Positions 1 through 64,000 of a DNA stretch of 64,000 nt are shown piece by piece. Source of the DNA: Halorubrum sp. Hd13 (GTDB lineage: Archaea > Halobacteriota > Halobacteria > Halobacteriales > Haloferacaceae); contig NZ_NHOY01000122.1 of the NCBI RefSeq assembly GCF_002252755.1, positions 1-64,000 of the forward strand. The letters run 5' to 3'. The translations under genes were made by a program, and so were the position numbers. The notes below the pieces were generated by a model. The model searched no databases and had not been told where the DNA came from. It was given only the letters and a program-made list of their open reading frames with translations. Numbering within the stretch: position 1 is the first letter of the stretch; each line of letters opens with the position of its first letter.

Positions 1-2
1 GG

Positions 3-908
3 GTCGAGGGGACGTCGGGCGCCGCCGCGATCCGCCTCCCGTCGGTCGGCTTCGGCTGCTCGCGCTACCGCGACGGGGAGTACGTCAAGCGCGCCGACTC
101 GATCGCGACCGCGCTCGACGCCGGCTACCGCCTCCTCGACTCCGCCGAGCTGTACGGCAACGAACACCGGATCGGGGAGCTGCTCGCCGCGCCGGGCGCG
201 CCCGACCGGGAGCGGGTGTTCCTGCTCGGGAAAGCGTGGCGCACCAACCACCGCCGGGAGCGCCTGCTCGCCGCCTGCGCGGGCAGCCGCGAGGAGCTCG
301 GGATCGACGCATTCGACTGCTACGCGCTCCACTGGCCATCGGCGCTCGAACACCGGGGGGAGCTGAGCCGGCTCGCCGAGGAGCCGGTCGAGCGACAGGA
401 GGCGCTCGCCTTTCCCGAGGACGCGGACGGCGAGCTCGCGACCGACGACGTGTCGCTGGCGACCGCGTGGGAGAACCTGGAGGCCGTTTACGAGAGGGGA
501 TGGGCCCGGACGCTCGGGGTCTGTAACGTCTCGCGGGCGCAGCTGGAGACGGTGCTGGAGACCGGCGACGTCGACCCGGCCTTGGTGCAGGTGGAGCGAC
601 ACCCCTACCGCCCTCGGACCGGTCTCGTCGACTGCTGTCACGAGCGCGGAATTCGGGTGGTCGCGCACTCGCCGCTGTCGGCGCCCGGCCTCCTCGACGA
701 GCCCGTGCTGGACGCGATCGGCACGGATCGGGGTCTCTCGCCGGCCGCGGTCGTCGTCGCGTGGAACGCCTCGCGAGGGGTCGTCCCGATTCCGTCCAGC
801 ACCACGGAATCGCACGTCGTCTCGAACCTGGCCGCCGGGAGCGAGCGGCTGACCGCCGACGAGCTCGCGCGGATCGACGCCCTGCGCGACCCCGACTTCG
901 AGCGGTAG
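3..908 (+). CDS. Aldo/keto reductase family oxidoreductase, 5' end missing
   Basis: An NAD(P)H-dependent carbonyl reductase of the TIM-barrel aldo/keto reductase superfamily. The frame is open from base 3, so the true start lies outside the window. The catalytic Asp/Tyr region reads RLLDSAELYGNE, typical of the family. Further on come the Lys-containing strand (LLGKAW), a WENLEAVYERG helix and GVCNVSRAQL, and near the C-terminus VPIPSST, which matches the cofactor phosphate-binding stretch. The substrate cannot be inferred. It stands alone on the plus strand, about 70 nt before a small membrane protein gene. Confidence 0.85.
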   Translation, partial: VEGTSGAAAIRLPSVGFGCSRYRDGEYVKRADSIATALDAGYRLLDSAELYGNEHRIGELLAAPGAPDRERVFLLGKAWRTNHRRERLLAACAGSREELGIDAFDCYALHWPSALEHRGELSRLAEEPVERQEALAFPEDADGELATDDVSLATAWENLEAVYERGWARTLGVCNVSRAQLETVLETGDVDPALVQVERHPYRPRTGLVDCCHERGIRVVAHSPLSAPGLLDEPVLDAIGTDRGLSPAAVVVAWNASRGVVPIPSSTTESHVVSNLAAGSERLTADELARIDALRDPDFER

Positions 909-977
909 GGCGCCGGAGTCGATCGCCCTCGTCCGCTCGGGCGGTATTTCTATGTGACAGAAGTCCATGTGTGTAAT

Positions 978-1364
978 ATGGCAACAACCAAGTCGCAGCG
1001 GCCCGCGGTCGACATCGGCTCGCTGAACGGCCTCCACTGGGTGGGTATCGTCGCGGCGCTGGTCTCCGCCGCCGTCCACCTCTTTCTCGGCGTCAGGATG
1101 TTCCCCTCGCCGATGGGTATCAGCTTCGTCCTCGCGGGGCTCGGCTTCGTCGGTGGCGTCACCCTCCTCGCGATCGACTACCGCCGACGGACGGTGTACG
1201 CGGTCGGGATCGCTTTCACCCTCGTCCAGATCGTCTTATGGTACGTCATCAACTTCGCGGGCGGGACGAAGTCGTTCCCGGCCGACGTCGGGACGCTCGG
1301 CGGCGTCGACAAGGTCGCGCAGGTCGTGTTGATACTCGTTCTGGTCGCCCTGCTGCGCCGGTAG
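978..1364 (+). CDS. Small four-helix membrane protein, haloarchaeal, unknown function
   Basis: A 128-residue hydrophobic protein with four predicted membrane segments: WVGIVAALVSAAVHLFLGV, a segment around ISFVLAGLGFVGGVTLL, one around AVGIAFTLVQIVLWYVI, and a C-terminal VVLILVLVALLRR. I recognise the style of a conserved haloarchaeal integral membrane family (DUF7475-like) but cannot name a function. An upstream in-frame GTG at 954 would add eight residues. I chose the ATG at 978 because the extension (TEVHVCN) is atypical and the ATG begins a polar cytoplasmic N-terminus. It probably belongs to the plus-strand group with the phosphatidyltransferase at 1538. Confidence 0.7.
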   Translation: MATTKSQRPAVDIGSLNGLHWVGIVAALVSAAVHLFLGVRMFPSPMGISFVLAGLGFVGGVTLLAIDYRRRTVYAVGIAFTLVQIVLWYVINFAGGTKSFPADVGTLGGVDKVAQVVLILVLVALLRR

Positions 1365-1537
1365 CCGTGGCGGACCGCGAGCGCCGACGGCGACGCGAGC
1401 ACGCCGTCGCGATCAGCGACGCGCTCCCCGACGGCTCGGCCGTCGACGCGGGCGTAAACGCGACCGTTCGGCGCGTAAACGTATCCCCGGGCGGCGGACC
1501 CCTCGCGGGCCCGGTCGCGACCGGAGGTGGCGTGTAG

Positions 1538-2308
1538 ATGGCCGAGATCCGCCGTCGGCGCTCCGTTCGCGTCGGGATCGGTTTCGGGCTCCCGCTCCTC
1601 GCCGCACTCACGCTCGCCGCGCTCCTCCTGCGGCTGTTCCCCGCGGACGCGATGGGCCGCTGGGGACTCTCGCCCGCCGTCGTCGCCGGCCTCTGTTGGG
1701 CCGGACAGCTCTGGTACGTCGGGTACGGGCTCGATCCGGAGGGGCTGACCGGCGGCTTCTGGCGACAGCTGTTCGGACTGGCGAACGCGGTCACGCTCGT
1801 TCGCGGGGCGCTGTACGCGGTCGTCGCCGGATTCGTCGTCGCGCCGCCGGAGACGGCGCTCGCGTGGGTGCCGGCGCTGTGTTACGGGACCGGCGTCGCC
1901 CTCGACAACCTCGACGGGAGCGTCGCCCGAACGGTCGGGCGGGAGACCGAGGTCGGCCGCCGGCTCGACATGGCGTTCGACACCTTCGGATTCGTCGCCG
2001 CGCCGCTCGTGGCGGTGTTGTGGGAGCTACTCCCGATCTGGTACCTCTCGATCTCCGCCGCGCGCTACGTCTTCCGCGGGGCCGTGTGGCTGCGGCGCGT
2101 CCGCGGGCTCCCCGTCGGCGACCTGCCCGACAGCGACCTCGGCAAGTACCTCGCGGGCGTCCAGATGGTCTTCGTGACGGTCGCGCTCGTCCCGCCGGTG
2201 CCGACCGACGTCGTTCGGACCCTCGCGCCAATCGTCCTCGCGCCGTCGCTGGCGGTGTTCGCGCGCGACTACCTCGCCGTCAGCGGTCGACTCCCGTCTC
2301 GCCGGTGA
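1538..2308 (+). CDS. CDP-alcohol phosphatidyltransferase family membrane enzyme
   Basis: An integral membrane enzyme that moves a phosphatidyl (in archaea archaetidyl) group from a CDP-lipid to an alcohol acceptor. The family signature D-x2-D-G-x2-A-R-x8-G-x3-D-x3-D is complete: DNLDGSVAR is followed by GRRLDMAFD near residues 125-150. The Asp residues bind the divalent metal and CDP. Several hydrophobic helices surround it, and the length (256 aa) is normal. The acceptor alcohol (serine, glycerol phosphate or inositol phosphate) cannot be read from sequence. It ends 12 bp from the convergent dehydrogenase gene. Confidence 0.85.
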   Translation: MAEIRRRRSVRVGIGFGLPLLAALTLAALLLRLFPADAMGRWGLSPAVVAGLCWAGQLWYVGYGLDPEGLTGGFWRQLFGLANAVTLVRGALYAVVAGFVVAPPETALAWVPALCYGTGVALDNLDGSVARTVGRETEVGRRLDMAFDTFGFVAAPLVAVLWELLPIWYLSISAARYVFRGAVWLRRVRGLPVGDLPDSDLGKYLAGVQMVFVTVALVPPVPTDVVRTLAPIVLAPSLAVFARDYLAVSGRLPSRR

Positions 2309-2320
2309 GAAAGCAGACGG

Positions 2321-3334
2321 TCACGAGTACTCCAGGATGACTTGGACCGCCGCGTCGGGTTCCGAGTCGAGCAGTTCGTACGCTTCCGGCGCGCGCTCGA
2401 AGGGGATCCGGTGGGTGATGAGCTCGGCGGCGGGGATCGCGTCGATCCGGTCGAGCGCCGCCTCCATGCGGCGGTCGCGGTCCCACCGCCCGCGCAGCTC
2501 CGGGCTGATCGTCGACACCTGACTGGAGACGATGTCGATGCGGTCCCGGTGGAACCGCCCGCCGAGGTCGATCGGCTCGCGCTTGGTCCCGTACCACGAG
2601 CCGACGACGATCCGCGCGTCGTAGCCGACGACCCCGATCGCGTCGTCGAGCGCGCTCGGCTGGCCGGACAGCTCGACCGCGAGGTCCGCGCCCCCGACGG
2701 CGGACTCCCCGGCGAGGTCGACGGCGCCGAGTTCGGCCGGCGTCGTCGTCCGGTCGGCGCCGAGCGCAGCGGCGAGCGTTCGACGGCGCTCGATCGGGTC
2801 GACCACGACGAGCGACTCCAGCGGGAAGTCGGCCAGCAGGCGGACGACGCAGAGTCCGATCACCCCGGCGCCGAACACCACGACCCGCTCTCCGAGACGG
2901 GGGGCGGCGTCGAGGACGATGTTCGTCGCGGTCTCCACGGAAGGGAGGAGCGAGCCGGCGGCCGGCGTCGTCTCCGGCGGGAGCGCGACGACCGAGTCGG
3001 GGGTCGCGCGGAAGCGCGTCTGGTGGGGGACGAACGCGAACACCGACCGGCCGACCCACTCCGAGTCGACCTCGGCGCCGACCTCGCGGACGACGCCGCT
3101 CGCGGCGTAGCCGTACCGGAGCGGGTACGAGAGGTCGCCGTCGAGCGCGTCGAGCGCCTCGTCCGCCGGGAGATCCGCCGGCGTCTGGTCGCGGTACACG
3201 AGCAGCTCCGTCCCGGCGCTGATCGCCGACGCGCGGGTCTCGACGAGCAGCTCGTCGTCCGCCGGCGGTCCGACCGTCGCCTCGCGCACCTCGACGGTCT
3301 CCGGGGCCGTGAAGTAGAGCGCGGCGTCGGTCAT
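2321..3334 (-). CDS. Medium-chain dehydrogenase/reductase (zinc-type alcohol dehydrogenase-like)
   Basis: A two-domain NAD(P)-dependent oxidoreductase of the medium-chain dehydrogenase superfamily. The N-terminal GroES-like domain carries SAISAGTELLVYR. The Rossmann domain starts at VVVFGAGVIGLCVVRLLA, followed by an acidic nucleotide-binding strand end (VVVDPIERR). The SAGTE motif resembles the branch that includes BchC-like dehydrogenases. I see no four-cysteine structural zinc loop. The frame extends 31 codons upstream, but that extension is basic and Pro-rich, so I took the ATG at 3334 (MTDAALYF). Specific substrate unknown. Confidence 0.8.
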   Translation of the reverse strand: MTDAALYFTAPETVEVREATVGPPADDELLVETRASAISAGTELLVYRDQTPADLPADEALDALDGDLSYPLRYGYAASGVVREVGAEVDSEWVGRSVFAFVPHQTRFRATPDSVVALPPETTPAAGSLLPSVETATNIVLDAAPRLGERVVVFGAGVIGLCVVRLLADFPLESLVVVDPIERRRTLAAALGADRTTTPAELGAVDLAGESAVGGADLAVELSGQPSALDDAIGVVGYDARIVVGSWYGTKREPIDLGGRFHRDRIDIVSSQVSTISPELRGRWDRDRRMEAALDRIDAIPAAELITHRIPFERAPEAYELLDSEPDAAVQVILEYS

Positions 3335-3563
3335 CGGGTCGCGGACCCGGTCCGGTCGCGGGCGACGCCCGAGCGAGGCCACGGGCTTCGGCTCGGCTGG
3401 TGGCGTAACACGTAGATCCCCACGCACTGTGCGATGTTAAGTCCTCGCGCCGTCCGACGGGTCAGACCCGGAGGTAAGCGAGCGGATCGGCGTCGACGGC
3501 GCGAAAGAGAGACGGTCGATCGGAAAGCGAACGACTGCGACGGCGGCGGTCCGTCAGCGACGC

Positions 3564-4778
3564 CTAGCGGATGACGTCGAGGCCGTTGTTCCGCTCGGTC
3601 TGCTCGGTGCCGCCGTCGGACTCCCAGCCCCGGTCGGCGCCGCCGGAGGCCGTCGCGCCGGCCGTGCCGTTCGCCTCGGCGGCGCGCGAGCGCGAGTCGC
3701 CGAGGTCCTCGGCTCCGGCCGCGGCGCGGGACTTGTCGGCCTGCTTCTGGGTCGACGGGCCGAGCACCTGCGCGCTCTGGACGCCCGTCATGATCGCCAT
3801 GACGCGGACCTTCCCCTTGTACTCGTCCTGGATTCGGGCGCCCCAGATCACGTTGGCGTTCGCCTCCAGCCGCTCGGTGATGTTGTTCGCGATCCCCTCG
3901 GCCTCCTTCAGCGTGAGGTCCGGACCGCCCGTGATGTGGACGAGCCCGCCGGAGGCGCCGCGGTAGTCGACGTCCAGGAGCGGGTGGTTCATCGCGTCGT
4001 TGACCACTTCCTGGGTCTTGTTCTTGTCCTGGGTCTCGCCGACGAGCATGACGGCCACGCCGCCCTGGTTCATGATGGTGGACATGTCGGCGTAGTCCAG
4101 GTTGATGAGGCTCGGCTGGGTGATCGTCTCGGAGATCCCCTTCACCGTCTCCGCGATGATCTGGTCCATCACGGAGAACGCCTTCCCGATCGGCAGGTTC
4201 GGCACGTAGTCGAGCAGCCGGTTGTTGTCGAGGACGATGATCGAGTCGGCCTCGTTGCGGAGGGTCTCTAAGCCCTCCTCGGCCTTCACGGTGCGGGCGC
4301 GCTCGACGTTGAACGGCGTCGAGACCATTCCGACGACGATGGCGCCCTGCTCTTTGGCGATCTTCGAGACGACCGGCGCCGCGCCGGTGCCGGTGCCGCC
4401 GCCCATTCCGGCCGTGACGAAGACGAGGTCGGCGTCGCCGAGCACCTCCTTGATCGTCCCCTGGGCCATCTCGGTGGCGCGCTCGCCCATCTTGGGGTCG
4501 CCGCCGGCGCCGAGCCCCTGCGTGAGCGACTTGCCCACGAGGATCTTGGTGTCGGCCTCGACCATCTTGAGGTGCTGTTTGTCCGTGTTGATCGCGACGG
4601 TGTCGGCGCCGTCCACGCCGATGTTGTACAGCCGGTTGATCGTGTTGTTTCCGGCGCCGCCGGCACCGACGATGACGATCCGGGGGTCCCCGAACTCGTC
4701 GTCGTCCATATCGACGGAGTCCATGTCGCGCTTCTCCGCTTCCGCGTTGTCGAGGGCGTCCTGAACGAGATCTTGCAT
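3564..4778 (-). CDS. ftsZ2: Cell division protein FtsZ2
   Basis: A tubulin-superfamily GTPase that polymerises into the cytokinetic ring; haloarchaea carry two paralogues. This one matches type 2 by its N-terminus ([16 protein letters not shown]) and its conserved C-terminal tip NGLDVIR. The GTP-binding tubulin signature GGGTGTG is at residues 126-132, preceded by [11 protein letters not shown]. The T7-loop region and a long, poorly conserved acidic linker (residues ~340-395) follow. Length 404 aa is normal. It is the second gene of an operon: its ATG lies 4 nt after the stop of the small ribbon-helix-helix gene cdrS, so the two should be translationally coupled. Regulation probably acts through the operator upstream of cdrS. 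Confidence 0.95.
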
Positions 4779-4782
4779 CAGT

Positions 4783-4962
4783 TCACACCTTCGCCCAGTT
4801 GCGGTTGCGGCCGCGCTCGTCGCGCTCGCCGTCCTGTTCGTTCAACATGTCGCGAACGGCCGACCGGATCGCCTCGCTCCGGTTCGGGAACTCGCCCGTT
4901 TCGACCATCTGTTCGACCTCGTCTATCTGCTGTTTCGGGATTCGTAGTGTCACACGCTCCAT
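4783..4962 (-). CDS. cdrS: Small ribbon-helix-helix regulator CdrS
   Basis: A 59-residue protein that begins [17 protein letters not shown] and continues with [19 protein letters not shown], the classic ribbon-helix-helix DNA-binding fold (beta strand, then [10 protein letters not shown] helices), ending in a short basic tail. It is short enough to be missed by length cut-offs. From work on Halobacterium and Haloferax, a short RHH protein (CdrS) is encoded just before ftsZ2 and controls division genes; gene order, size and fold fit here. The stop at 4783-4785 is 4 nt from the ftsZ2 ATG, so they share one transcript. Its leader carries GTAAGAC repeats, so autoregulation is plausible. Confidence 0.88.
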
Positions 4963-4975
4963 TGGTATTCCCCCG

Positions 4976-5128
4976 GTAAGACGGCGAGCACGCGACGCGT
5001 GTGTCTTACAGCGACGAATCGCCCGTCGACGGGATCATCCCCGCCGCGGACGGCCGCTGTAAGACGACCGTCTTACGCAGTTCAATTCACCGAGTCTACC
5101 AATATAAAGCTATCGCCGAGTGTAAGAC
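4976..5128 (-). promoter_or_regulatory. cdrS-ftsZ2 promoter with clustered GTAAGAC operator sites
   Basis: On the minus strand a TATA box (TTTATATT, about 5110-5102) predicts transcription starting near 5080. Centred at 5059-5076, just downstream, is a perfect inverted repeat GTAAGACG-AC-CGTCTTAC. Single copies of the same 7-mer occur at 5122-5128 (upstream of the TATA box), 5003-5009 and 4976-4982 in the leader. The sites' size and spacing suit dimeric ribbon-helix-helix proteins, and the cdrS and cdrL genes flank them. Binding by those proteins is inferred. Confidence 0.65.
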
Positions 5129-5176
5129 AACCACCCGAAGAGACGAATTCGGCCGACTGGCGGCCTGAGTCAGGCG

Positions 5177-5770
5177 TTACCTATCATTTAACACGTCTGC
5201 GGCGGGGGTCCGCCGACCGCAGCCGGGGCAGAACGCCCAGTCGGTCCGCAGCTCGTCGCCGCACTCGCAGAACGCCCGGTGAGACTGCTTTTCTCCGCAG
5301 TTCGGACAGTACACGTGTTCTTCAGGGACGTTCTCTCCGCAGCCGCCGCAGGCGTTTTCGCCAGCGTTCGCGCTCGCCGGCGTCTTACGCGTCTCCGTCT
5401 CAGCGTCCGCCGACGTCTCACGTGTCACACGCGTGTCGGCGGCGTCGGCGTCAGGGGCGTCGAGAGAGACGTTCACGTTGACCTCGGCCGGGTTCCCCGA
5501 CGCATACGTCGCGTCGGACGGAGCGCGCCGTCCGCCGAGGCGGTCGTCCAACGCGGCGTCGAGCCGCTCCGCGATGAGGTCGTCGACGCGGTCTGCCAGC
5601 GCGGCGCCGACCGTCTCCTCGGCCGTCGGACCCGCGTCGGGAGCAGTCGCCTCCTCGGCGTCGTCGAGGTGGGTGCGGAGGGCCTCCCGCATCACCTCGC
5701 TCTTGGAGGCGTCACACGCTTCCAGCCGCTCGACGAGGTCGTCGTCGGCCCGGAAGGTGATCTTACTCAT
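5177..5770 (-). CDS. cdrL: CdrL-like regulator: ribbon-helix-helix plus C-terminal zinc ribbons
   Basis: A 197-residue protein with an N-terminal ribbon-helix-helix domain (MSKITFRADDDLVERLE, then DASKSEVMREALRTHL, residues 1-36). A long acidic linker follows, and then two C-terminal zinc ribbons: CGGCGENVPEEHVYCPNCG and CECGDELRTDWAFCPGCG (about residues 140-190). The position directly upstream of cdrS-ftsZ2 matches the longer RHH partner known as CdrL in haloarchaea. The RHH domain should bind DNA. The zinc ribbons may bind DNA or another protein. It reads in the same direction as cdrS with ~210 nt between, so it has its own promoter and could control the operator cluster there. The family name rests on context and domain layout. 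Confidence 0.75.
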   Translation of the reverse strand: MSKITFRADDDLVERLEACDASKSEVMREALRTHLDDAEEATAPDAGPTAEETVGAALADRVDDLIAERLDAALDDRLGGRRAPSDATYASGNPAEVNVNVSLDAPDADAADTRVTRETSADAETETRKTPASANAGENACGGCGENVPEEHVYCPNCGEKQSHRAFCECGDELRTDWAFCPGCGRRTPAADVLNDR

Positions 5771-5897
5771 ACGGACGCCATATCGACCGTACTACAAGTA
5801 TCTTCCCCCCGATATCGGACGGTAGCCGCGAGACGTTTCAGCCCCCGGAAACGAGCGCGCCGAGCCGCCGCGGTCGGCGAAAATCATGTCACATGGT

Positions 5898-5930
5898 CAC
5901 ACGTGTGTCTGACGCAGATTTATACGGCCC
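5898..5930 (+). promoter_or_regulatory. Palindrome and TATA box before the smc-associated gene
   Basis: A perfect 10-bp palindrome CACACGTGTG (5898-5907) is followed by a TATA-like element GATTTATACGG (about 5917-5927). Transcription would begin near 5948, making the ATG at 5951 essentially leaderless. The palindrome could be a regulator site at the BRE-proximal position; no binding protein is known from the sequence. Confidence 0.45.
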
Positions 5931-5950
5931 GCGTGGGCATACGTGTGTAT

Positions 5951-6352
5951 ATGAGTAACCGCGTCGAGGACCTCGAACGACAGGTCGCGGAGCTGCAAGC
6001 GGCGGTCAACGGGCTCACCGAGGAGCTGGTCGAAATGAAGGAACGCGTCCGACAGCTCGAGGACGCCCAAGAGGTGTCCGTACGGGCGGACGCCGCGACC
6101 GAGGAGGCGCGGGAGACGGCCGAACCGGCCGAGGAATCGACAGAGTCCGCCGGCGGCGAGACGCGGACCCACTCCGACGACCACGTCGAGGTCGTCGAGC
6201 GGACCGACGACGGGAGCGCGTCGACCGGCGGCGAGGGCGACGACGACATGGTCGTCCCCGAGCAGGAGGCGACGACGCCGGACGCCGAGGCCGGCGGGGC
6301 GGAGGGAGAGAGCGACGACGAGGAGTCGGACAGCGACATCATCGTCGCGTAA
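5951..6352 (+). CDS. Short coiled-coil acidic protein upstream of smc
   Basis: A 133-residue protein with an N-terminal coiled coil (VEDLERQVAELQAAVNGL and onward to about residue 40), then a disordered, strongly acidic tail ending SDSDIIVA. It resembles a conserved haloarchaeal family (DUF7518-like) encoded next to smc; the function is unknown. The gene is 24 bp from smc on the same strand and probably co-transcribed, so a role in chromosome organisation is possible by association only. The start is supported by a TATA box about 26 nt upstream. Confidence 0.75.
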   Translation: MSNRVEDLERQVAELQAAVNGLTEELVEMKERVRQLEDAQEVSVRADAATEEARETAEPAEESTESAGGETRTHSDDHVEVVERTDDGSASTGGEGDDDMVVPEQEATTPDAEAGGAEGESDDEESDSDIIVA

Positions 6353-6376
6353 TCCGACCTCGCACTCCCGCGTCAC

Positions 6377-9300
6377 ATGCACATTACGGAAGTCGTTTTG
6401 GACGGATTCAAGAGCTTCGGGCGGACGACGAGGATCCCCTTTTACGACGATTTCACGGTCGTCACGGGACCGAACGGCTCCGGGAAGTCGAACATCATCG
6501 ACGGAGTCCTCTTCGCGCTCGGATTGGCGCGCACCCGCGGGATCAGAGCGAAGAAGCTCACCGACCTGATCTACAACCCCGGTCACGACGACGGCGACGG
6601 GACCGGGGGCCCGAACGAGGCGTCGGTGACCGTCGTGCTCTCGAACGAGGACGGGGCCTTAGACCGGTCGCAGGTCGTCTCCGCGGCCGGCACGGAGAAC
6701 GTGGGCGACGTCTCCGAGATCACGATCAAGCGCCGCGTCAAGGAGACCGAGGACAACTACTACTCGTACTACTACCTCAACGGACGCTCGGTGAACCTCT
6801 CCGACGTGCAGGACCTGCTCGCGGCCGCCGGCGTGACGCCCGAGGGGTACAACGTCGTGATGCAGGGCGACGTCACCGAGATCATCAACATGACCCCCTA
6901 CCAGCGGCGGGGGATCGTCGACGAGATCGCGGGCGTCGCCGAGTTCGACGAGAAGAAGGAGGCCGCCTACGAGGAGCTGGACACGGTCGAAGACCGGATC
7001 GGCGAGGCGGACCTCCGCATCGGCGAGAAGCAGGACCGGCTCGACCGGCTGTCCGACGAGCGCGAGACCGCCCTCCAGTATCAGGAGTATCGGGACGAGC
7101 TGGAGGAGTACCGCGGCTTCCTCAAGGCCTCCGAGCTGGAGGAGAAGCGGGAGGCCCTCGGCGACGTCGAGGACGACATCGACGACGCGGAGGCCGAGCT
7201 CGAAGAGCTCCGCGCGGAGCTCGACGCGAGACAGGGGAAGCTCACCCGCCTCGAGGAGGACCTGGCCGACCTCAACCACGAGATCGAGACGAAAGGCGAG
7301 GACGAGCAGATCCGGATCCGCTCGGAGATCGAGGAGGTCAAAGGCGAGATCTCCCGGCTCGATGACAAGATCGAGGCGGCCGAGGAGCGCGCCGCGGAGG
7401 CCGAGACGGAGCGGCGCGACGCCTTCGTCCAGATCGACCGGAAGGAGGAGACGATAGCGGACCTCGAAGGCGAGATCCGCGAGGCGAAAGTCGAGAAGGC
7501 CTCGGTCAAGTCCGAGATCGCGACGAAGCGGTCCGATCTCGCCGACGTCGAGGCCGAGATAGAGGGCGCCGACACCGAGTTCGACGAACTCAAAGCCGAG
7601 CTCGCCGACAAGAAAGAGGAGATCGAGTCGCTTCGCGAGGCGAGAAACGAGACGCAGCGCGAGAAGGACCGCCTGCTCGACGAGGCGCGCCGGCGCTCGA
7701 ACGCGGTGAGCGAGGCGCGGACCGACCTGGAGGAGGCCCGCGAGTCGATACCGGAGCACAAGGCGCGGATATCCGAGCTCCGCAGCGAGCTCGACAAGGC
7801 CGAGAAGAACGAGGAGAAGATCGAGGAGGTCGTCGCGGACCTCTTCTCGGAGAAGGCCGAACGGAGCGAGGACCTGGAGGCGGTCGAAGCGGACCTCCGG
7901 GAGAAGCAGAACGAGTACGCGAAGCTGGAGGCGGCCGCCGACGAGCGCGGCGACACCTCGTGGCCGCGGGCGGTGACCGAAGTGAAGAACGGCGGCATCG
8001 ACGGGGTCCACGGCGCGGTCGGCGAGCTTGGCTCGGTCGAGGCCGAGTACGCGGAGGCGTGCGAGACGGCCGCCGGGGGGCGGCTCGCGAACGTCGTCGT
8101 CGACGACGACGGCGTCGGGTCGACGTGTATCGACTACCTCAAGCGGCGGAACGCGGGCCGGGCGACGTTCCTCCCCATCACGGAGATGGACGACCGGAGC
8201 CTCCCGCGGAAGCCCTCGCTGCCGGGCGTCGTCGACTTCGCGCGGAACCTCGTCGACTACGACGGCAGGTACGCCTCGATCTTCTCGTACGTGCTCGGCT
8301 CGACGCTCGTCGTGGAGGACATGGCCACCGCCCGCGAGCTGATGGGCGACTACCGGATGGTCACGCTCGACGGCGACCTCGTCGAGAAGTCCGGCGCGAT
8401 GACGGGCGGCTCCGGCGGCGGCTCGCGGTACGCGTTCACGAAGTCCGGCGGCGGGAAGCTCGAACGGCTCGCGACGGAGATAGCGGAGCTGGAGGACGAG
8501 CGGCAGTCGCTGCAGTCGGAGATCGACGACCTCGAGGGCGACGTCGACGACGCGCGCGACCGGAAGGCCGACGCCGCCGAGCGCGTCCGGTCGCTTGAGG
8601 CCGACGTCGAGCGCGCCGAGGACGAGCTGGCGGACGCCGAGGAGCGCATCGACGAGCTGGAGACCGAGCTCGAGGAGCTGGAGGCCGAACGCGAGTCGGT
8701 CGACGCGGAGATGAGCGAGCTCGACGCGGAGCTCGACGAGCTCGATACGGAGATAGCGGAGTTAGCGTCCGAGATCGAGGAGATCGAGGCGGAGCTCGCC
8801 GACTCGAAGATCCCGGAGCTCTCCGAGCGCGCCGACGAGATCCGCGCCGAGATATCCGACCTGGAGGACCGGATGAGCTCGCTCGACGGGCGGCAGAACG
8901 AGCTGGAGCTGGAGAAGGGGTACGCCGAGGACGCCGTCGACGAGCTCCACGACACCGTCGAGGAGGCACAGAATCGGAAGGCCGAGGCCGAAGAGCGGGT
9001 CGCCGAGCACGAGGCCGCGATCGAGGAGCGGGAGGCCGACCTCGCGGAGAAGAAGGAGGCGATCGCCGACCTCGAATCGGAGCTCACGGAGCTGAAGGCC
9101 GCCCGCGAGGACCTCCGCGAGGAGATCAAGGCGGCGACCCGCGAGCGAGACGAACAGCGCGCGCTCGTCTCGGAGGCGGAGTCCGACCTGGACGATCTGA
9201 CGGACCGCCGGGACCGACTGGAGTGGGAGATCGACGAGCTGGAGTCGCAGGTCGGCGAGTACGACGCCGGCGAGATCCCCGACCTCGGCGAGGTCGAGTC

Positions 9301-9964
9301 GCGGATCGAGGAGCTGGAGGCCGAGATGGAGGCGTTAGAGCCCGTCAACATGCTCGCGATCGACGAGTACGACGAGGTGCAGGAGGCGCTCGACCAGCTC
9401 CAGGAGCGCCGGGACGTGCTCGTCGAGGAGCGCGACGCGATCGAGGAGCGCATCGAGGGGTACGAGGCGGCGAAGAAGGAGACGTTCATGCAGACGTTCG
9501 AGTCGATCAACGACCACTTCGAGGAGATCTTCGCGCGCCTCTCGGCCGGCAGCGGCGAGCTCCTCTTGGAGAACCCCGAAGACCCCTTCGAGGAGGGGCT
9601 GACGATGAAGGCGCAGCCCGCGGACAAGCCGGTCCAGCGGCTCGACGCGATGAGCGGCGGCGAGAAGTCGCTGACCGCCCTCTCGTTCATCTTCGCCATT
9701 CAGCGGCACAACCCGGCGCCGTTCTACGCGCTCGACGAGATCGACGCGTTCCTCGACGCGGTCAACGCCGAGCGCGTCGGCGAGATGATCGAGGAGCTGG
9801 CCGCGGACGCGCAGTTCGTCGTGGTCGGCCACCGCTCGGCGCTGTTGGAGCGCTCCGACCGCGCCATCGGCGTCACGATGCAGGGCGACAACCTCTCTGC
9901 GGTCACCGGGATGCAGTTCGGCGACGACCGCGACGGCGACGGGGAGGTGACCGCGGATGACTGA
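6377..9964 (+). CDS. smc: Chromosome segregation ATPase SMC
   Basis: Structural maintenance of chromosomes protein that folds and tethers DNA by ATP-driven loop capture. The Walker A motif GPNGSGKSN is near residue 33. Two long coiled-coil arms follow (about 160-520 and 700-1030), with a hinge between roughly 537 and 688 that includes the Gly-rich stretch TGGSGGGSRY. The C-terminal head has the ABC signature MSGGEKSLTALS and Walker B FYALDEIDAFLD. Length 1195 aa is normal. The last 8 nt overlap the scpA start, so the two subunits are co-translated. The acidic arms are typical of haloarchaea. Confidence 0.96.
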   Translation: MHITEVVLDGFKSFGRTTRIPFYDDFTVVTGPNGSGKSNIIDGVLFALGLARTRGIRAKKLTDLIYNPGHDDGDGTGGPNEASVTVVLSNEDGALDRSQVVSAAGTENVGDVSEITIKRRVKETEDNYYSYYYLNGRSVNLSDVQDLLAAAGVTPEGYNVVMQGDVTEIINMTPYQRRGIVDEIAGVAEFDEKKEAAYEELDTVEDRIGEADLRIGEKQDRLDRLSDERETALQYQEYRDELEEYRGFLKASELEEKREALGDVEDDIDDAEAELEELRAELDARQGKLTRLEEDLADLNHEIETKGEDEQIRIRSEIEEVKGEISRLDDKIEAAEERAAEAETERRDAFVQIDRKEETIADLEGEIREAKVEKASVKSEIATKRSDLADVEAEIEGADTEFDELKAELADKKEEIESLREARNETQREKDRLLDEARRRSNAVSEARTDLEEARESIPEHKARISELRSELDKAEKNEEKIEEVVADLFSEKAERSEDLEAVEADLREKQNEYAKLEAAADERGDTSWPRAVTEVKNGGIDGVHGAVGELGSVEAEYAEACETAAGGRLANVVVDDDGVGSTCIDYLKRRNAGRATFLPITEMDDRSLPRKPSLPGVVDFARNLVDYDGRYASIFSYVLGSTLVVEDMATARELMGDYRMVTLDGDLVEKSGAMTGGSGGGSRYAFTKSGGGKLERLATEIAELEDERQSLQSEIDDLEGDVDDARDRKADAAERVRSLEADVERAEDELADAEERIDELETELEELEAERESVDAEMSELDAELDELDTEIAELASEIEEIEAELADSKIPELSERADEIRAEISDLEDRMSSLDGRQNELELEKGYAEDAVDELHDTVEEAQNRKAEAEERVAEHEAAIEEREADLAEKKEAIADLESELTELKAAREDLREEIKAATRERDEQRALVSEAESDLDDLTDRRDRLEWEIDELESQVGEYDAGEIPDLGEVESRIEELEAEMEALEPVNMLAIDEYDEVQEALDQLQERRDVLVEERDAIEERIEGYEAAKKETFMQTFESINDHFEEIFARLSAGSGELLLENPEDPFEEGLTMKAQPADKPVQRLDAMSGGEKSLTALSFIFAIQRHNPAPFYALDEIDAFLDAVNAERVGEMIEELAADAQFVVVGHRSALLERSDRAIGVTMQGDNLSAVTGMQFGDDRDGDGEVTADD

Positions 9965-10964
9965 GCCGCCGGAGTCGGCGGGCGCGGGCGGCGGATCCGG
10001 CGACGACGTCCCGGACCTGGACCTGACGAGCGAGCGGGACGGCGGGGCGCGCGACGGAGCGACGCCGGAGACGCCCGGAGGAGACGGGGCCGCGACGGGC
10101 GACGGCGAGTCGAGGGACGGCGCCGCCGGCGACGAGGCGGACGGCGGGGAGTCCGGGGACCCCGGCGAGGACGGGAAAGTCGAGCCCGTCGAGCTCCTCG
10201 TCCAGCTCGCCGAGGAGGGCGAGATCGAGCCGTGGGACATCGACATCGTGCAGGTGACGGACGCCTTCTTAGAGCGGCTCGACGAGACGGACCTCCGGAC
10301 GACGGGGCGGGCGCTGTTCTACGCCAGCGTCCTGTTGCGGATGAAGAGCGACGGCATGCTGGCCGACGACGACGAGGACGAGGAGCCCGAGCCGGAGCCG
10401 TGGGAGGTCGCGATGGAGGGCGGCGCGCCGGACCCCGCCGCCGACGACTTCGATCCGGTCAGCGAGCTGGAGGCGGAGATGGACCGACGCCTCGACCGGA
10501 AGAGCACCCGAGGATCGCCGGAGACGCTCGACGAACTGGTCCGGGAGCTCCGCGAGGCCGAGCGCGGATCGTGGTGGAAGGACTCCCGCGAGTACGACAC
10601 CTCTGAGTCGCCGCACGGGTACGACCGCGGCACGCAGACGCTCGACTACCACACGGGCGACGAGTTCCGGCGCGACGGGGAGCCGACCGCGGGCGAGGCG
10701 ACCGACCGCACCCACGACGAGGATATCGAGGAGGTGATAGTGGAGATCGACAACGCCCTCCGGACCCACTTCGACCGCGGGCGCACGGAGGTGCTGTTCG
10801 GGGAGATCGAGAGCGCGGGCGGACGCCCCTTCATGACGTACCTCGCGCTGCTGTTCATGGCGCACCGCGGCTCGGTGCGGCTCCAGCAGGACGACCTGTT
10901 CGGCGACCTGTGGGTGAAAGACCCCGCGGCGATGACCGGGGAGTCGGAAGCGATCGCGGACTAG
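9957..10964 (+). CDS. scpA: Segregation and condensation protein A (kleisin)
   Basis: The kleisin subunit that bridges the SMC heads. After an acidic, low-complexity N-terminal extension of about 75 residues, the conserved ScpA core begins with VEPVELLVQLAEEGEIEPWDIDIVQ and DAFLERLDETDL, then LFYASVLLRMKSDGML. A C-terminal winged-helix-like segment contains LFGEIESAGGRPFMTYLALLFMAH. It overlaps smc by 8 nt. No scpB follows; in haloarchaea it may be encoded elsewhere or be absent. The N-terminal extension is longer than in bacterial ScpA. Confidence 0.92.
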   Translation: MTEPPESAGAGGGSGDDVPDLDLTSERDGGARDGATPETPGGDGAATGDGESRDGAAGDEADGGESGDPGEDGKVEPVELLVQLAEEGEIEPWDIDIVQVTDAFLERLDETDLRTTGRALFYASVLLRMKSDGMLADDDEDEEPEPEPWEVAMEGGAPDPAADDFDPVSELEAEMDRRLDRKSTRGSPETLDELVRELREAERGSWWKDSREYDTSESPHGYDRGTQTLDYHTGDEFRRDGEPTAGEATDRTHDEDIEEVIVEIDNALRTHFDRGRTEVLFGEIESAGGRPFMTYLALLFMAHRGSVRLQQDDLFGDLWVKDPAAMTGESEAIAD

Positions 10965-10980
10965 TACGTTTTCGAGAGCG

Positions 10981-11275
10981 CGGTCCGTCGTTCATACGTG
11001 GATACCGCCGGACCGGCGGTGAACTTCTCCAAAGCCCCAGTCGCGAGGACTCGATGGGCTCGCTGCGATCCTCGTCGCTCACTTCGTTCGCTCCTGCGGT
11101 CCTTACGTCGCCCGTCTTCGTCCTCGCGACTGCCCCTTTGAGTCCTACCCCGCACCGCACCCGCACAGCACCTCACGCCTCCCCAGCCTCGCGGCTCCCT
11201 TCGGTCGCCGCGTCCCTCGCGCGTGCTGACTCGCGCCCGGAGGGCGCTCGCAGGCACGCGCCACCGCACCGCAGA
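10981..11275 (-). repeat. Dispersed Halorubrum-type intergenic repeat, long copy
   Basis: This ~300-bp gene-free stretch between scpA and mtnP is one copy of a dispersed repeat. Read on the minus strand it contains GGCGCGTGCCTGCGAG, GAGGCTGGGGAGGCG, GGGGCTTTGGAGAAGTTC and intervening blocks ending in ACGTAAGGACCGCAGG. The copy at 18076-18204 shares the first and last blocks but lacks about 120 bp of the middle. I recall very similar intergenic sequence in Halorubrum genomes. No protein is encoded. Confidence 0.7.
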
Positions 11276-11276
11276 G

Positions 11277-11284
11277 TTTTTTTT
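11277..11284 (+). terminator. T8 tract at the end of the smc-scpA transcript
   Basis: Eight consecutive T residues on the plus strand (11277-11284), about 310 nt after the scpA stop. This fits the oligo-T terminators of archaea. It touches the stop codon of the convergent mtnP gene. Confidence 0.45.
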
Positions 11285-12179
11285 ATAAGTAGTCGCCGAG
11301 CAGCGGCTCGACGCGCTCACGAGTGTCTTCCGGGATCGCCTCGGTCGGCGTGTTGACGGTGCCTTCGAGGGAGGTGTGAGCGTCGCACTCCAGGTCGTCC
11401 GGGAGCGTCCGAACGGCCTCCTCGACGGCGGCCTTGATCGCCTCCTGGTTCTGCTCGGCGTTCTCGAGGACCTCTTCGAGCGTCACCTCGCTGTCTTCCT
11501 TCCAGACGTCGTAGTCGGTGACCCCGGCGATCGTCGCGTAGGCGAGCTCCGCCTCGCGGGCGAGCTTCGCCTCCGGGATCGCCGTCATGCCGACGAGGTC
11601 CCACCCCTGCGACTTGTAGAACTCCGACTCGGCGCGCGTCGAGTACTGCGGCCCCTCGATACAGACGTAGGTGCCGCCCTTCACGACCGTCGTGCCGCCG
11701 TCCTCGTCGGCGGCGTCCCCGCCGTCTCCGCCCACGGCGGACTCGGCGGCCTCGGTCAAATGGTCGACAAGCTCCGGGCTGTACGGGTCCGCGAACGGCT
11801 GGTGGACGACGACGCCGTCGCCGTAGAAGGAGAGGTCGCGGCGCTTGGTCCGGTCGTAGATCTGGTCGGGGACGACGAGGGTGCCGGGCTCCAGCTCCTC
11901 CTTGAGGCTCCCCACCGCGTTCGACGCGAAGACGTGGGTGACGCCGGCCTGCTTCAGCGCGTACATGTTCGCGCGGTACGGGAGGTCTGTGGGCGAGACG
12001 CCGTGCTCGGAGCCGTGCCGGGGGAGGAAGGCGACCTCCGTGCCCGTGTCGGCGAACTCGCCGATCGTGATCGCGTCGCTCGGCTCGCCGTAGGGGGTGT
12101 CGTACTCCACCTCGCGCACGTCGTTCAGGGGCAGCGCCTCGTAGATGCCGCTGCCGCCGATGAACCCGATGGTGCTCAT
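11283..12179 (-). CDS. mtnP: S-methyl-5'-thioadenosine phosphorylase
   Basis: Phosphorolyses methylthioadenosine to adenine and methylthioribose-1-phosphate in methionine salvage. The family N-terminus MSTIGFIGGSGIYEALPL is intact. The phosphate-binding RHG (FLPRHGSEHG), FASNAVGSLKEELEPG, the substrate loop CIEGPQYSTRAESEFYKSQG and the MT-A-IPEAKLAREAEL motif are all present. An acidic insert of ~25 residues (GGDGGDAADEDGG, around 150) is a haloarchaeal addition. A CTTATAAG TATA box at about 12203-12210 puts the transcription start at the ATG (leaderless). Confidence 0.93.
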   Translation of the reverse strand: MSTIGFIGGSGIYEALPLNDVREVEYDTPYGEPSDAITIGEFADTGTEVAFLPRHGSEHGVSPTDLPYRANMYALKQAGVTHVFASNAVGSLKEELEPGTLVVPDQIYDRTKRRDLSFYGDGVVVHQPFADPYSPELVDHLTEAAESAVGGDGGDAADEDGGTTVVKGGTYVCIEGPQYSTRAESEFYKSQGWDLVGMTAIPEAKLAREAELAYATIAGVTDYDVWKEDSEVTLEEVLENAEQNQEAIKAAVEEAVRTLPDDLECDAHTSLEGTVNTPTEAIPEDTRERVEPLLGDYL

Positions 12180-12244
12180 ACCCGGAGTCCGACCGCTCGA
12201 TACTTATAAGGAGTGAACGCGGTCGACGGGGGCGTCTCACGGCG

Positions 12245-13240
12245 TCACAGCAGCCACCGCACCGCCGCCAGCGCGAGCGCGCTCACGACGAGCAGGTGGA
12301 CGAGGACGGCGCCGACGGCGGCGCCGCCGACCTCGCGCATCTCGCGGAGCCGGATCGAGAGCCCGAGGCCGACGAACGCCAGCGTGAACAGCGCGTCCGA
12401 CACGCGCCCGATCGACTCCAGCACGGCCGGCGAGAGGAGCCCGCTGTTCGCGATCGCGGCGACCGCGAGGAAGCCGAGGAGGAACTTCGGGAACTCCGCC
12501 CACAGCCGTCGGACGCCCGGGTCGGTCGCCGACCGCGCCGTGTACGCCAGCGAGTAGGCGACGGCGACGCCCCCCAACAGGGAGTTGCGCGCGAGCTTCG
12601 TCACGGTCGCCCACTGGCCCGCCTCCGGCGAGTGGGCGAACCCCGCGGCCGCGACGGGGCCGGTCGAGAACATGCTCACGCCGGCCCAGACGCCGAACTG
12701 GCGGCCGGTGAGCCCGAGCCACTCGCCGGCGATCGGGAACGCGACGAGCGTGACGGCGTCGAAGAGGAGCACGGTCGCCGCCGCGAACGTGATGGCGGCG
12801 CCGCGCGCGTCGAGCACGCGCCCGATCGCGACGACCGCGGAGACCCCGCAGATGCTCGCGCCCGCCGCCAGCAGCGAGGGCGTGGTCCCGTCGAGTCGGA
12901 AGAGCACGCGTGCGATCAGCTCGGCGAGGAGGAGCCCGCCGCCGACCGCGACGACGACCAGGCCGAGCACGGTCGGTCCCGCGGCGAGGAACTCCTCGAC
13001 GACGACCGCGGCGCCGAGCAGGACGATCCCGGTCTCCAAGAACAGCTTGTCGACGCCGACGCCCGGTTTCGCGAGGTCGGGCGTCCCGACCGCGTTGCCG
13101 ATGAGCGCGCCGAGCGCGACCGCGACGACGAGCGGCTGGAGCCCGTCGACCGCGCCGGCGATGAGGTGCGCGAGGAGCGCTCCGGCGGCCAGCAGCGCGA
13201 GACCGGGGACGAACGGCCGAGCGGCGTCGACGACGCGCAT
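12245..13240 (-). CDS. YeiH/UPF0324 family membrane transporter (putative sulfate exporter)
   Basis: A polytopic membrane protein of about ten helices belonging to the UPF0324/YeiH family, annotated by homology as putative sulfate or sulfonate exporters; transport has not been shown for most members. Family features are LETGIVLLGA, the buried GASICGVSAVVAIG motif near the middle, FAAATVLLFD, GVSMFSTGPVAAAGF and KLARNSLLG. Length 331 aa fits. The start codon overlaps the stop of an upstream 69-codon gene by one base (TGATG), so they form an operon. The frame extends 31 basic residues further upstream, which I reject. Confidence 0.85.
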   Translation of the reverse strand: MRVVDAARPFVPGLALLAAGALLAHLIAGAVDGLQPLVVAVALGALIGNAVGTPDLAKPGVGVDKLFLETGIVLLGAAVVVEEFLAAGPTVLGLVVVAVGGGLLLAELIARVLFRLDGTTPSLLAAGASICGVSAVVAIGRVLDARGAAITFAAATVLLFDAVTLVAFPIAGEWLGLTGRQFGVWAGVSMFSTGPVAAAGFAHSPEAGQWATVTKLARNSLLGGVAVAYSLAYTARSATDPGVRRLWAEFPKFLLGFLAVAAIANSGLLSPAVLESIGRVSDALFTLAFVGLGLSIRLREMREVGGAAVGAVLVHLLVVSALALAAVRWLL

Positions 13241-13449
13241 CAGAAGACGCCCGCGGCCTGTCCCGCGACGTGAGCGGCGACGATCCCCAGCCCGAGCGCG
13301 AGCGCCTGCCACCCCCGGTCGAGCGCGACCCACCGGTCGACGATCGGCGATCCGGTTCCGGGAGCGCCGTCGGCGTCGGCCGCTCCGTTCCCGGCGTCGC
13401 CCGTGCTATCGCCGGCGGTCCGCGGTCCGTCGGCGGCGTCCCGTGCCAT
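13240..13449 (-). CDS. Small single-helix membrane protein before the YeiH-type transporter
   Basis: A 69-residue protein with an acidic, disordered N-terminal half and one C-terminal transmembrane helix (WQALALGLGIVAAHVAGQA). Its TGA stop shares one base with the transporter ATG, and a TATA box (TTATAAATA, about 13482-13474) lies about 28 nt before its ATG, so it looks like the first, leaderless gene of the operon. It may be an accessory subunit or a stabiliser of the transporter; that is an inference from coupling. Confidence 0.6.
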   Translation of the reverse strand: MARDAADGPRTAGDSTGDAGNGAADADGAPGTGSPIVDRWVALDRGWQALALGLGIVAAHVAGQAAGVF

Positions 13450-13559
13450 GCCCGCGGGTCGGCGCGCTCGGTATTTATAAGAACGGACTCGGGCAGAGCA
13501 CGCGCTCGACCCGGGACCGAAAGAGGCAGGTTCCGGGCGGTCGTTTCACGGACGTTCGG

Positions 13560-14975
13560 ATGTCGACCACGCAGATCAAGGACCCGGTGCACGGCTACGT
13601 TGAGCTGCCGGACGCGCTCGTCGACGGCGTCCTCGACACCCGGCCGTTCCAGCGGCTGCGGTACGTCCGCCAGCTCTCGGCGACGCACCTCGTCTACCCC
13701 GGAGCGAACCACACGCGGTTCGAGCACTCGCTCGGCGTCTACCACCTCGGCCGCACCGTGTTCGAGAACCTCCGCAGGCAGTCGTACTTCGCGCAGGGCG
13801 CGACGACCGACGAGCTGGAGGAGATCCAACGCACGCTGGAGTGCGCCTGCCTGCTCCACGACGTCGGCCATCCGCCCTTCTCGCACCTCTCGGAGGGGTT
13901 CCTCGACGAGGGCGTCCTCCGCGATCGGGTCGCCGCCGTCGGCCTGGTGGACGCCTTCGACCGGGCCGGCGTCGGTGGCGCGCCGCTCCGGTCGGCGAGC
14001 CCGCACGAGCTGCTCGGCTGCGTCCTCATAATCGAGGAGTACGGGGACGCCCTGCGCTCGTTCGACGTCGACCCCGTCGAGGTGTGCGCGTACGTCCTCG
14101 GCTACAGCCTCGCGTACGAGCGCGGCGCGCCCTGGCAGTACGGGGTCGGCGCGCAGCTGCTGCACTCCCCCATCGACGTCGACCGGCTCGACTACATCAC
14201 CCGCGACAACCGCATGACCGGCGCGGGCGTGTTGAGCTTCGACGTCGACCGGATGGTCGACGCCTACACGGCCCACCCCGAGGAGGGGCTCGCGCTCACC
14301 GAGAAGGCGCTCTCGACGATCGGTAACTACCTCGAGGGCCGGATCGCGCTGTACATGTGGGTCACACAGCATCACAAGGCCGTCTACGCGAACCGGCTCC
14401 TCCAGGAGCTGCTCGGCGAGTACGAGCGCGTGACCGGCGAGAGCCCGGTGACCGTCGACGGGGTCCTCTCGCGGGAGTTGGACGACAACGCCGTGCTCGA
14501 ACGCCTTCGGACCGCCGCCCGCGAACACTCCGATTCGACGCTCGCGTCGATGTACGACCGGTTCCGCGGGCGGCGCTTCCCGGCCACGTGTTGGAAACAC
14601 CGGATCGCACTCGCCGACCGGATCGGCGGGGACCTCACGGGTGAGGCCGGCGCCGGTCTCGACGAGTTCACGGCGTGGCTCACCGAGGGCGACGACCGGC
14701 TGGAGCGGCTCCTCGCCGACGCGCTCGACGTCCCGGTCCACGAGGTGTGGATCGACCGCTCGTACGTGCCCGCGTACGACCCCGACGAGCTGGAGGACAT
14801 CCCCATCGCCTACGGCGGAACGACCCGGTCGGTCGGCGACTGGGGGCTGTACGGCGACCGCGCGTTCGACGTGCCCATCCCCTTCGTGTTCGTCCCGGAC
14901 GGGACGAAGCGGCGGGCGATCCGCGTGCTCAGGGAGGCGTTCGAGCGGGAGGTCGAGGAGCGGAAGCACGCGTAG
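13560..14975 (+). CDS. HD-superfamily phosphohydrolase (COG1078 type)
   Basis: A 471-residue metal-dependent phosphohydrolase related to dNTP triphosphohydrolases. It opens with IKDPVHGYVELPDALVDG, the COG1078 signature. It then shows HTRFEHSLGVYHLG and the HD pair LLHDVGHPPFSHL (residues ~95-110), followed by a further metal/substrate element IDVDRLDYITRDNRMTG. The reaction is likely removal of phosphate from nucleotides, with the exact substrate unknown. The frame is open far upstream, but only the ATG at 13560 gives the family N-terminus. It is divergent from the small membrane protein gene and may share the AT-rich segment around 13475. Confidence 0.85.
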   Translation: MSTTQIKDPVHGYVELPDALVDGVLDTRPFQRLRYVRQLSATHLVYPGANHTRFEHSLGVYHLGRTVFENLRRQSYFAQGATTDELEEIQRTLECACLLHDVGHPPFSHLSEGFLDEGVLRDRVAAVGLVDAFDRAGVGGAPLRSASPHELLGCVLIIEEYGDALRSFDVDPVEVCAYVLGYSLAYERGAPWQYGVGAQLLHSPIDVDRLDYITRDNRMTGAGVLSFDVDRMVDAYTAHPEEGLALTEKALSTIGNYLEGRIALYMWVTQHHKAVYANRLLQELLGEYERVTGESPVTVDGVLSRELDDNAVLERLRTAAREHSDSTLASMYDRFRGRRFPATCWKHRIALADRIGGDLTGEAGAGLDEFTAWLTEGDDRLERLLADALDVPVHEVWIDRSYVPAYDPDELEDIPIAYGGTTRSVGDWGLYGDRAFDVPIPFVFVPDGTKRRAIRVLREAFEREVEERKHA

Positions 14976-15020
14976 CCGGAGCGACGAGGGGGTCCGGGGT
15001 GGAACTCGTCGGTGCTCGCG

Positions 15021-16481
15021 TCAGTCGTCGGCTTCGGCGGGGACGCGGTCGTCGGCGTCGTCGTCCTCGGGAGCGTCGTCGCCCTCGGCCTCCGCGGCGT
15101 CGCCCTCGGCCTCCGCGGCGTCGTCGGCCTCGGCGTCCTCGTCGTCGACGCGCGGGAAGTGCTCGATCGTCGCCTCGCGGAACGCCGCCTCGTCGAACTC
15201 GTGGTCGGCGTCGAAGAAGTCGAGGACCGTCTGCACGTCGGTCATCGCGTTCTTCAGCGCGGTCGAGGCGCCGGGCGAGGGGGTGATGTTGAACAGGACG
15301 CCGTCGCCGGTGATCTTCGCCTCGCCCATGTCGAGCTCTCTGTTCTCCGTGTCGACGATCTGGGGGCGCACGCCGCCGTACCCCTTCGCGCGCTCGATGT
15401 CGTCGGCGTCGACGCTCGGCACGACCTTCTGAACGTCCGGCAGGAACGCGCGCTTGCCGATCTCGGGGATGTCGTACACGAGGTTGCGCACGACGTAGGG
15501 GAACAGGATGCGGTCCGAGAGGATGTCGACGTAGCTCAGGACCGACGCGGGCGAGAAGCCGAACACGTCGGCGAAGTCGCTCACGGTGGAGAGCTCGCCG
15601 CGCTCGAGCGCGGGGACGAGCTTCGCCGTCGGGCCGAACCGAGTGACGCCGTCGTCGTGGACGTCGGCGTCGCCGTGGACCGCCGCGAACGGGAGCTTCT
15701 TCATCTGGAGCGTGTACACCTTCCCGTTCAACAGGTCGTCGGCGAGGAAGAAGCTCCCCGCGACCGGCAGCAGCGACATGTCCTCGCCGTATCCCATCTC
15801 CTTGGCGAACTGGAGGCTGTGGGAGCCGGCGGCGACGACGACCGCGTCGGCCTCGAAGTCGCCGTCGTCGGTCTCGACGGCGAACCCGTCGCGGCCCTCG
15901 TCGACGCTCTCGACCGCGGTGCCGAGGTGGACGGAGACGCCGTCCTCTGCGCGGGCGTCCTCGACGAACGACTTCGCGACCGCGCCGTAGTCGACGACGT
16001 AGCCGTCGGGGGTCTGGAGCGCCGTGAGCCGGGTGTCCGGGTCGCGGCCCTCGACGACCTTCGGCTCCAGCTCCGCGATCTCCTCGCGGCCGATCTCGCG
16101 GAGCTTCGGGAAGAGGTCGCCGAACCCGTTCTCGTGGTAGCGCTCCTCCAGCTTCTCGGCCTCCTCGTCGCCGACGCCGAGCACCATCTTGCTCCGCTTG
16201 CTGTGCATCTCGCGGTCGGGGTCGGTCCCCTCGAGGTAGCCGGCGAGCAGCTCCGCGCCCTCCTTGACCTCTTCGGCCTTCTCTAAGGTGTAGTTCGTCT
16301 CGATGTCCCCGAAGTGGAGGGTCTGTGAGTTGTTCGTGCGGTGGGAGTTCACCGCCGCGATCTCCCGCTCCTTCTCGACCAGCGTGACGTCGTCGACGTC
16401 GGTGAACTTCGCGACCGCGTATAAGAGCGACGCCCCGCTGATACCGCCGCCGACGATGACCAGGTCAGTGTGTTCGGACAT
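15021..16481 (-). CDS. mqo: Malate:quinone oxidoreductase-like FAD enzyme
   Basis: A membrane-associated flavoprotein that would oxidise malate to oxaloacetate and pass electrons to the quinone pool. The FAD-binding dinucleotide fold starts at VIVGGGISGASLLYAVAK. The MQO-like ETNYTLEKAEEVK follows, then a second nucleotide-contact strand (ADAVVVAAGSHS), and the C-terminal FAD motif TPSPGASTALKNAM, close to the bacterial ASPGASTA signature. About 45 C-terminal residues are an acidic Ala/Glu/Asp low-complexity tail with a repeated EAEGD unit. Other FAD oxidoreductases of this superfamily (for example L-2-hydroxyglutarate oxidase-like) remain possible. Confidence 0.7.
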   Translation of the reverse strand: MSEHTDLVIVGGGISGASLLYAVAKFTDVDDVTLVEKEREIAAVNSHRTNNSQTLHFGDIETNYTLEKAEEVKEGAELLAGYLEGTDPDREMHSKRSKMVLGVGDEEAEKLEERYHENGFGDLFPKLREIGREEIAELEPKVVEGRDPDTRLTALQTPDGYVVDYGAVAKSFVEDARAEDGVSVHLGTAVESVDEGRDGFAVETDDGDFEADAVVVAAGSHSLQFAKEMGYGEDMSLLPVAGSFFLADDLLNGKVYTLQMKKLPFAAVHGDADVHDDGVTRFGPTAKLVPALERGELSTVSDFADVFGFSPASVLSYVDILSDRILFPYVVRNLVYDIPEIGKRAFLPDVQKVVPSVDADDIERAKGYGGVRPQIVDTENRELDMGEAKITGDGVLFNITPSPGASTALKNAMTDVQTVLDFFDADHEFDEAAFREATIEHFPRVDDEDAEADDAAEAEGDAAEAEGDDAPEDDDADDRVPAEADD

Positions 16482-16583
16482 GCGTGATGAAAGCTCACTC
16501 CGCGAGACGGACTCGGCCGTTAACGGTCTTGCTATTCTCGGCGCTAATCCGCCGGCAGAGGGCCTACAGTCGTCGTTTTAGAG

Positions 16584-16601
16584 GTTCGACGAACGTCGAA
16601 C
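16584..16601. repeat. Perfect 8-2-8 inverted repeat upstream of mqo
   Basis: GTTCGACG-AA-CGTCGAAC lies in the 152-bp gap between the HD-nucleotidase stop and the mqo start, both on the minus strand. It could be an operator for the mqo promoter or a weak hairpin after the upstream gene. No T tract follows on the minus strand, which slightly favours an operator. Confidence 0.4.
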
Positions 16602-16633
16602 AGCTCGGGCGCCCCCGGAGGGCGACCGTCGGG

Positions 16634-17275
16634 CTATCCCTCGTCGCGAGCTGTTCGGTATCGATTCCGGAGCCGGGCGAACAGCGCCCGGCCGGTATCG
16701 GTCCGCAGGCGGGGCTCTGTCGTCGCGAAGAACTCGTCGAGGTCGTCGTACTCGCGGAACGCGTCCGGCTCGCCGTCGGCGGGGTCGTACCGGTCGCCGC
16801 GCTCGTAGATCACCGCCTGCAGGCAGACGTCGAGGAGGTCGCACTCCTTCGCCAGTATCGCCTCCGGCGAGTCGCGGGCCTCGTACGACTCCCACGCGTC
16901 GCGGACGCGGTCGGGGAGCGGTCCGGCGAGGTCGGCCATCGCCTCGCGCTCGGCGGCCTCCTTGGCCGCGGGATCCGCCGAGTCAGCGGTCGAGTCGGCC
17001 CGGGTCGCGACGTCGCCCGTCTCGGCCTCGGCGACGTCGTGGACCACGGCGAGCCGGAGCGCGCGGTCGAGGTCGAGCCCGGGGAGATCCTCGCGGAATC
17101 GGTCGCCGAGCGCCAAGACGAGGTAGGCGACGCCCCACGCGTGCGCGGCCACCGACTCGGGGTCGCCGACGCCGCGGAGCTGCCAGCCCGTGCGCCGCTC
17201 GTCCTTGAGCGCGTAGGCGTCGAGGAGGGCGTCGATCGCGGGCTCAGCGTCCGATTCCGGGTCGTCTCCGGCCAT
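16634..17275 (-). CDS. HD-domain 5'-nucleotidase (YfbR-like)
   Basis: A 213-residue helical HD protein resembling the 5'-deoxynucleotidase YfbR family, which removes the phosphate from (deoxy)nucleoside monophosphates. Metal ligands are visible as VAAHAW (first His), LAVVHDVAEAETGD (the HD pair) and a distal Asp in KECDLLDVCLQA. An acidic segment (residues ~95-110) is a haloarchaeal insertion. It starts 10 nt after the phosphoribosyltransferase stop, so the two form a nucleotide-salvage operon. Confidence 0.8.
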   Translation of the reverse strand: MAGDDPESDAEPAIDALLDAYALKDERRTGWQLRGVGDPESVAAHAWGVAYLVLALGDRFREDLPGLDLDRALRLAVVHDVAEAETGDVATRADSTADSADPAAKEAAEREAMADLAGPLPDRVRDAWESYEARDSPEAILAKECDLLDVCLQAVIYERGDRYDPADGEPDAFREYDDLDEFFATTEPRLRTDTGRALFARLRNRYRTARDEG

Positions 17276-17285
17276 CGCGGGGGGG

Positions 17286-17981
17286 TTACTCGGCGAGCGT
17301 CCAGGCGTCGTCGCCGGCGGGCGCGGCCACGTCGCGGCGGACCATCTCGTCGAGCACCTCGTCGAGGCGGCCGGGCTGGGCGACCTCCATCTCGATGCGG
17401 CCGATGCTGTGGTACTCGTCGAGGTAGTGGCGGAGATCCTCGCGGTCGAAGACGTCCCGGTCGGCGCGCTCCATCGCGCCCTCGGTGAGGTCGATCATGT
17501 CCTCCAGGAAGTTCCACGGGTAGACGACCCACGTCCACTGTTCGAGCCGCTCGCCGACGAAGTCAGGCTGGAACTCGGAGGTGCCGAGCAGCTGGAGCGT
17601 CGCGGTGCGGATCTCGGCGGCGTCGCGGTCCTCGACGTACTCCTCGGCGCGGCGGATCGAGCCGCCGGTGTCCGCGATGTCGTCGATGATCAGGACGTTC
17701 TTCCCGTCGACGCTCCCCTCCGGCATGGGGTAGCGGATCTGGGGCTCGTCGGTCTTCTCCGCCGCGCCGACGTAGTGCTCCATCTTGAGGCTCGTGAGGT
17801 CGTTGAGCCCGAGGAAGTCGCAGACGCACCGCCCCGCGAACCAGCCCCCGCGAGCGAGCGCGACGACCATGTCCGGCTCGAAGTCGGCCCGTTTCACCGC
17901 GTTCGAGACGTTGCGGCAGAGCCCGTAGATGTACTCCCAGTTGGTGAGGGTGCAGTCGAAGTCGTCCGGGAGGTCGCTCAT
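17286..17981 (-). CDS. Purine-type phosphoribosyltransferase (COG2236 family)
   Basis: Transfers a ribosyl-phosphate from PRPP to a purine base. The PRPP-binding motif is clear: NVLIIDDIADTGGS. The upstream strand-loop is MVVALARGGWFAGR, and the start region LTNWEYIYGLCRNV matches the COG2236 family. A C-terminal extension of ~70 residues may be regulatory. I used the ATG at 17981 rather than an open extension 29 codons upstream, because it lies about 30 nt after a TATA-like element and restores the family start. The base specificity is uncertain. Co-transcribed with the HD nucleotidase. Confidence 0.8.
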   Translation of the reverse strand: MSDLPDDFDCTLTNWEYIYGLCRNVSNAVKRADFEPDMVVALARGGWFAGRCVCDFLGLNDLTSLKMEHYVGAAEKTDEPQIRYPMPEGSVDGKNVLIIDDIADTGGSIRRAEEYVEDRDAAEIRTATLQLLGTSEFQPDFVGERLEQWTWVVYPWNFLEDMIDLTEGAMERADRDVFDREDLRHYLDEYHSIGRIEMEVAQPGRLDEVLDEMVRRDVAAPAGDDAWTLAE

Positions 17982-18075
17982 ACGGCCGTTCCTCCCACCC
18001 GCGCGCTCATAAGGGTTTAGCAACGCCGCCGGAGAGGAGAGCGAGGCGAGCACTTCGGCGCGGTTCACTCGGAAA

Positions 18076-18240
18076 ACGCTGCGGTGGCGCGTGCCTCCGA
18101 GTGGCCGCCCTCGGCGGCCGCGAGGAGCACGCGCGAGCGACGAGGCTGGGGCTTTGGAGGTGTTCTCCGTCGGTCCGTAATCAACGATTTATAACCGTGC
18201 GACCGGAGCTTTGGAGGTGTTATCCGCTCCACCGACGGGA
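18076..18240 (+). repeat. Dispersed Halorubrum-type intergenic repeat, short copy with duplicated end
   Basis: This is the second copy of the element seen at 10981-11275, here in the plus orientation. It contains GCGGTGGCGCGTGCCTCCGA, GAGCACGCGCGAGCGACG, then GAGGCTGGGGCTTTGGAGG and TGTTCTCCGTCGGTCCG. The terminal motif GCTTTGGAGGTGTT occurs twice, at 18151-18164 and 18208-18221, each followed by a degenerate CCGTCGG or CCACCGACGG. Between them lies CGATTTATAACCGTG, which contains a TATA-like box. The rest of 17982-18350 holds the gatB promoter (GATTTAGG about 27 nt before its ATG) and nothing else I can identify. Confidence 0.65.
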
Positions 18241-18350
18241 ACGACGGAGAGAAAGGGGCCACGAACGCCGGAATCCACCCAACTCCGGCGGTAATACACG
18301 ACGTATCGGTCCCGACACGATTTAGGTGGCCCGCCCGCAACGGGTCGGTA

Positions 18351-19838
18351 ATGAGTACTCAGGCCGCGACGGAGGAGCGGACGGTCGTGATCGGGCTGGA
18401 GGTCCACGTCCAGCTCGAGACCGACACGAAGATCTTCTGCGGCTGTTCGACGGAGCCCGGAGACGAGGAGGAACCGAACACGCGCACGTGCCCGACCTGC
18501 CTCGGGCTCCCGGGCGCGCTGCCGGTCCTGAACGAGGCCGCCGTCGAGGCCGCGGTGAAGGTGGGGAAGGCGATCGACGCCGACATCCCCGAGACGACGA
18601 CGTTCCACCGGAAGAACTACTACTACCCCGACCTGCCGAAGAACTTCCAGCTCACCCAGTACGACGCCCCGATCTGCCAGTCCGGCGAGCTCGAGGTCCG
18701 CGTCGACGGCGAACCGCGGACCGTCGGGATCACCCGCGCGCACCTCGAGGAGGACCCCGGGAGCCTCCAGCACGCCGGCGGCTCCATCGAGTCGGCGACG
18801 CACACGCTCGTGAACTACAACCGCGCCGGGACGCCCCTGATGGAGATCGTCACGGAGCCCGACTTCCGGTCGCCGGCGGAGACCCGAGCGTTCCTGGCGA
18901 AGCTGGAGGAGGTCCTCGAATATCTCGGCGTCTTCGACCCGACCCGCGACGGGAGCCTGCGCGTCGACGCCAACGTCTCCTTAGTCCCGGCGGACCGGGT
19001 CGCCGACGACGGGGCGATCACCGACGACGCCCTCGCGGACGTGAACCGCGCGGAGGTGAAGAACATCTCCAGCCACAAGGGCGCCGAGCAGGCGCTCGCG
19101 TACGAGGTCACCCGACAGGAGAACGTGCTCCGTCGCGGCCGCGAGATCGAACAGGAGACGCGCCACTGGGACGAGTCGCGCGGCGTCACCGTCTCGATGC
19201 GCTCGAAGGAGGCCGAGAAGGACTACCGCTACTTCCGGGAGGCCGACCTCCCGGCGCTGGAGGTGTCGGACTGGAAGGAGCAGATCCCGATCCCCGAGCT
19301 GCCGGACGCCCGGCGGGAGCGCTTCCGCGAGGAGTACGGGCTCGACCGCGAGTCCGCCTCGAAGCTCACCTCGACGAAGGCGGTCGCGGACTTCTTCGAG
19401 GACGTCGCCGAGTCGTTCGACCCAGACCTCGCCGCGACCTGGGTCGCCGACAACCTGCTCGGCGAGCTCAACTACCGAGAGATGGCGATCACGGACGTCG
19501 AGGACCGGCTCGACGAGTTCACGCGCCTGATCGAGCTGGTCGACGCCGAGGAGCTCACCGTCAAGAACGCCGAGGAGGTCGTCTTACGCGAGATGCTCGA
19601 CGCGGGCGAGGACCCCGAGACGGTCATCGAGCGCGAGGGGCTCGGCGTGGCCGACTCCGGCGAGGTCGAGGCCGCCGTCGACGCCGCGATCGACGACAAC
19701 CCGGACGCGGTCGCCGACTACCACGACGGCGACGAGGGCGCGATCAACTTCCTCGTCGGTCAGGTGATGCAGGCGACGGGCGGCAGCGCCGACCCCGGGC
19801 AGGTGAACGGGCTGCTCCGCGAGCGGCTTGACGGGTAA
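18351..19838 (+). CDS. gatB: Asp/Glu-tRNA amidotransferase subunit B
   Basis: Subunit B of the GatCAB complex, which converts mischarged Glu-tRNA(Gln) and/or Asp-tRNA(Asn) to the amide forms by ATP-dependent transamidation. GatB binds the tRNA and phosphorylates the substrate. Diagnostic stretches are VIGLEVHVQLETDTKIFC, the zinc-site cysteines CPTCLGLPGALP, YYYPDLPKNFQLTQYD, and RAGTPLMEIVTEPDFRS. The C-terminal YqeY-like domain ends FLVGQVMQATGG. Length 495 aa is normal. gatA and gatC are not adjacent. Confidence 0.95.
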   Translation: MSTQAATEERTVVIGLEVHVQLETDTKIFCGCSTEPGDEEEPNTRTCPTCLGLPGALPVLNEAAVEAAVKVGKAIDADIPETTTFHRKNYYYPDLPKNFQLTQYDAPICQSGELEVRVDGEPRTVGITRAHLEEDPGSLQHAGGSIESATHTLVNYNRAGTPLMEIVTEPDFRSPAETRAFLAKLEEVLEYLGVFDPTRDGSLRVDANVSLVPADRVADDGAITDDALADVNRAEVKNISSHKGAEQALAYEVTRQENVLRRGREIEQETRHWDESRGVTVSMRSKEAEKDYRYFREADLPALEVSDWKEQIPIPELPDARRERFREEYGLDRESASKLTSTKAVADFFEDVAESFDPDLAATWVADNLLGELNYREMAITDVEDRLDEFTRLIELVDAEELTVKNAEEVVLREMLDAGEDPETVIEREGLGVADSGEVEAAVDAAIDDNPDAVADYHDGDEGAINFLVGQVMQATGGSADPGQVNGLLRERLDG

Positions 19839-19871
19839 CCGAATGCGTACCACCGACGAGGCGCTCCGCCG

Positions 19872-20120
19872 ATGAACGTCGCCGTCGATGTCGTCGGCGA
19901 GGGGACCCGCGAGGTCGACCTCGACGCCGACGCGACCTACGCGGACCTCATCCGCGAGGCGGGATACCACCCGCAGGAGGCGTCGGCCCTCGTCGACGGC
20001 TCGCCGGTCCCCGGCGACCGCGTCGTCGACGCCGAGGAGGTCCGGCTGCTCCGACTGGTAAAGGGAGGCGCGACGGACGGCGACGCGAGGGACCGGACCG
20101 CGGCGAACGACGGCGCGTGA
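19872..20120 (+). CDS. samp2: Ubiquitin-like small archaeal modifier protein (SAMP2-type) with C-terminal tail
   Basis: A beta-grasp protein closely resembling haloarchaeal SAMP2, which is conjugated to lysines and also carries sulfur for tRNA thiolation. The core runs MNVAVDVVGEGTREV to VRLLRLVKGG. In the SAMP2 proteins I know, the chain ends at the diglycine. Here 16 more residues (ATDGDARDRTAANDGA) follow before the stop. Either the tail is removed by a JAMM-type protease to expose the diglycine, or the protein cannot be activated. The TGA stop overlaps the GTG start of the acetyltransferase gene (GTGA), so the downstream coupling looks native rather than like a sequencing error. Confidence 0.82.
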   Translation: MNVAVDVVGEGTREVDLDADATYADLIREAGYHPQEASALVDGSPVPGDRVVDAEEVRLLRLVKGGATDGDARDRTAANDGA

Positions 20121-20680
20121 GCGGGGAGCGAGACGCGGACGGCGCGGACGGTGCAGACGACGCGGACGGCGCGGACGGTGCAGACGACGCGGACGGCGCC
20201 GGCGACACCGCGGCGACGGCCCCCGGCGGGTTCGCGGTCGAACCCGCCGACCCCGACGACCGGCTCGACGTCCTCCGCGTGCTCGACGCCGCCATGCTGG
20301 AGACGGACCCCGAAGTCGTCGACGCCGCGATCGACGCCGGCGACGCGCTCGTCGCCCGATTCGAACGGACGGGCGCGGTCGTCGGCGCGCTGGTCGCGAC
20401 GCGACCCGAACCGGAGCGACTCCGCGTCGACGCCGTGGCCGTCAGGCGGGCGCGTCGCGGTCGCGGGGTCGGCTCCGCGCTCGTCGCCGCGGCGGTCCGG
20501 CGCGCCGAGCGCGACGCCGGTGTCTCGGTCGTCTCCGCGGCGTTCGACCCCGGTCTCCGGGGGTTCTACGAGGGACTCGGATTCGCCGTCCGGCCCGTCG
20601 ACGCCGCTACCGACGCCACGGGCCGGGGTTCGGACCGCCTCGCGGGACGGGTGCCGGTGAACGGGCGCGACCGGTCGTGA
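20117..20680 (+). CDS. GNAT-family N-acetyltransferase
   Basis: An acetyl-CoA-dependent acetyltransferase. The GNAT fold shows the acetyl-CoA binding motif A as VRRARRGRGVGSALVAAAVRR and the C-terminal FYEGLGFAVR. The first ~35 residues are an Asp/Gly/Ala low-complexity segment encoded by tandem copies of a 27-bp unit (about 20130-20200). Start is GTG, overlapping the samp2 stop by 3 nt, which supports this start and a shared transcript. The acceptor is unknown. The pairing of SAMP2 with a GNAT gene is, to my recollection, conserved in haloarchaea. Confidence 0.8.
   Translation: MSGERDADGADGADDADGADGADDADGAGDTAATAPGGFAVEPADPDDRLDVLRVLDAAMLETDPEVVDAAIDAGDALVARFERTGAVVGALVATRPEPERLRVDAVAVRRARRGRGVGSALVAAAVRRAERDAGVSVVSAAFDPGLRGFYEGLGFAVRPVDAATDATGRGSDRLAGRVPVNGRDRS
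20130..20200 (+). repeat. 27-bp tandem repeat in the GNAT gene N-terminus
   Basis: A unit of about 27 bp beginning GACGCGGACGGCGCGG is repeated two and a half times in frame and encodes alternating DADGADGAD. It likely varies in copy number by slippage and lies outside the catalytic domain. Confidence 0.6.
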
Positions 20681-20734
20681 ACCGCCCGCAAGCGGCGCGT
20701 CCGACTCCCGGCTGACTGACCTTTTTCTACGTGG

Positions 20735-20748
20735 TATGTGTACACATA
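20735..20748. promoter_or_regulatory. Perfect 14-bp palindrome upstream of the coiled-coil gene
   Basis: TATGTGTACACATA is a perfect palindrome 12 nt before the ATG at 20761. Its position over or just after the expected transcription start suggests an operator; TTTTTC upstream may be part of a weak promoter. The binding factor is unknown. Confidence 0.4.
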
Positions 20749-20760
20749 TCTCACTCAAGA

Positions 20761-21204
20761 ATGCCCTCTACATCCGGCTCATCCGAGACGTCCGGTGGTA
20801 CCGACGTCGAGACGGCGGACTCCGAGGACGGTCCGCGGCTTCGAGTAACCGCGTCGGTGGGCTCGGCGAGCGACCGCCGTCCCGGCTACCACCACCGCGT
20901 CCGCGTCGCCGCGCTCGCGGCCGAACGCGAAGCGCTCGACGAGCAGGTGGACGCGCTCAGGGCCGAGATGGAGGCGCTCGAAGCGGAGGTCGAAGCGCTC
21001 GAACGAACCGTCGAGTCGAAGGACCGACAGCGACAGCAGGTGATCGACAACTACGAGACGATCGTCGCGAACCGATCGGAGCCCGACCGCGAGTCCGAGT
21101 CGGAGTCCGCGACGGCGGCGGAGTCGACGGGGCGGGGACCGCTGGCCGCGGTCGCGTCGCGGATCAAACGAGTGATAGCGCGGGTACGGCGCTCGGACGA
21201 GTAG
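20761..21204 (+). CDS. Coiled-coil protein, unknown function
   Basis: A 147-residue soluble protein. After a disordered Ser/Thr/Gly-rich N-terminus comes a continuous coiled coil (HHRVRVAALAAEREALDEQ to about ETIVANR, residues ~45-105). A basic C-terminal patch (RIKRVIARVRR) could contact nucleic acid or membrane. I do not recognise a family. It is the last gene with core-genome base composition before the island boundary at about 21.36 kb. The start at 20761 is preferred over a GTG ten codons upstream because a palindrome occupies that region. Confidence 0.65.
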   Translation: MPSTSGSSETSGGTDVETADSEDGPRLRVTASVGSASDRRPGYHHRVRVAALAAEREALDEQVDALRAEMEALEAEVEALERTVESKDRQRQQVIDNYETIVANRSEPDRESESESATAAESTGRGPLAAVASRIKRVIARVRRSDE

Positions 21205-21361
21205 CCGGAGCCCGCGTCCGATCGGGGGGAGCTCGCATCCGATGTCCATTTCCGGGTCGACCTCCTCGTTCCGGGTATGAACGCCGATTCGCCCGCGGTT
21301 TCGACGAACGCCCGACCGCGATCCGTGGTGGGAGACGTATGAGCGGAAAAGACGAGTACTA

Positions 21362-21391
21362 CAACTATTCCTCCCGATCTGTTGTGACTAC
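21362..21391 (+). repeat. 30-bp direct repeat, left copy
   Basis: This copy starts CAACTATTCCTCCCG and ends TGTTGTGACTAC. It matches 22994-23023 with one mismatch (C to G at the tenth base). The pair brackets the MNT/HEPN-like module and resembles att-type repeats left by integration, though no integrase lies between them. Confidence 0.7.
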
Positions 21392-21454
21392 CACTTTGTA
21401 GCCGGAGTCACCTGCTCTCGTTCGTCGGGCACGTTTTTTCACTCGGCGCGTGCC

Positions 21455-21690
21455 CTAACCCCCGAGAGTAGCATCCGTATCGTCGTCACTGCTCGTTCGG
21501 TTATCCACGATCTCGTCGCTGTGCCCCTCCGAGCCAGCTGGGAAAGCCCTCGCCGCCACGTTGAGCGGACAAAGCCCTCGTTGCTCGTATGGCGCCCCGG
21601 CCATGGTGTCGACCTCCCAGAACACGACTTCGTTGTCCGAGTGGAACTCAATGGCGATCCGGGCGCTGCAGCGGTGTCGGAGAAAAAGCC
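21455..21690 (-). pseudogene. Possible C-terminal remnant of an unidentified gene
   Basis: The minus-strand frame reads ARIAIEFHSDNEVVFWEVDT and continues through GAPYEQRGLCPLNVAARAF to a stop. The composition and acidic end look like genuine haloarchaeal protein rather than chance, but there is no credible start and no N-terminal domain. I cannot name the family. It probably is the tail of a gene truncated when the adjacent island integrated. Confidence 0.35.
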
Positions 21691-21722
21691 AAGAGGGTGG
21701 CAAAAACGATTTACCTTATTGG

Positions 21723-21735
21723 ACACTTTTAGTGT
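21723..21735. promoter_or_regulatory. Inverted repeat operator just before the MNT gene
   Basis: ACACT-TTT-AGTGT (21723-21735) ends 2 nt before the ATG at 21738 and follows an AT-rich promoter element (ATTTACCTTATT, about 21709-21720). The placement suits autoregulation by the winged-helix domain of the encoded protein. Confidence 0.5.
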
Positions 21736-21737
21736 AT

Positions 21738-22460
21738 ATGGACACTGAGAGTAACCAGTCTGTCGAGTTGCACGTCCCCTTTCCACTTGGAGAGGAGCAA
21801 GTGTTCCGGTACGAAGCGATGGAGGACGTGCTCGAACTCCTGATCCGCAATCCGTTTCGGGAGTTCACCGTGCGCCAACTTCGCGGACTCACGGATAACG
21901 GCTCGAAGACGACCACGCGTGCGGTCGACCTGCTCCAGCAGTTGGGGATCGTCCGTGTCGACGAAAGCGGGCGCAGTCGGAACGTCAGTCTCAACCGCGA
22001 ACAGGTGACGATCCCGGACGAACCGGTGTTCGCGTTGCCACAGGACGAGTTCCGCGAACCAGTGCGGGAATTCGCCGAACGGGCACAGGAGGAGGTGCCG
22101 TCGTTTTCGGCGCTGGTCGTGTTTGGGAGCGTCGCACGCGGTGAGGCCGACCGGCAGTCCGACATCGACATCTGGATGCTGGTCGATAACGACGACAATC
22201 TTCTGCAGGCACGGCGCACAGCGACCGACATCGCCGTCGATCTCGGCGAGCAGCGATTTGGCGAGCCGGGCGAGCGATACGAGTTCGAGGTGCTGGTCGA
22301 GTCCGTCAAGTCGGCTGTGAGTCACGGCGAGAAAGACGATGGCATTGACGACGTGCTGGGCGAGGGGATTGTAATCGAGGACTCCGACGCGTTGGAGCGG
22401 GTGAAGGATGTGGCGCTGGGTGGCGCCGATGCCGTCAAGATGATCGGAGATGGGCAATAA
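21738..22460 (+). CDS. Winged-helix MNT-type nucleotidyltransferase (antitoxin-like)
   Basis: A 240-residue protein. The N-terminal winged helix spans about residues 25-90 (LLIRNPFREFTVRQLRGL). The minimal nucleotidyltransferase domain has the full signature FGSVARGEADRQSDIDIWM (Gly-Ser and the two metal-binding Asp), with a possible third carboxylate in YEFEVLVES. Family members pair with HEPN toxins and neutralise them, often by AMP transfer. The next gene overlaps this one by 11 nt, as in such modules. The ATG at 21738 lies immediately after an inverted repeat operator, so it probably represses its own promoter. Confidence 0.8.
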   Translation: MDTESNQSVELHVPFPLGEEQVFRYEAMEDVLELLIRNPFREFTVRQLRGLTDNGSKTTTRAVDLLQQLGIVRVDESGRSRNVSLNREQVTIPDEPVFALPQDEFREPVREFAERAQEEVPSFSALVVFGSVARGEADRQSDIDIWMLVDNDDNLLQARRTATDIAVDLGEQRFGEPGERYEFEVLVESVKSAVSHGEKDDGIDDVLGEGIVIEDSDALERVKDVALGGADAVKMIGDGQ

Positions 22461-22935
22461 GGATCCATGTAGCGACGAGTTGAGTGCCGTCGTGGAAGCG
22501 TTCAACCGACGCGGTACCATAGAACCGGGACTCGATGTTGAGGACGATGCGCTCCTGCAACTACGCAAAGCGTGTCGCATTTTGGACGGCATTCAAGAGT
22601 TACAGGACATCGACCGACACCACACGTTGGTGGTCGAAGGATCGTTCGCGGCACTTGAGCGGACGGTACAATTTCACGTGGTTGACCAAGGACTGGTGGA
22701 GTCGAACGATATGCAATCTCACGAAGATACCTTTGAGTACGGGGCACAGACCGGCGTTTTCTCTCAGTCGACGAAAGCCGAACTGGTCGAACTTTGGAAG
22801 AACCACCGCAACGGGACGTACTATCAGCAGGAACGTGCGACCGCCGAACAGGCCGCGGCGATGCTGGAGTACGCGGAGTGTATGCACGACCACGTTCCGA
22901 GGATCGCCGGAAGAGCGCACGACTGTATCTGCTGA
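22450..22935 (+). CDS. HEPN-like partner of the MNT protein (putative toxin)
   Basis: A 161-residue, mostly helical protein that starts inside the last 11 nt of the MNT gene. The overlap and size fit the toxin half of an MNT/HEPN module, which in known cases is an RNase or is silenced by AMPylation. The segment LWKNHRNGTYYQQERATAEQ resembles the RN-centred active-site helix, but I do not see a clean R-x4-6-H, so the catalytic assignment is tentative. The fold call is from context and length. Confidence 0.6.
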   Translation: MGNKDPCSDELSAVVEAFNRRGTIEPGLDVEDDALLQLRKACRILDGIQELQDIDRHHTLVVEGSFAALERTVQFHVVDQGLVESNDMQSHEDTFEYGAQTGVFSQSTKAELVELWKNHRNGTYYQQERATAEQAAAMLEYAECMHDHVPRIAGRAHDCIC

Positions 22936-22993
22936 CGAGCGAGCGGATTTCCAGCCGTCGTTTATTCGCCGCGCCGTAGGAAGACGCGTTTTC

Positions 22994-23023
22994 CAACTAT
23001 TCGTCCCGATCTGTTGTGACTAC
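22994..23023 (+). repeat. 30-bp direct repeat, right copy
   Basis: Second copy of the repeat at 21362-21391, identical except for one base (CAACTATTCGTCCCG start). It lies 58 nt after the HEPN-like gene. Confidence 0.7.
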
Positions 23024-23433
23024 AAATTTCACGTCTTCGACAGCGACCTGCCACAGAGCCCACGCTTGCGCGAGCAACGACCTTGGGACAACATTATACC
23101 GCAACCACACATCTCTGGAACTCGTCGCAGAATCAAATTAGTGTATTAGGAACAAGGTAGTGTTCCAAAGCCCAAGATTAAAGTCGCCCCAGTGCCTACC
23201 GTCTGCTAACGCCTAAGGAGGCGGAATCAGTCGGCGAAGAAGACCAGTTGGTGCTTACGACGACAAGTTCGGCGTCACGTGCCCGGCGTTCTGTGGAAGG
23301 GTCGGCGGGCCCGTGACGCGGGCAGAGTCGCCGCGGTGGACGCGACGCGACTCCAGTTGCCCACTTCCAAGTGGGCGGGAGTTCGTCTTGAAACCTGCGT
23401 CTGCCGCGCTCCAGTCAGCAACCACTCGCAACC
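23024..23433. other. Intergenic region before the ubiquitin-like operon
   Basis: About 410 bp with no supported gene. It contains a short open plus-strand stretch ending TGA near 23317 that could be a coding remnant. A perfect hairpin CCCACTT-CC-AAGTGGG lies at 23360-23375, about 60 nt before the Ubl start, and could be an attenuator or a terminator of upstream transcription. I found no convincing TATA box for the Ubl operon. Confidence 0.4.
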
Positions 23434-23718
23434 ATGAGTGAACCTAACGACGCCGCCGAGCGCGGCACCGATCAAGGCGCATCGACCGTCACGTTCACCG
23501 TCAAGTCGGGACGTGGCGACAGTCAGGAGTTCGAGTTCCAGAAGGGAACCAAGGTGGGTGAAGCCGCCAAGGAGGTCGCCGAGACGTACGGCTACGACCC
23601 GGACGACCCCACGTTCGTCCACCCCAACGAGGGCGAACTCGACCGCAAAAAGCCACTCGCTCGGTACCACCTCGACGGCGACACGGTCACCCTCGTCAAC
23701 GAAGAGCGGGGCGTCTAG
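23434..23718 (+). CDS. Ubiquitin-like beta-grasp protein of a Bil-type operon
   Basis: A 94-residue protein. After a polar N-terminus of ~16 residues the chain TVTFTVKSGRGDSQEFEF, then a helix (GTKVGEAAKEVAETYG) and YHLDGDTVTLVNEERGV, alternates as expected for a beta-grasp ubiquitin-like fold. The C-terminus is Arg-Gly-Val: there is a single glycine followed by one extra residue, so activation would need removal of Val, a job for the JAMM protease encoded two genes downstream. The operon partners (putative E2, JAMM, E1) are the main evidence. It resembles single-domain modifiers of bacterial ubiquitin-like systems. The E2 gene starts 2 nt later. Confidence 0.7.
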   Translation: MSEPNDAAERGTDQGASTVTFTVKSGRGDSQEFEFQKGTKVGEAAKEVAETYGYDPDDPTFVHPNEGELDRKKPLARYHLDGDTVTLVNEERGV

Positions 23719-23720
23719 GC

Positions 23721-24212
23721 GTGCAGGCGGATGTCACCCGGGCACTGGTCGAGCGACAGCTCGCAGACGTCAGAGAACTGGCTCAGACGAACGGCTGGGA
23801 GGTCGAGGCCGATCTTGACGCGCTAACCGTCGAGGTGCGAATGCAGAGTCCCGTCGACGACGAAGAGTACGTCGTCCGGTTCGAATGCACCGGATACGAC
23901 GAGAAGCCACCATACGTGGAGATGGTACACCCCGAGACGGGCGAGGTCGGTCATTACGAGGCCTACTTCGACGACAGGGGGAAGAACCCCTTCCTCATCG
24001 CGTTCGACGACGGGCCTGAAGATCCCGTCCTGTGCCACCAGTACAACAGACGGGTGTACGACGATGACACCGACCTCCACAACAACTGGACGGTCGGTGA
24101 CTGGCAGTCCGACGCCGGGAATCTGACCACTCTCGGCGACATTGTCGCCGACATCTACCACCGAATCAGCGATACGGAACGGTATCAGGGACGGTACGAC
24201 GGTCAACGATGA
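23721..24212 (+). CDS. Putative E2-like conjugating protein (UBC fold)
   Basis: A 163-residue protein starting at GTG 2 nt after the Ubl stop. Residues ~45-130 have the strand pattern of prokaryotic E2 proteins: EEYVVRFECTGYDEKPPYVE, then PVLCHQYNRRVYDDDTDLHN and WTVGDWQSD. Cys105 in the LCH motif is the likely thioester-forming residue, and the following Trp-x4-Trp region resembles the conserved stretch after the catalytic Cys. The adenylated Ubl would pass from E1 to this Cys. The assignment rests on these motifs and the gene neighbours. Overlaps the JAMM gene by 4 nt. Confidence 0.65.
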   Translation: MQADVTRALVERQLADVRELAQTNGWEVEADLDALTVEVRMQSPVDDEEYVVRFECTGYDEKPPYVEMVHPETGEVGHYEAYFDDRGKNPFLIAFDDGPEDPVLCHQYNRRVYDDDTDLHNNWTVGDWQSDAGNLTTLGDIVADIYHRISDTERYQGRYDGQR

Positions 24213-24799
24213 ACCTCATCACGTCCCTCCGAACGGCAGTTCGCCGAATCTTCACGGCACAGAACGACGATCCTCAAGAAGACGGATGGGCCCCGCCGCG
24301 GCTCCTCGTCACGGAGGAAGTCTGTAGGGAGACGCAGCGAGGCCTTCGAAGCCACTCGCCCCCTCACGAAGATCACGAGGGGGTCGTCTACTGGGCAGGA
24401 AAGTCACTCCCGGACGAGTCAACGAAGGCCGCACTCACGGTCGTCGTCCCAGAGGCCACCACGACCACCGGATCGTACGATGTCTCCCCGGTGGCGAACG
24501 CGGCGGTGATAGACGCCGTCCACGACCACAACCTCGAACTGGTAGCCACTGTCCACAGTCACCCCGGCGAACGAACGAGCCACTCCGAGCTGGACAGCGA
24601 GGCCGCCCAGCTCCCGCACGAGGGGTACTTCTCGATTGTCGTCCCGAACTACGCTGCAGGTGGCGTCCGCCCCTACACCAATTGCGGCGTCCACGTGTAC
24701 CACGACGGCGACTTCGTGGAGTTGGACGCCTCGGTGATTGATGAGCGGGTCGAGACACTCCCCTCGGCACCATCTTACATCGACACCAGAGACCAATGA
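24209..24799 (+). CDS. JAMM/MPN+ metalloprotease of the ubiquitin-like operon
   Basis: A 196-residue zinc protease of the JAB1/MPN+ type. The complete JAMM motif is present: Glu57 in HEGVVYW, and H116-x-H118-x7-S126-x2-D129 in TVHSHPGERTSHSELD. Such enzymes remove ubiquitin-like proteins from targets or trim Ubl precursors; here it may cut the terminal Val of the Ubl next door. A 25-residue basic/polar N-terminus precedes the domain. It is coupled by 4-nt overlaps to the E2 before it and the E1 after it. Confidence 0.87.
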   Translation: MNLITSLRTAVRRIFTAQNDDPQEDGWAPPRLLVTEEVCRETQRGLRSHSPPHEDHEGVVYWAGKSLPDESTKAALTVVVPEATTTTGSYDVSPVANAAVIDAVHDHNLELVATVHSHPGERTSHSELDSEAAQLPHEGYFSIVVPNYAAGGVRPYTNCGVHVYHDGDFVELDASVIDERVETLPSAPSYIDTRDQ

Positions 24800-26208
24800 C
24801 GACACTGCCACCACCGGACGAGTTCTACGCCGCTCGTGACGACCGGACGAACCGGCTGAGCGATGGGACGGACTATCGAGACACGGCAATCCTCGTCACT
24901 GGCGAACGCGACGTGCTGTCGACGTACGCCGGCCGAGTCGCCGCCCGGACGACCCTGAACCTCCTCAGTCGGTTTGCCCGGAACGTCGACGTGGACTTCC
25001 CCCCCGTCCCGTCCGACGACGAACTCGCACCGGCCGCACCGACGCTGGCCGAGCAGTGCGTCGAGCAAATGCGGGCCGCCGATCCCCACGGCCGCTTCAG
25101 TTGCACCCGCGCCCCAGATCCCTCGGCGTACGACTGCATCGTCGCCGTGGGCAACGCCGACCTCCAAGCGGGAGCAACGCCGGTAATCCGGCTCGACGGC
25201 GGTGGCTGGCTCGCCCGCGTGGTACGGGACGAGCCCGTGGAGCCAGTCTCCAGCAGAGACGAGAACCCTGTAGGCCCCGCCGTGGCCGCCTGCCTCGGGG
25301 GCGCAGAGGTGTTCAAGACCGCCGTCGGGGCGGCAGAGTCTGCCCTCACCGAGGCTGTCACCTACGACGCGTTCCACCACGAGGCGCACGAGGCGTGCGT
25401 TGAGCCAACCACCCCTGATCTCCCTTCGCCGATCGACCTCGGCACGGTACGGATGGTCGGTGTGGGATCAGTTGGTTCCGCGGCCGCGTACTTCCTCAAG
25501 CGGCTCCCGGTCGAGGGCACCCTCCAGCTTGTCGATTTCGACCCAGTAGAGCTGGTGAACCTCAACCGCTCGCCATTGTTCACCGCCGACCACGCAATCG
25601 AGAGCGCCTCAAAGGTGGAAGCCACGGCCGAATTCCTCGCCGACCACATGGACATCCACCCTTTCGAGGGCGACTACGACGCGTTCACCGCGAGCAATCC
25701 CGAGGCTGCGGATGTCGTCCTTCCGCTCGCGAACGAGCGGGGTGTCCGCCGCAGTATCCAACACGACCGCCCACCACTGATGGTACACGCCTCCACGGGC
25801 CAGTCAGACGTGTTCATCCGTCGGAATATACCGCTGAAGGAGCCGTGCCTTCTGTGCCACTTCCCGCCCGACACGGCCGAGACGGACGCGGCCTGTGCTG
25901 CGGGCGAGGCCCCAGCTGGTGACAGTGCGGAGGACGGAGGGCCGGACGCTGCCTTCCCCTTTGCGTCGTTTCTGGCAGGGTGCTTCGTGGCCGCCGAACT
26001 GGCAAAACTCCCGCTTGACAACTATCCGTTCGCCAAGCCCGTTGCCCTCGTCCGGACATTGACTGATCTGGACGGCATCGGTGCGGTGATGCAGTACATC
26101 CCCGGCGGAGACGATGAGTGTCCCTTCTGCCCAGAGGAGTACCCTAAGGTGCATCGGGACGCCATCGAGGGAACTCGGTTCGAACACCTCACTGGGTCAG
26201 GGGAGTGA
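24796..26208 (+). CDS. E1-like ThiF-family activating enzyme with N-terminal extension
   Basis: A 470-residue E1-like protein that would adenylate the C-terminus of the Ubl. The nucleotide-binding loop GVGSVGSAAAYFLKRL is at about residues 221-236, followed by VDFDPVELVNLNRSPLF with the Asp/Asn/Arg set of ThiF/E1 enzymes. A probable zinc site uses CLLC (~351) and CPFC (~442), and a mobile loop with DAACAAGE may hold a reactive Cys. The first ~200 residues are a separate domain, perhaps an inactive second Rossmann unit (RDTAILVTGERDVL). Last gene of the four-gene set. Bacterial Bil systems contain the same four parts in other orders. Confidence 0.85.
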   Translation: MTTLPPPDEFYAARDDRTNRLSDGTDYRDTAILVTGERDVLSTYAGRVAARTTLNLLSRFARNVDVDFPPVPSDDELAPAAPTLAEQCVEQMRAADPHGRFSCTRAPDPSAYDCIVAVGNADLQAGATPVIRLDGGGWLARVVRDEPVEPVSSRDENPVGPAVAACLGGAEVFKTAVGAAESALTEAVTYDAFHHEAHEACVEPTTPDLPSPIDLGTVRMVGVGSVGSAAAYFLKRLPVEGTLQLVDFDPVELVNLNRSPLFTADHAIESASKVEATAEFLADHMDIHPFEGDYDAFTASNPEAADVVLPLANERGVRRSIQHDRPPLMVHASTGQSDVFIRRNIPLKEPCLLCHFPPDTAETDAACAAGEAPAGDSAEDGGPDAAFPFASFLAGCFVAAELAKLPLDNYPFAKPVALVRTLTDLDGIGAVMQYIPGGDDECPFCPEEYPKVHRDAIEGTRFEHLTGSGE

Positions 26209-26296
26209 CTGACAAACCAATTGAACGGCGCGAATGAGGTAATCAGGCGACAGCACACCAACCGGATTAATATGCTTGCTGTTCATCGTCCTCCTC

Positions 26297-26629
26297 ATGT
26301 CACGTGATTACGACGTTGCGGAGCATATGGCAGAGGCCGAAGAAGCGGCCGATGAAGCGGTCGAGGAGTTCAGTGGATACGAGGACTTCGCGGACGCGAT
26401 AGACGCGTTCGCGAAGTCTCAGATCGAGGAGGGTAACGAGGTGCAGATGGCGAGCGACGCGGAAGAACACGCTGGACGCGCCCCCGACGAAACAGAGCGT
26501 GCGGCGGCAATCCGGGAGACCGATGTGCGCCATGAGGTCGGGCAGGCAGTCCACGGGCTACTCCGCGAGTACGGGTACCAGCCCCGACAGAGCTTCGGCG
26601 CGGACGCAAACGCACGACAGGAAGAGTAA
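26297..26629 (+). CDS. Small acidic helical protein, unknown function
   Basis: A 110-residue, strongly acidic, largely helical protein (AEHMAEAEEAADEAVEEF and DAIDAFAKSQIEEG) that I do not recognise. A TATA-like GATTAATATG (about 26263-26272) lies about 30 nt upstream, which makes the ATG at 26297 a leaderless start and argues against seven extra upstream codons. It follows the E1 gene by 88 nt and ends 17 nt from the convergent Ago-linked nuclease gene. It could be a substrate or accessory of the ubiquitin-like system, but only position suggests that. Confidence 0.6.
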   Translation: MSRDYDVAEHMAEAEEAADEAVEEFSGYEDFADAIDAFAKSQIEEGNEVQMASDAEEHAGRAPDETERAAAIRETDVRHEVGQAVHGLLREYGYQPRQSFGADANARQEE

Positions 26630-26645
26630 GTCAAGACCGACTCAG

Positions 26646-27452
26646 TCAAGCCGGCGATTCAACTTCGTGAATTCGCAGGGAGTATTGGTCGGGCAACTCT
26701 TCGATAAGCATCCGGATCTTGAGGACGCGCTCCTCCCGTGCAAGCTGCTCCATCGCTGCGATCTGTGACCGTTTGAAGGATGCGTTCCCTGTCTTGATCT
26801 CACAATAGTACCGTTCCAAAACCGGCCCATTCCGTCCGTCTCTCACGACCACTTTGCAGTCTGGCACCCAGTTATTCCGGCCCCCGTCCTCACCAACTGA
26901 AAGGAACCTCCCCGGCTGAACGTCGATCTTCAGTCCGTTCTCCAGTTCGCCTTCGTCAAGGGGCAGATCCTTCCGAACGAAGTAGTGGATTGCGTGTGGT
27001 TTGGGCACCTCAAGCAGGATTGCCTCGCCGAGTGTACCATAGAGATTTGCACCGATGTCGAATGTCCACGTGTCTCCATCAACGTGTGCCGGCTCCTTGA
27101 TCGACGGACTGTGATCCGCAAGTAGGTACGCGTCGATCTCGCTTGGATCGTTCTCAGCGGCGGCTTGAATACGGAGTGACCCCCCGGAGGTCGACAGCTG
27201 GCGGGCGTAACTCTCGGCATGTGTCCGCGATCCAAATTCGAGAATGTGACTGTGGGCCTCGACGGCGTCGACGAGCGTTCCGTTCACATCGAGTGCCCCC
27301 GGTTTCACCTCAACGACGAATCCCGCTCGATCGCCGGGCTCGATCGGGCCGGCAATATGATCTTCATCGCGGTTTCCTACCTCGGAAGAGGGCTCAACGA
27401 TCTCTCCGTCCTCGAATCTTAGTTGAGATGTGTTCGGTTCATCGTCGTCCAT
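26646..27452 (-). CDS. PD-(D/E)XK nuclease linked to Argonaute
   Basis: A 268-residue protein whose C-terminal third carries a PD-(D/E)XK nuclease core: WVPDCKVVVRDG, then YYCEIKTGNASFKRSQ (Asp, Glu-x-Lys, and a following Gln), and a helix rich in Glu/Arg. The N-terminal ~170 residues match no family I know and may sense the target or bind Ago. The ATG at 27452 has GGAG 9 nt upstream. A TTG at 27479 would overlap the ago stop as TTGA and is an alternative. Last gene of the operon. A nuclease beside a catalytically intact Ago suggests processing of Ago-cut DNA or of guides. Confidence 0.75.
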   Translation of the reverse strand: MDDDEPNTSQLRFEDGEIVEPSSEVGNRDEDHIAGPIEPGDRAGFVVEVKPGALDVNGTLVDAVEAHSHILEFGSRTHAESYARQLSTSGGSLRIQAAAENDPSEIDAYLLADHSPSIKEPAHVDGDTWTFDIGANLYGTLGEAILLEVPKPHAIHYFVRKDLPLDEGELENGLKIDVQPGRFLSVGEDGGRNNWVPDCKVVVRDGRNGPVLERYYCEIKTGNASFKRSQIAAMEQLAREERVLKIRMLIEELPDQYSLRIHEVESPA

Positions 27453-27475
27453 TGAGTCATTCTCCGTGGTCGTGA

Positions 27476-30214
27476 TCAAAGAAATCCAATGTTCTTCCGA
27501 AGCCGTGACGTCGGCGGCAGGTACTCCTCCGCGGCCGCTTCGCTCGCTCGGTCGGCGTAGTAGGTCGTGATTGGGAGCCGGGCGGTCGTACTTATTGCGC
27601 CGATGTGGGACTGCGAGAGCAGGTACACCTGTGAGGCGAGTGTCCCGATGTCCGTGTCGCCCGCCTCTCGCTCCACCTGAATCGGTTGGGGGAGCCCTGT
27701 GTACTGGCTCGTGGCCTGTGACTCGGGTTTCCCGAAAGACGAGAGGATGGCGTGTGCGTCACTCTCGTTTATTGCTGCGACCCCTTTGTCAGGGACGCTC
27801 GCTTTGCCGTTTTCAAGATCGAGGACACGTGCTGGCGACTGCTTCCGAACCTCTACGATGTCGTAGGTAATCGAGAATTCGGCGAGCAGGTCTTCGACTG
27901 GGCTCAGATCCTCGTTCATGAAGCCGTCACGGTGGATGACGATGTGTTCCGGATACTCTCCACGCTCTTGCTTGTAGCCGACGACCGCCTGCCGGACGAT
28001 GTCCTTGAGTTTGCCCGGCGGAATCTTCTCGCCCGCCTGTGGGTTCGCCGAAGTGTACCCGAGAATCGTCCCATCGTCGTAGATGCTCGTCGTCGAGGCC
28101 GCGATGTGGACGCGGTCGTCGCTGTCCTTCGGGTAGCGGTGCGAGACATCGATCCCGATGAACAGGTCGGCGTCGCCGGGCATCGAGTCTTCAGCGGTGA
28201 AGGGGATGCCGCCCGCGGCCGCAATGAGTCCGAGTGCGATGTTCGGGAGTGCGTTGTCATCCGCCAGCGTGTCGATGTGCGCCATCTGGCTGTCGATGTG
28301 CTTCTGCCGGAGGGCCTTCTTCACCTCGTGGTAGATGTCGCTCGGGTCGCTCGCCCCGAGGTTGAACCCGTCAGGCGGCAGGATGACGCACGCCGCAGTG
28401 TAGTCGTTCTCGTCAGGGATGTCGTAAATGAGGTCGCCGTAGATCGCGTCGGCCGTGTCGTCGATACTGTACTCGTAGCGGTCGACCTCGTCGGCCTCGG
28501 CGCCGATCCGAGAGAGCATCCGCTCGAGGTTTGTCCACCGCTCCGCGTGGGGCCCCTTGTCGGGGTGGATGATGCAGACGTTGAACTCCGAGGGCGGCTG
28601 GTAGACGGAGTTCGAGGTGATTCGCTTCGGGTGGTCTCCAGACTGACCGTCGCCGAACTGCAGGATGTCGGCGTCGGTCTCGAAGAGGCGTTCGATTGAG
28701 TACGTCTCGCTCTCCGACAGCGGTGTCGGGTCGAACGCCACGGCGGAGCCCTGAAGCGAGATCGGGTCGAGACCCTCCATGAACTCGGTGCTCCGTTCCA
28801 GACACCGCTGCCCGGACAGTCGGGTCTTCCCCTGAGTTGCCTCGTTGAACGCGGGCGCGAACGATTTGAGGTTCTCGAAGTGGGGCTGGAGGACGAGCAG
28901 CTCTTGGGGGTAGGTTTCCGTGTTGAGTCTGCCCTGCTTGGTGACCTGCACAACCCGCCGGTCTGCACGCTCGAACTCGTCGATGGTCTCCTGCGACACC
29001 TGCTTCGCGTCGCGGTGGTACTGGACGACGCTCCGGTTGCCCAGCCGACGGAGCGAGTCGGTGGCCCGTTCCGGCAGCAACTCGTCCAGATACGCTCCCT
29101 TCCCCGACTCGCGATAGGACACGTTGACCCGGAGCCCACGGTAGAGGCGCGACTGGTCGACCTCGTCGAGTCTGTAGTCCGAGATGATCTTGTGACGGAA
29201 GTCGACGAAGAGGTAGAGGCGTCCCTCCGGAGTGACCGAGAATGAGAGGTTGTATCGCTCGTGGAGCCGGAAGTTCTCCCTCTCGACGATCGGCTCCTGC
29301 GAGAGGATCTTGTGAATGCCGTGGCGTGTCCGGTAGTCGCCCTCGAGCTGGCGCTTCACCTTCGTCTCGAGGAAGTCCTTGAGGGTCTGGCGATCTTGCG
29401 GTCGTTCATAGTCGAGGCACCGCGTCTCGGGCCCCTTGAGTCGGAAGTCGTCGATGTCGATGGCACTCCCGTCGATCTCCTCGAGGGCCACCAGCGTGAG
29501 CGGTTCGACGACAGCAACTACCGGCCAGTCGTCGTGCTGGCGCGCGATCTTCCGGCGTGCCTTGTAGGTGTCGCGGAGGGCGGCCTCTTCATCGTCGGGC
29601 AGATAGCCGTTGACCGCCACCAGCTCGTACTCGTGTACCGTCAGAGAGCCCGCACGACTGGTACTCGCAAAGGCGGTCAGGGCATGCCCCGTCTGTGTGG
29701 TTGCCGGAGCGGGGACTTCAGAGAGGGCGTCATCGATGTGATCGTCGAGCGAGGGGGACTCCGTCGTGTGGTCTGACTCCTGCTCCTTTGCGACGGCTTC
29801 CTCGGTGACGACATCGGTGGCGGTCGAATCCCCGGACGCGTCCGTTTCGGCACATTGGTTCGTCGTGTTTTTGTCCTCTGGCGGCCCGCGACTGACCTCC
29901 GTCTCCTCGGTCGCGTTCAGGTTGTAGAACACCCGTCCGCCCGACTCGTTGGTGGTAAACTGGACTTCGGTGAGGGTGTAGGTTGCGTCCTGCTCGAAGT
30001 CGAAGTCGTACACCGGTTCGGGTGTGCTATTCGCCCAGAGGGTGAGGTAGCGCGTCGTTTCTGTGTCGTCAATGTACTGCAGCTTGTGATTTCCAGAGCC
30101 CTGCTCCGGGTTGCTGTACGTGTTCTTGACCGTCACCACGACGGTGTACGTCTGATACTCCTCGAGATCGTTCCGAACGTCGGTCTCCTCCAGCAAGATG
30201 ATGTCGTCAGTCAT
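27476..30214 (-). CDS. ago: Long prokaryotic Argonaute with active PIWI domain
   Basis: A 912-residue Argonaute closely similar in layout to the Natronobacterium gregoryi protein: an N-terminal OB-like domain (~1-110) and acidic linker, then N, PAZ, MID and PIWI domains. The PIWI catalytic tetrad is complete: Asp689 (FIGIDVSHR), Glu729 (QAGEKIPPG), Asp763 (IHRDGFMNEDL) and Asp888 (ITTYYADRAS). The C-terminus NIGFL is the typical Ago end. It should cleave nucleic acid under guide direction; DNA guides are usual for archaeal long-A Agos. The DUF2797 gene overlaps its start by 4 nt. The operon context ties it to DNA-end processing. Confidence 0.95.
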   Translation of the reverse strand: MTDDIILLEETDVRNDLEEYQTYTVVVTVKNTYSNPEQGSGNHKLQYIDDTETTRYLTLWANSTPEPVYDFDFEQDATYTLTEVQFTTNESGGRVFYNLNATEETEVSRGPPEDKNTTNQCAETDASGDSTATDVVTEEAVAKEQESDHTTESPSLDDHIDDALSEVPAPATTQTGHALTAFASTSRAGSLTVHEYELVAVNGYLPDDEEAALRDTYKARRKIARQHDDWPVVAVVEPLTLVALEEIDGSAIDIDDFRLKGPETRCLDYERPQDRQTLKDFLETKVKRQLEGDYRTRHGIHKILSQEPIVERENFRLHERYNLSFSVTPEGRLYLFVDFRHKIISDYRLDEVDQSRLYRGLRVNVSYRESGKGAYLDELLPERATDSLRRLGNRSVVQYHRDAKQVSQETIDEFERADRRVVQVTKQGRLNTETYPQELLVLQPHFENLKSFAPAFNEATQGKTRLSGQRCLERSTEFMEGLDPISLQGSAVAFDPTPLSESETYSIERLFETDADILQFGDGQSGDHPKRITSNSVYQPPSEFNVCIIHPDKGPHAERWTNLERMLSRIGAEADEVDRYEYSIDDTADAIYGDLIYDIPDENDYTAACVILPPDGFNLGASDPSDIYHEVKKALRQKHIDSQMAHIDTLADDNALPNIALGLIAAAGGIPFTAEDSMPGDADLFIGIDVSHRYPKDSDDRVHIAASTTSIYDDGTILGYTSANPQAGEKIPPGKLKDIVRQAVVGYKQERGEYPEHIVIHRDGFMNEDLSPVEDLLAEFSITYDIVEVRKQSPARVLDLENGKASVPDKGVAAINESDAHAILSSFGKPESQATSQYTGLPQPIQVEREAGDTDIGTLASQVYLLSQSHIGAISTTARLPITTYYADRASEAAAEEYLPPTSRLRKNIGFL

Positions 30215-31113
30215 GTGTTGGAATCCTCCTCGGGTACCGCGAGGTCGCCCGTCGTTTCGAGCGTGACTCGTGTCCCGGCGTGCAGCTTGGCATTGAATGT
30301 GAACGACTCGGTCGCGATGACGCTCCCCCGGACGCCGACCACGTGACCACGCTGTCGGTCACCCTTCGACAGCTCCGAGGTTCCGGCCACGATCTCGTCA
30401 ATCACCCGAGTACTCCTGTCGGGAACGGAGACAACCCGCTCCCGGATTTCGGCCGGGCTCAGGTCGTCGAGCGTGTAGCATCCCGCGAGCCTGTCCGGGA
30501 AGTACCCCTCCGCCTCCGCGGCGGCCTCAACCAGTGCTTCGACCGGATCATCGGCGGGAACGTACCACGAGCTGTCGGCCTTCGAGGGGTACTCCTCCGC
30601 GAGGCACATCTCGACGATACCTGCCACCTTCCGGTTGTGGCACTCGCCGATGATGGCCGCGTGGGTCGCCCCCTGCTCCGCCCAGCGGGCCTGCCTGCGG
30701 TCGGCTCGGGTGATCCCGACCTTGACCAAGTCCTTGGCGACGAGGTAGACGACGAACGTGTGGGCGCACGCGTCGCGCTTATACTCCGGGTAAGGGCAAT
30801 CGCTCCACGAGCACTCCGTACCCGGATTCCAGATGCAAGGGGTCATCGGCGGAGAATCGGCACAGTCCCAGCAAACGTCCCGATCGGGATCGACATCACC
30901 GCCGCACGACGAACAGACGTGGTCGTCGTGAACCGTGATCCGGATCTCCTCTCCGATCAGTGCGTCACAGTTGACTGGGTCGTTGAACCCGAAGAACCGC
31001 AGTGCAGGCCGACCGTTGTACCACGTGAGATGGTCTAAATGCCCATCTCGCTGGTGGGGGAAGTCCGCCGGCTGACCTCCGAACGAGTTGAGCCCAACTT
31101 GATACCCGCTCAT
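30211..31113 (-). CDS. DUF2797 protein with zinc-binding N-terminus and GIY-YIG-like core
   Basis: A 300-residue protein. The N-terminal part binds zinc (CSSCGGDVDPDRDVCWDC, ~67-84). A Cys-rich bridge follows (CSWSDCPYPEYKRDACAH, near 120), then the DUF2797 core FVVYLVAKDLVKVGITRADR, RWAEQGA and NRKVAGIVEM. The VVYL...VKVGITR...R...E order resembles GIY-YIG nucleases (inference; the family is formally unnamed). The C-terminal ~80 residues form a beta-rich domain. Start and stop are both overlapped by neighbours (TAATG at the start; ATGA with ago). It probably acts as a nuclease or nucleic-acid adaptor for the Ago module. Confidence 0.78.
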   Translation of the reverse strand: MSGYQVGLNSFGGQPADFPHQRDGHLDHLTWYNGRPALRFFGFNDPVNCDALIGEEIRITVHDDHVCSSCGGDVDPDRDVCWDCADSPPMTPCIWNPGTECSWSDCPYPEYKRDACAHTFVVYLVAKDLVKVGITRADRRQARWAEQGATHAAIIGECHNRKVAGIVEMCLAEEYPSKADSSWYVPADDPVEALVEAAAEAEGYFPDRLAGCYTLDDLSPAEIRERVVSVPDRSTRVIDEIVAGTSELSKGDRQRGHVVGVRGSVIATESFTFNAKLHAGTRVTLETTGDLAVPEEDSNT

Positions 31114-31289
31114 TATGGCCTCGAGACCTTCGGCTCCTGTAGAGTGAACAGAGGCGAGGATTCGATCGTCGATTCAGACGAAACACACGGATGTAGTTCA
31201 GGTTGCCCGGATTTCTCTAGTCCCGGGTGTGCTCCCCCAACGTCTTCATCGGCCGCGACGACCGGCATGGGGATCATTAGCCTGCTCAT
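31113..31289 (-). CDS. Unannotated 58-aa ORF between herA and the DUF2797 gene
   Basis: An uninterrupted 58-codon frame exactly fills the gap between herA and the DUF2797 gene. Its ATG (31289-31287) overlaps the herA TGA by one base (TGATG), and its TAA overlaps the DUF2797 ATG by one base (TAATG). The protein starts MSRLMIPMPVVAADED and has no recognisable domain: a short hydrophobic start, one Cys and a polar Ser/Glu-rich middle. Codon use is less GC-biased than in its neighbours, so chance cannot be excluded. The double overlap is the main argument that it is translated. Confidence 0.5.
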   Translation of the reverse strand: MSRLMIPMPVVAADEDVGGAHPGLEKSGQPELHPCVSSESTIESSPLFTLQEPKVSRP

Positions 31290-33148
31290 CAGTCGTGTCT
31301 CACCACCGGGTGATTGAGGCCTCGGATCTCGACGGGACGGACGTTCGGCGCCTTGATTACTGCCTGTCCCTGCGAGAACGTGGCGAGGTCTTCGGGCGCG
31401 TACCGGCCGGGGATCGGAACGTCCTCCGCGATCTCTTCCTCGAGTTGCAGGTAGATCCGCGTCCGGAGCTGTGACCGGATCTGGTCGTCAATGTCCGTCG
31501 GCTCCTGCGTTACCAGTGCGAGCCCGAGGTTGTACTTGCGGCCCCGCTTGGCGATCCGGCGGAACGACTGGACAATCGAGCGGGTCTGTACTGTCGAGGT
31601 GTCGCCGAGGAACTCGTGGGCCTCGTCGAGTCCGAGCAGCAGCGGCGTGTCGGCGACGTTCGGATCGGGATCGTCCGTCGCAAGCTTGTTTTCGACGATG
31701 TAGGTCAGCATCGCCATCACGACCAGCCGCATCTCCATGTCCTCAGGGTCGCCGAGGTGGTTCACCGGGACGACCGTCACACGGCCGGGCTGGAACAGCT
31801 CGTTCGAGATGTCGGTGAGCGACTGGGTGCCGGAGTCGAACACGTCGCTGAAGTAGCCCTTGTCGACCCGACGGGTCATCCCCCGCCACATGTTCTGGTT
31901 GATGTCGTGGCGGGTCTGGAGAGCGTCCTCGTTGTCGTTGAGGTAGTCGATGAACCCGTCGTAGGTGGGCGCAGCGGCGGCGGCGAAGTAGGAGCGGATG
32001 CAATCGCGGATCGCCTCCCGCGTCGGCGGCTCGGGATCGAACGGCATGATGAGTTCGGGGTTCGAACGCACGAGTTCGAACGGGACGCCGAACTCCCGGA
32101 TGTTGTTGATGGCGGGAGTGGTCTTCCCGTCAACGACCGGCGCGAATGTCTGGAGGTCGTGCAAACCACACGCCCCCGTGTTGATTCCGCCGACCTCGAT
32201 TCCCTGTCTCTCAAGACGCCGCCGGACGTCATCCGGGAGGTCGCCAGCGTTCGGATCGTCTCCGAGGCCGCTGTACTCGGCCTCGGGGTCGATGATCACC
32301 ATGCCCAGCATGCGGTCTTCGGTGCCTCCATCGGTCGTCGCGATCTCGTACGTCTGGTCGGTCGCCAGCTGGCGGTACAGGTTCTTGGTGAAGTGGGTCT
32401 TCCCCGCGTCGGTCGATCCAGTCACCAACGTGTGCGTGTAGATTGCGGGCGTCGACGCGCTCCCCGTCCCGTCCGGGAGCTGGAAGGCGAGGGGGTCGTC
32501 CGGCGGATGCCGCTCGCCGCCGACTGCGAGGTGGCCGACGAACGGGCCGCTGTCAGGGAGGTTCAGGCCAGTCTGGAGGAACGCGTCGCCAGTTGCCTCG
32601 TAGATCTGCGTGAAGGGCTTTGGAACTCGGTCAACCGTTGACCGCTCAAGGTCGTCCTCATCGGTGCCCTCCACGATGGCGATGGGGTCGAGTTCGGCAG
32701 CCTGCACGTACTGACGTTCGTCGATCGTCTCGCCGTCGATTCCCCTCCGGATGTCCGACTTGTCATCGATGTCAGCCCGCTGCTCGTAGCCGATCTCGAT
32801 GACCTCCGTGAGGAGTTCGGCGTGGGCCTCGTTCTCCCGGCCCGGGTACGGAATCTGGATGTAGTCCCCGAGCCGCAGGGCGTCGCGCGTGTCGCTCCGG
32901 ACGTAGCCGATGATCTGGTGATCGCCGCGGCGAACGCTGAGTCCCTCGCTCGCCGTGACGTGTCCGAGGGAGTCGCTCGTCGCGGTCGTCCGGAGCCCGC
33001 GGGTCTCAGGCCCGCCCGCGAACTCGAGGGCGACCGACCCATCGCCTTCCTCCTCGCCGGCCCTATTTTGCGCTGAGTCGTTTTCAGTGAGGTCGCTCAT
33101 TCGGTCGACGAACTGGTCGAAGTCCTCGTCGGTGTCGCTGTCGCTCAT
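31289..33148 (-). CDS. herA: HerA-type hexameric DNA translocase
   Basis: A 619-residue FtsK/HerA-superfamily ATPase that pumps duplex DNA into the NurA nuclease during 5' end resection. An N-terminal beta-barrel HAS domain (~45-160) precedes Walker A GSTDAGKTH (244-252). A post-Walker acidic strand (VIIDPEAEYSGL) follows, with Walker B LLLGLDEAHEFL (Asp508, Glu509), sensor motif GLALVTQEP and an Arg-finger candidate in QLRTRIYLQL. It overlaps nurA by 4 nt. Probably a second, island-borne copy; I expect the housekeeping HerA elsewhere on the chromosome. Confidence 0.9.
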   Translation of the reverse strand: MSDSDTDEDFDQFVDRMSDLTENDSAQNRAGEEEGDGSVALEFAGGPETRGLRTTATSDSLGHVTASEGLSVRRGDHQIIGYVRSDTRDALRLGDYIQIPYPGRENEAHAELLTEVIEIGYEQRADIDDKSDIRRGIDGETIDERQYVQAAELDPIAIVEGTDEDDLERSTVDRVPKPFTQIYEATGDAFLQTGLNLPDSGPFVGHLAVGGERHPPDDPLAFQLPDGTGSASTPAIYTHTLVTGSTDAGKTHFTKNLYRQLATDQTYEIATTDGGTEDRMLGMVIIDPEAEYSGLGDDPNAGDLPDDVRRRLERQGIEVGGINTGACGLHDLQTFAPVVDGKTTPAINNIREFGVPFELVRSNPELIMPFDPEPPTREAIRDCIRSYFAAAAAPTYDGFIDYLNDNEDALQTRHDINQNMWRGMTRRVDKGYFSDVFDSGTQSLTDISNELFQPGRVTVVPVNHLGDPEDMEMRLVVMAMLTYIVENKLATDDPDPNVADTPLLLGLDEAHEFLGDTSTVQTRSIVQSFRRIAKRGRKYNLGLALVTQEPTDIDDQIRSQLRTRIYLQLEEEIAEDVPIPGRYAPEDLATFSQGQAVIKAPNVRPVEIRGLNHPVVRHD

Positions 33149-34518
33149 TGTTCGTGTGTAGTCTCGTTGGTGTCGGCAGTCTGTTCGGCGGGCGATTCGT
33201 CCATCCCCTGCTCGTCGACCTGCGCCGAGTCATCGTCGGGGGCCACGATGTCCGGCTCTCGAGCGAGGCTCTGTCCGTTGTCGAAGCCCCACCGCCGGTC
33301 GGTGTTGTAGTCACCGACTTCCTCGGTGCCGCGGATGAGCCCCACGAGGTGCCGGCGGGCCTCACGGGAGATTCGTGCCCGGTCGTCGGCACGCTTGATT
33401 GCGAACGGGACGTCGCCGGCCTCCGCGATGTGGGCCAGCGCGAGCTGCTGGAGGCGCAACCGACTCTCCTTCGCGTCCACCAGCATCAGTGGCGCCTCAA
33501 CCCGGAGGACGATGTCGTCCGGAAGTCGGACGAAGAAGAACGCCCGCCTGAAGTCGCGGGGTTCCCGCCCGTCTGGCATCTTGAACCCGGCGAGCGGTTC
33601 GAGATCAGTGCCGTAGACGCGCTGATGGGAGCGGACGAGCCACGATGTGAACGTCAGGTGGTCGGGCTCGTCGTCCGCGAGCAGGGCCGAGACGAACTGC
33701 GAGTCGTCGTCCCACGGAATCCGTGGGGCGTCTTCGACCCTCTCCGTCTTGCTGGACAGCGCCTCGACGACATCGTCCGAGCGGAGCGTCTTGGTGAACC
33801 CCAGCGTGGGCAGTCCTCGGCTTGCCAGCGTGTCGATCGCGTTGACGCGAGACTGGATGGCCGAGGCGGCGAGGCCCATCTCTTCGACCTCCTCAAACGC
33901 GATCGAGTCGTCCGGGCCGCGGCTCGTCCGAGACATGTTGACGAACGGGAGCACGGACATCGGGTAGAGGCTCCCGTCGACGAAGAGGGGGCCGTCGATT
34001 CGCTCTGCCAGCCGCTCGCTGTGCCAGCACTCCGCGGGAACGCGTGCGGACGCGCCGACCCACTTGTCGAGTTCGCTCCGGGCCGGGGCCTCCTCGACGG
34101 GTACGAGCGTGAGGCTCACGTCGCCGTCGATCAGGTCAACCGGCGAGTCGAGGTCGTCGAACTGGGCGTGAACGGCCGCAGTCAGAGTCTCCAACTCCTC
34201 CACCTCCTCGTCGCAGTCTCCGAGGGCCCCACCACTCGCCACGGCGGCCGACATGACCATTCCGTTGCGGAACTTCTTGGGCGGAACCGTGCTGGCGTCG
34301 ATGCCGTACCAGCAGTCGAAGAGCGTCCCGTCGGCGAGGTCACCAGCCGGATCCCGGTAGACGCGCGGCGACTCGAGTGACTCGACCTCTCCACCATCGC
34401 GAGCCATGTGATCGCGGAACAGCGTCCCGGCGTCCGGGACGTCGTCGTCCCCGTCCGCATTCTCGTCGATGTAGCGGAACACTTCCTCAAGCGCCGAGAC
34501 GGCGTCGTGGGACGCCAT
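33145..34518 (-). CDS. nurA: NurA-type 5'-3' nuclease
   Basis: A 457-residue RNase H-fold nuclease of the NurA family, partner of HerA. Metal-binding Asp74 lies in CWYGIDASTVPP and Asp181 in LFVDGSLYP. The C-terminal conserved block contains FFFVRLPDDIVLRVEAPL and a run of Arg-rich helices. The last ~45 residues are acidic and disordered. It is longer than thermophile NurA (~330-450 aa) mainly through these extensions. It starts 3 nt after rad50 stops and overlaps herA, so the four-gene resection set is co-translated. Confidence 0.85.
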   Translation of the reverse strand: MASHDAVSALEEVFRYIDENADGDDDVPDAGTLFRDHMARDGGEVESLESPRVYRDPAGDLADGTLFDCWYGIDASTVPPKKFRNGMVMSAAVASGGALGDCDEEVEELETLTAAVHAQFDDLDSPVDLIDGDVSLTLVPVEEAPARSELDKWVGASARVPAECWHSERLAERIDGPLFVDGSLYPMSVLPFVNMSRTSRGPDDSIAFEEVEEMGLAASAIQSRVNAIDTLASRGLPTLGFTKTLRSDDVVEALSSKTERVEDAPRIPWDDDSQFVSALLADDEPDHLTFTSWLVRSHQRVYGTDLEPLAGFKMPDGREPRDFRRAFFFVRLPDDIVLRVEAPLMLVDAKESRLRLQQLALAHIAEAGDVPFAIKRADDRARISREARRHLVGLIRGTEEVGDYNTDRRWGFDNGQSLAREPDIVAPDDDSAQVDEQGMDESPAEQTADTNETTHEQ

Positions 34519-34520
34519 CG

Positions 34521-37500
34521 TCAGTCACCCCCAGCCTCGGCGCTCTCAGGGTCATCGCCCACCTCGGGATCGGTTTCGACCGTCGATCCGCCGTCTCCAT
34601 CGTCCATCTCGACGTGGATGCGGTGATCGGCGTCTTGGACGAGTCCCTCGTAGCGGTCGACGACGAACACCTGCGGCACGTTCCAGTCACGGATGCTGTC
34701 GACGGCCTCCTCCAGCTGGTCGATGTGCGACTCGTCGAGGTGGTTCGTCGGCTCGTCGAGGATAAACGGCGGGAGTTGGTCGTCGCGACCCTCCGCCTGA
34801 TCGGCGAGGACGCGGTAGACGCCAGCCCGAAGGGCGATCGTCACGAGTACGCCCTCGCCCCCGCTCGCCTTGTGGGGATCGCGCGCCGTGTCGCTGCCAC
34901 TGACCAGCCGGAGGTCGTAGTCCTCGTCGATGTCGACAGCCTCGTAGGTGCTGTTCTGGTACAGGTCGCGGAAGACCTTGTTCGTGTGATGCTTGAGGCG
35001 GTCGAGAACGCGCTCGCGCATCCGCGTCTGTACTTCGTCGTACGTGTCGGTGATTGCCTCGAAGTCATCGAGGATGGACTTGGCCCACTGAATCCTCTCC
35101 TCAAGATCGGCCTTCTGGTCGCGCTTGTCGTGGAGCCGCTCGAGTCGATCTTCGGCCTTGGTCTTGGCATCCCGCGCGTCGTCGCGCTTCCCGCGGACGG
35201 TCTCGAGCTGCCCCTCTAAGTCGTCGACCACTCCCTCGATTTTCTCTTTCCGTTCCTGCAGTTCCTCTTCCGTCGTGTCGCCGAGTTCCTCCTCCACCTC
35301 CTCGATTTCGCCCTCGATCTCCTGCAAGTCATCGCGCTCGGATTCGAGCTGCTCACGCTTGTCGTTGCGCCGTTCGCGGTGCCCCTCTCGGTCGCTCTCC
35401 AGCGTCTCGATCTCGTTGTGCGCGTCGCGTGCCTCGCGGGCGGCGTCCCGGGCAGTCTCGACGCTGTCCAGTTCGTCCTCGGCGTCGTCGAGGGCCGTCT
35501 CGGCCTCCTCGACCGCGTCGCGGGTCTCGCCGAGTTCCGTCCGCTTGTCCGTGATGTCGCTCTCCAGCCCGTCTATCTCGCCCTCGACATCGGCGAGTTC
35601 CTCACGCGCGTCGTCGACGGCGCGTTCGGCCACCTCGACCTTGTCGGCGGCATCTTCGACTTCGTCGATACTATCGAGCGCCGAGTCGCCGGCCTCAATT
35701 TCGTTTTCGAGGCCACCGATTTCCTCAGTCAGCGCCTCGACCTCCCCCTTCAGTTCGGCTCGCTCCTCTCGGGCCGAGTCGATGGTCGCCTCCAGTTCGG
35801 CGATTTCGGTGGTTACGTCGGCGAGAGCCCGGAAGCTAGCGGCCTCGAAGAGAGCCTCGGCGACTGCTTGCACCCGGTCGAGCTGCACCTCCGCGGTATC
35901 GAGGTCGTCCCGGGCCGCATCGGCAGCCGACCGTGCCCTGCTCTGCTCGGCTTCCAGCCGATCGATGTGGTCGCCGTAGTCGTGGATGGCCCCGATTTCG
36001 CCCCCGTCGAGCGGCCACTCCCCGTCAGCGAGCGACCGGAGATCCTCGACGCGTGCCGTCGTTCGGCCTACCGTTTCACGTGCGTCGGCGAGGTCTTCGG
36101 CCGCCCCACGGTGGTCGTCGAGCGCGGCCTCGAGTTCGTCCGGCAGCCGCCCGGTGAACACCGTATCGATGTCCTCGGCGGTGACTGAGAATCCGAGGCT
36201 CGATGCCGCCTCGTCGGCGCGTTCAACGGCCGCCTCGAACGCCGCCTCGGGATCGTCCACGTCGCCCTCCAGACTCTGGCGGATGTCCTCGTGCCGCTCG
36301 CGGGCGTCGGCCAGCTCGTCCTCGGCGTCGCTGATCTCGTCCGCAAGGCGCGACCTGCGATCGCGCTTGGTCTCCCGCTCCGTCTGGAAGTCGGACTTCT
36401 CGTCCCGGAGGTCGTCCATGCGGTCGCGGACTGCCTCCTCCGGTTCATCGACCTCGTCCGGCGTGACATCGAGGTAGTCCCGGAGCACCTCGTCACGCTC
36501 GGTGCGACGCTGTTCAAGCGTCGTCTCGGCGTCCTCGAGCGCCCGTTCTGCATCTTCGACCTCCGCTTCGCGGGCCTCACGACGTGACTCGGCGTCGTGG
36601 AGTTCGTCCCGTAGGCCATCGAGTTCCTCCTTCAGCCGGTCGACCTCGTCCTCTGCGCTCTCGACGCTGGCACGCTCCTGCTCGACGGTGCTGCTGATGT
36701 CGTCGTACTCGTCCTCGTAATGGTCGACGGCCTTGCGGGCCGCCTGTTCGTCGGTCAGGTCGAAGTCGTCGGCCTCCTCGTCAAGGTCGGCGATGCGGTC
36801 TTGGTTTTCCTCGATGTCCTCGTCGCATCGCTCGATCTCCTCCTCCAGCCCCTCGATGTCCGACTGGAGGTCGTCGATGGTGCTTTCGACCTCGTCACGC
36901 CGGCTCGTCAAGTCGTCCAACTCCGACTGGCGATCGCGGTGCTCGTCGATGTCGTCCTCGATGTCTCGGAGTCGCTCGCGGGCCTCCTCGATCCCCCCTT
37001 CCAGTTCCTCAATGCGACCCTCGAGATCCTCGATCTCCTCTGTCTTCGCCTGCAGGGTCGCCTTCGGGTCGTCTGCCTCGAGATCCTCGATGTCGTCGCG
37101 GACGGTCGAAAGTTGCGACCGTTTGTCCTCCAGCCAGTCCTCGACCGGCTTCGACACCTCGTTGATGTCCTCCTCGTAGTCGTCGGGCGCGGTCAAACCG
37201 AGCAAGTTGTCGAGAATCTCCTCGCGGTCGCCCGGAGAGGCCTCAATCAGACGGTTCAGCTCCGTCTGCTGGGCGTAGGTACTGTTGGCGAACGCCTCGT
37301 AGTTCATCCCCAACAGCTGGGTGACCTTCTCCTCGATCTCCGTCGACTTCTCCGAGTAGGTCTCGCCGGTCTCGAGGTTGGTCATCTCGGCGCTGGCCCT
37401 CGCCCCGCCGTCGCTTTTCCGGTCGACGTCCACGGTGATCTGGTACCGGTCGTCGCCGACGCTGAAGACGAGTTCGGAGGAGGCGCTGTCCTCGCCGTCC

Positions 37501-37697
37501 TGAATCAGGTCGACCAAATCGTGCGCCCCGATACGATCTCGTCCGTGACGGGGATATAATGTCGTGTACAGCGCGCGGGCGATGGTCGACTTCCCGGCGC
37601 CGTTGGGGCCGTAGATCAGCGTCAGTCCCTCGCCGAACTCGATCTCCAGTTCGTCGTAAGACTGAAAGTTGGTCAGCGTGAGTCGCTCGAAGTTCAT
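34521..37697 (-). CDS. rad50: Rad50-like ATPase lacking the CxxC zinc hook
   Basis: A 1058-residue ABC ATPase with long coiled coils, partner of Mre11. The head motifs are intact: GPNGAGKST (Walker A, 30-38), Q-loop TYAQQTELNRLIEASPGDRE, signature KASGGEGVLVTIALRAG and Walker B PPFILDEPTNHLDE. The whole protein has one cysteine (Cys291), so the CxxC zinc hook that joins Rad50 dimers is missing. Around residues 495-575 the coiled coil is broken by a small globular segment (SLGFSVTAEDIDTVFTGRLP, then WPLDGGEIGAIHDYG) that may replace the hook. It overlaps mre11 by 4 nt. Confidence 0.88.
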   Translation of the reverse strand: MNFERLTLTNFQSYDELEIEFGEGLTLIYGPNGAGKSTIARALYTTLYPRHGRDRIGAHDLVDLIQDGEDSASSELVFSVGDDRYQITVDVDRKSDGGARASAEMTNLETGETYSEKSTEIEEKVTQLLGMNYEAFANSTYAQQTELNRLIEASPGDREEILDNLLGLTAPDDYEEDINEVSKPVEDWLEDKRSQLSTVRDDIEDLEADDPKATLQAKTEEIEDLEGRIEELEGGIEEARERLRDIEDDIDEHRDRQSELDDLTSRRDEVESTIDDLQSDIEGLEEEIERCDEDIEENQDRIADLDEEADDFDLTDEQAARKAVDHYEDEYDDISSTVEQERASVESAEDEVDRLKEELDGLRDELHDAESRREAREAEVEDAERALEDAETTLEQRRTERDEVLRDYLDVTPDEVDEPEEAVRDRMDDLRDEKSDFQTERETKRDRRSRLADEISDAEDELADARERHEDIRQSLEGDVDDPEAAFEAAVERADEAASSLGFSVTAEDIDTVFTGRLPDELEAALDDHRGAAEDLADARETVGRTTARVEDLRSLADGEWPLDGGEIGAIHDYGDHIDRLEAEQSRARSAADAARDDLDTAEVQLDRVQAVAEALFEAASFRALADVTTEIAELEATIDSAREERAELKGEVEALTEEIGGLENEIEAGDSALDSIDEVEDAADKVEVAERAVDDAREELADVEGEIDGLESDITDKRTELGETRDAVEEAETALDDAEDELDSVETARDAAREARDAHNEIETLESDREGHRERRNDKREQLESERDDLQEIEGEIEEVEEELGDTTEEELQERKEKIEGVVDDLEGQLETVRGKRDDARDAKTKAEDRLERLHDKRDQKADLEERIQWAKSILDDFEAITDTYDEVQTRMRERVLDRLKHHTNKVFRDLYQNSTYEAVDIDEDYDLRLVSGSDTARDPHKASGGEGVLVTIALRAGVYRVLADQAEGRDDQLPPFILDEPTNHLDESHIDQLEEAVDSIRDWNVPQVFVVDRYEGLVQDADHRIHVEMDDGDGGSTVETDPEVGDDPESAEAGGD

Positions 37698-38899
37698 GCG
37701 TCTCCCTCCGTAGAGGTGTCCTCGAACCGTTCCGCCGCCAGCTCGCGGAATCGCTCCTTTGCGTTCGTGCGCCGACGCGTGTCCGCGAGGTCGGGATCCG
37801 CGTGGCGCAGCATCTCCTCGATCTCCCGGGCCTCGTCGCCGATGTCCAGCTCGCCGACGGCGGTGTCCAACTCGGCGTCGACGTCGATCTCGCTCTCGGT
37901 GTCAATGTCGTCGAGATCGCCGGCGATAGCCTCGACGACCCGCTCGTCGGTCACGTCCGCGTGGACGACGTCGCGGTCATGGAGGTAGTCGAGGATCTCC
38001 TGCTTCGTCACCCCGTTATCGGCACCGCTCACATCCACGAACACCACTGCGTCCTCTATCGGCCCCTTCTCCGCCACACGCCGCTCAACCAGATCGAACG
38101 TGTCGGACTCGCCGAACTCGATGTCGATCTCGATGAACTCGCGGGTATCGAGCAGCAGGCGTTCCCGGTCGATCGGGGGTTCCTGCTGCCGGGAGATGGT
38201 CAGGAGGTCGACCGACGGCTGGGGTTTGTCACGACCCGTCCGCTCGGTCGCGCCCGGGTACCAGACGGGCACGCCGCGGCAGGTGTCGCCCATTCGCTCG
38301 TGACAGTCTCCGAGCGCAACGCCGTCAACCTCCGTTCCGAAACGGTCGAAGACCGGCTCGAGGTCGATGATGTTGGAGGCCTCGTGGTCGATCGGTTCGA
38401 TCGGCGGCGAGAACAGCTGGTGCATCGCGACGAGCCGAACGAGCCCCTCGTCGGCGGGTTCCAGCGAGAAGTCAGCGTCCTCCCAGTCGGGATCCCGGAC
38501 AGAGTCGATGCCGTACAGGGCAACCTCGTCGTTGAGGACGGTCGGCGAGCGGGTGAGGCGAATCGCGTCGCCAGTGAGGGCAAACTCGTCTACGAAGTCC
38601 GTGTTCCGCCTGAGTTCGTGGTTCCCGACAATGACATAGAACGGGATATTCGTCTCCCGGAGTCGGCAGAGCGCCTCGTGGCACGCGAAGACATCGTCAA
38701 AGCTGGTGAGCTGGTCGTCGAACAGGTCGCCGGTATGTAGGACTGCGTCCACGGGTTCGTTGTCGTGGGCTGGGTGTTCGCCGCGCGCAATCTGTAGCGC
38801 CTGTTCGAACGCGTCCAGATAGTCCTCTCTTCGTATCGCGTTTCGGTACTGCTGATAACCGATGTGCGTGTCGCTGACGTGGAGGATCTTCGTCGTCAT
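37694..38899 (-). CDS. mre11: Mre11-like nuclease with altered GHxH motif
   Basis: A 401-residue calcineurin-like metallophosphoesterase, the nuclease of the Mre11-Rad50 complex. Phosphoesterase motifs are HVSDTHIGY, HTGDLFDD, IVGNHELRR, VAMHQLF and GVALGDCHE. In the last one the canonical GHxH has Asp in place of the first His; Asp can still bind metal, but activity may differ. The C-terminal ~100 residues are acidic helices that should contact the Rad50 coiled-coil base. The ATG at 38899 has GGTGA 8 nt upstream; a GTG at 38911 would overlap that site. First gene of the eight-gene operon. Confidence 0.87.
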   Translation of the reverse strand: MTTKILHVSDTHIGYQQYRNAIRREDYLDAFEQALQIARGEHPAHDNEPVDAVLHTGDLFDDQLTSFDDVFACHEALCRLRETNIPFYVIVGNHELRRNTDFVDEFALTGDAIRLTRSPTVLNDEVALYGIDSVRDPDWEDADFSLEPADEGLVRLVAMHQLFSPPIEPIDHEASNIIDLEPVFDRFGTEVDGVALGDCHERMGDTCRGVPVWYPGATERTGRDKPQPSVDLLTISRQQEPPIDRERLLLDTREFIEIDIEFGESDTFDLVERRVAEKGPIEDAVVFVDVSGADNGVTKQEILDYLHDRDVVHADVTDERVVEAIAGDLDDIDTESEIDVDAELDTAVGELDIGDEAREIEEMLRHADPDLADTRRRTNAKERFRELAAERFEDTSTEGDA

Positions 38900-38907
38900 T
38901 CGATCTT

Positions 38908-38983
38908 TCACCTCTCCAGTTTGGACTTTTGCTTGGCCGGAAGCATCTCTACTCCTAGTGTCAACCCCACGGAATATAAAACT
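38908..38983 (-). promoter_or_regulatory. Promoter and ribosome-binding site of the mre11-ago operon
   Basis: On the minus strand a strong TATA box TTTTATATTCC (38983-38973) predicts transcription from about 38950, giving a leader of ~50 nt. The leader ends with GGAGAGGTGA (38917-38908), a Shine-Dalgarno-like element 8 nt from the mre11 ATG. This leadered start is unlike many leaderless starts in the core region. Confidence 0.6.
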
Positions 38984-39118
38984 ATGTGTTTAGAGCATTA
39001 TTCTGTTCCTAAAAATCTGAGTTGTGCTATTTAGTAGTATTAAATGAGTTATTTTGAGATGCAGCTGTGTTCCAGAGATACTATTAAGAGACATCGAATA
39101 CCATATGCGCTTAGAGAT

Positions 39119-40531
39119 ATGAACTCGAGTATGCAGACTGCCGAACTCGGGACGGACTACGGGCGGCAAAACCCGTGGTGGGAGTCGGGTGATGTGTCAT
39201 TGTCTGCTCGGTATCATTCCGAGAGGCGTTCCGATTATCAACACAAATTGAACGCCGTCCGTTCCAGTCAGTTCACAACTATCGCGGGAGCCGCAGGTAG
39301 TGGAAAGACGACAATCCTCCACCAAATCGCTCACGACCTAATCGAAGACGATGGCGTACCAGCACAGAACCTCATGTATCTTCCGCTGGGGAATCCCCGG
39401 TTCCAGATTGGTTCAAACGTCATCCGGGATGCCGTCGACATTTTTGCAACCTACTACTGGCGCCGTGATGCCGACCGCGGTGAGGGCTATGTCCTTATCG
39501 ACGATGCCTACGCATCGGACTCTTGGGACGAACAGGTACGGTGGTGTCTAGAGGAGTTCGACGATCTCACAGTTGCGGTGACTCTTCCGACGCTCAATCG
39601 GGCGCAGACGGGCCCTATCGAGGATCTGGGTGTGGATACAGAGAGCGATCTGCTGCTGCCTCCGAAGTTCTACGATGTCACTACTGAGAGTGGGCGGGCA
39701 CAGGTGGAAAAAAAGCGCGTACGTCAATTGCGCGACGCACTCGAGACGGGTGCGGACTCTGGCGACCTCGAACCGCTTCGCTCGTCGGTCGACGCACTCA
39801 CCTCATCGTTGGAATCCACTAGTGCCGTCAAACGCGGTGTTTTGGACTACTTCAGGGGAGCAGAACGCGAAGTTGACACCACGGATGTCGCACACAATTT
39901 GGAATCGACGATCTACAGGGACATTCCGAGGTACCAGCAATTTGAAGACCGGAGTGATCTGTATGCCCTGTGTGCGATCGCGGCCTTGAACACGGGGAAG
40001 ACGCTGGGGCTCAAGGATTTGAGCGGAGTCTTGGAATGTGATCGGCGCACGCTCCAGCGATACCTCGACATCCTCGAGGACTTCTTCATTCTGACCCCCT
40101 CCTACCAGTACGAGCACGAGCGCCGGCGAAGTGTCCGACTATACCTGCGTGATCCCCTCGTCATCGGTTCGCTTGCCGAGCTTGATTTCGATGGCATACT
40201 TGAACCCGATGCCGAGCGGTTGCTCACGTCGACCATTGTCTTTGACCACTTGAAGCGACTCGGCTTCTACTACCAGCGACAGAACGCCCAAGTTCACTTC
40301 TGGGAGAGTGCTGGCGAGGCGGTTGATCTCGTCGTTGAGACCGGTAATGGGAACCCTCTCCCTATCGTTATTCGGGACACGTCCCAAAATCGTGAGCCGG
40401 TTAGATCGATTCGGGGCTTCTGTGACGAACACGACTGCGAATTCGGCGTGGTGGTCGCCCGGGACATCGATCCGTCGATCGATGAAGAGGTGGCGACCCT
40501 TCCACTCTGGCTATTGCTCCTCGTGATCTGA
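39119..40531 (+). CDS. AAA+ ATPase with DUF4143-like C-terminus
   Basis: A 470-residue protein. It has a P-loop (IAGAAGSGKTTILHQIAHDL, about residues 58-77), Walker B-like YVLIDDAYASD, a winged-helix-like segment (LSGVLECDRRTLQRYLDIL) and a C-terminal restriction-endonuclease-like fold (FWESAGEAVDLVVETGNGNPLPIVI). This is the AAA_14/DUF4143 layout found in many archaeal genomes, often in defence or mobile regions; the function is unknown. It is divergent from mre11 across a 220-bp AT-rich gap. An ATG at 39044 would add 25 residues that do not look haloarchaeal. GC content is lower than in the core genes. Confidence 0.75.
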   Translation: MNSSMQTAELGTDYGRQNPWWESGDVSLSARYHSERRSDYQHKLNAVRSSQFTTIAGAAGSGKTTILHQIAHDLIEDDGVPAQNLMYLPLGNPRFQIGSNVIRDAVDIFATYYWRRDADRGEGYVLIDDAYASDSWDEQVRWCLEEFDDLTVAVTLPTLNRAQTGPIEDLGVDTESDLLLPPKFYDVTTESGRAQVEKKRVRQLRDALETGADSGDLEPLRSSVDALTSSLESTSAVKRGVLDYFRGAEREVDTTDVAHNLESTIYRDIPRYQQFEDRSDLYALCAIAALNTGKTLGLKDLSGVLECDRRTLQRYLDILEDFFILTPSYQYEHERRRSVRLYLRDPLVIGSLAELDFDGILEPDAERLLTSTIVFDHLKRLGFYYQRQNAQVHFWESAGEAVDLVVETGNGNPLPIVIRDTSQNREPVRSIRGFCDEHDCEFGVVVARDIDPSIDEEVATLPLWLLLLVI

Positions 40532-40938
40532 ACCAAAACTGTGTAGATACCGGCCCTCAGCCCCTGATCGCGAACCTGATATAATTCTTATTTACCCGGC
40601 GCAGATCCTCAAGGCCGGCACCAGCCATAGCGTCCGCGAGTACCACTTGATCAGCAGCTCAGCCCGCTGCGACACGAGGAAGACAGGCATGTCTCTCCCC
40701 ACATGCGCCCGAGTGACGCACGACTCGAGGTGAACTGTCCGAGGTGAGTGACGATGGAACCCTTCGATTCGTGAAAGAGCGCGCTCACAATACCGCGATC
40801 CGCCGGCACCGTGGCGGCGAGCGGAGCAGTACCTCGTCGAGGTGTACGATCCCTTCGAGGATCACAGCTCATGTCACGATACATGGACGCAGTAGGACAA
40901 GCCCGTCGAGATCAAATCTCCAGAATCATGTAAGCGGG
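40532..40938. other. Degraded intergenic region after the AAA+ gene
   Basis: About 400 bp without an intact gene. The right part carries a broken nuclease-like fragment (40821-40935). The left part shows only fragmented frames in both directions and no promoter that I can tie to a gene. Confidence 0.4.
40821..40935 (+). pseudogene. Fragment related to the nuclease-like gene at 44650
   Basis: In one frame the sequence reads AEQYLVEVYDPFEDHSSCHD, then a TAG stop, then DKPVEIKSPES. This parallels EDYLIRELHLEEDHSSWHD and EAIEIKS in the intact protein at 44650-45180, including the Glu-x-Lys of a PD-(D/E)XK core. A nonsense codon and missing flanks make it a remnant. Confidence 0.55.
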
Positions 40939-41466
40939 CTACTCGAGGTCGCCACACAACTTCCGTACGTCCGTCAGTAGTGATCTGATGGTGTCCTCAA
41001 CTTCGGCATCGGCGACCTCTTCACGTGCCCGCTCCAATGCGTCCGACACCATTCTCAACCGCGCGATCGACTGATTCCCTTCCACGTTCGGATGCGAAAC
41101 GACATCTCTGAGTGCGCCCTCCGCCGCGCCCACGTGCGCACCAGCGGAGTGCTCATCGTTGCTTTCCAGCTCGTTGATGATCTCCATACAACTGTCGGCG
41201 AGACTGCGTGATCGTTGGGCCAACTCGTCGCTGGTTGGGAATTCTGAATCCTCTCTCCACTCTCCATCGATGTCTCGTTCCGTCCACTTTTGGAGAGCTT
41301 CTTCCGCGCGGTCGAGACCCTCCAGAGCGTGTGCAACGTCGATCTCCGCATCGACGCCGGGATGGATTTTACCGCCGTCGGTTATCATCTCCACGAGCAT
41401 GTCTCGGAGGTCTTCCAGCCCACGTTCGGCCCGTTCCCGCTTATTCAGGTGTTCTGAATCGTTCAT
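40939..41466 (-). CDS. Helical acidic protein, unknown function
   Basis: A 175-residue protein made mostly of amphipathic helices (KRERAERGLEDLRDMLVEMI; AEEALQKWTERDIDG; SIARLRMVSDALERAREEV). No catalytic motif or membrane segment is visible and I recognise no family. I chose the ATG at 41466, because the 23 upstream codons in frame are rich in Trp, Arg and Pro, unlike the rest. It stands alone between degraded regions. Its composition is normal for a haloarchaeal protein, so it is probably real. Confidence 0.6.
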   Translation of the reverse strand: MNDSEHLNKRERAERGLEDLRDMLVEMITDGGKIHPGVDAEIDVAHALEGLDRAEEALQKWTERDIDGEWREDSEFPTSDELAQRSRSLADSCMEIINELESNDEHSAGAHVGAAEGALRDVVSHPNVEGNQSIARLRMVSDALERAREEVADAEVEDTIRSLLTDVRKLCGDLE

Positions 41467-42163
41467 AGAGACGAGTTGAGGGCGACTCCCCCTAATCCAC
41501 CAAATCCCCGACCGGTGTGCGACTGGGGCAGTCACCCAGCCATACCCTTGTCATCCACTCAAATAAAACCGGCGTAGAAGCCGCTATAATACCTCTAACT
41601 ATCCACAAGCCCGCAGATACAGTGTGGACGATAGTAGCGTATCTGCGCCAATCTCTGGACACAACGTGCAATCCTCAATTGCAAAAAATGATCGCTCCCG
41701 ATGTCGTCGCTCGCACGACACTGGTGTTCTTGAGATTGCTGTGGCTGACATCGGGGTCACACATCATGGCGGGTGTCGGTCGGCTGCAATTGTGTCATGA
41801 GCAGATGTGAGACGAGTATGCCATAGCAGCTCTGTTGAAATACTCAACTGCTGATAGTTTGGAAGGGGCATCCTGAATACAGAGTGCGAATGCAGCACCG
41901 AGTCAATCAGTACAGGCTGCACACTTATCAGCGGAAGTTGGGAAAGAGGCGTTCAATATATAGACTAGTGGGAGTCTAGGCGGCGACTTCTCCAGCACCC
42001 AGTGCGATACTAGCGGGGTTCGCCGGTTGTCAGGATGCTTGTTGGCCCCTCAGCCGATGGATCACCTTCTACCAGCAGGATCCCACGGCCTTGCAAGCGA
42101 AGCGGTCTCTATCGTTGACTGCCTAGCTTGATTGGCCGTTACCAAGGGTTGTTTTCAACACCT
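41467..42163. other. Gene-free region with a possible IS end
   Basis: Nearly 700 bp without a supportable gene. At 41828-41840 is GCTCTGTTGAAAT, which resembles the terminal repeat of IS6-type elements. Its inverted partner ATTTCAACAGAGC occurs at 44340-44352. The bases after 41840 contain short fragmented frames that could be transposase debris. Confidence 0.4.
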
Positions 42164-42733
42164 TTAGCTATCCCAACTAAATTCACCGTTATGTACCTGT
42201 ATTAGGGATAAATCCTTCAGCTTTGAAACATCAGATCGGCCTCCCCGTGTCACGTGTTGACCTATTACGACAGCAAATGAAGTACCTGTTCTTATTGCTG
42301 TCTCTATCTCTCCAATCTCAACGGGAAATTCCCCAATGAGATCCATCTTCTGTTCAATATCATGTCTAGAACAAATAAAGCTGAAAACATCCCATTTGTC
42401 TCTTGAGGGATTTTTATATATGAGACCAATTCTCCATCCAAGACCAAATGGCTCACCACACTTGCTGCATTTAATCCAATTTTTTTCATATTGAATTGGA
42501 TCTAGTCTCCTTTCTAATTGAGATAGCTGGGAGCCTTCGATATACCAACCAATAGAATTTCCAACTTTCTTTTTATTTATCCTCCCATTCTCTTCTAGTT
42601 CGGATAATATACGATGAATATACTGTCGAGAATAGTTGGTCTTTAGCATCATTTCCCTAGTTGTGAGAACAGGCTCGGTGCTCTGATTTAATCTTTTTAT
42701 TAGTTTCCTTTTGAGATTGGATGTCTCCGTCAT
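42164..42733 (-). CDS. Low-GC winged-helix protein with zinc-ribbon-like centre
   Basis: A 189-residue protein. An N-terminal winged helix (residues ~1-70: VLTTREMMLKTNYSRQYIHR, then LSELEENGRINKKKVGN) is followed by WIKCSKCGEPFG and a later ICSRHD, which could form a Cys/His zinc site. Codon use is AT-rich and Lys/Asn content is high, clearly unlike the core genes, so it was probably acquired. It may be a DNA-binding regulator of a mobile element. No family recognised. The AT-rich region upstream of 42733 could hold its promoter. Confidence 0.65.
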   Translation of the reverse strand: MTETSNLKRKLIKRLNQSTEPVLTTREMMLKTNYSRQYIHRILSELEENGRINKKKVGNSIGWYIEGSQLSQLERRLDPIQYEKNWIKCSKCGEPFGLGWRIGLIYKNPSRDKWDVFSFICSRHDIEQKMDLIGEFPVEIGEIETAIRTGTSFAVVIGQHVTRGGRSDVSKLKDLSLIQVHNGEFSWDS

Positions 42734-42809
42734 GATTGCTGATTATAGGGCTATAACATATTAGTAGTTTCCACAAGGAAAGCATGGTTTTACATCTGGA
42801 AATAAAAAC

Positions 42810-43107
42810 TTATGTGTAGTTTGAAAAATGTATAGCTAATATTATACTATATGTGGCTATCAATAGAGATTCAATAAGATCCAATATTCTCTCTAGTATC
42901 GGGTTTGAGAGCGTTATTGGAGTATACCACCCGGTGAGTAGAATCGCAATGTAGAGCGTTACTAAAATAATACTTACATTTAGGAGTTGTGGTGGTATCC
43001 GTGATCCGCCTACATTTTTATAAACTCTCTCTTCTCCCCCGCTTTGATCACTGCCAAGCGTCAGGCTCCCCCCGACCCTGAAGGCAGGGTCGGGGGATGA
43101 GTGATAA
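42810..43107 (-). pseudogene. Start-less membrane-protein fragment
   Basis: A minus-strand frame stays open for almost 100 codons and ends TAA at 42810. It encodes NVGGSRIPPQLLNVSIILV and a second hydrophobic segment (SLLIATYSIILAIHF), so two transmembrane helices are likely. No ATG, GTG or TTG precedes them in frame before a TAG, and the hairpin at 43060-43128 overlaps the 5' part. It looks like the C-terminal end of a gene cut by a mobile element. Family unknown. Confidence 0.35.
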
Positions 43108-43128
43108 ATACACCACTATTAGCCTGAC
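43060..43128. repeat. Nested inverted repeat (IS605/PATE-like end)
   Basis: Outer arms GTCAGGCT (43060-43067) and AGCCTGAC (43121-43128) enclose a strong hairpin with 12-bp perfect arms CCCCCGACCCTG / CAGGGTCGGGGG (43069-43080 and 43085-43096) and an AAGG loop. Hairpins of this kind mark ends of IS200/IS605-type elements and of the haloarchaeal palindrome-associated transposable elements. No TnpA or TnpB gene is attached here. Confidence 0.5.
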
Positions 43129-43234
43129 AATGCATATTGGTAACAATGTCCGCGAGCAAATTAAATCTTCCGAGGTACGGAATTGTTGGTGAGTTATTGC
43201 TGGGAAGTTTCTACTCCGTAGTATCTCAATATTC

Positions 43235-44169
43235 TGCTTTGTTGAATCCGATGACGGCGTGGGGATCACTGTTTGAGACCCTGTTCGAGGTTGTAGACTG
43301 TGGCGGTCAACACGAGCTCGCGGAACTCGCGGTACCACGCGCGAGGGTGGACAGCGGGGCCGAACCGACGTTTGATGGCCAAAAAGGCGGTCTCGGCCAT
43401 CCAGCGCTGGCCGTATAGCTCGCTGTCCAACCGTGCGTTGTGTGCGTGATCGTAATGAGCGAACAGCCGGTGCCGCAGCAAGGGCCGGACGCCCTCTGAT
43501 CGGAGGGCGTCCCGGAGCGATTGGTCGTCATAGCCCTTGTCGCCGGCGAGACTCTCTATTTTCTCGGTGTTATGAAGGGCAACTCGACGGCCAGTTTGGG
43601 TGTCGTGCGGCCAGTGTGCCGAGCAGTGAAGATCGAGAATGGCACACGAGTCTGTATCGACGAGTGCCGTCGTTTTGAGCGTGCGTATGTGGCGATCCGA
43701 GCGGTATTAGTAGTGTCTCGATGCCGTTTCGCGGTCGAAGAACGTGGCATCGATGGCACCGTGCGAGCCCGGATCGCAGATGGTCGCAGACTCCCGAAGG
43801 AAACCGCGCCACACGGACATGGGCACGCTCTCAAACGACCGGTACAGCGTTGAGGGTGCGGGAAATGCCGTTCGAGCGAGCTGTAACAGCCCACGAACCC
43901 GATCCATTTCACTCGCCCAATCCACGATCTCGCGGTACGTCGCGTCCATGTGAACCCGCAAAAAATGGAGCGTGACATGCTTCCACCCGGGAAATCAGTG
44001 GCCAGTCGGATCACTCACCGCCGTTGGACTGGCGGCACAGCGCTTTTGAGCCAGCGACGCGGCTTGCTTAACGAAGCGGAAGAGTAGTTTAGGCACATTC
44101 GGCTCTTCCGCTTCGCTTCCGTCTTCAGAGCGACGCTATCCTGCCGCCTTCTGCGGATTCAACAGAGCA
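43235..44169. mobile_element. Old copy of a ~935-bp IS5-family (ISH1-type) insertion sequence
   Basis: The ends are inverted repeats TGCTTTGTTGAATCCG (43235-43250) and CGGATTCAACAGAGCA (44154-44169). An 8-bp target duplication CAATATTC flanks it perfectly (43227-43234 and 44170-44177). Size, transposase relationship and duplication length match the element at 46329-47268. The transposase carries two nonsense codons, so this copy is dead on its own. Confidence 0.85.
43266..44096 (-). pseudogene. IS5-family transposase with two in-frame stops
   Basis: One continuous reading frame covers the whole protein but is broken by TGA (after VSDPTGH) and by TAA (after TASRHY, ending at 43707). The pieces align with the intact transposase at 46361-47191: PAPSTLYRSFESVPMSV, GAIDATFFDRETASRHY, LVDTDSCAILDLHCSAH, SLAGDKGYDDQSLRDAL and HYDHAHNARLDSELYGQ. 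The DDE-type residues (the Asp of IDATFFD and the Asp of LAGDKGYD) are recognisable. No frameshift is needed. The probable start is GTG at 44096. Confidence 0.8.
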
Positions 44170-44177
44170 CAATATTC

Positions 44178-44649
44178 CAAAGACTACCAATTTAATAGAG
44201 CCATCTAAACTGAATTTCAGAGATCAATGAGTGGCCGGTGAGAGCAATCCGAAAGGGACATCCCACGTATTGCCGCTATATATCCAGCTACGCGGAATTT
44301 AATTTCTGTATCCAGTGACCGGTACCATTAGCCTTTGAGGATTTCAACAGAGCCGGAGCAGCCGATCGTTGAGCATCACGGGAGACCGATCACACCATCC
44401 GAATCACCTTCGACCCCTCCCGCAATCGTACAGCAATTCGCGCCAGTTCGCGAATGTCAACGCACTCCTTGTTCGCGATTCTGACAAAATTGTTATAGCC
44501 GATCGGGGGATCCTCGAGGGCAGCCACGCGAGCATAGTCTCGCGATGGCATCGAGTAGCGGCAGCAGAAGCCAGCGGACACGAAGACAGACATGTATGTC
44601 CAACTGAACACACCGACAAATCGTCGGAGCGACACAGGGGCAAAGTAAC
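44178..44649. other. Gene-poor region with IS end and coding debris
   Basis: About 470 bp. It has an IS6-like terminal sequence (ATTTCAACAGAGC, 44340-44352) and a minus-strand coding remnant at 44390-44545, but no intact gene. The part just before 44650 may carry the leader of the nuclease-like gene; I see no clear TATA box. Confidence 0.4.
44390..44545 (-). pseudogene. C-terminal coding remnant, unknown family
   Basis: The minus-strand frame reads PPIGYNNFVRIANKECVDIR and then ELARIAVRLREGSKVIRMV to a TGA. It looks like authentic protein rather than chance, but there is no start or upstream domain. I do not recognise the family. Confidence 0.3.
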
Positions 44650-45180
44650 ATGGTCGACCATCTGTACCCGGGAGGGGCAGCTCCATCGGACGATCCAGAC
44701 CTGCCACCACCGTGGAAGCGAGTCGAAGATTACCTCATTAGAGAATTGCACCTCGAAGAAGATCACTCTTCGTGGCACGATGCTCGTGATGCTGATGGGG
44801 AGGCGATCGAGATCAAGTCGTGTGCTGCGAAGCATGCAGACGGCAACCTCGGCAAATTCAAGATCTGGCAGTACCAACTGCTTGAGTTGATCGGCGAAGG
44901 ACGAGTGGCTCTTGTGGTGTACGCTCACAATGATCGTCGGTCAGTCATGGCATTGCGGCTTGTCGATCCTATTGAGCTATTACGCACGGGACGTGCCTCG
45001 TGGGTCAATCACTCGACCATGGGAGTGCGACTTCTCAGGCAGATTCAGTGGACGGACGTGATCCCCCTCAAAGAGGTCGCAATCGGAGCACGTCACCACT
45101 TCGCCAAGCATTATCCCGAAGAGGAGGCTGAAGAGGTGTTTTTCTTATGTGAATCGGACGAGCAGATCAGGTTCTACTGA
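44650..45180 (+). CDS. Restriction-endonuclease-like protein, unknown specificity
   Basis: A 176-residue acidic protein. WHDARDADGEAIEIKSCAAK contains an Asp and a Glu-x-Lys spaced as in PD-(D/E)XK nucleases. The following IWQYQLLELIGEGRVALVVY supplies the Gln/aromatic helix and core strand. No partner methyltransferase lies next to it. A degraded relative is at 40821-40935, so this family was carried by the mobile zone more than once. Codon use is normal for a haloarchaeon. The start could also be at a later Met, but the ATG at 44650 gives a plausible N-terminus. Confidence 0.65.
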   Translation: MVDHLYPGGAAPSDDPDLPPPWKRVEDYLIRELHLEEDHSSWHDARDADGEAIEIKSCAAKHADGNLGKFKIWQYQLLELIGEGRVALVVYAHNDRRSVMALRLVDPIELLRTGRASWVNHSTMGVRLLRQIQWTDVIPLKEVAIGARHHFAKHYPEEEAEEVFFLCESDEQIRFY

Positions 45181-45862
45181 TAGAGCCTGATCGGCTCTTC
45201 CAAGTTTATTCCCGAGTGAGAAATGGCGACGCGCTACGGCGGCCACGTTTGTCCGTAACTGAGGCGAACGGTCACGTCAGACGACTAGTGGTGACAATTT
45301 GACTACACTTCTGAAAGGGATCAGTCAGATCTAACATCGACACTGGCGGGATCCTCTCCACGATGACGGTTCTCGATCTCCGAATAGTTCTCCGACTTTT
45401 CTTGCCAGATAGCTTTCAGGGTGCCAGAGTGATTCGGCTATCGGACACAACGCCGGACGCATTCGCCCCACCGGTTTGAGTACATTCTGCTAGCCTCGGT
45501 TCGTTGCTCTTCGGGGTGTATTATTAGTCGCGCTCAGTACAAAATAAACTCTGAAGATTGACGCTATTCATCAACTGTATTCTGGACGGCGGCTTGACAT
45601 TGAATTCAGTGATTCTCACACGAAAGTCATAATTTGCCGCGGTTCCCATTCAATCATGTTGGAATTTGATGGAAACTCAACGAAATTATAAAACCGACGG
45701 GTAACACGTCCGGCAGAGAAGCCAATCAGAAGCCCACTTATTACTTATGCTTTTTGTCTAATCAGCGTCCGTATTCAACATACAATAACCCTAGACACAT
45801 AGTATATCGGGTTTTTTTGATTGTTTGGTATTTCCTATAGGAGTGTAAACCACAGAAAGCGT
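45181..45862. other. Intergenic region with an integrase tail remnant
   Basis: About 680 bp without an intact gene. It begins with a small hairpin (GAGCC-TGATC-GGCTC, 45184-45198) after the nuclease-like gene, carries the integrase remnant at 45321-45430, and becomes AT-rich toward the promoter of the interrupted recombinase gene (AGTATATCGG near 45801-45810). Confidence 0.4.
45321..45430 (-). pseudogene. 3' remnant of a tyrosine recombinase like the one at 48578
   Basis: The last ~30 codons survive: ENYSEIENRHRGEDPASVDV and RSD, then TGA. They match the end of the intact integrase at 48578-50101 (ENYPEIENRHREEYPASADV) at most positions. Upstream the similarity fades. This shows that a second integrase of the same family once ended here. 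Confidence 0.7.
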
Positions 45863-46320
45863 ATGGTCGATATAGATGACCCGGGAGGACTTAGAAAGCG
45901 GTTGGAAAGACAACTGCGACTCCTCAGAAGGGCAGGTAAGGTGACTGAAGAAAATGAATCGAACAGCGTGTCTCCCATCTCCATAGATGACAAAGAGACG
46001 ATTATAGAATTTCTACATCATCTCCAAGCGAACAAGGACAACAAATCACAATCAAATGCAAATCATCTCAAGCATCTTCGATTGACCGCTCAAAGATGCG
46101 AGACCTCTCTTAATAATATGGAAAAGCATGACTTGGACAGGTTTACTGTCAGGATGACACATGATAGGGAACTCAGTAAAAAAACAATAAATAATTATAA
46201 AGGCTCTTGGAAACCGTTTTTTCGCTACTTAGGCCGTTCTTGGGCTGAAGACATAGAGTTCTATAATCTAAGTTCTAACGAGGAAGTTGAGAGTTGGAAA
46301 GTATATTCCGAGGAAGAAGT

Positions 46321-46328
46321 CAATAAAA
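46321..46328 (+). repeat. 8-bp target site duplication, left
   Basis: CAATAAAA directly before the left inverted repeat of the IS; identical to 47269-47276. Confidence 0.9.
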
Positions 46329-47268
46329 GGCTGTGTTGAATCGCTGTAAGGCGTGGAGATTCACTGTTTGACGAAGCGCTTGATGTTATAGACGACACAC
46401 ATCAGCGTGATTTCGCGGAACTCACGGAACCACGACCGCGCTCGCACGGCGAAGCCGAGCGAGCGCTTCACAGCCGAGTTTACAGTTTCGGTCATAGAGC
46501 GCTGATTGTAGCGATTATCGTCGATTCTCGCGTTGTGCGCGTGGTCGTACGGTGCGAAGATACGGTGCTTGATCAGCGGTCTGATGCCGAGATCGCGTAA
46601 TCCTTCACGGAGTGATTGTTTGTCATAGCCCTTATCGGCCGCGAGAGACCGCAGATCGCCCGCGTTCCGGCGGGCGATCTGCTCAGCGAGGTCTGCGTCA
46701 CTTCCTTGCCGGTTCGTTGAGCAGTGAACGTCAAGGACGGCTTGCGATGCTGTATCGACGAGTTTTGTGACTTTGAGCTTCTGAACGCGGTAGCTGATTC
46801 GCTGGCAGTAGTGGCGGCTGGCTGGTGAGCGGTCGTAGAATGTGGCGTCGATCGCGGCGTGTTCAGAGAGATCGTGCAGCTGCGCCGACTGGCGCAGCAG
46901 CACTCGGCAGACGCTCATACTGATCCGGTCGAACGCCTTACACAACGTGGATGGTGCGGGAAGATCGGCCGTGTTGAGGCCGATCTCCCCGGTTATTTGT
47001 GGCATCTCTTTGAGCAGGTCGATCGTCATGCGGTACGATGAATCGAGATAAATCCGCAGACAGTGAAGGGAAACGAGTGCGTAGTCGGCGAATCCGCCGC
47101 CACCGTCTGGGGCGGCGGATTCGCCTCCATCGCCAGTAACTCTTTGAGCAACCGGCACAACCTCCCCGATGAAGCGGGAGATTTGGGTCATGAACAACTG
47201 AAGTCTCCCGCTTCAACTCCTTTGATTTAGCGGCCCACCTCGCTGCTGTATGGCGATTCAACACAGCC
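46329..47268. mobile_element. Intact IS5-family (ISH1-type) insertion sequence, 940 bp
   Basis: The ends are perfect 16-bp inverted repeats GGCTGTGTTGAATCGC (46329-46344) and GCGATTCAACACAGCC (47253-47268), flanked by an 8-bp duplication CAATAAAA. It encodes one transposase on the minus strand. Eight-bp duplications and this size point to the ISH1 subgroup of IS5. The perfect duplication and unbroken transposase indicate a recent insertion. Confidence 0.92.
46361..47191 (-). CDS. IS5-family transposase
   Basis: A 276-residue DDE transposase that cuts and pastes the surrounding element. Conserved stretches are LPAPSTLCKAFDRISMS, AAIDATFYDRSPASRHY (first Asp), LRSLAADKGYDKQSLR (second Asp) and the C-terminal FREFREITLMCVVYN with a Glu/Arg pair. 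It is intact, unlike the copy at 43266-44096. The ATG at 47191 is preferred; two more codons lie upstream. The gene runs opposite to the recombinase gene it interrupts. Confidence 0.9.
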   Translation of the reverse strand: MTQISRFIGEVVPVAQRVTGDGGESAAPDGGGGFADYALVSLHCLRIYLDSSYRMTIDLLKEMPQITGEIGLNTADLPAPSTLCKAFDRISMSVCRVLLRQSAQLHDLSEHAAIDATFYDRSPASRHYCQRISYRVQKLKVTKLVDTASQAVLDVHCSTNRQGSDADLAEQIARRNAGDLRSLAADKGYDKQSLREGLRDLGIRPLIKHRIFAPYDHAHNARIDDNRYNQRSMTETVNSAVKRSLGFAVRARSWFREFREITLMCVVYNIKRFVKQ

Positions 47269-47276
47269 CAATAAAA
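47269..47276 (+). repeat. 8-bp target site duplication, right
   Basis: CAATAAAA directly after the right inverted repeat; with the left copy it defines the insertion point in the recombinase gene. Confidence 0.9.
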
Positions 47277-48108
47277 TGCTTGAGTTGGCTGGCAGTCGGG
47301 AGACAGCGGCAATTGCTCTTTTAGCCGATACTGGATCCAGAATCGGAGCAGTCTCCAGCATCTATCGGAAAGGTCTCGATTTGAGTGGAGAGGTAGCAGT
47401 AGTTTCGCTCAATGAACGAGCCCCACTCAAGGGTGCAGAAGGAAATATCCCTCTGACTTGGTCACGATCGTATATTGTCAATTATTTGCATGGAGATCAT
47501 CCGCGTCCTAATGAAGATGGGGCGGCGCTAATTCATAAAAAAGAGTCGTTTGACGAGTGTGATTCAGGAGCACTTCAATCAGATGAGCTTCGAAGAGATA
47601 TTAAAGAGATAATGGCAGATGCTGGTATTGCGGAGAAGCGTCGAAAGCCTCATAATTTTCGCCATACAGCGGTGACTAGATGGCTGCGGATGGGAATAAG
47701 TAAGGACGTGATCAAGTATCGAACAAAGTGGGCAGATATGTCGATGTTAGATAGATATTCTCACTTGCACGAAGATGACAAAATCAGGATGACTGCCGAG
47801 GAATTCGGTCTGATACAACCCGGGGACACAGCCGATACGAGCAGACCGGAGGATGTTATTGGCAGTTGTCCACAGTGTGACACTACTATTAGAGTGGACA
47901 GTCGGTACTGTCCGGGATGCGGCAATCCAATAACAGTGGATGCCGCACATAATGAACCACCGAGTGATATTAAAAAGCCAGCAGAGACCGGTGACGAATT
48001 AATTAAATTCGATCAGGTACAAGAAGAAATGACTGCTGCCTCAGTTCTAGAACAACTTCTTAATCAACACCCAGAGCTCCTTGAGCAAATTGATCTTGAG
48101 GGCAACAG

Positions 48109-48288
48109 CTAACCCTCTTTTTGACGCTGTGATGCTTCTAACTCCTGCTTCGCTAATTCTGCGTCAGCTTCTCCAGACGAGATCAAAGCTGCAATTACTA
48201 CAGTTCGAACCCAGCGATCACCTTCCTGTAAGGCATAATGAAGACTCTCCCGATTGTTTTCGACGTAATCTTGGATTTCATCGGTCAT
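48109..48288 (-). CDS. Small helical protein with a strong ribosome-binding site
   Basis: A 59-residue acidic helical protein (MTDEIQDYVENNRESLHYAL, then WVRTVVIAALISSGEADAEL) of unknown function. GGAGGT lies 9 nt before the ATG at 48288, which both supports the gene and fixes the start. The last 4 nt overlap the convergent recombinase stop. Small genes like this next to integrases may be regulators or excisionase-like factors, but no HTH is evident. Confidence 0.65.
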   Translation of the reverse strand: MTDEIQDYVENNRESLHYALQEGDRWVRTVVIAALISSGEADAELAKQELEASQRQKEG

Positions 48289-48577
48289 GAGCAACCTACC
48301 TCCACTTCCGCAGTGTTGTTCCTCACCAAACAGACATTATCACTTCCATCGAGCATACCAGCATGGTGAGTGTCTATTTGCTTAAACGCCGGCATAGGCT
48401 CATTAAGCGCCTAGAAAACCGTGGTAGCACTATTGCCCCTCGGAATACATATGCTAGGGTCGGTCAATATACTTGGAGCCTCAATTGTACAAATCAACTG
48501 AGAGTGGTCTCAACTAACGTGTTATAGAACTCGGCACCAAGTAGTCAAGTTCTGTCCACCGATTGCCGTGTGCGTGA

Positions 48578-50101
48578 CTAGTCGGGCCTGACGTCAGCAC
48601 TAGCAGGGTACTCTTCGCGGTGACGATTTTCAATTTCCGGATAGTTCTCGCGAAGCCACTCTACGTCGGACTTGTCCATCGTCGGTTCAATCGCAGCACC
48701 CGTGACGTCTACATCAGACACCTCAATTGGCAGGTTGTCAGTGGTGACACGAAGGAGGGCCACCGAATAGACGTCCAGCACGTGTTCGTAATAGCCCGGA
48801 GGCACCTGTGAAAGAGTAGATGGCGGTAGGTCGTCTTCGTAGTGTTCACGCACGGGGTCGTCGTCCTCGGCGACTGATCGGTAAATGCGCCACCACTGAG
48901 GTTGTCCGTCACGTTGGCGGAGCGAACAGGCTGGACAATACTCGGCACTCCTATCGAGCATTGTCCCACACCGGGGACACGGTTCCTGCTCAACGGCGTC
49001 ATTCCCCTCTTCCGGTTCGTGACCGTGCTTGCGGAGGATACGTTCGGCCTCGTCGACTTCGGTCACGTGTTCGTAGCGGCCGTGCATCGGCGTCCCCTCT
49101 TCCCAGTCGAGGATCTGTTCAATGTCGTCCTTCGAGTACTTGTCCGAGGCGCGCATTTCGCTGGCGCGGCCGTGTTTGAACGCGTGCGGCGAAATGTTCT
49201 CCGCGTCCACTTCAGGCGTGCGGCGAGCAATACGTTTGAGCTGCGTATTGACGCTGTGGGGATGGAGATGCTCGGTCGGATCGTCTTGTTGACGGAGTCC
49301 GTGAAAGAGTGGGGCATCTGGATCGTCCGCGCGACGATGCTCTGCGAGCCAGTTGTCCAAGTATCCACGGGCGAACGTGAGCGGCTTGGCGGAGTGTTCG
49401 GCGCCCTTCAGGCCCTCTACGTGCGATCCCGGAACCTGAATGATGCCATAACTGTCCGCCTTGGGCGTCCAGTGCTTGATTTTGAGCGAACATAGTGCGG
49501 TCACCCGACAGCCAGATTCCCATAGAACGGTGTAGAGTGCCTTGTCGCGGATGCTTTCTCCGTCGATAATATGAAGCAGGTCTTCACGTGTGGGAACGGT
49601 CTCAATGTCGACGGCGGCGTTCTCTTGCCCCAATTGTGGATAGTCGATGGTGGTTGCCCGTTCGACCTCGTCGTGAGCGAGAAAGTGGTTACGGACGGTA
49701 AGACAGTAGTCGCGCTCGTTTGACCGGGCCCAGTCCCGCTCGATAGACATCTCGGTGATCAACTCAGTCACCTGTTCGGGAGAAAGATCAAGGAGTCGAT
49801 CCGGGTAGGTGTCGCGTCCCTCGGTGCCGTGCCACGTCGTTCCCTCGTACTGTGCCTCGTCAAGACCCTGTAACTGGCCGGCAAGGATCCGAAGAGTGCG
49901 TGCATTATTCAGCACCGTCGCCTTCGACCACGGAGGTTTCGTCCGCTGGTTCGGCTTCGGCGATGGAATATTCCCACGCTTCCCTCGACGGATGGTCTTC
50001 AGGATGTCTGCGCGATTCGGCTCGCGGACGCACCGGCGGACACGTTCCACCTGCCTCTTCGAGTAGCGTTCGACGCGGCCCGGATCGTTACCATCTGGCA
50101 T
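48578..50101 (-). CDS. Tyrosine recombinase/integrase with zinc ribbon
   Basis: A 507-residue site-specific recombinase. The core-binding domain covers roughly residues 50-160. Catalytic motifs are Arg in WESGCRVTALCSLK, HAFKHGRASEMRA where Lys replaces the usual Arg of HxxR, and Tyr in MHGRYEHVTE. A zinc ribbon (CPRCGTMLDRSAEYCPACSL, ~380-400) and a unique ~110-residue acidic tail follow. The Lys substitution may slow or alter catalysis, although Lys occurs here in some family members. It is the only unbroken integrase in the window and could serve the surrounding island. Divergent from the PLD-helicase gene. Confidence 0.85.
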   Translation of the reverse strand: MPDGNDPGRVERYSKRQVERVRRCVREPNRADILKTIRRGKRGNIPSPKPNQRTKPPWSKATVLNNARTLRILAGQLQGLDEAQYEGTTWHGTEGRDTYPDRLLDLSPEQVTELITEMSIERDWARSNERDYCLTVRNHFLAHDEVERATTIDYPQLGQENAAVDIETVPTREDLLHIIDGESIRDKALYTVLWESGCRVTALCSLKIKHWTPKADSYGIIQVPGSHVEGLKGAEHSAKPLTFARGYLDNWLAEHRRADDPDAPLFHGLRQQDDPTEHLHPHSVNTQLKRIARRTPEVDAENISPHAFKHGRASEMRASDKYSKDDIEQILDWEEGTPMHGRYEHVTEVDEAERILRKHGHEPEEGNDAVEQEPCPRCGTMLDRSAEYCPACSLRQRDGQPQWWRIYRSVAEDDDPVREHYEDDLPPSTLSQVPPGYYEHVLDVYSVALLRVTTDNLPIEVSDVDVTGAAIEPTMDKSDVEWLRENYPEIENRHREEYPASADVRPD

Positions 50102-50351
50102 ACAAAAACACTCTCAATCGAATGTATTGAATGGCAGCTTAGCACTGATACTGTCTTCTAAGGGAATTTCAGAGAAAATGCCCCTGACATCACACAAAAG
50201 ATGGTCTGCTGTAATTATACTCACTGATCGCATAGAATTTCCATCTTTCAATTGTAGCCAATGAGCTCATCGGCGGATTCCCCCAGAATGATATTACACT
50301 ATTATATGAGCGAAGATTTCAAACCACCAGCATACGCCTATCGAACAACTG

Positions 50352-53300
50352 ATGCTCCGTCTCGAACCGCTCGTCGATAATTCGGATGGAACGCTCGAGG
50401 AAGTGTACCGTGAGGTCATCCCCGAGTGCGAGGAGATCCGGATCTCGACGGGTTACTTCTACCTGTCCGGGTTCGATCTTATCAAAGAGGATTTAGAGAA
50501 CCTCCGTGACCCGGAAAAGATGAACGTCGCACCCCTCCGCATTCTGATGGGTCGACAGACGAACCGCGAGACCGCAGACGAGATTGCAGAGGGACAAACC
50601 CTCCGTGGCCAGTACAAGCAGGAACTCGAAGAGGACATCGCGAACCTGAATAACGCACAATTGGAACGTCTTGACCGGTTGCGGGACTTCATCGCCAACG
50701 GGCTGGTGGAGACGCGTGTCCGTAATCCCGAACAGGGCTACTTCCATGCGAAGGGGGCATGCTTTCGTGAAGCGGTTGACGACGATAATATTCGAGGCGG
50801 CGACACCGATGAACGGGCCGCAGTCACCGTTGTTGGTTCGTCAAACTTCTCCCAGAGTGGCCATCGGAACAACATTGAGCTGAACCTCACGAGTCAGGAG
50901 CGCGGCGACGCCGAGGCATTCGAAGATTGGTACGATAACCAGTGGGCGAACGCCGAGGAATTCTCCGAAGAGATCATTAAGATCATCGAGAGCAGCGAAC
51001 GGTATCGAGAATGGAAGGAGAAACAGTCCGAAGAGGACGAGAGTGACGACGAAAAAGTTGGGACGTTCATCGAACCGTTCGAGATGTACAAGCTCCTCGC
51101 GTACGACGAGCTCAACGGAAACGTTGGGACGCGAGACAGCCCCCTCTACTACTTCCAAACCTTGGGGTACGAGAGCGCGAAAGAGAAGCTCTCACGATAC
51201 GACGGCTGCATCGTCTCCGACTCGGTTGGGTTGGGGAAATCGTTCATCGGGAGCGAGTTGCTATACGACTACCGGCAGCAAGGCGACCGATGCCTGCTCG
51301 TCGTGCCGGCGAACCTGACCGAACAGTGGCGTGATCTCCTACAGGACGCTACGGACGAAGAAGGTGAACCGTACTTCGGGCTGGAGGTTGACGACACCCA
51401 CTTGCGGGTCATGAGCATCAGCAAGTTTCAGAACTTCTCGCACGAGGAAGTTCGGGAACTGAATGATGCGTTTGACGTCGTGCTGGTTGACGAGGCCCAT
51501 CGGTTCCGCAACTCGGGCAAGTGGCGACCGAACCCAGACCACGATGACGACTATAAGGGAACCCGCCGGCACGCCAATCTTCGGCTCATGCGTGAGCAGA
51601 CGATGATCATGTTGACCGCGACGCCGATCAATAATTCTGCAACGGATCTGAAGAACCTGATCGGACTGTTCACTAGCGCGGAAGAGCTGATGAACAAGGC
51701 CTCGCTCGACTTTTCGGCGTTTGACAACTACATCGAAAAATCGGAGCAGCGCAAGCGGATCGCGGCAGGCAAGCAGGAAGTGTCCGACAAGGAGCGGGAT
51801 AACCTGACGGAGCAACTGCAGCGGCACTCGACAGAGATTTCGGAGATCCTCAACGAAGTGATGGTGCTGCGTACACGCAAGCACGTGAAAGAGACGATCA
51901 AAGAGGACGAGGACTTCGAGATGAGCTTCAAGCCGCCAGTCCTCTCCAAAGAGCAGTACACCCTGCCGGCCGCGTACCAGCCCATCTATCGGATGCTTCC
52001 TGACGTGATGGATGCACTCCATCTTCCTCACATCACGATTCGAAACCCGCAGGCCGGCGGGACGCTCAAAGCACTTTACAAGCTCAACCTGCTCAAGCGA
52101 CTCGAGTCGTCGACGTACGCATTCGTGCAGTCGATACAAACGTTGCATGAGAGCGAGCGCGCCCTGTTGGGCTTCCTCAACGGTCTTCCCGATGACGAGG
52201 ACATAGATGTCCTGCGCGCTCTACAGGACGACGAAGCGTCGGCGACCATCGACGACTTTGTCGAGGGTGCAGACGCCGCTGAAGATCTGGAACAGGATCT
52301 CGAGGAATTCGGGTTCGACGCCGGTGCGCTCCGTGCCGACAACGGGGACGGGCCTGACAGGAACGAACACGAACTTGTGGACGCGACGGTCGGCGAAATC
52401 AAGCAATACGTCCGGGAAGATCTCACCCTGTTAGCGTACTTCCTTTCTCGTTTCATTGGACGGGTGGCAGAAGACACCGGCGGGGTCGCGGATGCGGAGG
52501 TCGAACTGGAACAGTGGCTCGCAGGCAACGGGGCGGCCATGCTTCCGGACGTCCCCGAAGACGAACCAAATCCGACGCTCTATCCGGCGAGCGATCTGAC
52601 CGAGGCGGACACCGCGACCCTCGACTTCTACGAGGCCGTCTTCGCACTTCGGGCATTCCGGGATCCGAAGATCGACCGGTTGACTGAGGTGCTGAACGAA
52701 CACGAACAGAAGGTGCTCGTGTTCACACAGTACCGGGCGACTGCCGATTACGTCCACCGGACGCTCGTTGACGACCCCGCGTCGCCGCTGACCGAGGCCA
52801 ACAGTGCGGTGGTGAAAGGTGGCGACGAAAACAAGCAAGACATTATCCGACGATTCGCTCCTGAGGCCGCTGGATACCAACAGACGCTTGCCGAGAGCGG
52901 GGAGACCGAACTGGAGTACGTAGTCGCGACGGACACGCTCAGCGAGGGTGTGAACCTGCAGGACATCGGCGTGGTCGTAAACTACGACCTCCCGTGGAAT
53001 CCGATGCGAATCGTACAGCGTGTCGGCCGGATCGACCGGATCGGGTCGACGGCGGACAAGTACGTCCACAACTTCTACCCCGACGGTGACATCGAGGCGG
53101 CGATCAAGCTACTGGAGCGGCTCCAAGTGAAGATCGACGACATCGCCCTTATCGTCGGCAAAGAGAACAACATTCTCGATCCCAACGAAGACGCGATACT
53201 CGAACGCGCCGGCGTCGAGACCGAGAAGACTATCGGCGAACTGGAGGTGGAAGAAATCGAGCAGTCCCTCCGACAGTCACGCGAAGTCGAGGACTACAAC

Positions 53301-54164
53301 GAGCTGGACGACACCTCGAAGAACCCACTCCTTCGCAACGCCGGGAGTGACGAGACCGCGGCCTTCGAGCGGTACCTGCTCAAACAGGAGTTGAACGACG
53401 AGTACGAACTCGATGCGGACGACTTCGAGTTCGCCGAGGAATACTTCGGAACGCGTCCAGACGAGCGCGAGCGACTGCACACCAACGCGGTCAATCACGA
53501 CGCCGGCCCGCGACCGGGTGTGTTCGGGCTGGCTCACCTGTGGTTCGAGCAGGAGAGTGGAGAGACCGAGCCGGCGCCGCTCGGACGCGTTCGACGGGCG
53601 TTCTATTACAAGCCGTTTGCCGACGAGGTGAAGGAGCGCCCAGTCCGGCACCTCGGCATCGAGCCAACCACGGCCGGTGAATCGATCGACGGGAATACGG
53701 AGTCTATACTGTCGAACCGGCACATCATCGAAGAACATCTTGAGACACGATTGGAGGCGATCAGAGAGGGACAGGTCGGGGCCGCTTTCAAACAAGGCGA
53801 GAACCTCTCGAAGGAGCAAGAAACCATCCTCGACTTCTTGAGCCACTACTTCATGCCGAACTACGGCGAGCGAGACGTCTCAAAAGAGGAGTACGAGACG
53901 CTCGGTGAGTGGGCACGAGCGTTGCAGGAGCGACTGGACGATGTGAAGCTGGCCAACACAGACGAGGATCGGATCCTTCGCGAGACATTCAGGCACCATC
54001 CAGACTACGACTCCTTCACAGAGTGGCCAGCCAAGGACTTCCTCTCGGAACTCGATGCTTTCCTCGACGAGAACGTCGAGCAGTCCGCAGAATATCAGGA
54101 TACCTTGGTGGGAGAGAGTGAGGTACGTGCCAAGCTCATCTGCTGGGGCGTCGTTGGGAAGTGA
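50352..54164 (+). CDS. PLD-nuclease/SNF2-type helicase fusion
   Basis: A 1270-residue defence-type protein. The N-terminal phospholipase-D-like nuclease domain (residues ~1-200) shows HAKGACF near 131 and GSSNFSQSG near 161. A superfamily 2 helicase follows: SVGLGKSFIGSELL (~289), VDEAHRFRN (~378), LTATPINNSATDL (~420), VLVFTQYRATADYV, ATDTLSEGVNLQD (~860) and QRVGRIDRIGS (~890). The last 300 residues are helical and of unknown role. Similar fusions accompany methyltransferases in restriction-like or BREX/DISARM-like clusters; no drm or brx genes lie nearby. A TATA box around 50296-50306 gives a short leader. Confidence 0.85.
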   Translation: MLRLEPLVDNSDGTLEEVYREVIPECEEIRISTGYFYLSGFDLIKEDLENLRDPEKMNVAPLRILMGRQTNRETADEIAEGQTLRGQYKQELEEDIANLNNAQLERLDRLRDFIANGLVETRVRNPEQGYFHAKGACFREAVDDDNIRGGDTDERAAVTVVGSSNFSQSGHRNNIELNLTSQERGDAEAFEDWYDNQWANAEEFSEEIIKIIESSERYREWKEKQSEEDESDDEKVGTFIEPFEMYKLLAYDELNGNVGTRDSPLYYFQTLGYESAKEKLSRYDGCIVSDSVGLGKSFIGSELLYDYRQQGDRCLLVVPANLTEQWRDLLQDATDEEGEPYFGLEVDDTHLRVMSISKFQNFSHEEVRELNDAFDVVLVDEAHRFRNSGKWRPNPDHDDDYKGTRRHANLRLMREQTMIMLTATPINNSATDLKNLIGLFTSAEELMNKASLDFSAFDNYIEKSEQRKRIAAGKQEVSDKERDNLTEQLQRHSTEISEILNEVMVLRTRKHVKETIKEDEDFEMSFKPPVLSKEQYTLPAAYQPIYRMLPDVMDALHLPHITIRNPQAGGTLKALYKLNLLKRLESSTYAFVQSIQTLHESERALLGFLNGLPDDEDIDVLRALQDDEASATIDDFVEGADAAEDLEQDLEEFGFDAGALRADNGDGPDRNEHELVDATVGEIKQYVREDLTLLAYFLSRFIGRVAEDTGGVADAEVELEQWLAGNGAAMLPDVPEDEPNPTLYPASDLTEADTATLDFYEAVFALRAFRDPKIDRLTEVLNEHEQKVLVFTQYRATADYVHRTLVDDPASPLTEANSAVVKGGDENKQDIIRRFAPEAAGYQQTLAESGETELEYVVATDTLSEGVNLQDIGVVVNYDLPWNPMRIVQRVGRIDRIGSTADKYVHNFYPDGDIEAAIKLLERLQVKIDDIALIVGKENNILDPNEDAILERAGVETEKTIGELEVEEIEQSLRQSREVEDYNELDDTSKNPLLRNAGSDETAAFERYLLKQELNDEYELDADDFEFAEEYFGTRPDERERLHTNAVNHDAGPRPGVFGLAHLWFEQESGETEPAPLGRVRRAFYYKPFADEVKERPVRHLGIEPTTAGESIDGNTESILSNRHIIEEHLETRLEAIREGQVGAAFKQGENLSKEQETILDFLSHYFMPNYGERDVSKEEYETLGEWARALQERLDDVKLANTDEDRILRETFRHHPDYDSFTEWPAKDFLSELDAFLDENVEQSAEYQDTLVGESEVRAKLICWGVVGK

Positions 54165-54318
54165 GCGATCGGCTCTGTCAAAATCATCACTCACTGATGT
54201 TTTGTTAGAATCATGCTGAAAGCAGGGCGCAGATCTGGTACAAAGAATATCTAGAACCAGAAAAGACAATCATCAGTATGAAAATCCATCGGTTTGACCC
54301 TATCTCTCCGAATTAGAC

Positions 54319-54753
54319 TCACTGTTCTAGCTCAGATAATAGGATTTCCCGTCGCTCTCTGAGACTGTCCAAATTATATCTAATTTTCTCTCGTGTATCA
54401 ATATTCTCTTCTGAACTCTCAATTTCTTGTCTCATCATCGTCTTTGTGATGTCTAGATAGGAATAAAATGCATGTAGACTGTGGCGATGTTCTTGTTCAA
54501 GAATACCCATTTTTCCAGCATTTGATTCAAATATTATTGTTGGAAAAGCAGATGGATCTGGGAACTTTTTCATAGGAATCTCGTCCAAATCGCGAAATAT
54601 ATCCATATGACTTAGCTCTGTATGAAACATCCTCTCAAGTTGTTCTTTTTCCCGATGTTCTGTTAGAAAATACCGTCCAACCCAGAATCCACCAGTTATT
54701 AAACTACCAACAACTGCACCAGCGAGAGCTTCAACTGCTGTCACATATCCCAT
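54319..54753 (-). CDS. AT-rich membrane-anchored coiled-coil protein
   Basis: A 144-residue protein with one N-terminal transmembrane helix (LAGAVVGSLITGGFWVGRYF) and a cytoplasmic helical part (TEHREKEQLERMF; SSEENIDTREKIRYNLDSLR). Low GC and Lys/Ile-rich codon use differ from its neighbours, so it was probably acquired separately. Function unknown. It could be a membrane effector or anchor in the defence cluster, but nothing in the sequence shows that. Confidence 0.6.
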   Translation of the reverse strand: MGYVTAVEALAGAVVGSLITGGFWVGRYFLTEHREKEQLERMFHTELSHMDIFRDLDEIPMKKFPDPSAFPTIIFESNAGKMGILEQEHRHSLHAFYSYLDITKTMMRQEIESSEENIDTREKIRYNLDSLRERREILLSELEQ

Positions 54754-54990
54754 TCTACGATAACTACACTTAGATGTACTCCATATCCAGAATTATCACT
54801 AATTACAAAAATGGCAGAAATTAATTCGAATTTGTTTTGACCCAGAACTAATGGAACGTTTTGCTGGGGCACACTCTCTATTTATTGTTCTATTTTGTCG
54901 GTTTCTGTGTGTTTGAATAGAGCCGAATGGTTCGGTTTGTAGGCAGTTGCGTGCCAGAGACTAATACGGGCGGCCGAGATGCGTTAAGAG

Positions 54991-55590
54991 ATGCCAATTA
55001 ACGCGGGGTGGGGTGAGCTTCTCGTCGGCGCCTATCACCAGCGAGTGACTGGGTGCGAGGTGGTCAGTTACAATAACCGGTCTGACGAGCCGGGAAATCA
55101 GATGGAGGCTGATGTCGTCGCGATCGACAACGACCGCGAGAACGGAAATCAGGATGTCTACGTCTGTGAGGTCGTCACGCATCTCGATGGCGGACTCTAC
55201 TCGGGGACACCAGACGAGGATGGTTGGTGGATGGAGCACTCCAATACCTCGTCATACCACCACTCACTGGAGACACTCTGGAGAAAGTTCAAAGACGATC
55301 ATGCATACATCGAGGAGGCCTTCCCGAAGGCGAACAGCTACTCGTTCCAATTCTGGGCACCGGTTGTGACGGGATGGGATCGGGGTGGGGCACTTATCGA
55401 CGGGCTGGGGAGACTCTCAGAGGAATTCGAGAAAGAGACCGGAGAAGAACTGGAAATTATTGTAAATGCGGAGTATGCATCCCGAATGGAGGATTTGCGT
55501 CAAAAGGCTGATGGCGACACGAGCGACTACGGTTCTCCGGCGTTTCGCTTCCTGCAGATTTTAGAGAATCTCAAACCAGCCGACGAGTAG
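54991..55590 (+). CDS. Hypothetical protein with a possible nuclease-like core
   Basis: A 199-residue acidic protein. EADVVAIDNDRENG followed by DVYVCEVVTHLDGG has the spacing of a PD-(D/E)XK core (Asp, then Glu), but Val stands where Lys is expected, so activity is doubtful. A helix with several aromatic residues (YSFQFWAPVVTGWDRGG) follows. I do not recognise a family. It is convergent with the NucS-like gene (37 bp apart) and lacks an obvious Shine-Dalgarno. Confidence 0.55.
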   Translation: MPINAGWGELLVGAYHQRVTGCEVVSYNNRSDEPGNQMEADVVAIDNDRENGNQDVYVCEVVTHLDGGLYSGTPDEDGWWMEHSNTSSYHHSLETLWRKFKDDHAYIEEAFPKANSYSFQFWAPVVTGWDRGGALIDGLGRLSEEFEKETGEELEIIVNAEYASRMEDLRQKADGDTSDYGSPAFRFLQILENLKPADE

Positions 55591-55626
55591 ACTATCTCGC
55601 GTTAGCCGATCTTCTCGGGAGATTCC

Positions 55627-56658
55627 TCACCATTCGATGTCGCCCACTCGTTTTCGTCGTAGTTCAGAGAGGCTCAAATCATACTCCGGGTGGATCCAGT
55701 AGGGATAGCCGTTGACGTTTGATTCACGGCCGCATACTTGTTCCAAGACCTCCTGAGCGAGCGCGGTGAACGAATATTCCGCGCCGTTCTCGAGCCACTC
55801 GACGTTGTCGCTCATTCCAGTCTTCCCGGTGATGCGGCCGCGCCAGAAGTCGTCGTCGGAATCAAACTCACGGTTGCTGTCGGAGGGGAGTTTGTCTGCG
55901 TTGAACACCACGATGTCACCCTCCTCGACTAATCCGGCTTCGAGGAGGACGGTGATCGCACGGCCAGCTCTGGACGACGAGCGACTCTGCTGGCGCTCCT
56001 TCTGGCGTCGCTTCGCCATGTACTCCTCCGCCTCCGGGATCGGAAGGACGCGTCTTGAGCTGACGAACATTCCGTCGTCGCGCCGGTACACCTCCAACTC
56101 GACGCAGGTGATGTCCATCCCGTACTCCCGTTCGAGCCACACGACCGGCGTCGTGATCTCCGGGCCGAAGCTCCCGGCGGCCAGCAGGATCCGAGGTCGA
56201 TCGTCCAGCACGAAGTCCGCGTATCCTTCTTCGGTCGTGGTGATCTCTTCGCCGAGGAACTCGACGAATCGCTCGCCGACGTCTTCTGGCGTGAGTTGGT
56301 CATCTTCCGGGCGACGGTCGTTCCAGAAAGCCCGGTAATCCTGTTGGAGCTCCTCGGGGCTGATCGTGGAGCAGTAGCTCGCGTACTTGATCGCCTGTAG
56401 ATCCGTCGTCGCGTCCGCTCTATCCCGCTTCAGTTCGATCACCACGAGCTTTCCATCGGGATCGAGAGCCAGTATGTCGGGCCGTTCGGCAGTCCGGTCG
56501 AACTTGGCATACTGCGACGCGACGATCAACAGATCTTCGTCGAGGATCGATGGCGTATCGATGATCCACTCCTCGATCTCGGATTCGGTTACGCCCAACG
56601 CGTCGAAGCTGGTCAGTTCGAGCGAGTGGACGCTCGAGCCATCAATATGATAGACCAT
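55627..56658 (-). CDS. NucS/DUF91-like PD-(D/E)XK nuclease partnered with a methyltransferase
   Basis: A 343-residue protein. Residues ~15-95 match NucS/EndoMS-like nuclease domains: TESEIEEWIIDTPSILDEDL, then RPDILALDPDGKLVVIELKR (Asp and Glu-x-Lys) and DLQAIKYASYC (Gln). The central part (PRILLAAGSFGPEITTPVVW) belongs to the same family. The C-terminal ~90 residues may be a winged-helix or DUF-type module (GLVEEGDIVVFNADKL). It starts 2 nt after the methyltransferase stop and is certainly co-transcribed with it, so it is the likely restriction or helper nuclease. Confidence 0.75.
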   Translation of the reverse strand: MVYHIDGSSVHSLELTSFDALGVTESEIEEWIIDTPSILDEDLLIVASQYAKFDRTAERPDILALDPDGKLVVIELKRDRADATTDLQAIKYASYCSTISPEELQQDYRAFWNDRRPEDDQLTPEDVGERFVEFLGEEITTTEEGYADFVLDDRPRILLAAGSFGPEITTPVVWLEREYGMDITCVELEVYRRDDGMFVSSRRVLPIPEAEEYMAKRRQKERQQSRSSSRAGRAITVLLEAGLVEEGDIVVFNADKLPSDSNREFDSDDDFWRGRITGKTGMSDNVEWLENGAEYSFTALAQEVLEQVCGRESNVNGYPYWIHPEYDLSLSELRRKRVGDIEW

Positions 56659-56660
56659 AT

Positions 56661-59600
56661 CTACGCGTGAGGGCCCTCCTCTGCCAACGTATCAAACTTC
56701 TCGAACACCATATCAAAGTATTCCTCCGTCATGATGCGGGGATTCGAGACACGGTGGAAGTCATCAAGGACGAATTTTACGTCGCGACGACCGAGTCCGT
56801 ACGCGTGGAAAGCTGCCGCGTCGATCTCAGCCTGTAGCTCTCTCCGCTTCCGGTGCTCTGTTGCTGGTTCAACTCCTCCTAGACGTTCACGCATCTCCGC
56901 AAACGCCTCACCATAGCAGTTCAGGCGGGCTGCACGGTTTGCGATATAGTGGAACCAATCGTCACCGTGGGTGAGTCGAGGTATCTGCGACTCTTCGAAT
57001 TTGTACTTAGAAGCGTGTGAGTCGACCTTCGTACGCATCAGGAAGTCGAAGACCACGCTGTTGAGTAGCCCCAGAGCGACAAACAGCTCTTTGTCGGAAA
57101 AGACCCGTTCATAGGCACTATGCATCGGATAATCGCCAAGATTCTCTTTGGTTGGGTTAGTCTCGTATGGACGAACCGTGTAAAGTGTATGAACCACGAC
57201 ACCACCGGGCGGAATTATTGCTGCGATGAGTGTCCGCTCATCTGTTGCACGAGCTACTTCACGGATGACGAGTCGGTATTCCGTCGAATGTAGTAGTACG
57301 TCCTCCTCCGACAGTTCTGGCCGGTCGAACTCCTCAGAAAGGAGCGTGTTGACGAACTGCTTCTGTGAGTTGCTACTAATGTGAGCGAACTCGGGATTAT
57401 CTGAGAATTCAGTGTATATCGCCTTTTTCAGGCTTAAGTTGGGATCGCGAGCTCGAAAGTTCTTGAGTCGGACACGAGCTTTCGCACTCTTGTCTCCCTC
57501 ATCTTCATCCACGCTCCAGAGCGAGATGGGAGCGAGATCGCGTACGTACTGCTCGTCATGGCAGAACTGGTAGATATTCTTTCCTTGGTATACCGGATAG
57601 TCACCAAGGCTCTCATTCTCAACGAAGCGATCACGGTCACGGCCTCTATCAAGTTCCTTGTAGAGTACTGCTCTCCACCGATCGTTGAGTTCGTCAGCAA
57701 CAGGCGGATGCTGAAGAATCGTGTCGAGAACACTAACCTCCCGTTGTTCTTCGACATTCGGGAAGATTCGAGCGCCGGGTGAGTACTCCTTCAAAGTTCT
57801 TACAGGGATGTCAAGGGCTACCTCGTCGATGTTCCGAAGCACATCAACGGATGTCTGGTGGAAGACACCTCGAACATTATTTGTCGATCCACCCTGTTGG
57901 AAGGTGATAATACCGAAATTGTATCTGTTGTCGATAGCGTTGAATATACCGTGGTTTTCAAATCCAATGATATGTTTCACTTCGGAATTCTCCAGTGCGT
58001 GAACTCGAAGGTCTTTGCCGGCGGCCGCGTTGAAGATCGGCCCCGGTAGGATTTGTGAGACGTAGCCCCCATCACGGACAATAGAGTAGATTCGCTCAAA
58101 AAACAGCAATGAGAGATCGTTGGTTCGTGCGACCTGTTGATTCGCTACACTCGGTGACTGTAACCGATACTCGTCGCTCTCATTGATATATTGGGCACGT
58201 TGTTCGATGCTGTGCTGGAACTCCTGCCATCCCTGAGCGACTTCCTCGTTCTCGAGCAGCTCCTCCATTCGCTCATCTCGTTGCTCTGGAGTGTAGCTTC
58301 GGAAGGCAGTATCGTGCTTGATAAAAAAATCGTCACGGTACGGTTTAAGCTCCTCCCATGGAGGATTTCCGATAACGATGTCGAAACCACCGCCACGGTA
58401 TACTGTTGCGAACTCTAACACCCAATGGAACGGTTGGAGGTCATCAACACCGGCAGCGTCAATACCTTCGATACCAGCTTCGTGGAATTCTTCCAGTATC
58501 TTTTGATTCAGTGACTCACTGTGAGATTTGATTCTCGATTCCGCCAGACGACGCGCATTCGTCGCTACAGAAGCACTTGTTGCATTCCGATGACGTTCCA
58601 CGGCTTCGATAACGTCATCGTACATTTCTCGGACGCTTTCTCCGACGCCGTAGTTCGCCAGTGAAGCATCTCCCTGCTCTTCCCGAGCAATCTCGACGAG
58701 TTGCGTGAAGCCGATGAGTGAATTTCCGTGACGGATGTTGAAGTCGATATTTGGGAGAGGCTCAACCTCACTCGGTTCATCCTCGATGTCTGCCACCATC
58801 GAAAGCCACAATCGTAGTTTACAGATTTCGACTGCTCCATCATCGAGATCCACTCCGTAGAGGTTGTTCAGGATGATGGCACGCTTCGAGTAGAGCGAGA
58901 CGTTCTCATGGCTGTCTTCTACTTCCTCGAGCACGTCGCGAGTCCGGTTCTCCAACTCCCACCCTTTACCATTAGATTCCAATTGCTGGAAGAACTCGAT
59001 GCACTGCATGTAGATGTCCAGCAGGACTTCCTGAGCAGCGAGCAGGAACGCCCCACTACCCACCGCCGGATCAAGGACGTGGATTTCAGTCAGGATGTCG
59101 TGATAAAGTGTCTCGACATGGCGGGTCTCGACGTTGTCGATAGGAACCTGAGCGGTAACCGACCCACCATCCGCGAGTGCTTCCACTTGGGTGTCGGCAG
59201 CCGCTTCTGCGAACCCGAACACATCATCAATCTCGGCGTAATCAGCATCGACAGCCTCATTGAGTTCATCGAGGAGATAGGGGTGAATCGTTTGTCGAGC
59301 CATGAAGCCCGTGATTTCCTCAGGCGTGTAGTACGCACCCATCTCTTTCTGGTTGACCGTCTGCTCGAAAATGTGACCGAGAATTGCCGGGGAGAGGTTC
59401 TTCGGGTCAACCACATCAAGGCGCTCGTCAACGTTCCAATTCCAGTCAGAGAGGAAGTCAAGAATATCGCCGAACAACTCGTTGGTCTGCTCGGCTGATT
59501 CGCCAAGTTTCACATCATCAAACTCATCCTCAACCGGATTCTCCGAGAAGAGCCCACCGTTGAGGTACGGGAGGCTCCCGAAGTCGGGATCTTGCTTCCC

Positions 59601-60314
59601 CTCGGCAAGCATATCAAAGAACAGCGGGTGGTAGAAATCGTCGTAGACGTCACCGCCGTCACCAGCTACTCCCCTATGCTTCTCGTGGAGATAGTCGACG
59701 TTGCGGTCGAGCAGTCGCTTCTCTTGGATGAAATAGAGGAAGATCATCCGGTCGAGTACGATCTGTACGTACCGCTGCTTGGCGTCACCTCTGTCGTCCG
59801 GGATCCCCGATACTTCTTGTACGAGGTCGGTGCGGAGTTGCTCGAACTGTTGGTAGAATTCCTTGACGACCTGCTTCGTGTCGTAGAGCGTGTCTTGGAT
59901 CGCGTCGGCAGAGCCGTACTCGATACTGTTGAGCTTCTGTAGTACGGTGTTCTTTTCGCCGCTCTCGCTCGTCATCTGCTCCTTCGTGAACGAGAGCTTC
60001 TGGTGTTTGATGCGACCGTGCTGTTGGCCCTCCCAGCTGCGAACGCGGGTCAGGAATGTGAACTCCTCGTAGTCGTTCGTGGCCACGAGATTTGTCCGGC
60101 GGTTGCGGTTGTCCGGCTTGAAATCGCTCGCTGATTCACCCGGGCCGGCCTCAACGAGTACGATGAACTCGGTGTCAGTGAGTTGGAGGACGAGTTCGTT
60201 GGCGTCACCGAGATTTGGACGTGGTTTGAGCCCGCGCTTCTCAAAGGAGGAAGCGACAGCGTCCAGAGAGTTCCAGCCCGCGATGTCGTCCGCGGTGATC
60301 TGCTGGAGAGTCAT
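56661..60314 (-). CDS. Large Eco57I/PglX-like adenine-specific DNA methyltransferase
   Basis: A 1217-residue N6-adenine methyltransferase of the Eco57I/type IIG group. Motif I is HVLDPAVGSGAFLLAAQEVL (about residue 415) and the catalytic NPPW motif is IVIGNPPWEELKPY (about 650). YGVDLDDGAVEICKLRLWL between them binds the cofactor adenine ring. The N-terminal ~300 residues could hold a nuclease or DNA-sensing domain, but I do not see a clean PD-(D/E)XK there. A C-terminal target-recognition region spans ~750-1150. The ATG at 60314 lies about 26 nt from a TATA-like TTTATGTT (60344-60337), hence leaderless; nine further upstream codons are rejected. Confidence 0.85.
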   Translation of the reverse strand: MTLQQITADDIAGWNSLDAVASSFEKRGLKPRPNLGDANELVLQLTDTEFIVLVEAGPGESASDFKPDNRNRRTNLVATNDYEEFTFLTRVRSWEGQQHGRIKHQKLSFTKEQMTSESGEKNTVLQKLNSIEYGSADAIQDTLYDTKQVVKEFYQQFEQLRTDLVQEVSGIPDDRGDAKQRYVQIVLDRMIFLYFIQEKRLLDRNVDYLHEKHRGVAGDGGDVYDDFYHPLFFDMLAEGKQDPDFGSLPYLNGGLFSENPVEDEFDDVKLGESAEQTNELFGDILDFLSDWNWNVDERLDVVDPKNLSPAILGHIFEQTVNQKEMGAYYTPEEITGFMARQTIHPYLLDELNEAVDADYAEIDDVFGFAEAAADTQVEALADGGSVTAQVPIDNVETRHVETLYHDILTEIHVLDPAVGSGAFLLAAQEVLLDIYMQCIEFFQQLESNGKGWELENRTRDVLEEVEDSHENVSLYSKRAIILNNLYGVDLDDGAVEICKLRLWLSMVADIEDEPSEVEPLPNIDFNIRHGNSLIGFTQLVEIAREEQGDASLANYGVGESVREMYDDVIEAVERHRNATSASVATNARRLAESRIKSHSESLNQKILEEFHEAGIEGIDAAGVDDLQPFHWVLEFATVYRGGGFDIVIGNPPWEELKPYRDDFFIKHDTAFRSYTPEQRDERMEELLENEEVAQGWQEFQHSIEQRAQYINESDEYRLQSPSVANQQVARTNDLSLLFFERIYSIVRDGGYVSQILPGPIFNAAAGKDLRVHALENSEVKHIIGFENHGIFNAIDNRYNFGIITFQQGGSTNNVRGVFHQTSVDVLRNIDEVALDIPVRTLKEYSPGARIFPNVEEQREVSVLDTILQHPPVADELNDRWRAVLYKELDRGRDRDRFVENESLGDYPVYQGKNIYQFCHDEQYVRDLAPISLWSVDEDEGDKSAKARVRLKNFRARDPNLSLKKAIYTEFSDNPEFAHISSNSQKQFVNTLLSEEFDRPELSEEDVLLHSTEYRLVIREVARATDERTLIAAIIPPGGVVVHTLYTVRPYETNPTKENLGDYPMHSAYERVFSDKELFVALGLLNSVVFDFLMRTKVDSHASKYKFEESQIPRLTHGDDWFHYIANRAARLNCYGEAFAEMRERLGGVEPATEHRKRRELQAEIDAAAFHAYGLGRRDVKFVLDDFHRVSNPRIMTEEYFDMVFEKFDTLAEEGPHA

Positions 60315-60345
60315 GAACCAAGGCACCCGCGCACCAAACATAAAC

Positions 60346-60363
60346 CCGACGACGAGTCGTCGG
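60346..60363. repeat. Perfect 8-2-8 inverted repeat at the methyltransferase promoter
   Basis: CCGACGAC-GA-GTCGTCGG lies immediately upstream of the TATA-like element of the methyltransferase gene. It could be an operator over the BRE or a terminator hairpin for the upstream DUF429 gene. Its edge-to-edge placement against the TATA box favours an operator. Confidence 0.45.
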
Positions 60364-60422
60364 CGAACGTAGACTATCCGGTCAATTACTTCGTGGGCTC
60401 GAACTTGACAGCACCACCCACG

Positions 60423-61166
60423 CTACTCGACGGCTGGAAGTTTGATTTCGACCTCTCGGTCGAGAGTCTCATCGTAGTCCGGTTCGACGTCACAGGGTAG
60501 TGTCGGGAGGTCATCTTCTGTCGAGGCGGCAGAGACTGCTGCCACGAACGCATCGATGATGTCATCTTCGTCACCGATCATCGGCGCATACGATGGCTCA
60601 CGGAACGTGGAACGGGCGTCATCGTAGAACCTGCGTACGTTGACCTCCGATGCGTGATCCAACAACTTCAGACGCTCCTCGGTACCCCTCTCGGTCTTTT
60701 TTGAGTGAGCGAGATACTCGTCGTCGTTGAGCGCGACAAAGCAAGCTTCTGGATGGGTTTCGAGGACTCTGTCGCTCCCTGCGGTGTCTTTGACGAACGC
60801 GTCCGTCTCTCGAATTCGGGGGACGAGGCTCCAAGCCTGATTTTGAATGCTGAAGTCGGTGTCTGCCTCCCGGTGACGTTCCTTTCCCGCTTCGATGTTC
60901 CTTGCGTAAACTGCCTTTCGAACCGGGGTGTAGAAGAGGCTGCTCTGTTGCCGCGGGCCGATATACGATTTCGCGGCCACGTCACAGGTTCGCTTTTTCT
61001 CATTACACAGTCCGATCGGAATGTCCACGAGCATCCTGCGGATGTCGTCTCCTCTCTCTCGCCACAGGTTCCAGAGCGTCGGATAGTAGTCTCCCCCACA
61101 GTCTCCATCGTCCGTCAGGAACACAGCGAACCAGCCCTTCCCGGCCCAGTCCACACCGGCGTACAT
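60423..61166 (-). CDS. DUF429 family protein (predicted RNase H-fold nuclease)
   Basis: A 247-residue member of DUF429, predicted from fold to be RNase H-like. Family landmarks are MYAGVDWAGKGWFAVFL (Asp5 and the GKGW loop), LVDIPIGLCNEKKRTCD, VLETHPEACFVALND and the C-terminal Asp pair in MIGDEDDIIDAFVAAVSA. DUF429 genes often occur near restriction systems, but their role is unproven. It is upstream of and on the same strand as the methyltransferase, 108 nt away, and divergent from the gene at 61293. Confidence 0.8.
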   Translation of the reverse strand: MYAGVDWAGKGWFAVFLTDDGDCGGDYYPTLWNLWRERGDDIRRMLVDIPIGLCNEKKRTCDVAAKSYIGPRQQSSLFYTPVRKAVYARNIEAGKERHREADTDFSIQNQAWSLVPRIRETDAFVKDTAGSDRVLETHPEACFVALNDDEYLAHSKKTERGTEERLKLLDHASEVNVRRFYDDARSTFREPSYAPMIGDEDDIIDAFVAAVSAASTEDDLPTLPCDVEPDYDETLDREVEIKLPAVE

Positions 61167-61292
61167 ACTTCGGCATCCAAGGGACGTGACTTACAGATTT
61201 GGGAGGTAAGAGCGCGAAAAATCGAACTACAAAGCTCACTGCGCGGCCACTCACTTATTTATCGACACGAAACGGAGCTACAATCATCGAGA

Positions 61293-62351
61293 ATGACGAC
61301 GGGTGTCACGGAGTTCATCAAGATCGACGAGGTCAGACAGGAGATCGACTCCACGTACCCGAACCCCGGAACCGATGCGGAGGGGGAGTTGCAGGTCGAA
61401 AACAACGGCTACAGTCACCGACTCGTTGGGAACGCATTCGAGTTTCTCTGTAAGCTCCTGTTATACCGGCGCTGTAGCGAAGTTATCATCCCGTGGCGCC
61501 GCACCTTTGGCGATTCCCAGCGACGCTTTGAGGCCGGCGAGACACCACCTGTCGGCGTAGAGCGATTCGACGGTTGGAAGTGGGAGGATGACATTGAAAG
61601 CGTCTCTAACCGGGATGAATGGGAGGAGATGATGGACGAGCAGCCGGTGTGGGAGCAGAGAACCCCGGGCAAGTGGACGGAAGACGAGGATCTGACGAAG
61701 CTCGCCGAGCAGTACGTCGCGACCGGCATGAACACCGAGGGGGTAGTGAAAGCGGCACTCGTCAACGCCGGCTGGAAGCCCAGCGACGGCGTCCACTCAT
61801 GGATCGACCGCGAAGCCTTCGAAGCGGACATCCTTGAGGAGATGGAGGCGCTGTTCGGCCTGTTGCGCGAGAGCGAGTGGCCGGACGGTGAGACGGTCTT
61901 CGAGCGACCCTCTTTTGGAGGTCATCAGCACATCCTTCCCGGGGAAGGAGACTTCATCGTGGACGACCTGCTTGTCGACATCAAGACGACCGAGAACAGG
62001 TCGTTCACGAACGCCTTCTGGCGTCAGCTACTGATGTACTACGTCTTGAGTAACGTACAACGTATTCTGTACGAGGTGGACGGTCGGACATACGGCAAGG
62101 AACCCTTCGAGGGGAAGTATCCCGAGGTCAACCGAGTCGGAATCTACTACGCCCGATATGGAGAGCTCCAGACGGTCGACATGGGGACGGTGATCGACGA
62201 CCGAGAGCGGTACGAGGAGTTCCGTGCATGGATCGTCGACCGGGCGATCGAGGAGAATAGCCACGCCCAACACGACTACTCAGCAATCAGAGGTGCTCTC
62301 ACTGAGCCGTACGACTACAAGAAACAGCGAACGCTCTTCGACGACTACTAG
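61293..62351 (+). CDS. PD-(D/E)XK-like protein with unknown N-terminus
   Basis: A 352-residue protein. The C-terminal part holds GEGDFIVDDLLVDIKTTENR and FWRQLLMYYVL, a PD-(D/E)XK nuclease core (Asp, Asp-x-Lys, Gln). A Trp/Glu-rich middle (KWTEDEDLTKLAEQYVATG) and an N-terminal helical region have no match that I know. The ATG at 61293 lies 30-odd nt after CTTATTTATCG (61254-61264), so it is leaderless or nearly so; the long open upstream frame is antisense to DUF429. It may be a phage-DNA-sensing or restriction component of the cluster. Confidence 0.7.
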   Translation: MTTGVTEFIKIDEVRQEIDSTYPNPGTDAEGELQVENNGYSHRLVGNAFEFLCKLLLYRRCSEVIIPWRRTFGDSQRRFEAGETPPVGVERFDGWKWEDDIESVSNRDEWEEMMDEQPVWEQRTPGKWTEDEDLTKLAEQYVATGMNTEGVVKAALVNAGWKPSDGVHSWIDREAFEADILEEMEALFGLLRESEWPDGETVFERPSFGGHQHILPGEGDFIVDDLLVDIKTTENRSFTNAFWRQLLMYYVLSNVQRILYEVDGRTYGKEPFEGKYPEVNRVGIYYARYGELQTVDMGTVIDDRERYEEFRAWIVDRAIEENSHAQHDYSAIRGALTEPYDYKKQRTLFDDY

Positions 62352-62594
62352 CTGGCGGACAGCTACACCTCAGAGAAACCGCGAATCGTTGGCTGATGTT
62401 CTCCCCCACGTGTTGGAGTTCGGCGTCGTACCGTCCCGTCAGGTCGCCGTACCACTCGGCCATCCGACCCGCCAGCTCTGCCTTGCTGCTCCCGCGGTAG
62501 GACTGTAAGAGCCACCCGTGGACGGCCTCGTTGATGACCGTGCGCACCTCGCCCTCGATGAAGGCGGTCATCACGTCCCGCACTGCCTCGTCGG
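62299..62594 (-). pseudogene. Truncated protein remnant
   Basis: After a TAA the minus-strand frame reads DTVADEAVRDVMTAFIEGEV and then NEAVHGWLLQSYRGSSKAEL, clearly protein-like, up to about residue 70. It then runs into low-quality sequence antisense to the end of the 61293 gene. No proper start is present (GTG at 62583 only). The gap 62352-62659 contains this fragment and nothing else that I can support. Confidence 0.35.
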
Positions 62595-62659
62595 CGACTG
62601 TGTCTCGTTACCCGCTACGTCTATCTTGAGTGTGGCGTGGAGTTACTGATGGAGAAGCG

Positions 62660-63541
62660 TTAGTGGGTGATGCGTGGCCAATCGAAGGTTGCGATCAGGG
62701 GGGCGTGATCGCTACACTCGTGGCCATCGGTGTCGTAGCGGCACGCCGTCGGGGTCAGTTCCTCCGACGCGATGATGTGGTCAAAGCGGCGCGTCCGGTG
62801 ACTCGTGTCCACGACTGGTACGTCGCCGTAGCCGTGCTGGTCGCGAAACACGTCGACCATCCCCTCCGACTTGAGACCACTCAATAGGTTGGTCTCGGCG
62901 GCCCTCCACCGATCAGGATCTGCGTCCGGATCGTCGGGCTGCCACGGAACGATTGTACCGTCCGCCCGTTCCGCCTTGGGGGCGTTGAAATCGCCGGCGA
63001 GCAAGCACGGCATCCGTGCCGTCTTCCGGATTCGTTCGTAGACGGTCTCGAGAATCTTCACCTTCTCTTCCCCCCACCCGTTTCGGGGCACGGCGCGCAC
63101 GTTCCACAGCTCAAGTGGAGACTGTGGTGTCTCCACGGTCGTGACGAGGATCTTCTCGGAGAAGTTTGTCGACCAGTCTTTCAGGTCGGCCCCATCGTAC
63201 GTGCCCGCTCTGATGCTCGGCTGGTGGCGTTCGAGACCCTCGCTCTCGAAGCTCTCGTGGACTGCGGTGAGGTTGCCGTTCACGTGATTGATGTCGTGGT
63301 GAGGTGGCACGTCACTCTCGCCGAGTTCCGTCGCCCAGTCGAGAGTGTCCTCGATCTGAGTGTAGCCGATGGATCGGAGTTCATCGTGCCAGAGTTCCCG
63401 TCGCGCTGTCGTGACCTCGTTCAGAAGGAGAATATCGGGCTGTTCGGCCGTCTTATGCAGGAACCCAACTTGGTCGCGGATTCTGTCGGGGCTCCCCTGC
63501 GGTGGGGTTGCTCCCTGTACGTTCCATGTGAGTACGCGCAT
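62660..63541 (-). CDS. Endonuclease/exonuclease/phosphatase family protein
   Basis: A 293-residue DNase I-like metal-dependent hydrolase. Signature motifs are MRVLTWNVQG (Asn metal ligand), PDILLLNEVTTARR (Glu ligand), LLAGDFNAPK (catalytic Asp/Asn) and the C-terminal CSDHAPLIATF (Ser-Asp-His). It may nick or degrade DNA or remove phosphates; the substrate is unknown. I take the ATG at 63541, which gives the family start; 30 more upstream codons in frame look unrelated. It sits beside the restriction-like cluster and may contribute to it. Confidence 0.82.
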   Translation of the reverse strand: MRVLTWNVQGATPPQGSPDRIRDQVGFLHKTAEQPDILLLNEVTTARRELWHDELRSIGYTQIEDTLDWATELGESDVPPHHDINHVNGNLTAVHESFESEGLERHQPSIRAGTYDGADLKDWSTNFSEKILVTTVETPQSPLELWNVRAVPRNGWGEEKVKILETVYERIRKTARMPCLLAGDFNAPKAERADGTIVPWQPDDPDADPDRWRAAETNLLSGLKSEGMVDVFRDQHGYGDVPVVDTSHRTRRFDHIIASEELTPTACRYDTDGHECSDHAPLIATFDWPRITH

Positions 63542-63760
63542 CGTCGAATAGGAGAAGAGTGTCTCCCTCCACTCATAATACATGGCAGGAGATTCAGACA
63601 CCATTCCCTCACGAGCGGACGATCTGGCCACTCCACCAGAGGTGTGGAGGTCACACTGGATCTACGAGTCCCGTCGCTGGTTCTTTGACGCGAAACGGGT
63701 GAATGAATACATATACTTGAGAAGGTTGAACATCTTGACGATAACAAACATTCCCGTCAT

Positions 63761-64000
63761 ATGAGTCAGAAACCATCACTTGGCCATCTCAAGGCACGAT
63801 TCATCCCAATCCCCTCCAACCAGATGGTTGTCCGGAAGTACAAGCCGCTGAAGGAACAATACATTAGAGACTTTTTTGAGGAAGGGATCAGATGTACTCA
63901 CGTTCCCGAGTTTAATGACGACAATGAAGGAATGATTGAATCGCCGGCAGAAAATCCGGCACTTCGTGGGGCTGCAGCGGCGATTTCTGGACGACAACGA
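63761..64000 (+). CDS. Gene start running off the window, unknown function
   Basis: The frame from ATG 63761 is open to the window edge (80 codons): MSQKPSLGHLKARFIPIPSN, then KYKPLKEQYIRDFFEEGIRC. A TATA-like ATACATATAC lies about 50 nt upstream. Codon use is moderately AT-rich. I recognise no domain in the visible part. Confidence 0.55.
   Translation, partial: MSQKPSLGHLKARFIPIPSNQMVVRKYKPLKEQYIRDFFEEGIRCTHVPEFNDDNEGMIESPAENPALRGAAAAISGRQR

Follow-up and report, generated by a model that had tools for sequence, protein, structure and literature searches.

Gene content and layout of the cluster

The window analysed here, a stretch of 64,000 nucleotides from Halorubrum sp. Hd13, carries between positions 26646 and 38899 a cluster that, judged from its ORFs, comprises seven genes in the order mre11, rad50, nurA, herA, a DUF2797 gene, ago and a gene for a PD-(D/E)XK-like protein (Table 1); the first four are abbreviated as MRNH below. 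All of them lie on the minus strand, in keeping with the single strand named in the preliminary description, whereas its count of eight genes included a 58-codon ORF behind herA, which overlaps herA and the DUF2797 gene by one base each. As a reference for codon-position comparisons we used the locus of Halopenitus persicus (L002), whose Argonaute (Ago) is 94% identical to that of the window. The ORF shows 8/16/7 differences at codon positions 1/2/3, out of 59, and thus no excess at the third position; the usual third-position excess is seen in the DUF2797 gene (0.02/0.03/0.13 differences per position), in herA (0.08/0.06/0.28) and in mre11 too. Since this pattern is not that of an evolving protein, the ORF is very likely ruled out as an eighth gene. 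The equivalent place in the related locus of genome G083 (L050) is taken by a gene for a 680-aa PLD-nuclease/ATPase, and no gene of this type was found elsewhere in the window’s own genome.

Table 1 Features of the Argonaute cluster and its divergent neighbour.
Feature	Position	Strand	Basis
Accessory Mre11 nuclease, 401 aa	37694..38899	-	Metallophos 2.3e-13; start ATG 38899
Accessory Rad50, 1058 aa	34521..37697	-	AAA_23 4.2e-23; motifs; hook alignment
Accessory NurA-family nuclease, 457 aa	33145..34518	-	Profile homology to haloarchaeal NurA-domain proteins
Accessory HerA-family translocase, 619 aa	31289..33148	-	DUF87 3e-5, HerA_C 1e-5 (Pfam)
58-codon ORF, probably not a gene	31113..31289	-	Codon-position test; comparison with G083 (L050)
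DUF2797 protein, 300 aa	30211..31113	-	PF10977 2.1e-26
Long-type Argonaute, 912 aa, NgAgo clade	27476..30214	-	Piwi 2.5e-18; alignment; profile match
PD-(D/E)XK-like protein, 268-277 aa	26646..27479	-	VPD...EIK read by eye
AAA_14-DUF4143 ATPase, divergent	39044..40531	+	DUF4143 7.7e-16; family F3

Once the ORF is discounted, 175 nt separate herA from the DUF2797 gene, which interrupts the series of coupled starts at this one point. The tight junctions claimed for everything up to ago are therefore found at mre11/rad50 (-4 nt), rad50/nurA (+2 nt), nurA/herA (-4 nt) and DUF2797/ago (-4 nt) but not between herA and the DUF2797 gene, while the last junction, where a gap of 23 nt had been thought possible, measures -4 nt, or +23 nt with an ATG start. 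A TATA-like sequence, TTTATATT, lies ~75 nt upstream of mre11, for which an alternative upstream start (GTG 38911) is less likely than the ATG, and would fit a single promoter for the cluster; a sigma-70 scan carries no information in archaea. The divergent ATPase gene belongs to a family present at 28 of 53 haloarchaeal Ago loci, and its product is possibly a regulator or a part of the system. The locus also adjoins a Ubl-E2-JAB-E1 cassette, which is likely of a defence type as well.

Properties of the encoded proteins

All four families of a resection set are encoded contiguously, with ATPase and nuclease motifs that appear intact. HerA additionally matches PADLOC HerA (6.8e-19) and PDB HerA entries including 4d2i (8.6e-9). 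A direct Pfam search with the cluster NurA gave no match; homologues in the same family match Pfam NurA at 3e-12 to 6e-9, and its active site was judged by family alignment. In Rad50 the Walker A, signature and Walker B motifs are intact, yet the zinc hook (CxxC) that a canonical Rad50 has at the tip of its coiled coil is gone: the alignment has WPLD in place of CPxC in the window, H. persicus and G083, the Rad50 of G242 is likewise hookless, and no CxxC occurs in any of the four, while nearly all other accessory Rad50s scanned keep the hook. As these four loci form one NurA-HerA lineage, the hook was lost in the ancestor of that lineage, and sequencing error is no explanation. The Mre11 protein matches the NCBIfam housekeeping model Mre11_Halo at 2.4e-62, yet far under its equivalog cutoff, and the same genome carries a second mre11 beside a rad50 on contig C46 (36% identical to the operon Mre11) as well as a third Mre11-like gene on C27. 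Nearly every one of 391 haloarchaeal genomes has a NurA-domain gene of housekeeping type, whereas the operon NurA is of an accessory type present in about 45 of them. With another mre11-rad50 elsewhere in the genome, the MRNH of the cluster is thus, by its gene relationships, an accessory set and not the housekeeping one.

The Argonaute retains a complete DEDX tetrad (D689, E729, D763 and D888), invariant in the alignment of 15 relatives, and is apparently catalytically active, in agreement, at the level of residues, with its earlier designation as active. The closest solved structure by profile is 6qzk (E = 8.6e-95; PDB entry titled ‘Protein argonaute’), which we take to be CbAgo. In an Ago tree of 53 rows the window falls into a 15-member clade (SH-aLRT 100) together with L056 and L065, and a DUF2797 gene stands beside Ago at all 15 of its loci and at no Ago locus outside it. 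We take the Ago of L056 to be NgAgo, and that of L065 is presumably its near relative; the window Ago is 41% identical to that of L056.

One copy of DUF2797 is near-universal in haloarchaea, and 15 genomes have an accessory, full-length one besides. The protein consists of a cysteine-rich, zinc-ribbon-like part, the cysteines of which are conserved, and a core that is GIY-YIG-like in motif and topology and whose conserved residues include VYLV...VKVGITR..R...R and E168. An AF2 model of the core alone reached a pLDDT of 82 and shows a b-b-a-b-a order of strands and helices, compared with a pLDDT of 45 for the full-length model, with which a fold search is meaningless. Searched against the PDB, the core gave non-significant hits, with 1zg2 (UPF0213) and 1ywl among the top 20, both presumably of the GIY-YIG family; a profile comparison with GIY-YIG families gave no match, although its positive control failed too and it had no power. 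The resemblance of the predicted core to GIY-YIG nucleases in motif and topology is hence a lead only, and the protein is perhaps a GIY-YIG-type nuclease or a guide-loading factor. In the open-access literature searched, DUF2797 is mentioned just in passing, and no description of its pairing with Ago was found there.

The last gene, described earlier as a PD-(D/E)XK nuclease of the unit, is a candidate for that assignment through a VPD...EIK motif seen by eye, with no match to Pfam, PADLOC or NCBIfam. In the genomes surveyed, the window and H. persicus are the two in which it stands with Ago, which does not fit a core part.

Recurrence of the linkage in haloarchaea

The neighbourhoods of long Agos were scanned in 391 haloarchaeal genomes with profiles built on the genes of the window and on those adjoining them. 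A Pfam Piwi search scored 47 of these genomes as Ago-positive and missed several Agos of the NgAgo clade, whereas an Ago-clade profile found 61, fragments included; without it, 6 of the 15 accessory DUF2797 genes would seem Ago-free. Long Agos are patchily distributed: the 391 genomes hold about 50 loci, several of them plasmid-borne, and the loci of G003 and G065 are nearly identical, though from different genera.

Within the NgAgo clade, MRNH lies within about 15 kb of Ago at 10 of the 15 loci, on the same strand in the window, H. persicus and G083, convergently in G003, G065 and G269, and divergently in G151, G095, G373 and G224. A single transcript is excluded in general, since convergent and divergent layouts exist. 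NurA (1.5e-23), HerA and a PLD protein were all confirmed in G151; the other three divergent loci have Mre11-Rad50 at the same positions and HerA in two of the three, their NurA being assumed rather than read. The five NgAgo-clade loci with no MRNH nearby include the presumed NgAgo locus, and one of the five is on a 6.4-kb contig. Elsewhere in the tree, G242, whose Ago belongs to another deep branch, has MRNH, a PLD gene and ago on one strand without DUF2797, and the AddAB-type Ago locus of G254 has the end of an MRNH set about 6 kb away. By a rough count uncorrected for kinship, mre11-rad50 occurs within 12 kb at 18 of 51 Ago loci against about 1 expected. The preliminary description had proposed a search of archaeal genomes and named occurrence in this genome only as one outcome that would count against a joint system; instead, the linkage recurs in about ten further genomes, where it involves several lineages of MRNH and two deep clades of Ago in three layouts. 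A phylum-wide look outside Halobacteria found no Ago-MRNH linkage in six loci, several of them on short contigs; in Methanocaldococcus jannaschii, MJ1321 (Ago), MJ1322 (Rad50) and MJ1323 (Mre11) are, we assume, neighbours.

Most accessory MRNH sets, as counted from the about 45 genomes with accessory NurA, are not beside an Ago. Because they lie away from it, MRNH has an Ago-free role and is best seen as a separate module borrowed by Ago.

Independent recruitment and alternative partners

In a tree of NurA and HerA the Ago-linked sets are scattered, and at least three gains of MRNH beside Ago are required. Forcing them into one clade costs 942 log-likelihood units, and the one-clade hypothesis is rejected (p-AU 1.2e-45). 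For example, the NurA-HerA sets of the window and G242 fall into one lineage (path 0.4), but the Agos beside them are only 24% identical, and the window and G003 have Agos that are 60% identical beside NurA-HerA sets over 2 substitutions per site apart. Such exchange of partners would be difficult to account for without selection for the combination, and clustering in defence islands could be the other force that draws both modules together.

About 19 of the 53 haloarchaeal Ago loci have instead an AddAB/RecB-like helicase-nuclease, made up of a UvrD + PD-(D/E)XK protein and an AddB-like one, to which a Cas4-like PD-(D/E)XK protein is often added and usually a PLD protein. Two loci (L051 and L035) combine Mre11-Rad50 with a 1491-aa SF1 helicase, two others (L073 and L075) have Mre11-Rad50 and a PLD protein alone, and on a contig from outside the class (L162) a PLD-HerA fusion overlaps an Ago. 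Judged by gene content, an end-processing helicase-nuclease is the common denominator of Ago neighbourhoods.

Proposed function and competing explanations

We assign a probability of roughly 0.6 to the reading that the cluster is an accessory defence cassette against plasmids or viruses, in which a long, apparently catalytically active NgAgo-clade Ago has a DNA-end-processing machine dedicated to it. Gene content, apparent integrity of the active sites, recurrent independent linkage and the replacement of MRNH by AddAB-like enzymes elsewhere are the observed part. From these we infer a cycle in which both guide and target would be DNA. Mre11-Rad50 and HerA-NurA would load at free ends of plasmid or virus DNA that is entering the cell or replicating, and unwind and resect them so that single strands are released; Ago, helped by the DUF2797 protein, would pick up short single-stranded DNA as guides and cut matching multicopy DNA, and MRNH would re-enter at the new ends, destroying the target and yielding more guides. 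Functional coupling of Ago and MRNH is supported by the genomics, and the coupling of Ago to end resection is real, recurrent and probably functional. The earlier proposal of one unit of Ago and end resection survives through the recurrent linkage and the analogous AddAB-like loci, minus its eight genes and the last nuclease as core. The direction of the coupling may be guide supply, target destruction or both. By analogy we favour a role in which MRNH would mainly destroy the target from Ago-made or natural ends, with guides as a by-product; guide supply is the weaker of the two, since small-DNA biogenesis by CbAgo was reported to be RecBCD-independent (PMC10269773).

The most serious competitor, which we nevertheless consider unlikely, holds that DUF2797-Ago and MRNH are separate defence modules that cluster in defence islands and each act alone. 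It would explain why MRNH mostly occurs without Ago, why several genomes have DUF2797-Ago without MRNH, and why another cassette of likely defence type (Ubl-E2-JAB-E1) adjoins the window locus, but it sits poorly with the tight same-strand coupling at the window, G083 and G242, with the independent recruitment of MRNH, and with the fact that the recurring neighbours are end-resection enzymes (MRNH, AddAB-like, or Mre11-Rad50 with an SF1 helicase) and not random defence genes. Less probable still is a role in chromosome maintenance, whereby Ago and MRNH would resolve stalled or terminating replication and repair breaks, a role suggested before for TtAgo and for cyanobacterial pAgos expressed in E. 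coli. Although pAgos are reported to act with RecBCD at the replication terminus and TtAgo co-precipitated with AddAB (PMC10269773), the patchy spread of long Agos over few genomes and onto plasmids, the near-identity of the G003 and G065 loci across genera, and the status of the cluster genes as extra copies beside another mre11-rad50 all argue against it. That an Ago landed by chance in an ordinary housekeeping mre11-rad50 locus would account for the adjacency itself, yet this identity is refuted by the paralogues in the window’s own genome (the pair on C46 and the gene on C27), and runs against the score of the operon Mre11 far under the housekeeping cutoff and the finding that the accessory NurA and the DUF2797 gene are also second copies; we regard it as scarcely credible.

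The defence-cassette reading can be extended, tentatively and with less confidence than the reading itself, to MRNH as a dedicated machine for both guide biogenesis and target shredding and to the DUF2797 protein as an obligate partner of all NgAgo-clade Agos, either as a nuclease that trims guides or as a factor that loads them. If this is true, the end-resection engines to which Agos are coupled are private and interchangeable (MRNH or AddAB-like), and NgAgo, the activity of which has been disputed, has so far been studied without its natural partner. In any case, the invariable DUF2797 neighbour gives the NgAgo clade a concrete and hitherto unstudied candidate partner. More broadly, how long prokaryotic Argonautes obtain guides and clear targets is unsettled, with experiments in E. 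coli indicating host RecBCD. Here Ago has apparently been linked to a resection machine of its own several times, with unrelated enzymes for one job, and this natural linkage opens the question of guides and targets to gene removal in a haloarchaeon.

Comparison with known systems

No description of an Ago-MRNH linkage was found in the open-access literature searched. General mention of helicase and nuclease neighbours exists for pAgo operons with UvrD or PD-(D/E)XK proteins, in a text that does not mention Mre11, Rad50, HerA or NurA (PMC6299218), and HerA-family ATPases are mentioned in PMC2743648 solely in another connection. NgAgo of Natronobacterium gregoryi shares with the window its Ago clade and the adjacent DUF2797 gene, but its presumed own locus has no adjacent MRNH; the text of the NgAgo paper (PMC9040764), searched for operon and neighbouring genes, contains no mention of them.

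The Mre11-Rad50-HerA-NurA operon of thermophilic archaea unites the same four functions as a DNA repair set (PMC7776575), whereas the window has accessory paralogues with Ago, DUF2797 and a hookless Rad50. DdmDE likewise joins an Argonaute to a helicase-nuclease against plasmids, but as two components, the guided pAgo recruiting a single helicase-nuclease for degradation (PMC12904381); the cluster contains no DdmD-like gene, its Ago keeps the catalytic residues, and four separate genes encode its partners. An end-resecting helicase-nuclease is coupled to guided DNA cutting in CbAgo, the nearest solved relative, too: its cuts are reported to be followed by RecBCD processing (PMC10164581), and RecBCD-shaped small DNAs to be bound by pAgos, although the biogenesis of small DNAs by CbAgo is reported not to need RecBCD (PMC10269773). 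In those experiments RecBCD is a housekeeping enzyme of the host (PMC10164581, PMC10269773), whereas the cluster encodes a private and unrelated MRNH. The coupling seen in the cluster is best filed among the Argonaute-plus-helicase-nuclease systems.

Gene neighbourhood of the Argonaute operon

Beside the Ago operon of the window lies what is likely a Ubl/E2-like/JAB/E1 cassette, with a 100-aa gene. The four-gene cassette also neighbours Ago in genome G083 (L050) and in Halopenitus persicus (L002), and because of this repeated adjacency the cassette and the Ago operon may travel together. In H. persicus a frameshift (or sequencing error) splits ago, and the remainder of the operon appears intact.

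Coordinates of the features discussed
Feature	Location	Strand	Remark
Ubl/E2-like/JAB/E1 cassette (likely) and 100-aa gene	window 23434-26629		faces Ago operon; ThiF 6e-17 (E1)
PD-(D/E)XK-like gene	window 26646-27479	-	
Accessory rad50	window 34521-37697	-	
Long Rad50/SMC-like gene	window 6353-9961	+	rad50 profile, 617 bits
H. persicus ago	L002 9857-12737		same locus as L055
Widespread Ago operon	L047 834-14135		
PLD-HerA fusion gene overlapping Ago gene	L162 1127-5444		outside Halobacteria
Housekeeping-type NurA-domain gene (example)	L139 3504-4754		1.3e-24

Residues 44-115 of the window PD-(D/E)XK-like protein are common to small haloarchaeal proteins of ~110 aa. A full-length homologue (41%) is encoded in G259, with no Ago or mre11-rad50-nurA-herA (MRNH) genes in the 18-kb stretch examined. 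The loci compared are L125 and L140 (G259).

Rad50, NurA and other Argonaute loci

The zinc hook has been lost (CPxC to WPLD) from Rad50 of the window MRNH lineage (the window copy, L002, L117 and L087), whereas almost every other accessory Rad50 scanned from haloarchaea retains it. The window holds another long Rad50/SMC-like gene, whose profile match perhaps stems from its coiled coil.

A widespread haloarchaeal Ago operon, found at L047 and 13 more Ago loci of the same clade, comprises a divergent AAA_14-DUF4143 ATPase, Ago, a PLD-nuclease and AddB-like, Cas4-like PD-(D/E)XK and AddA/RecB-like proteins. Outside Halobacteria, one Argonaute gene is overlapped by a PLD-HerA fusion gene.

Nearly all sampled haloarchaea carry a housekeeping-type NurA-domain gene, whereas the review PMC7776575 describes Haloferax volcanii as lacking NurA.
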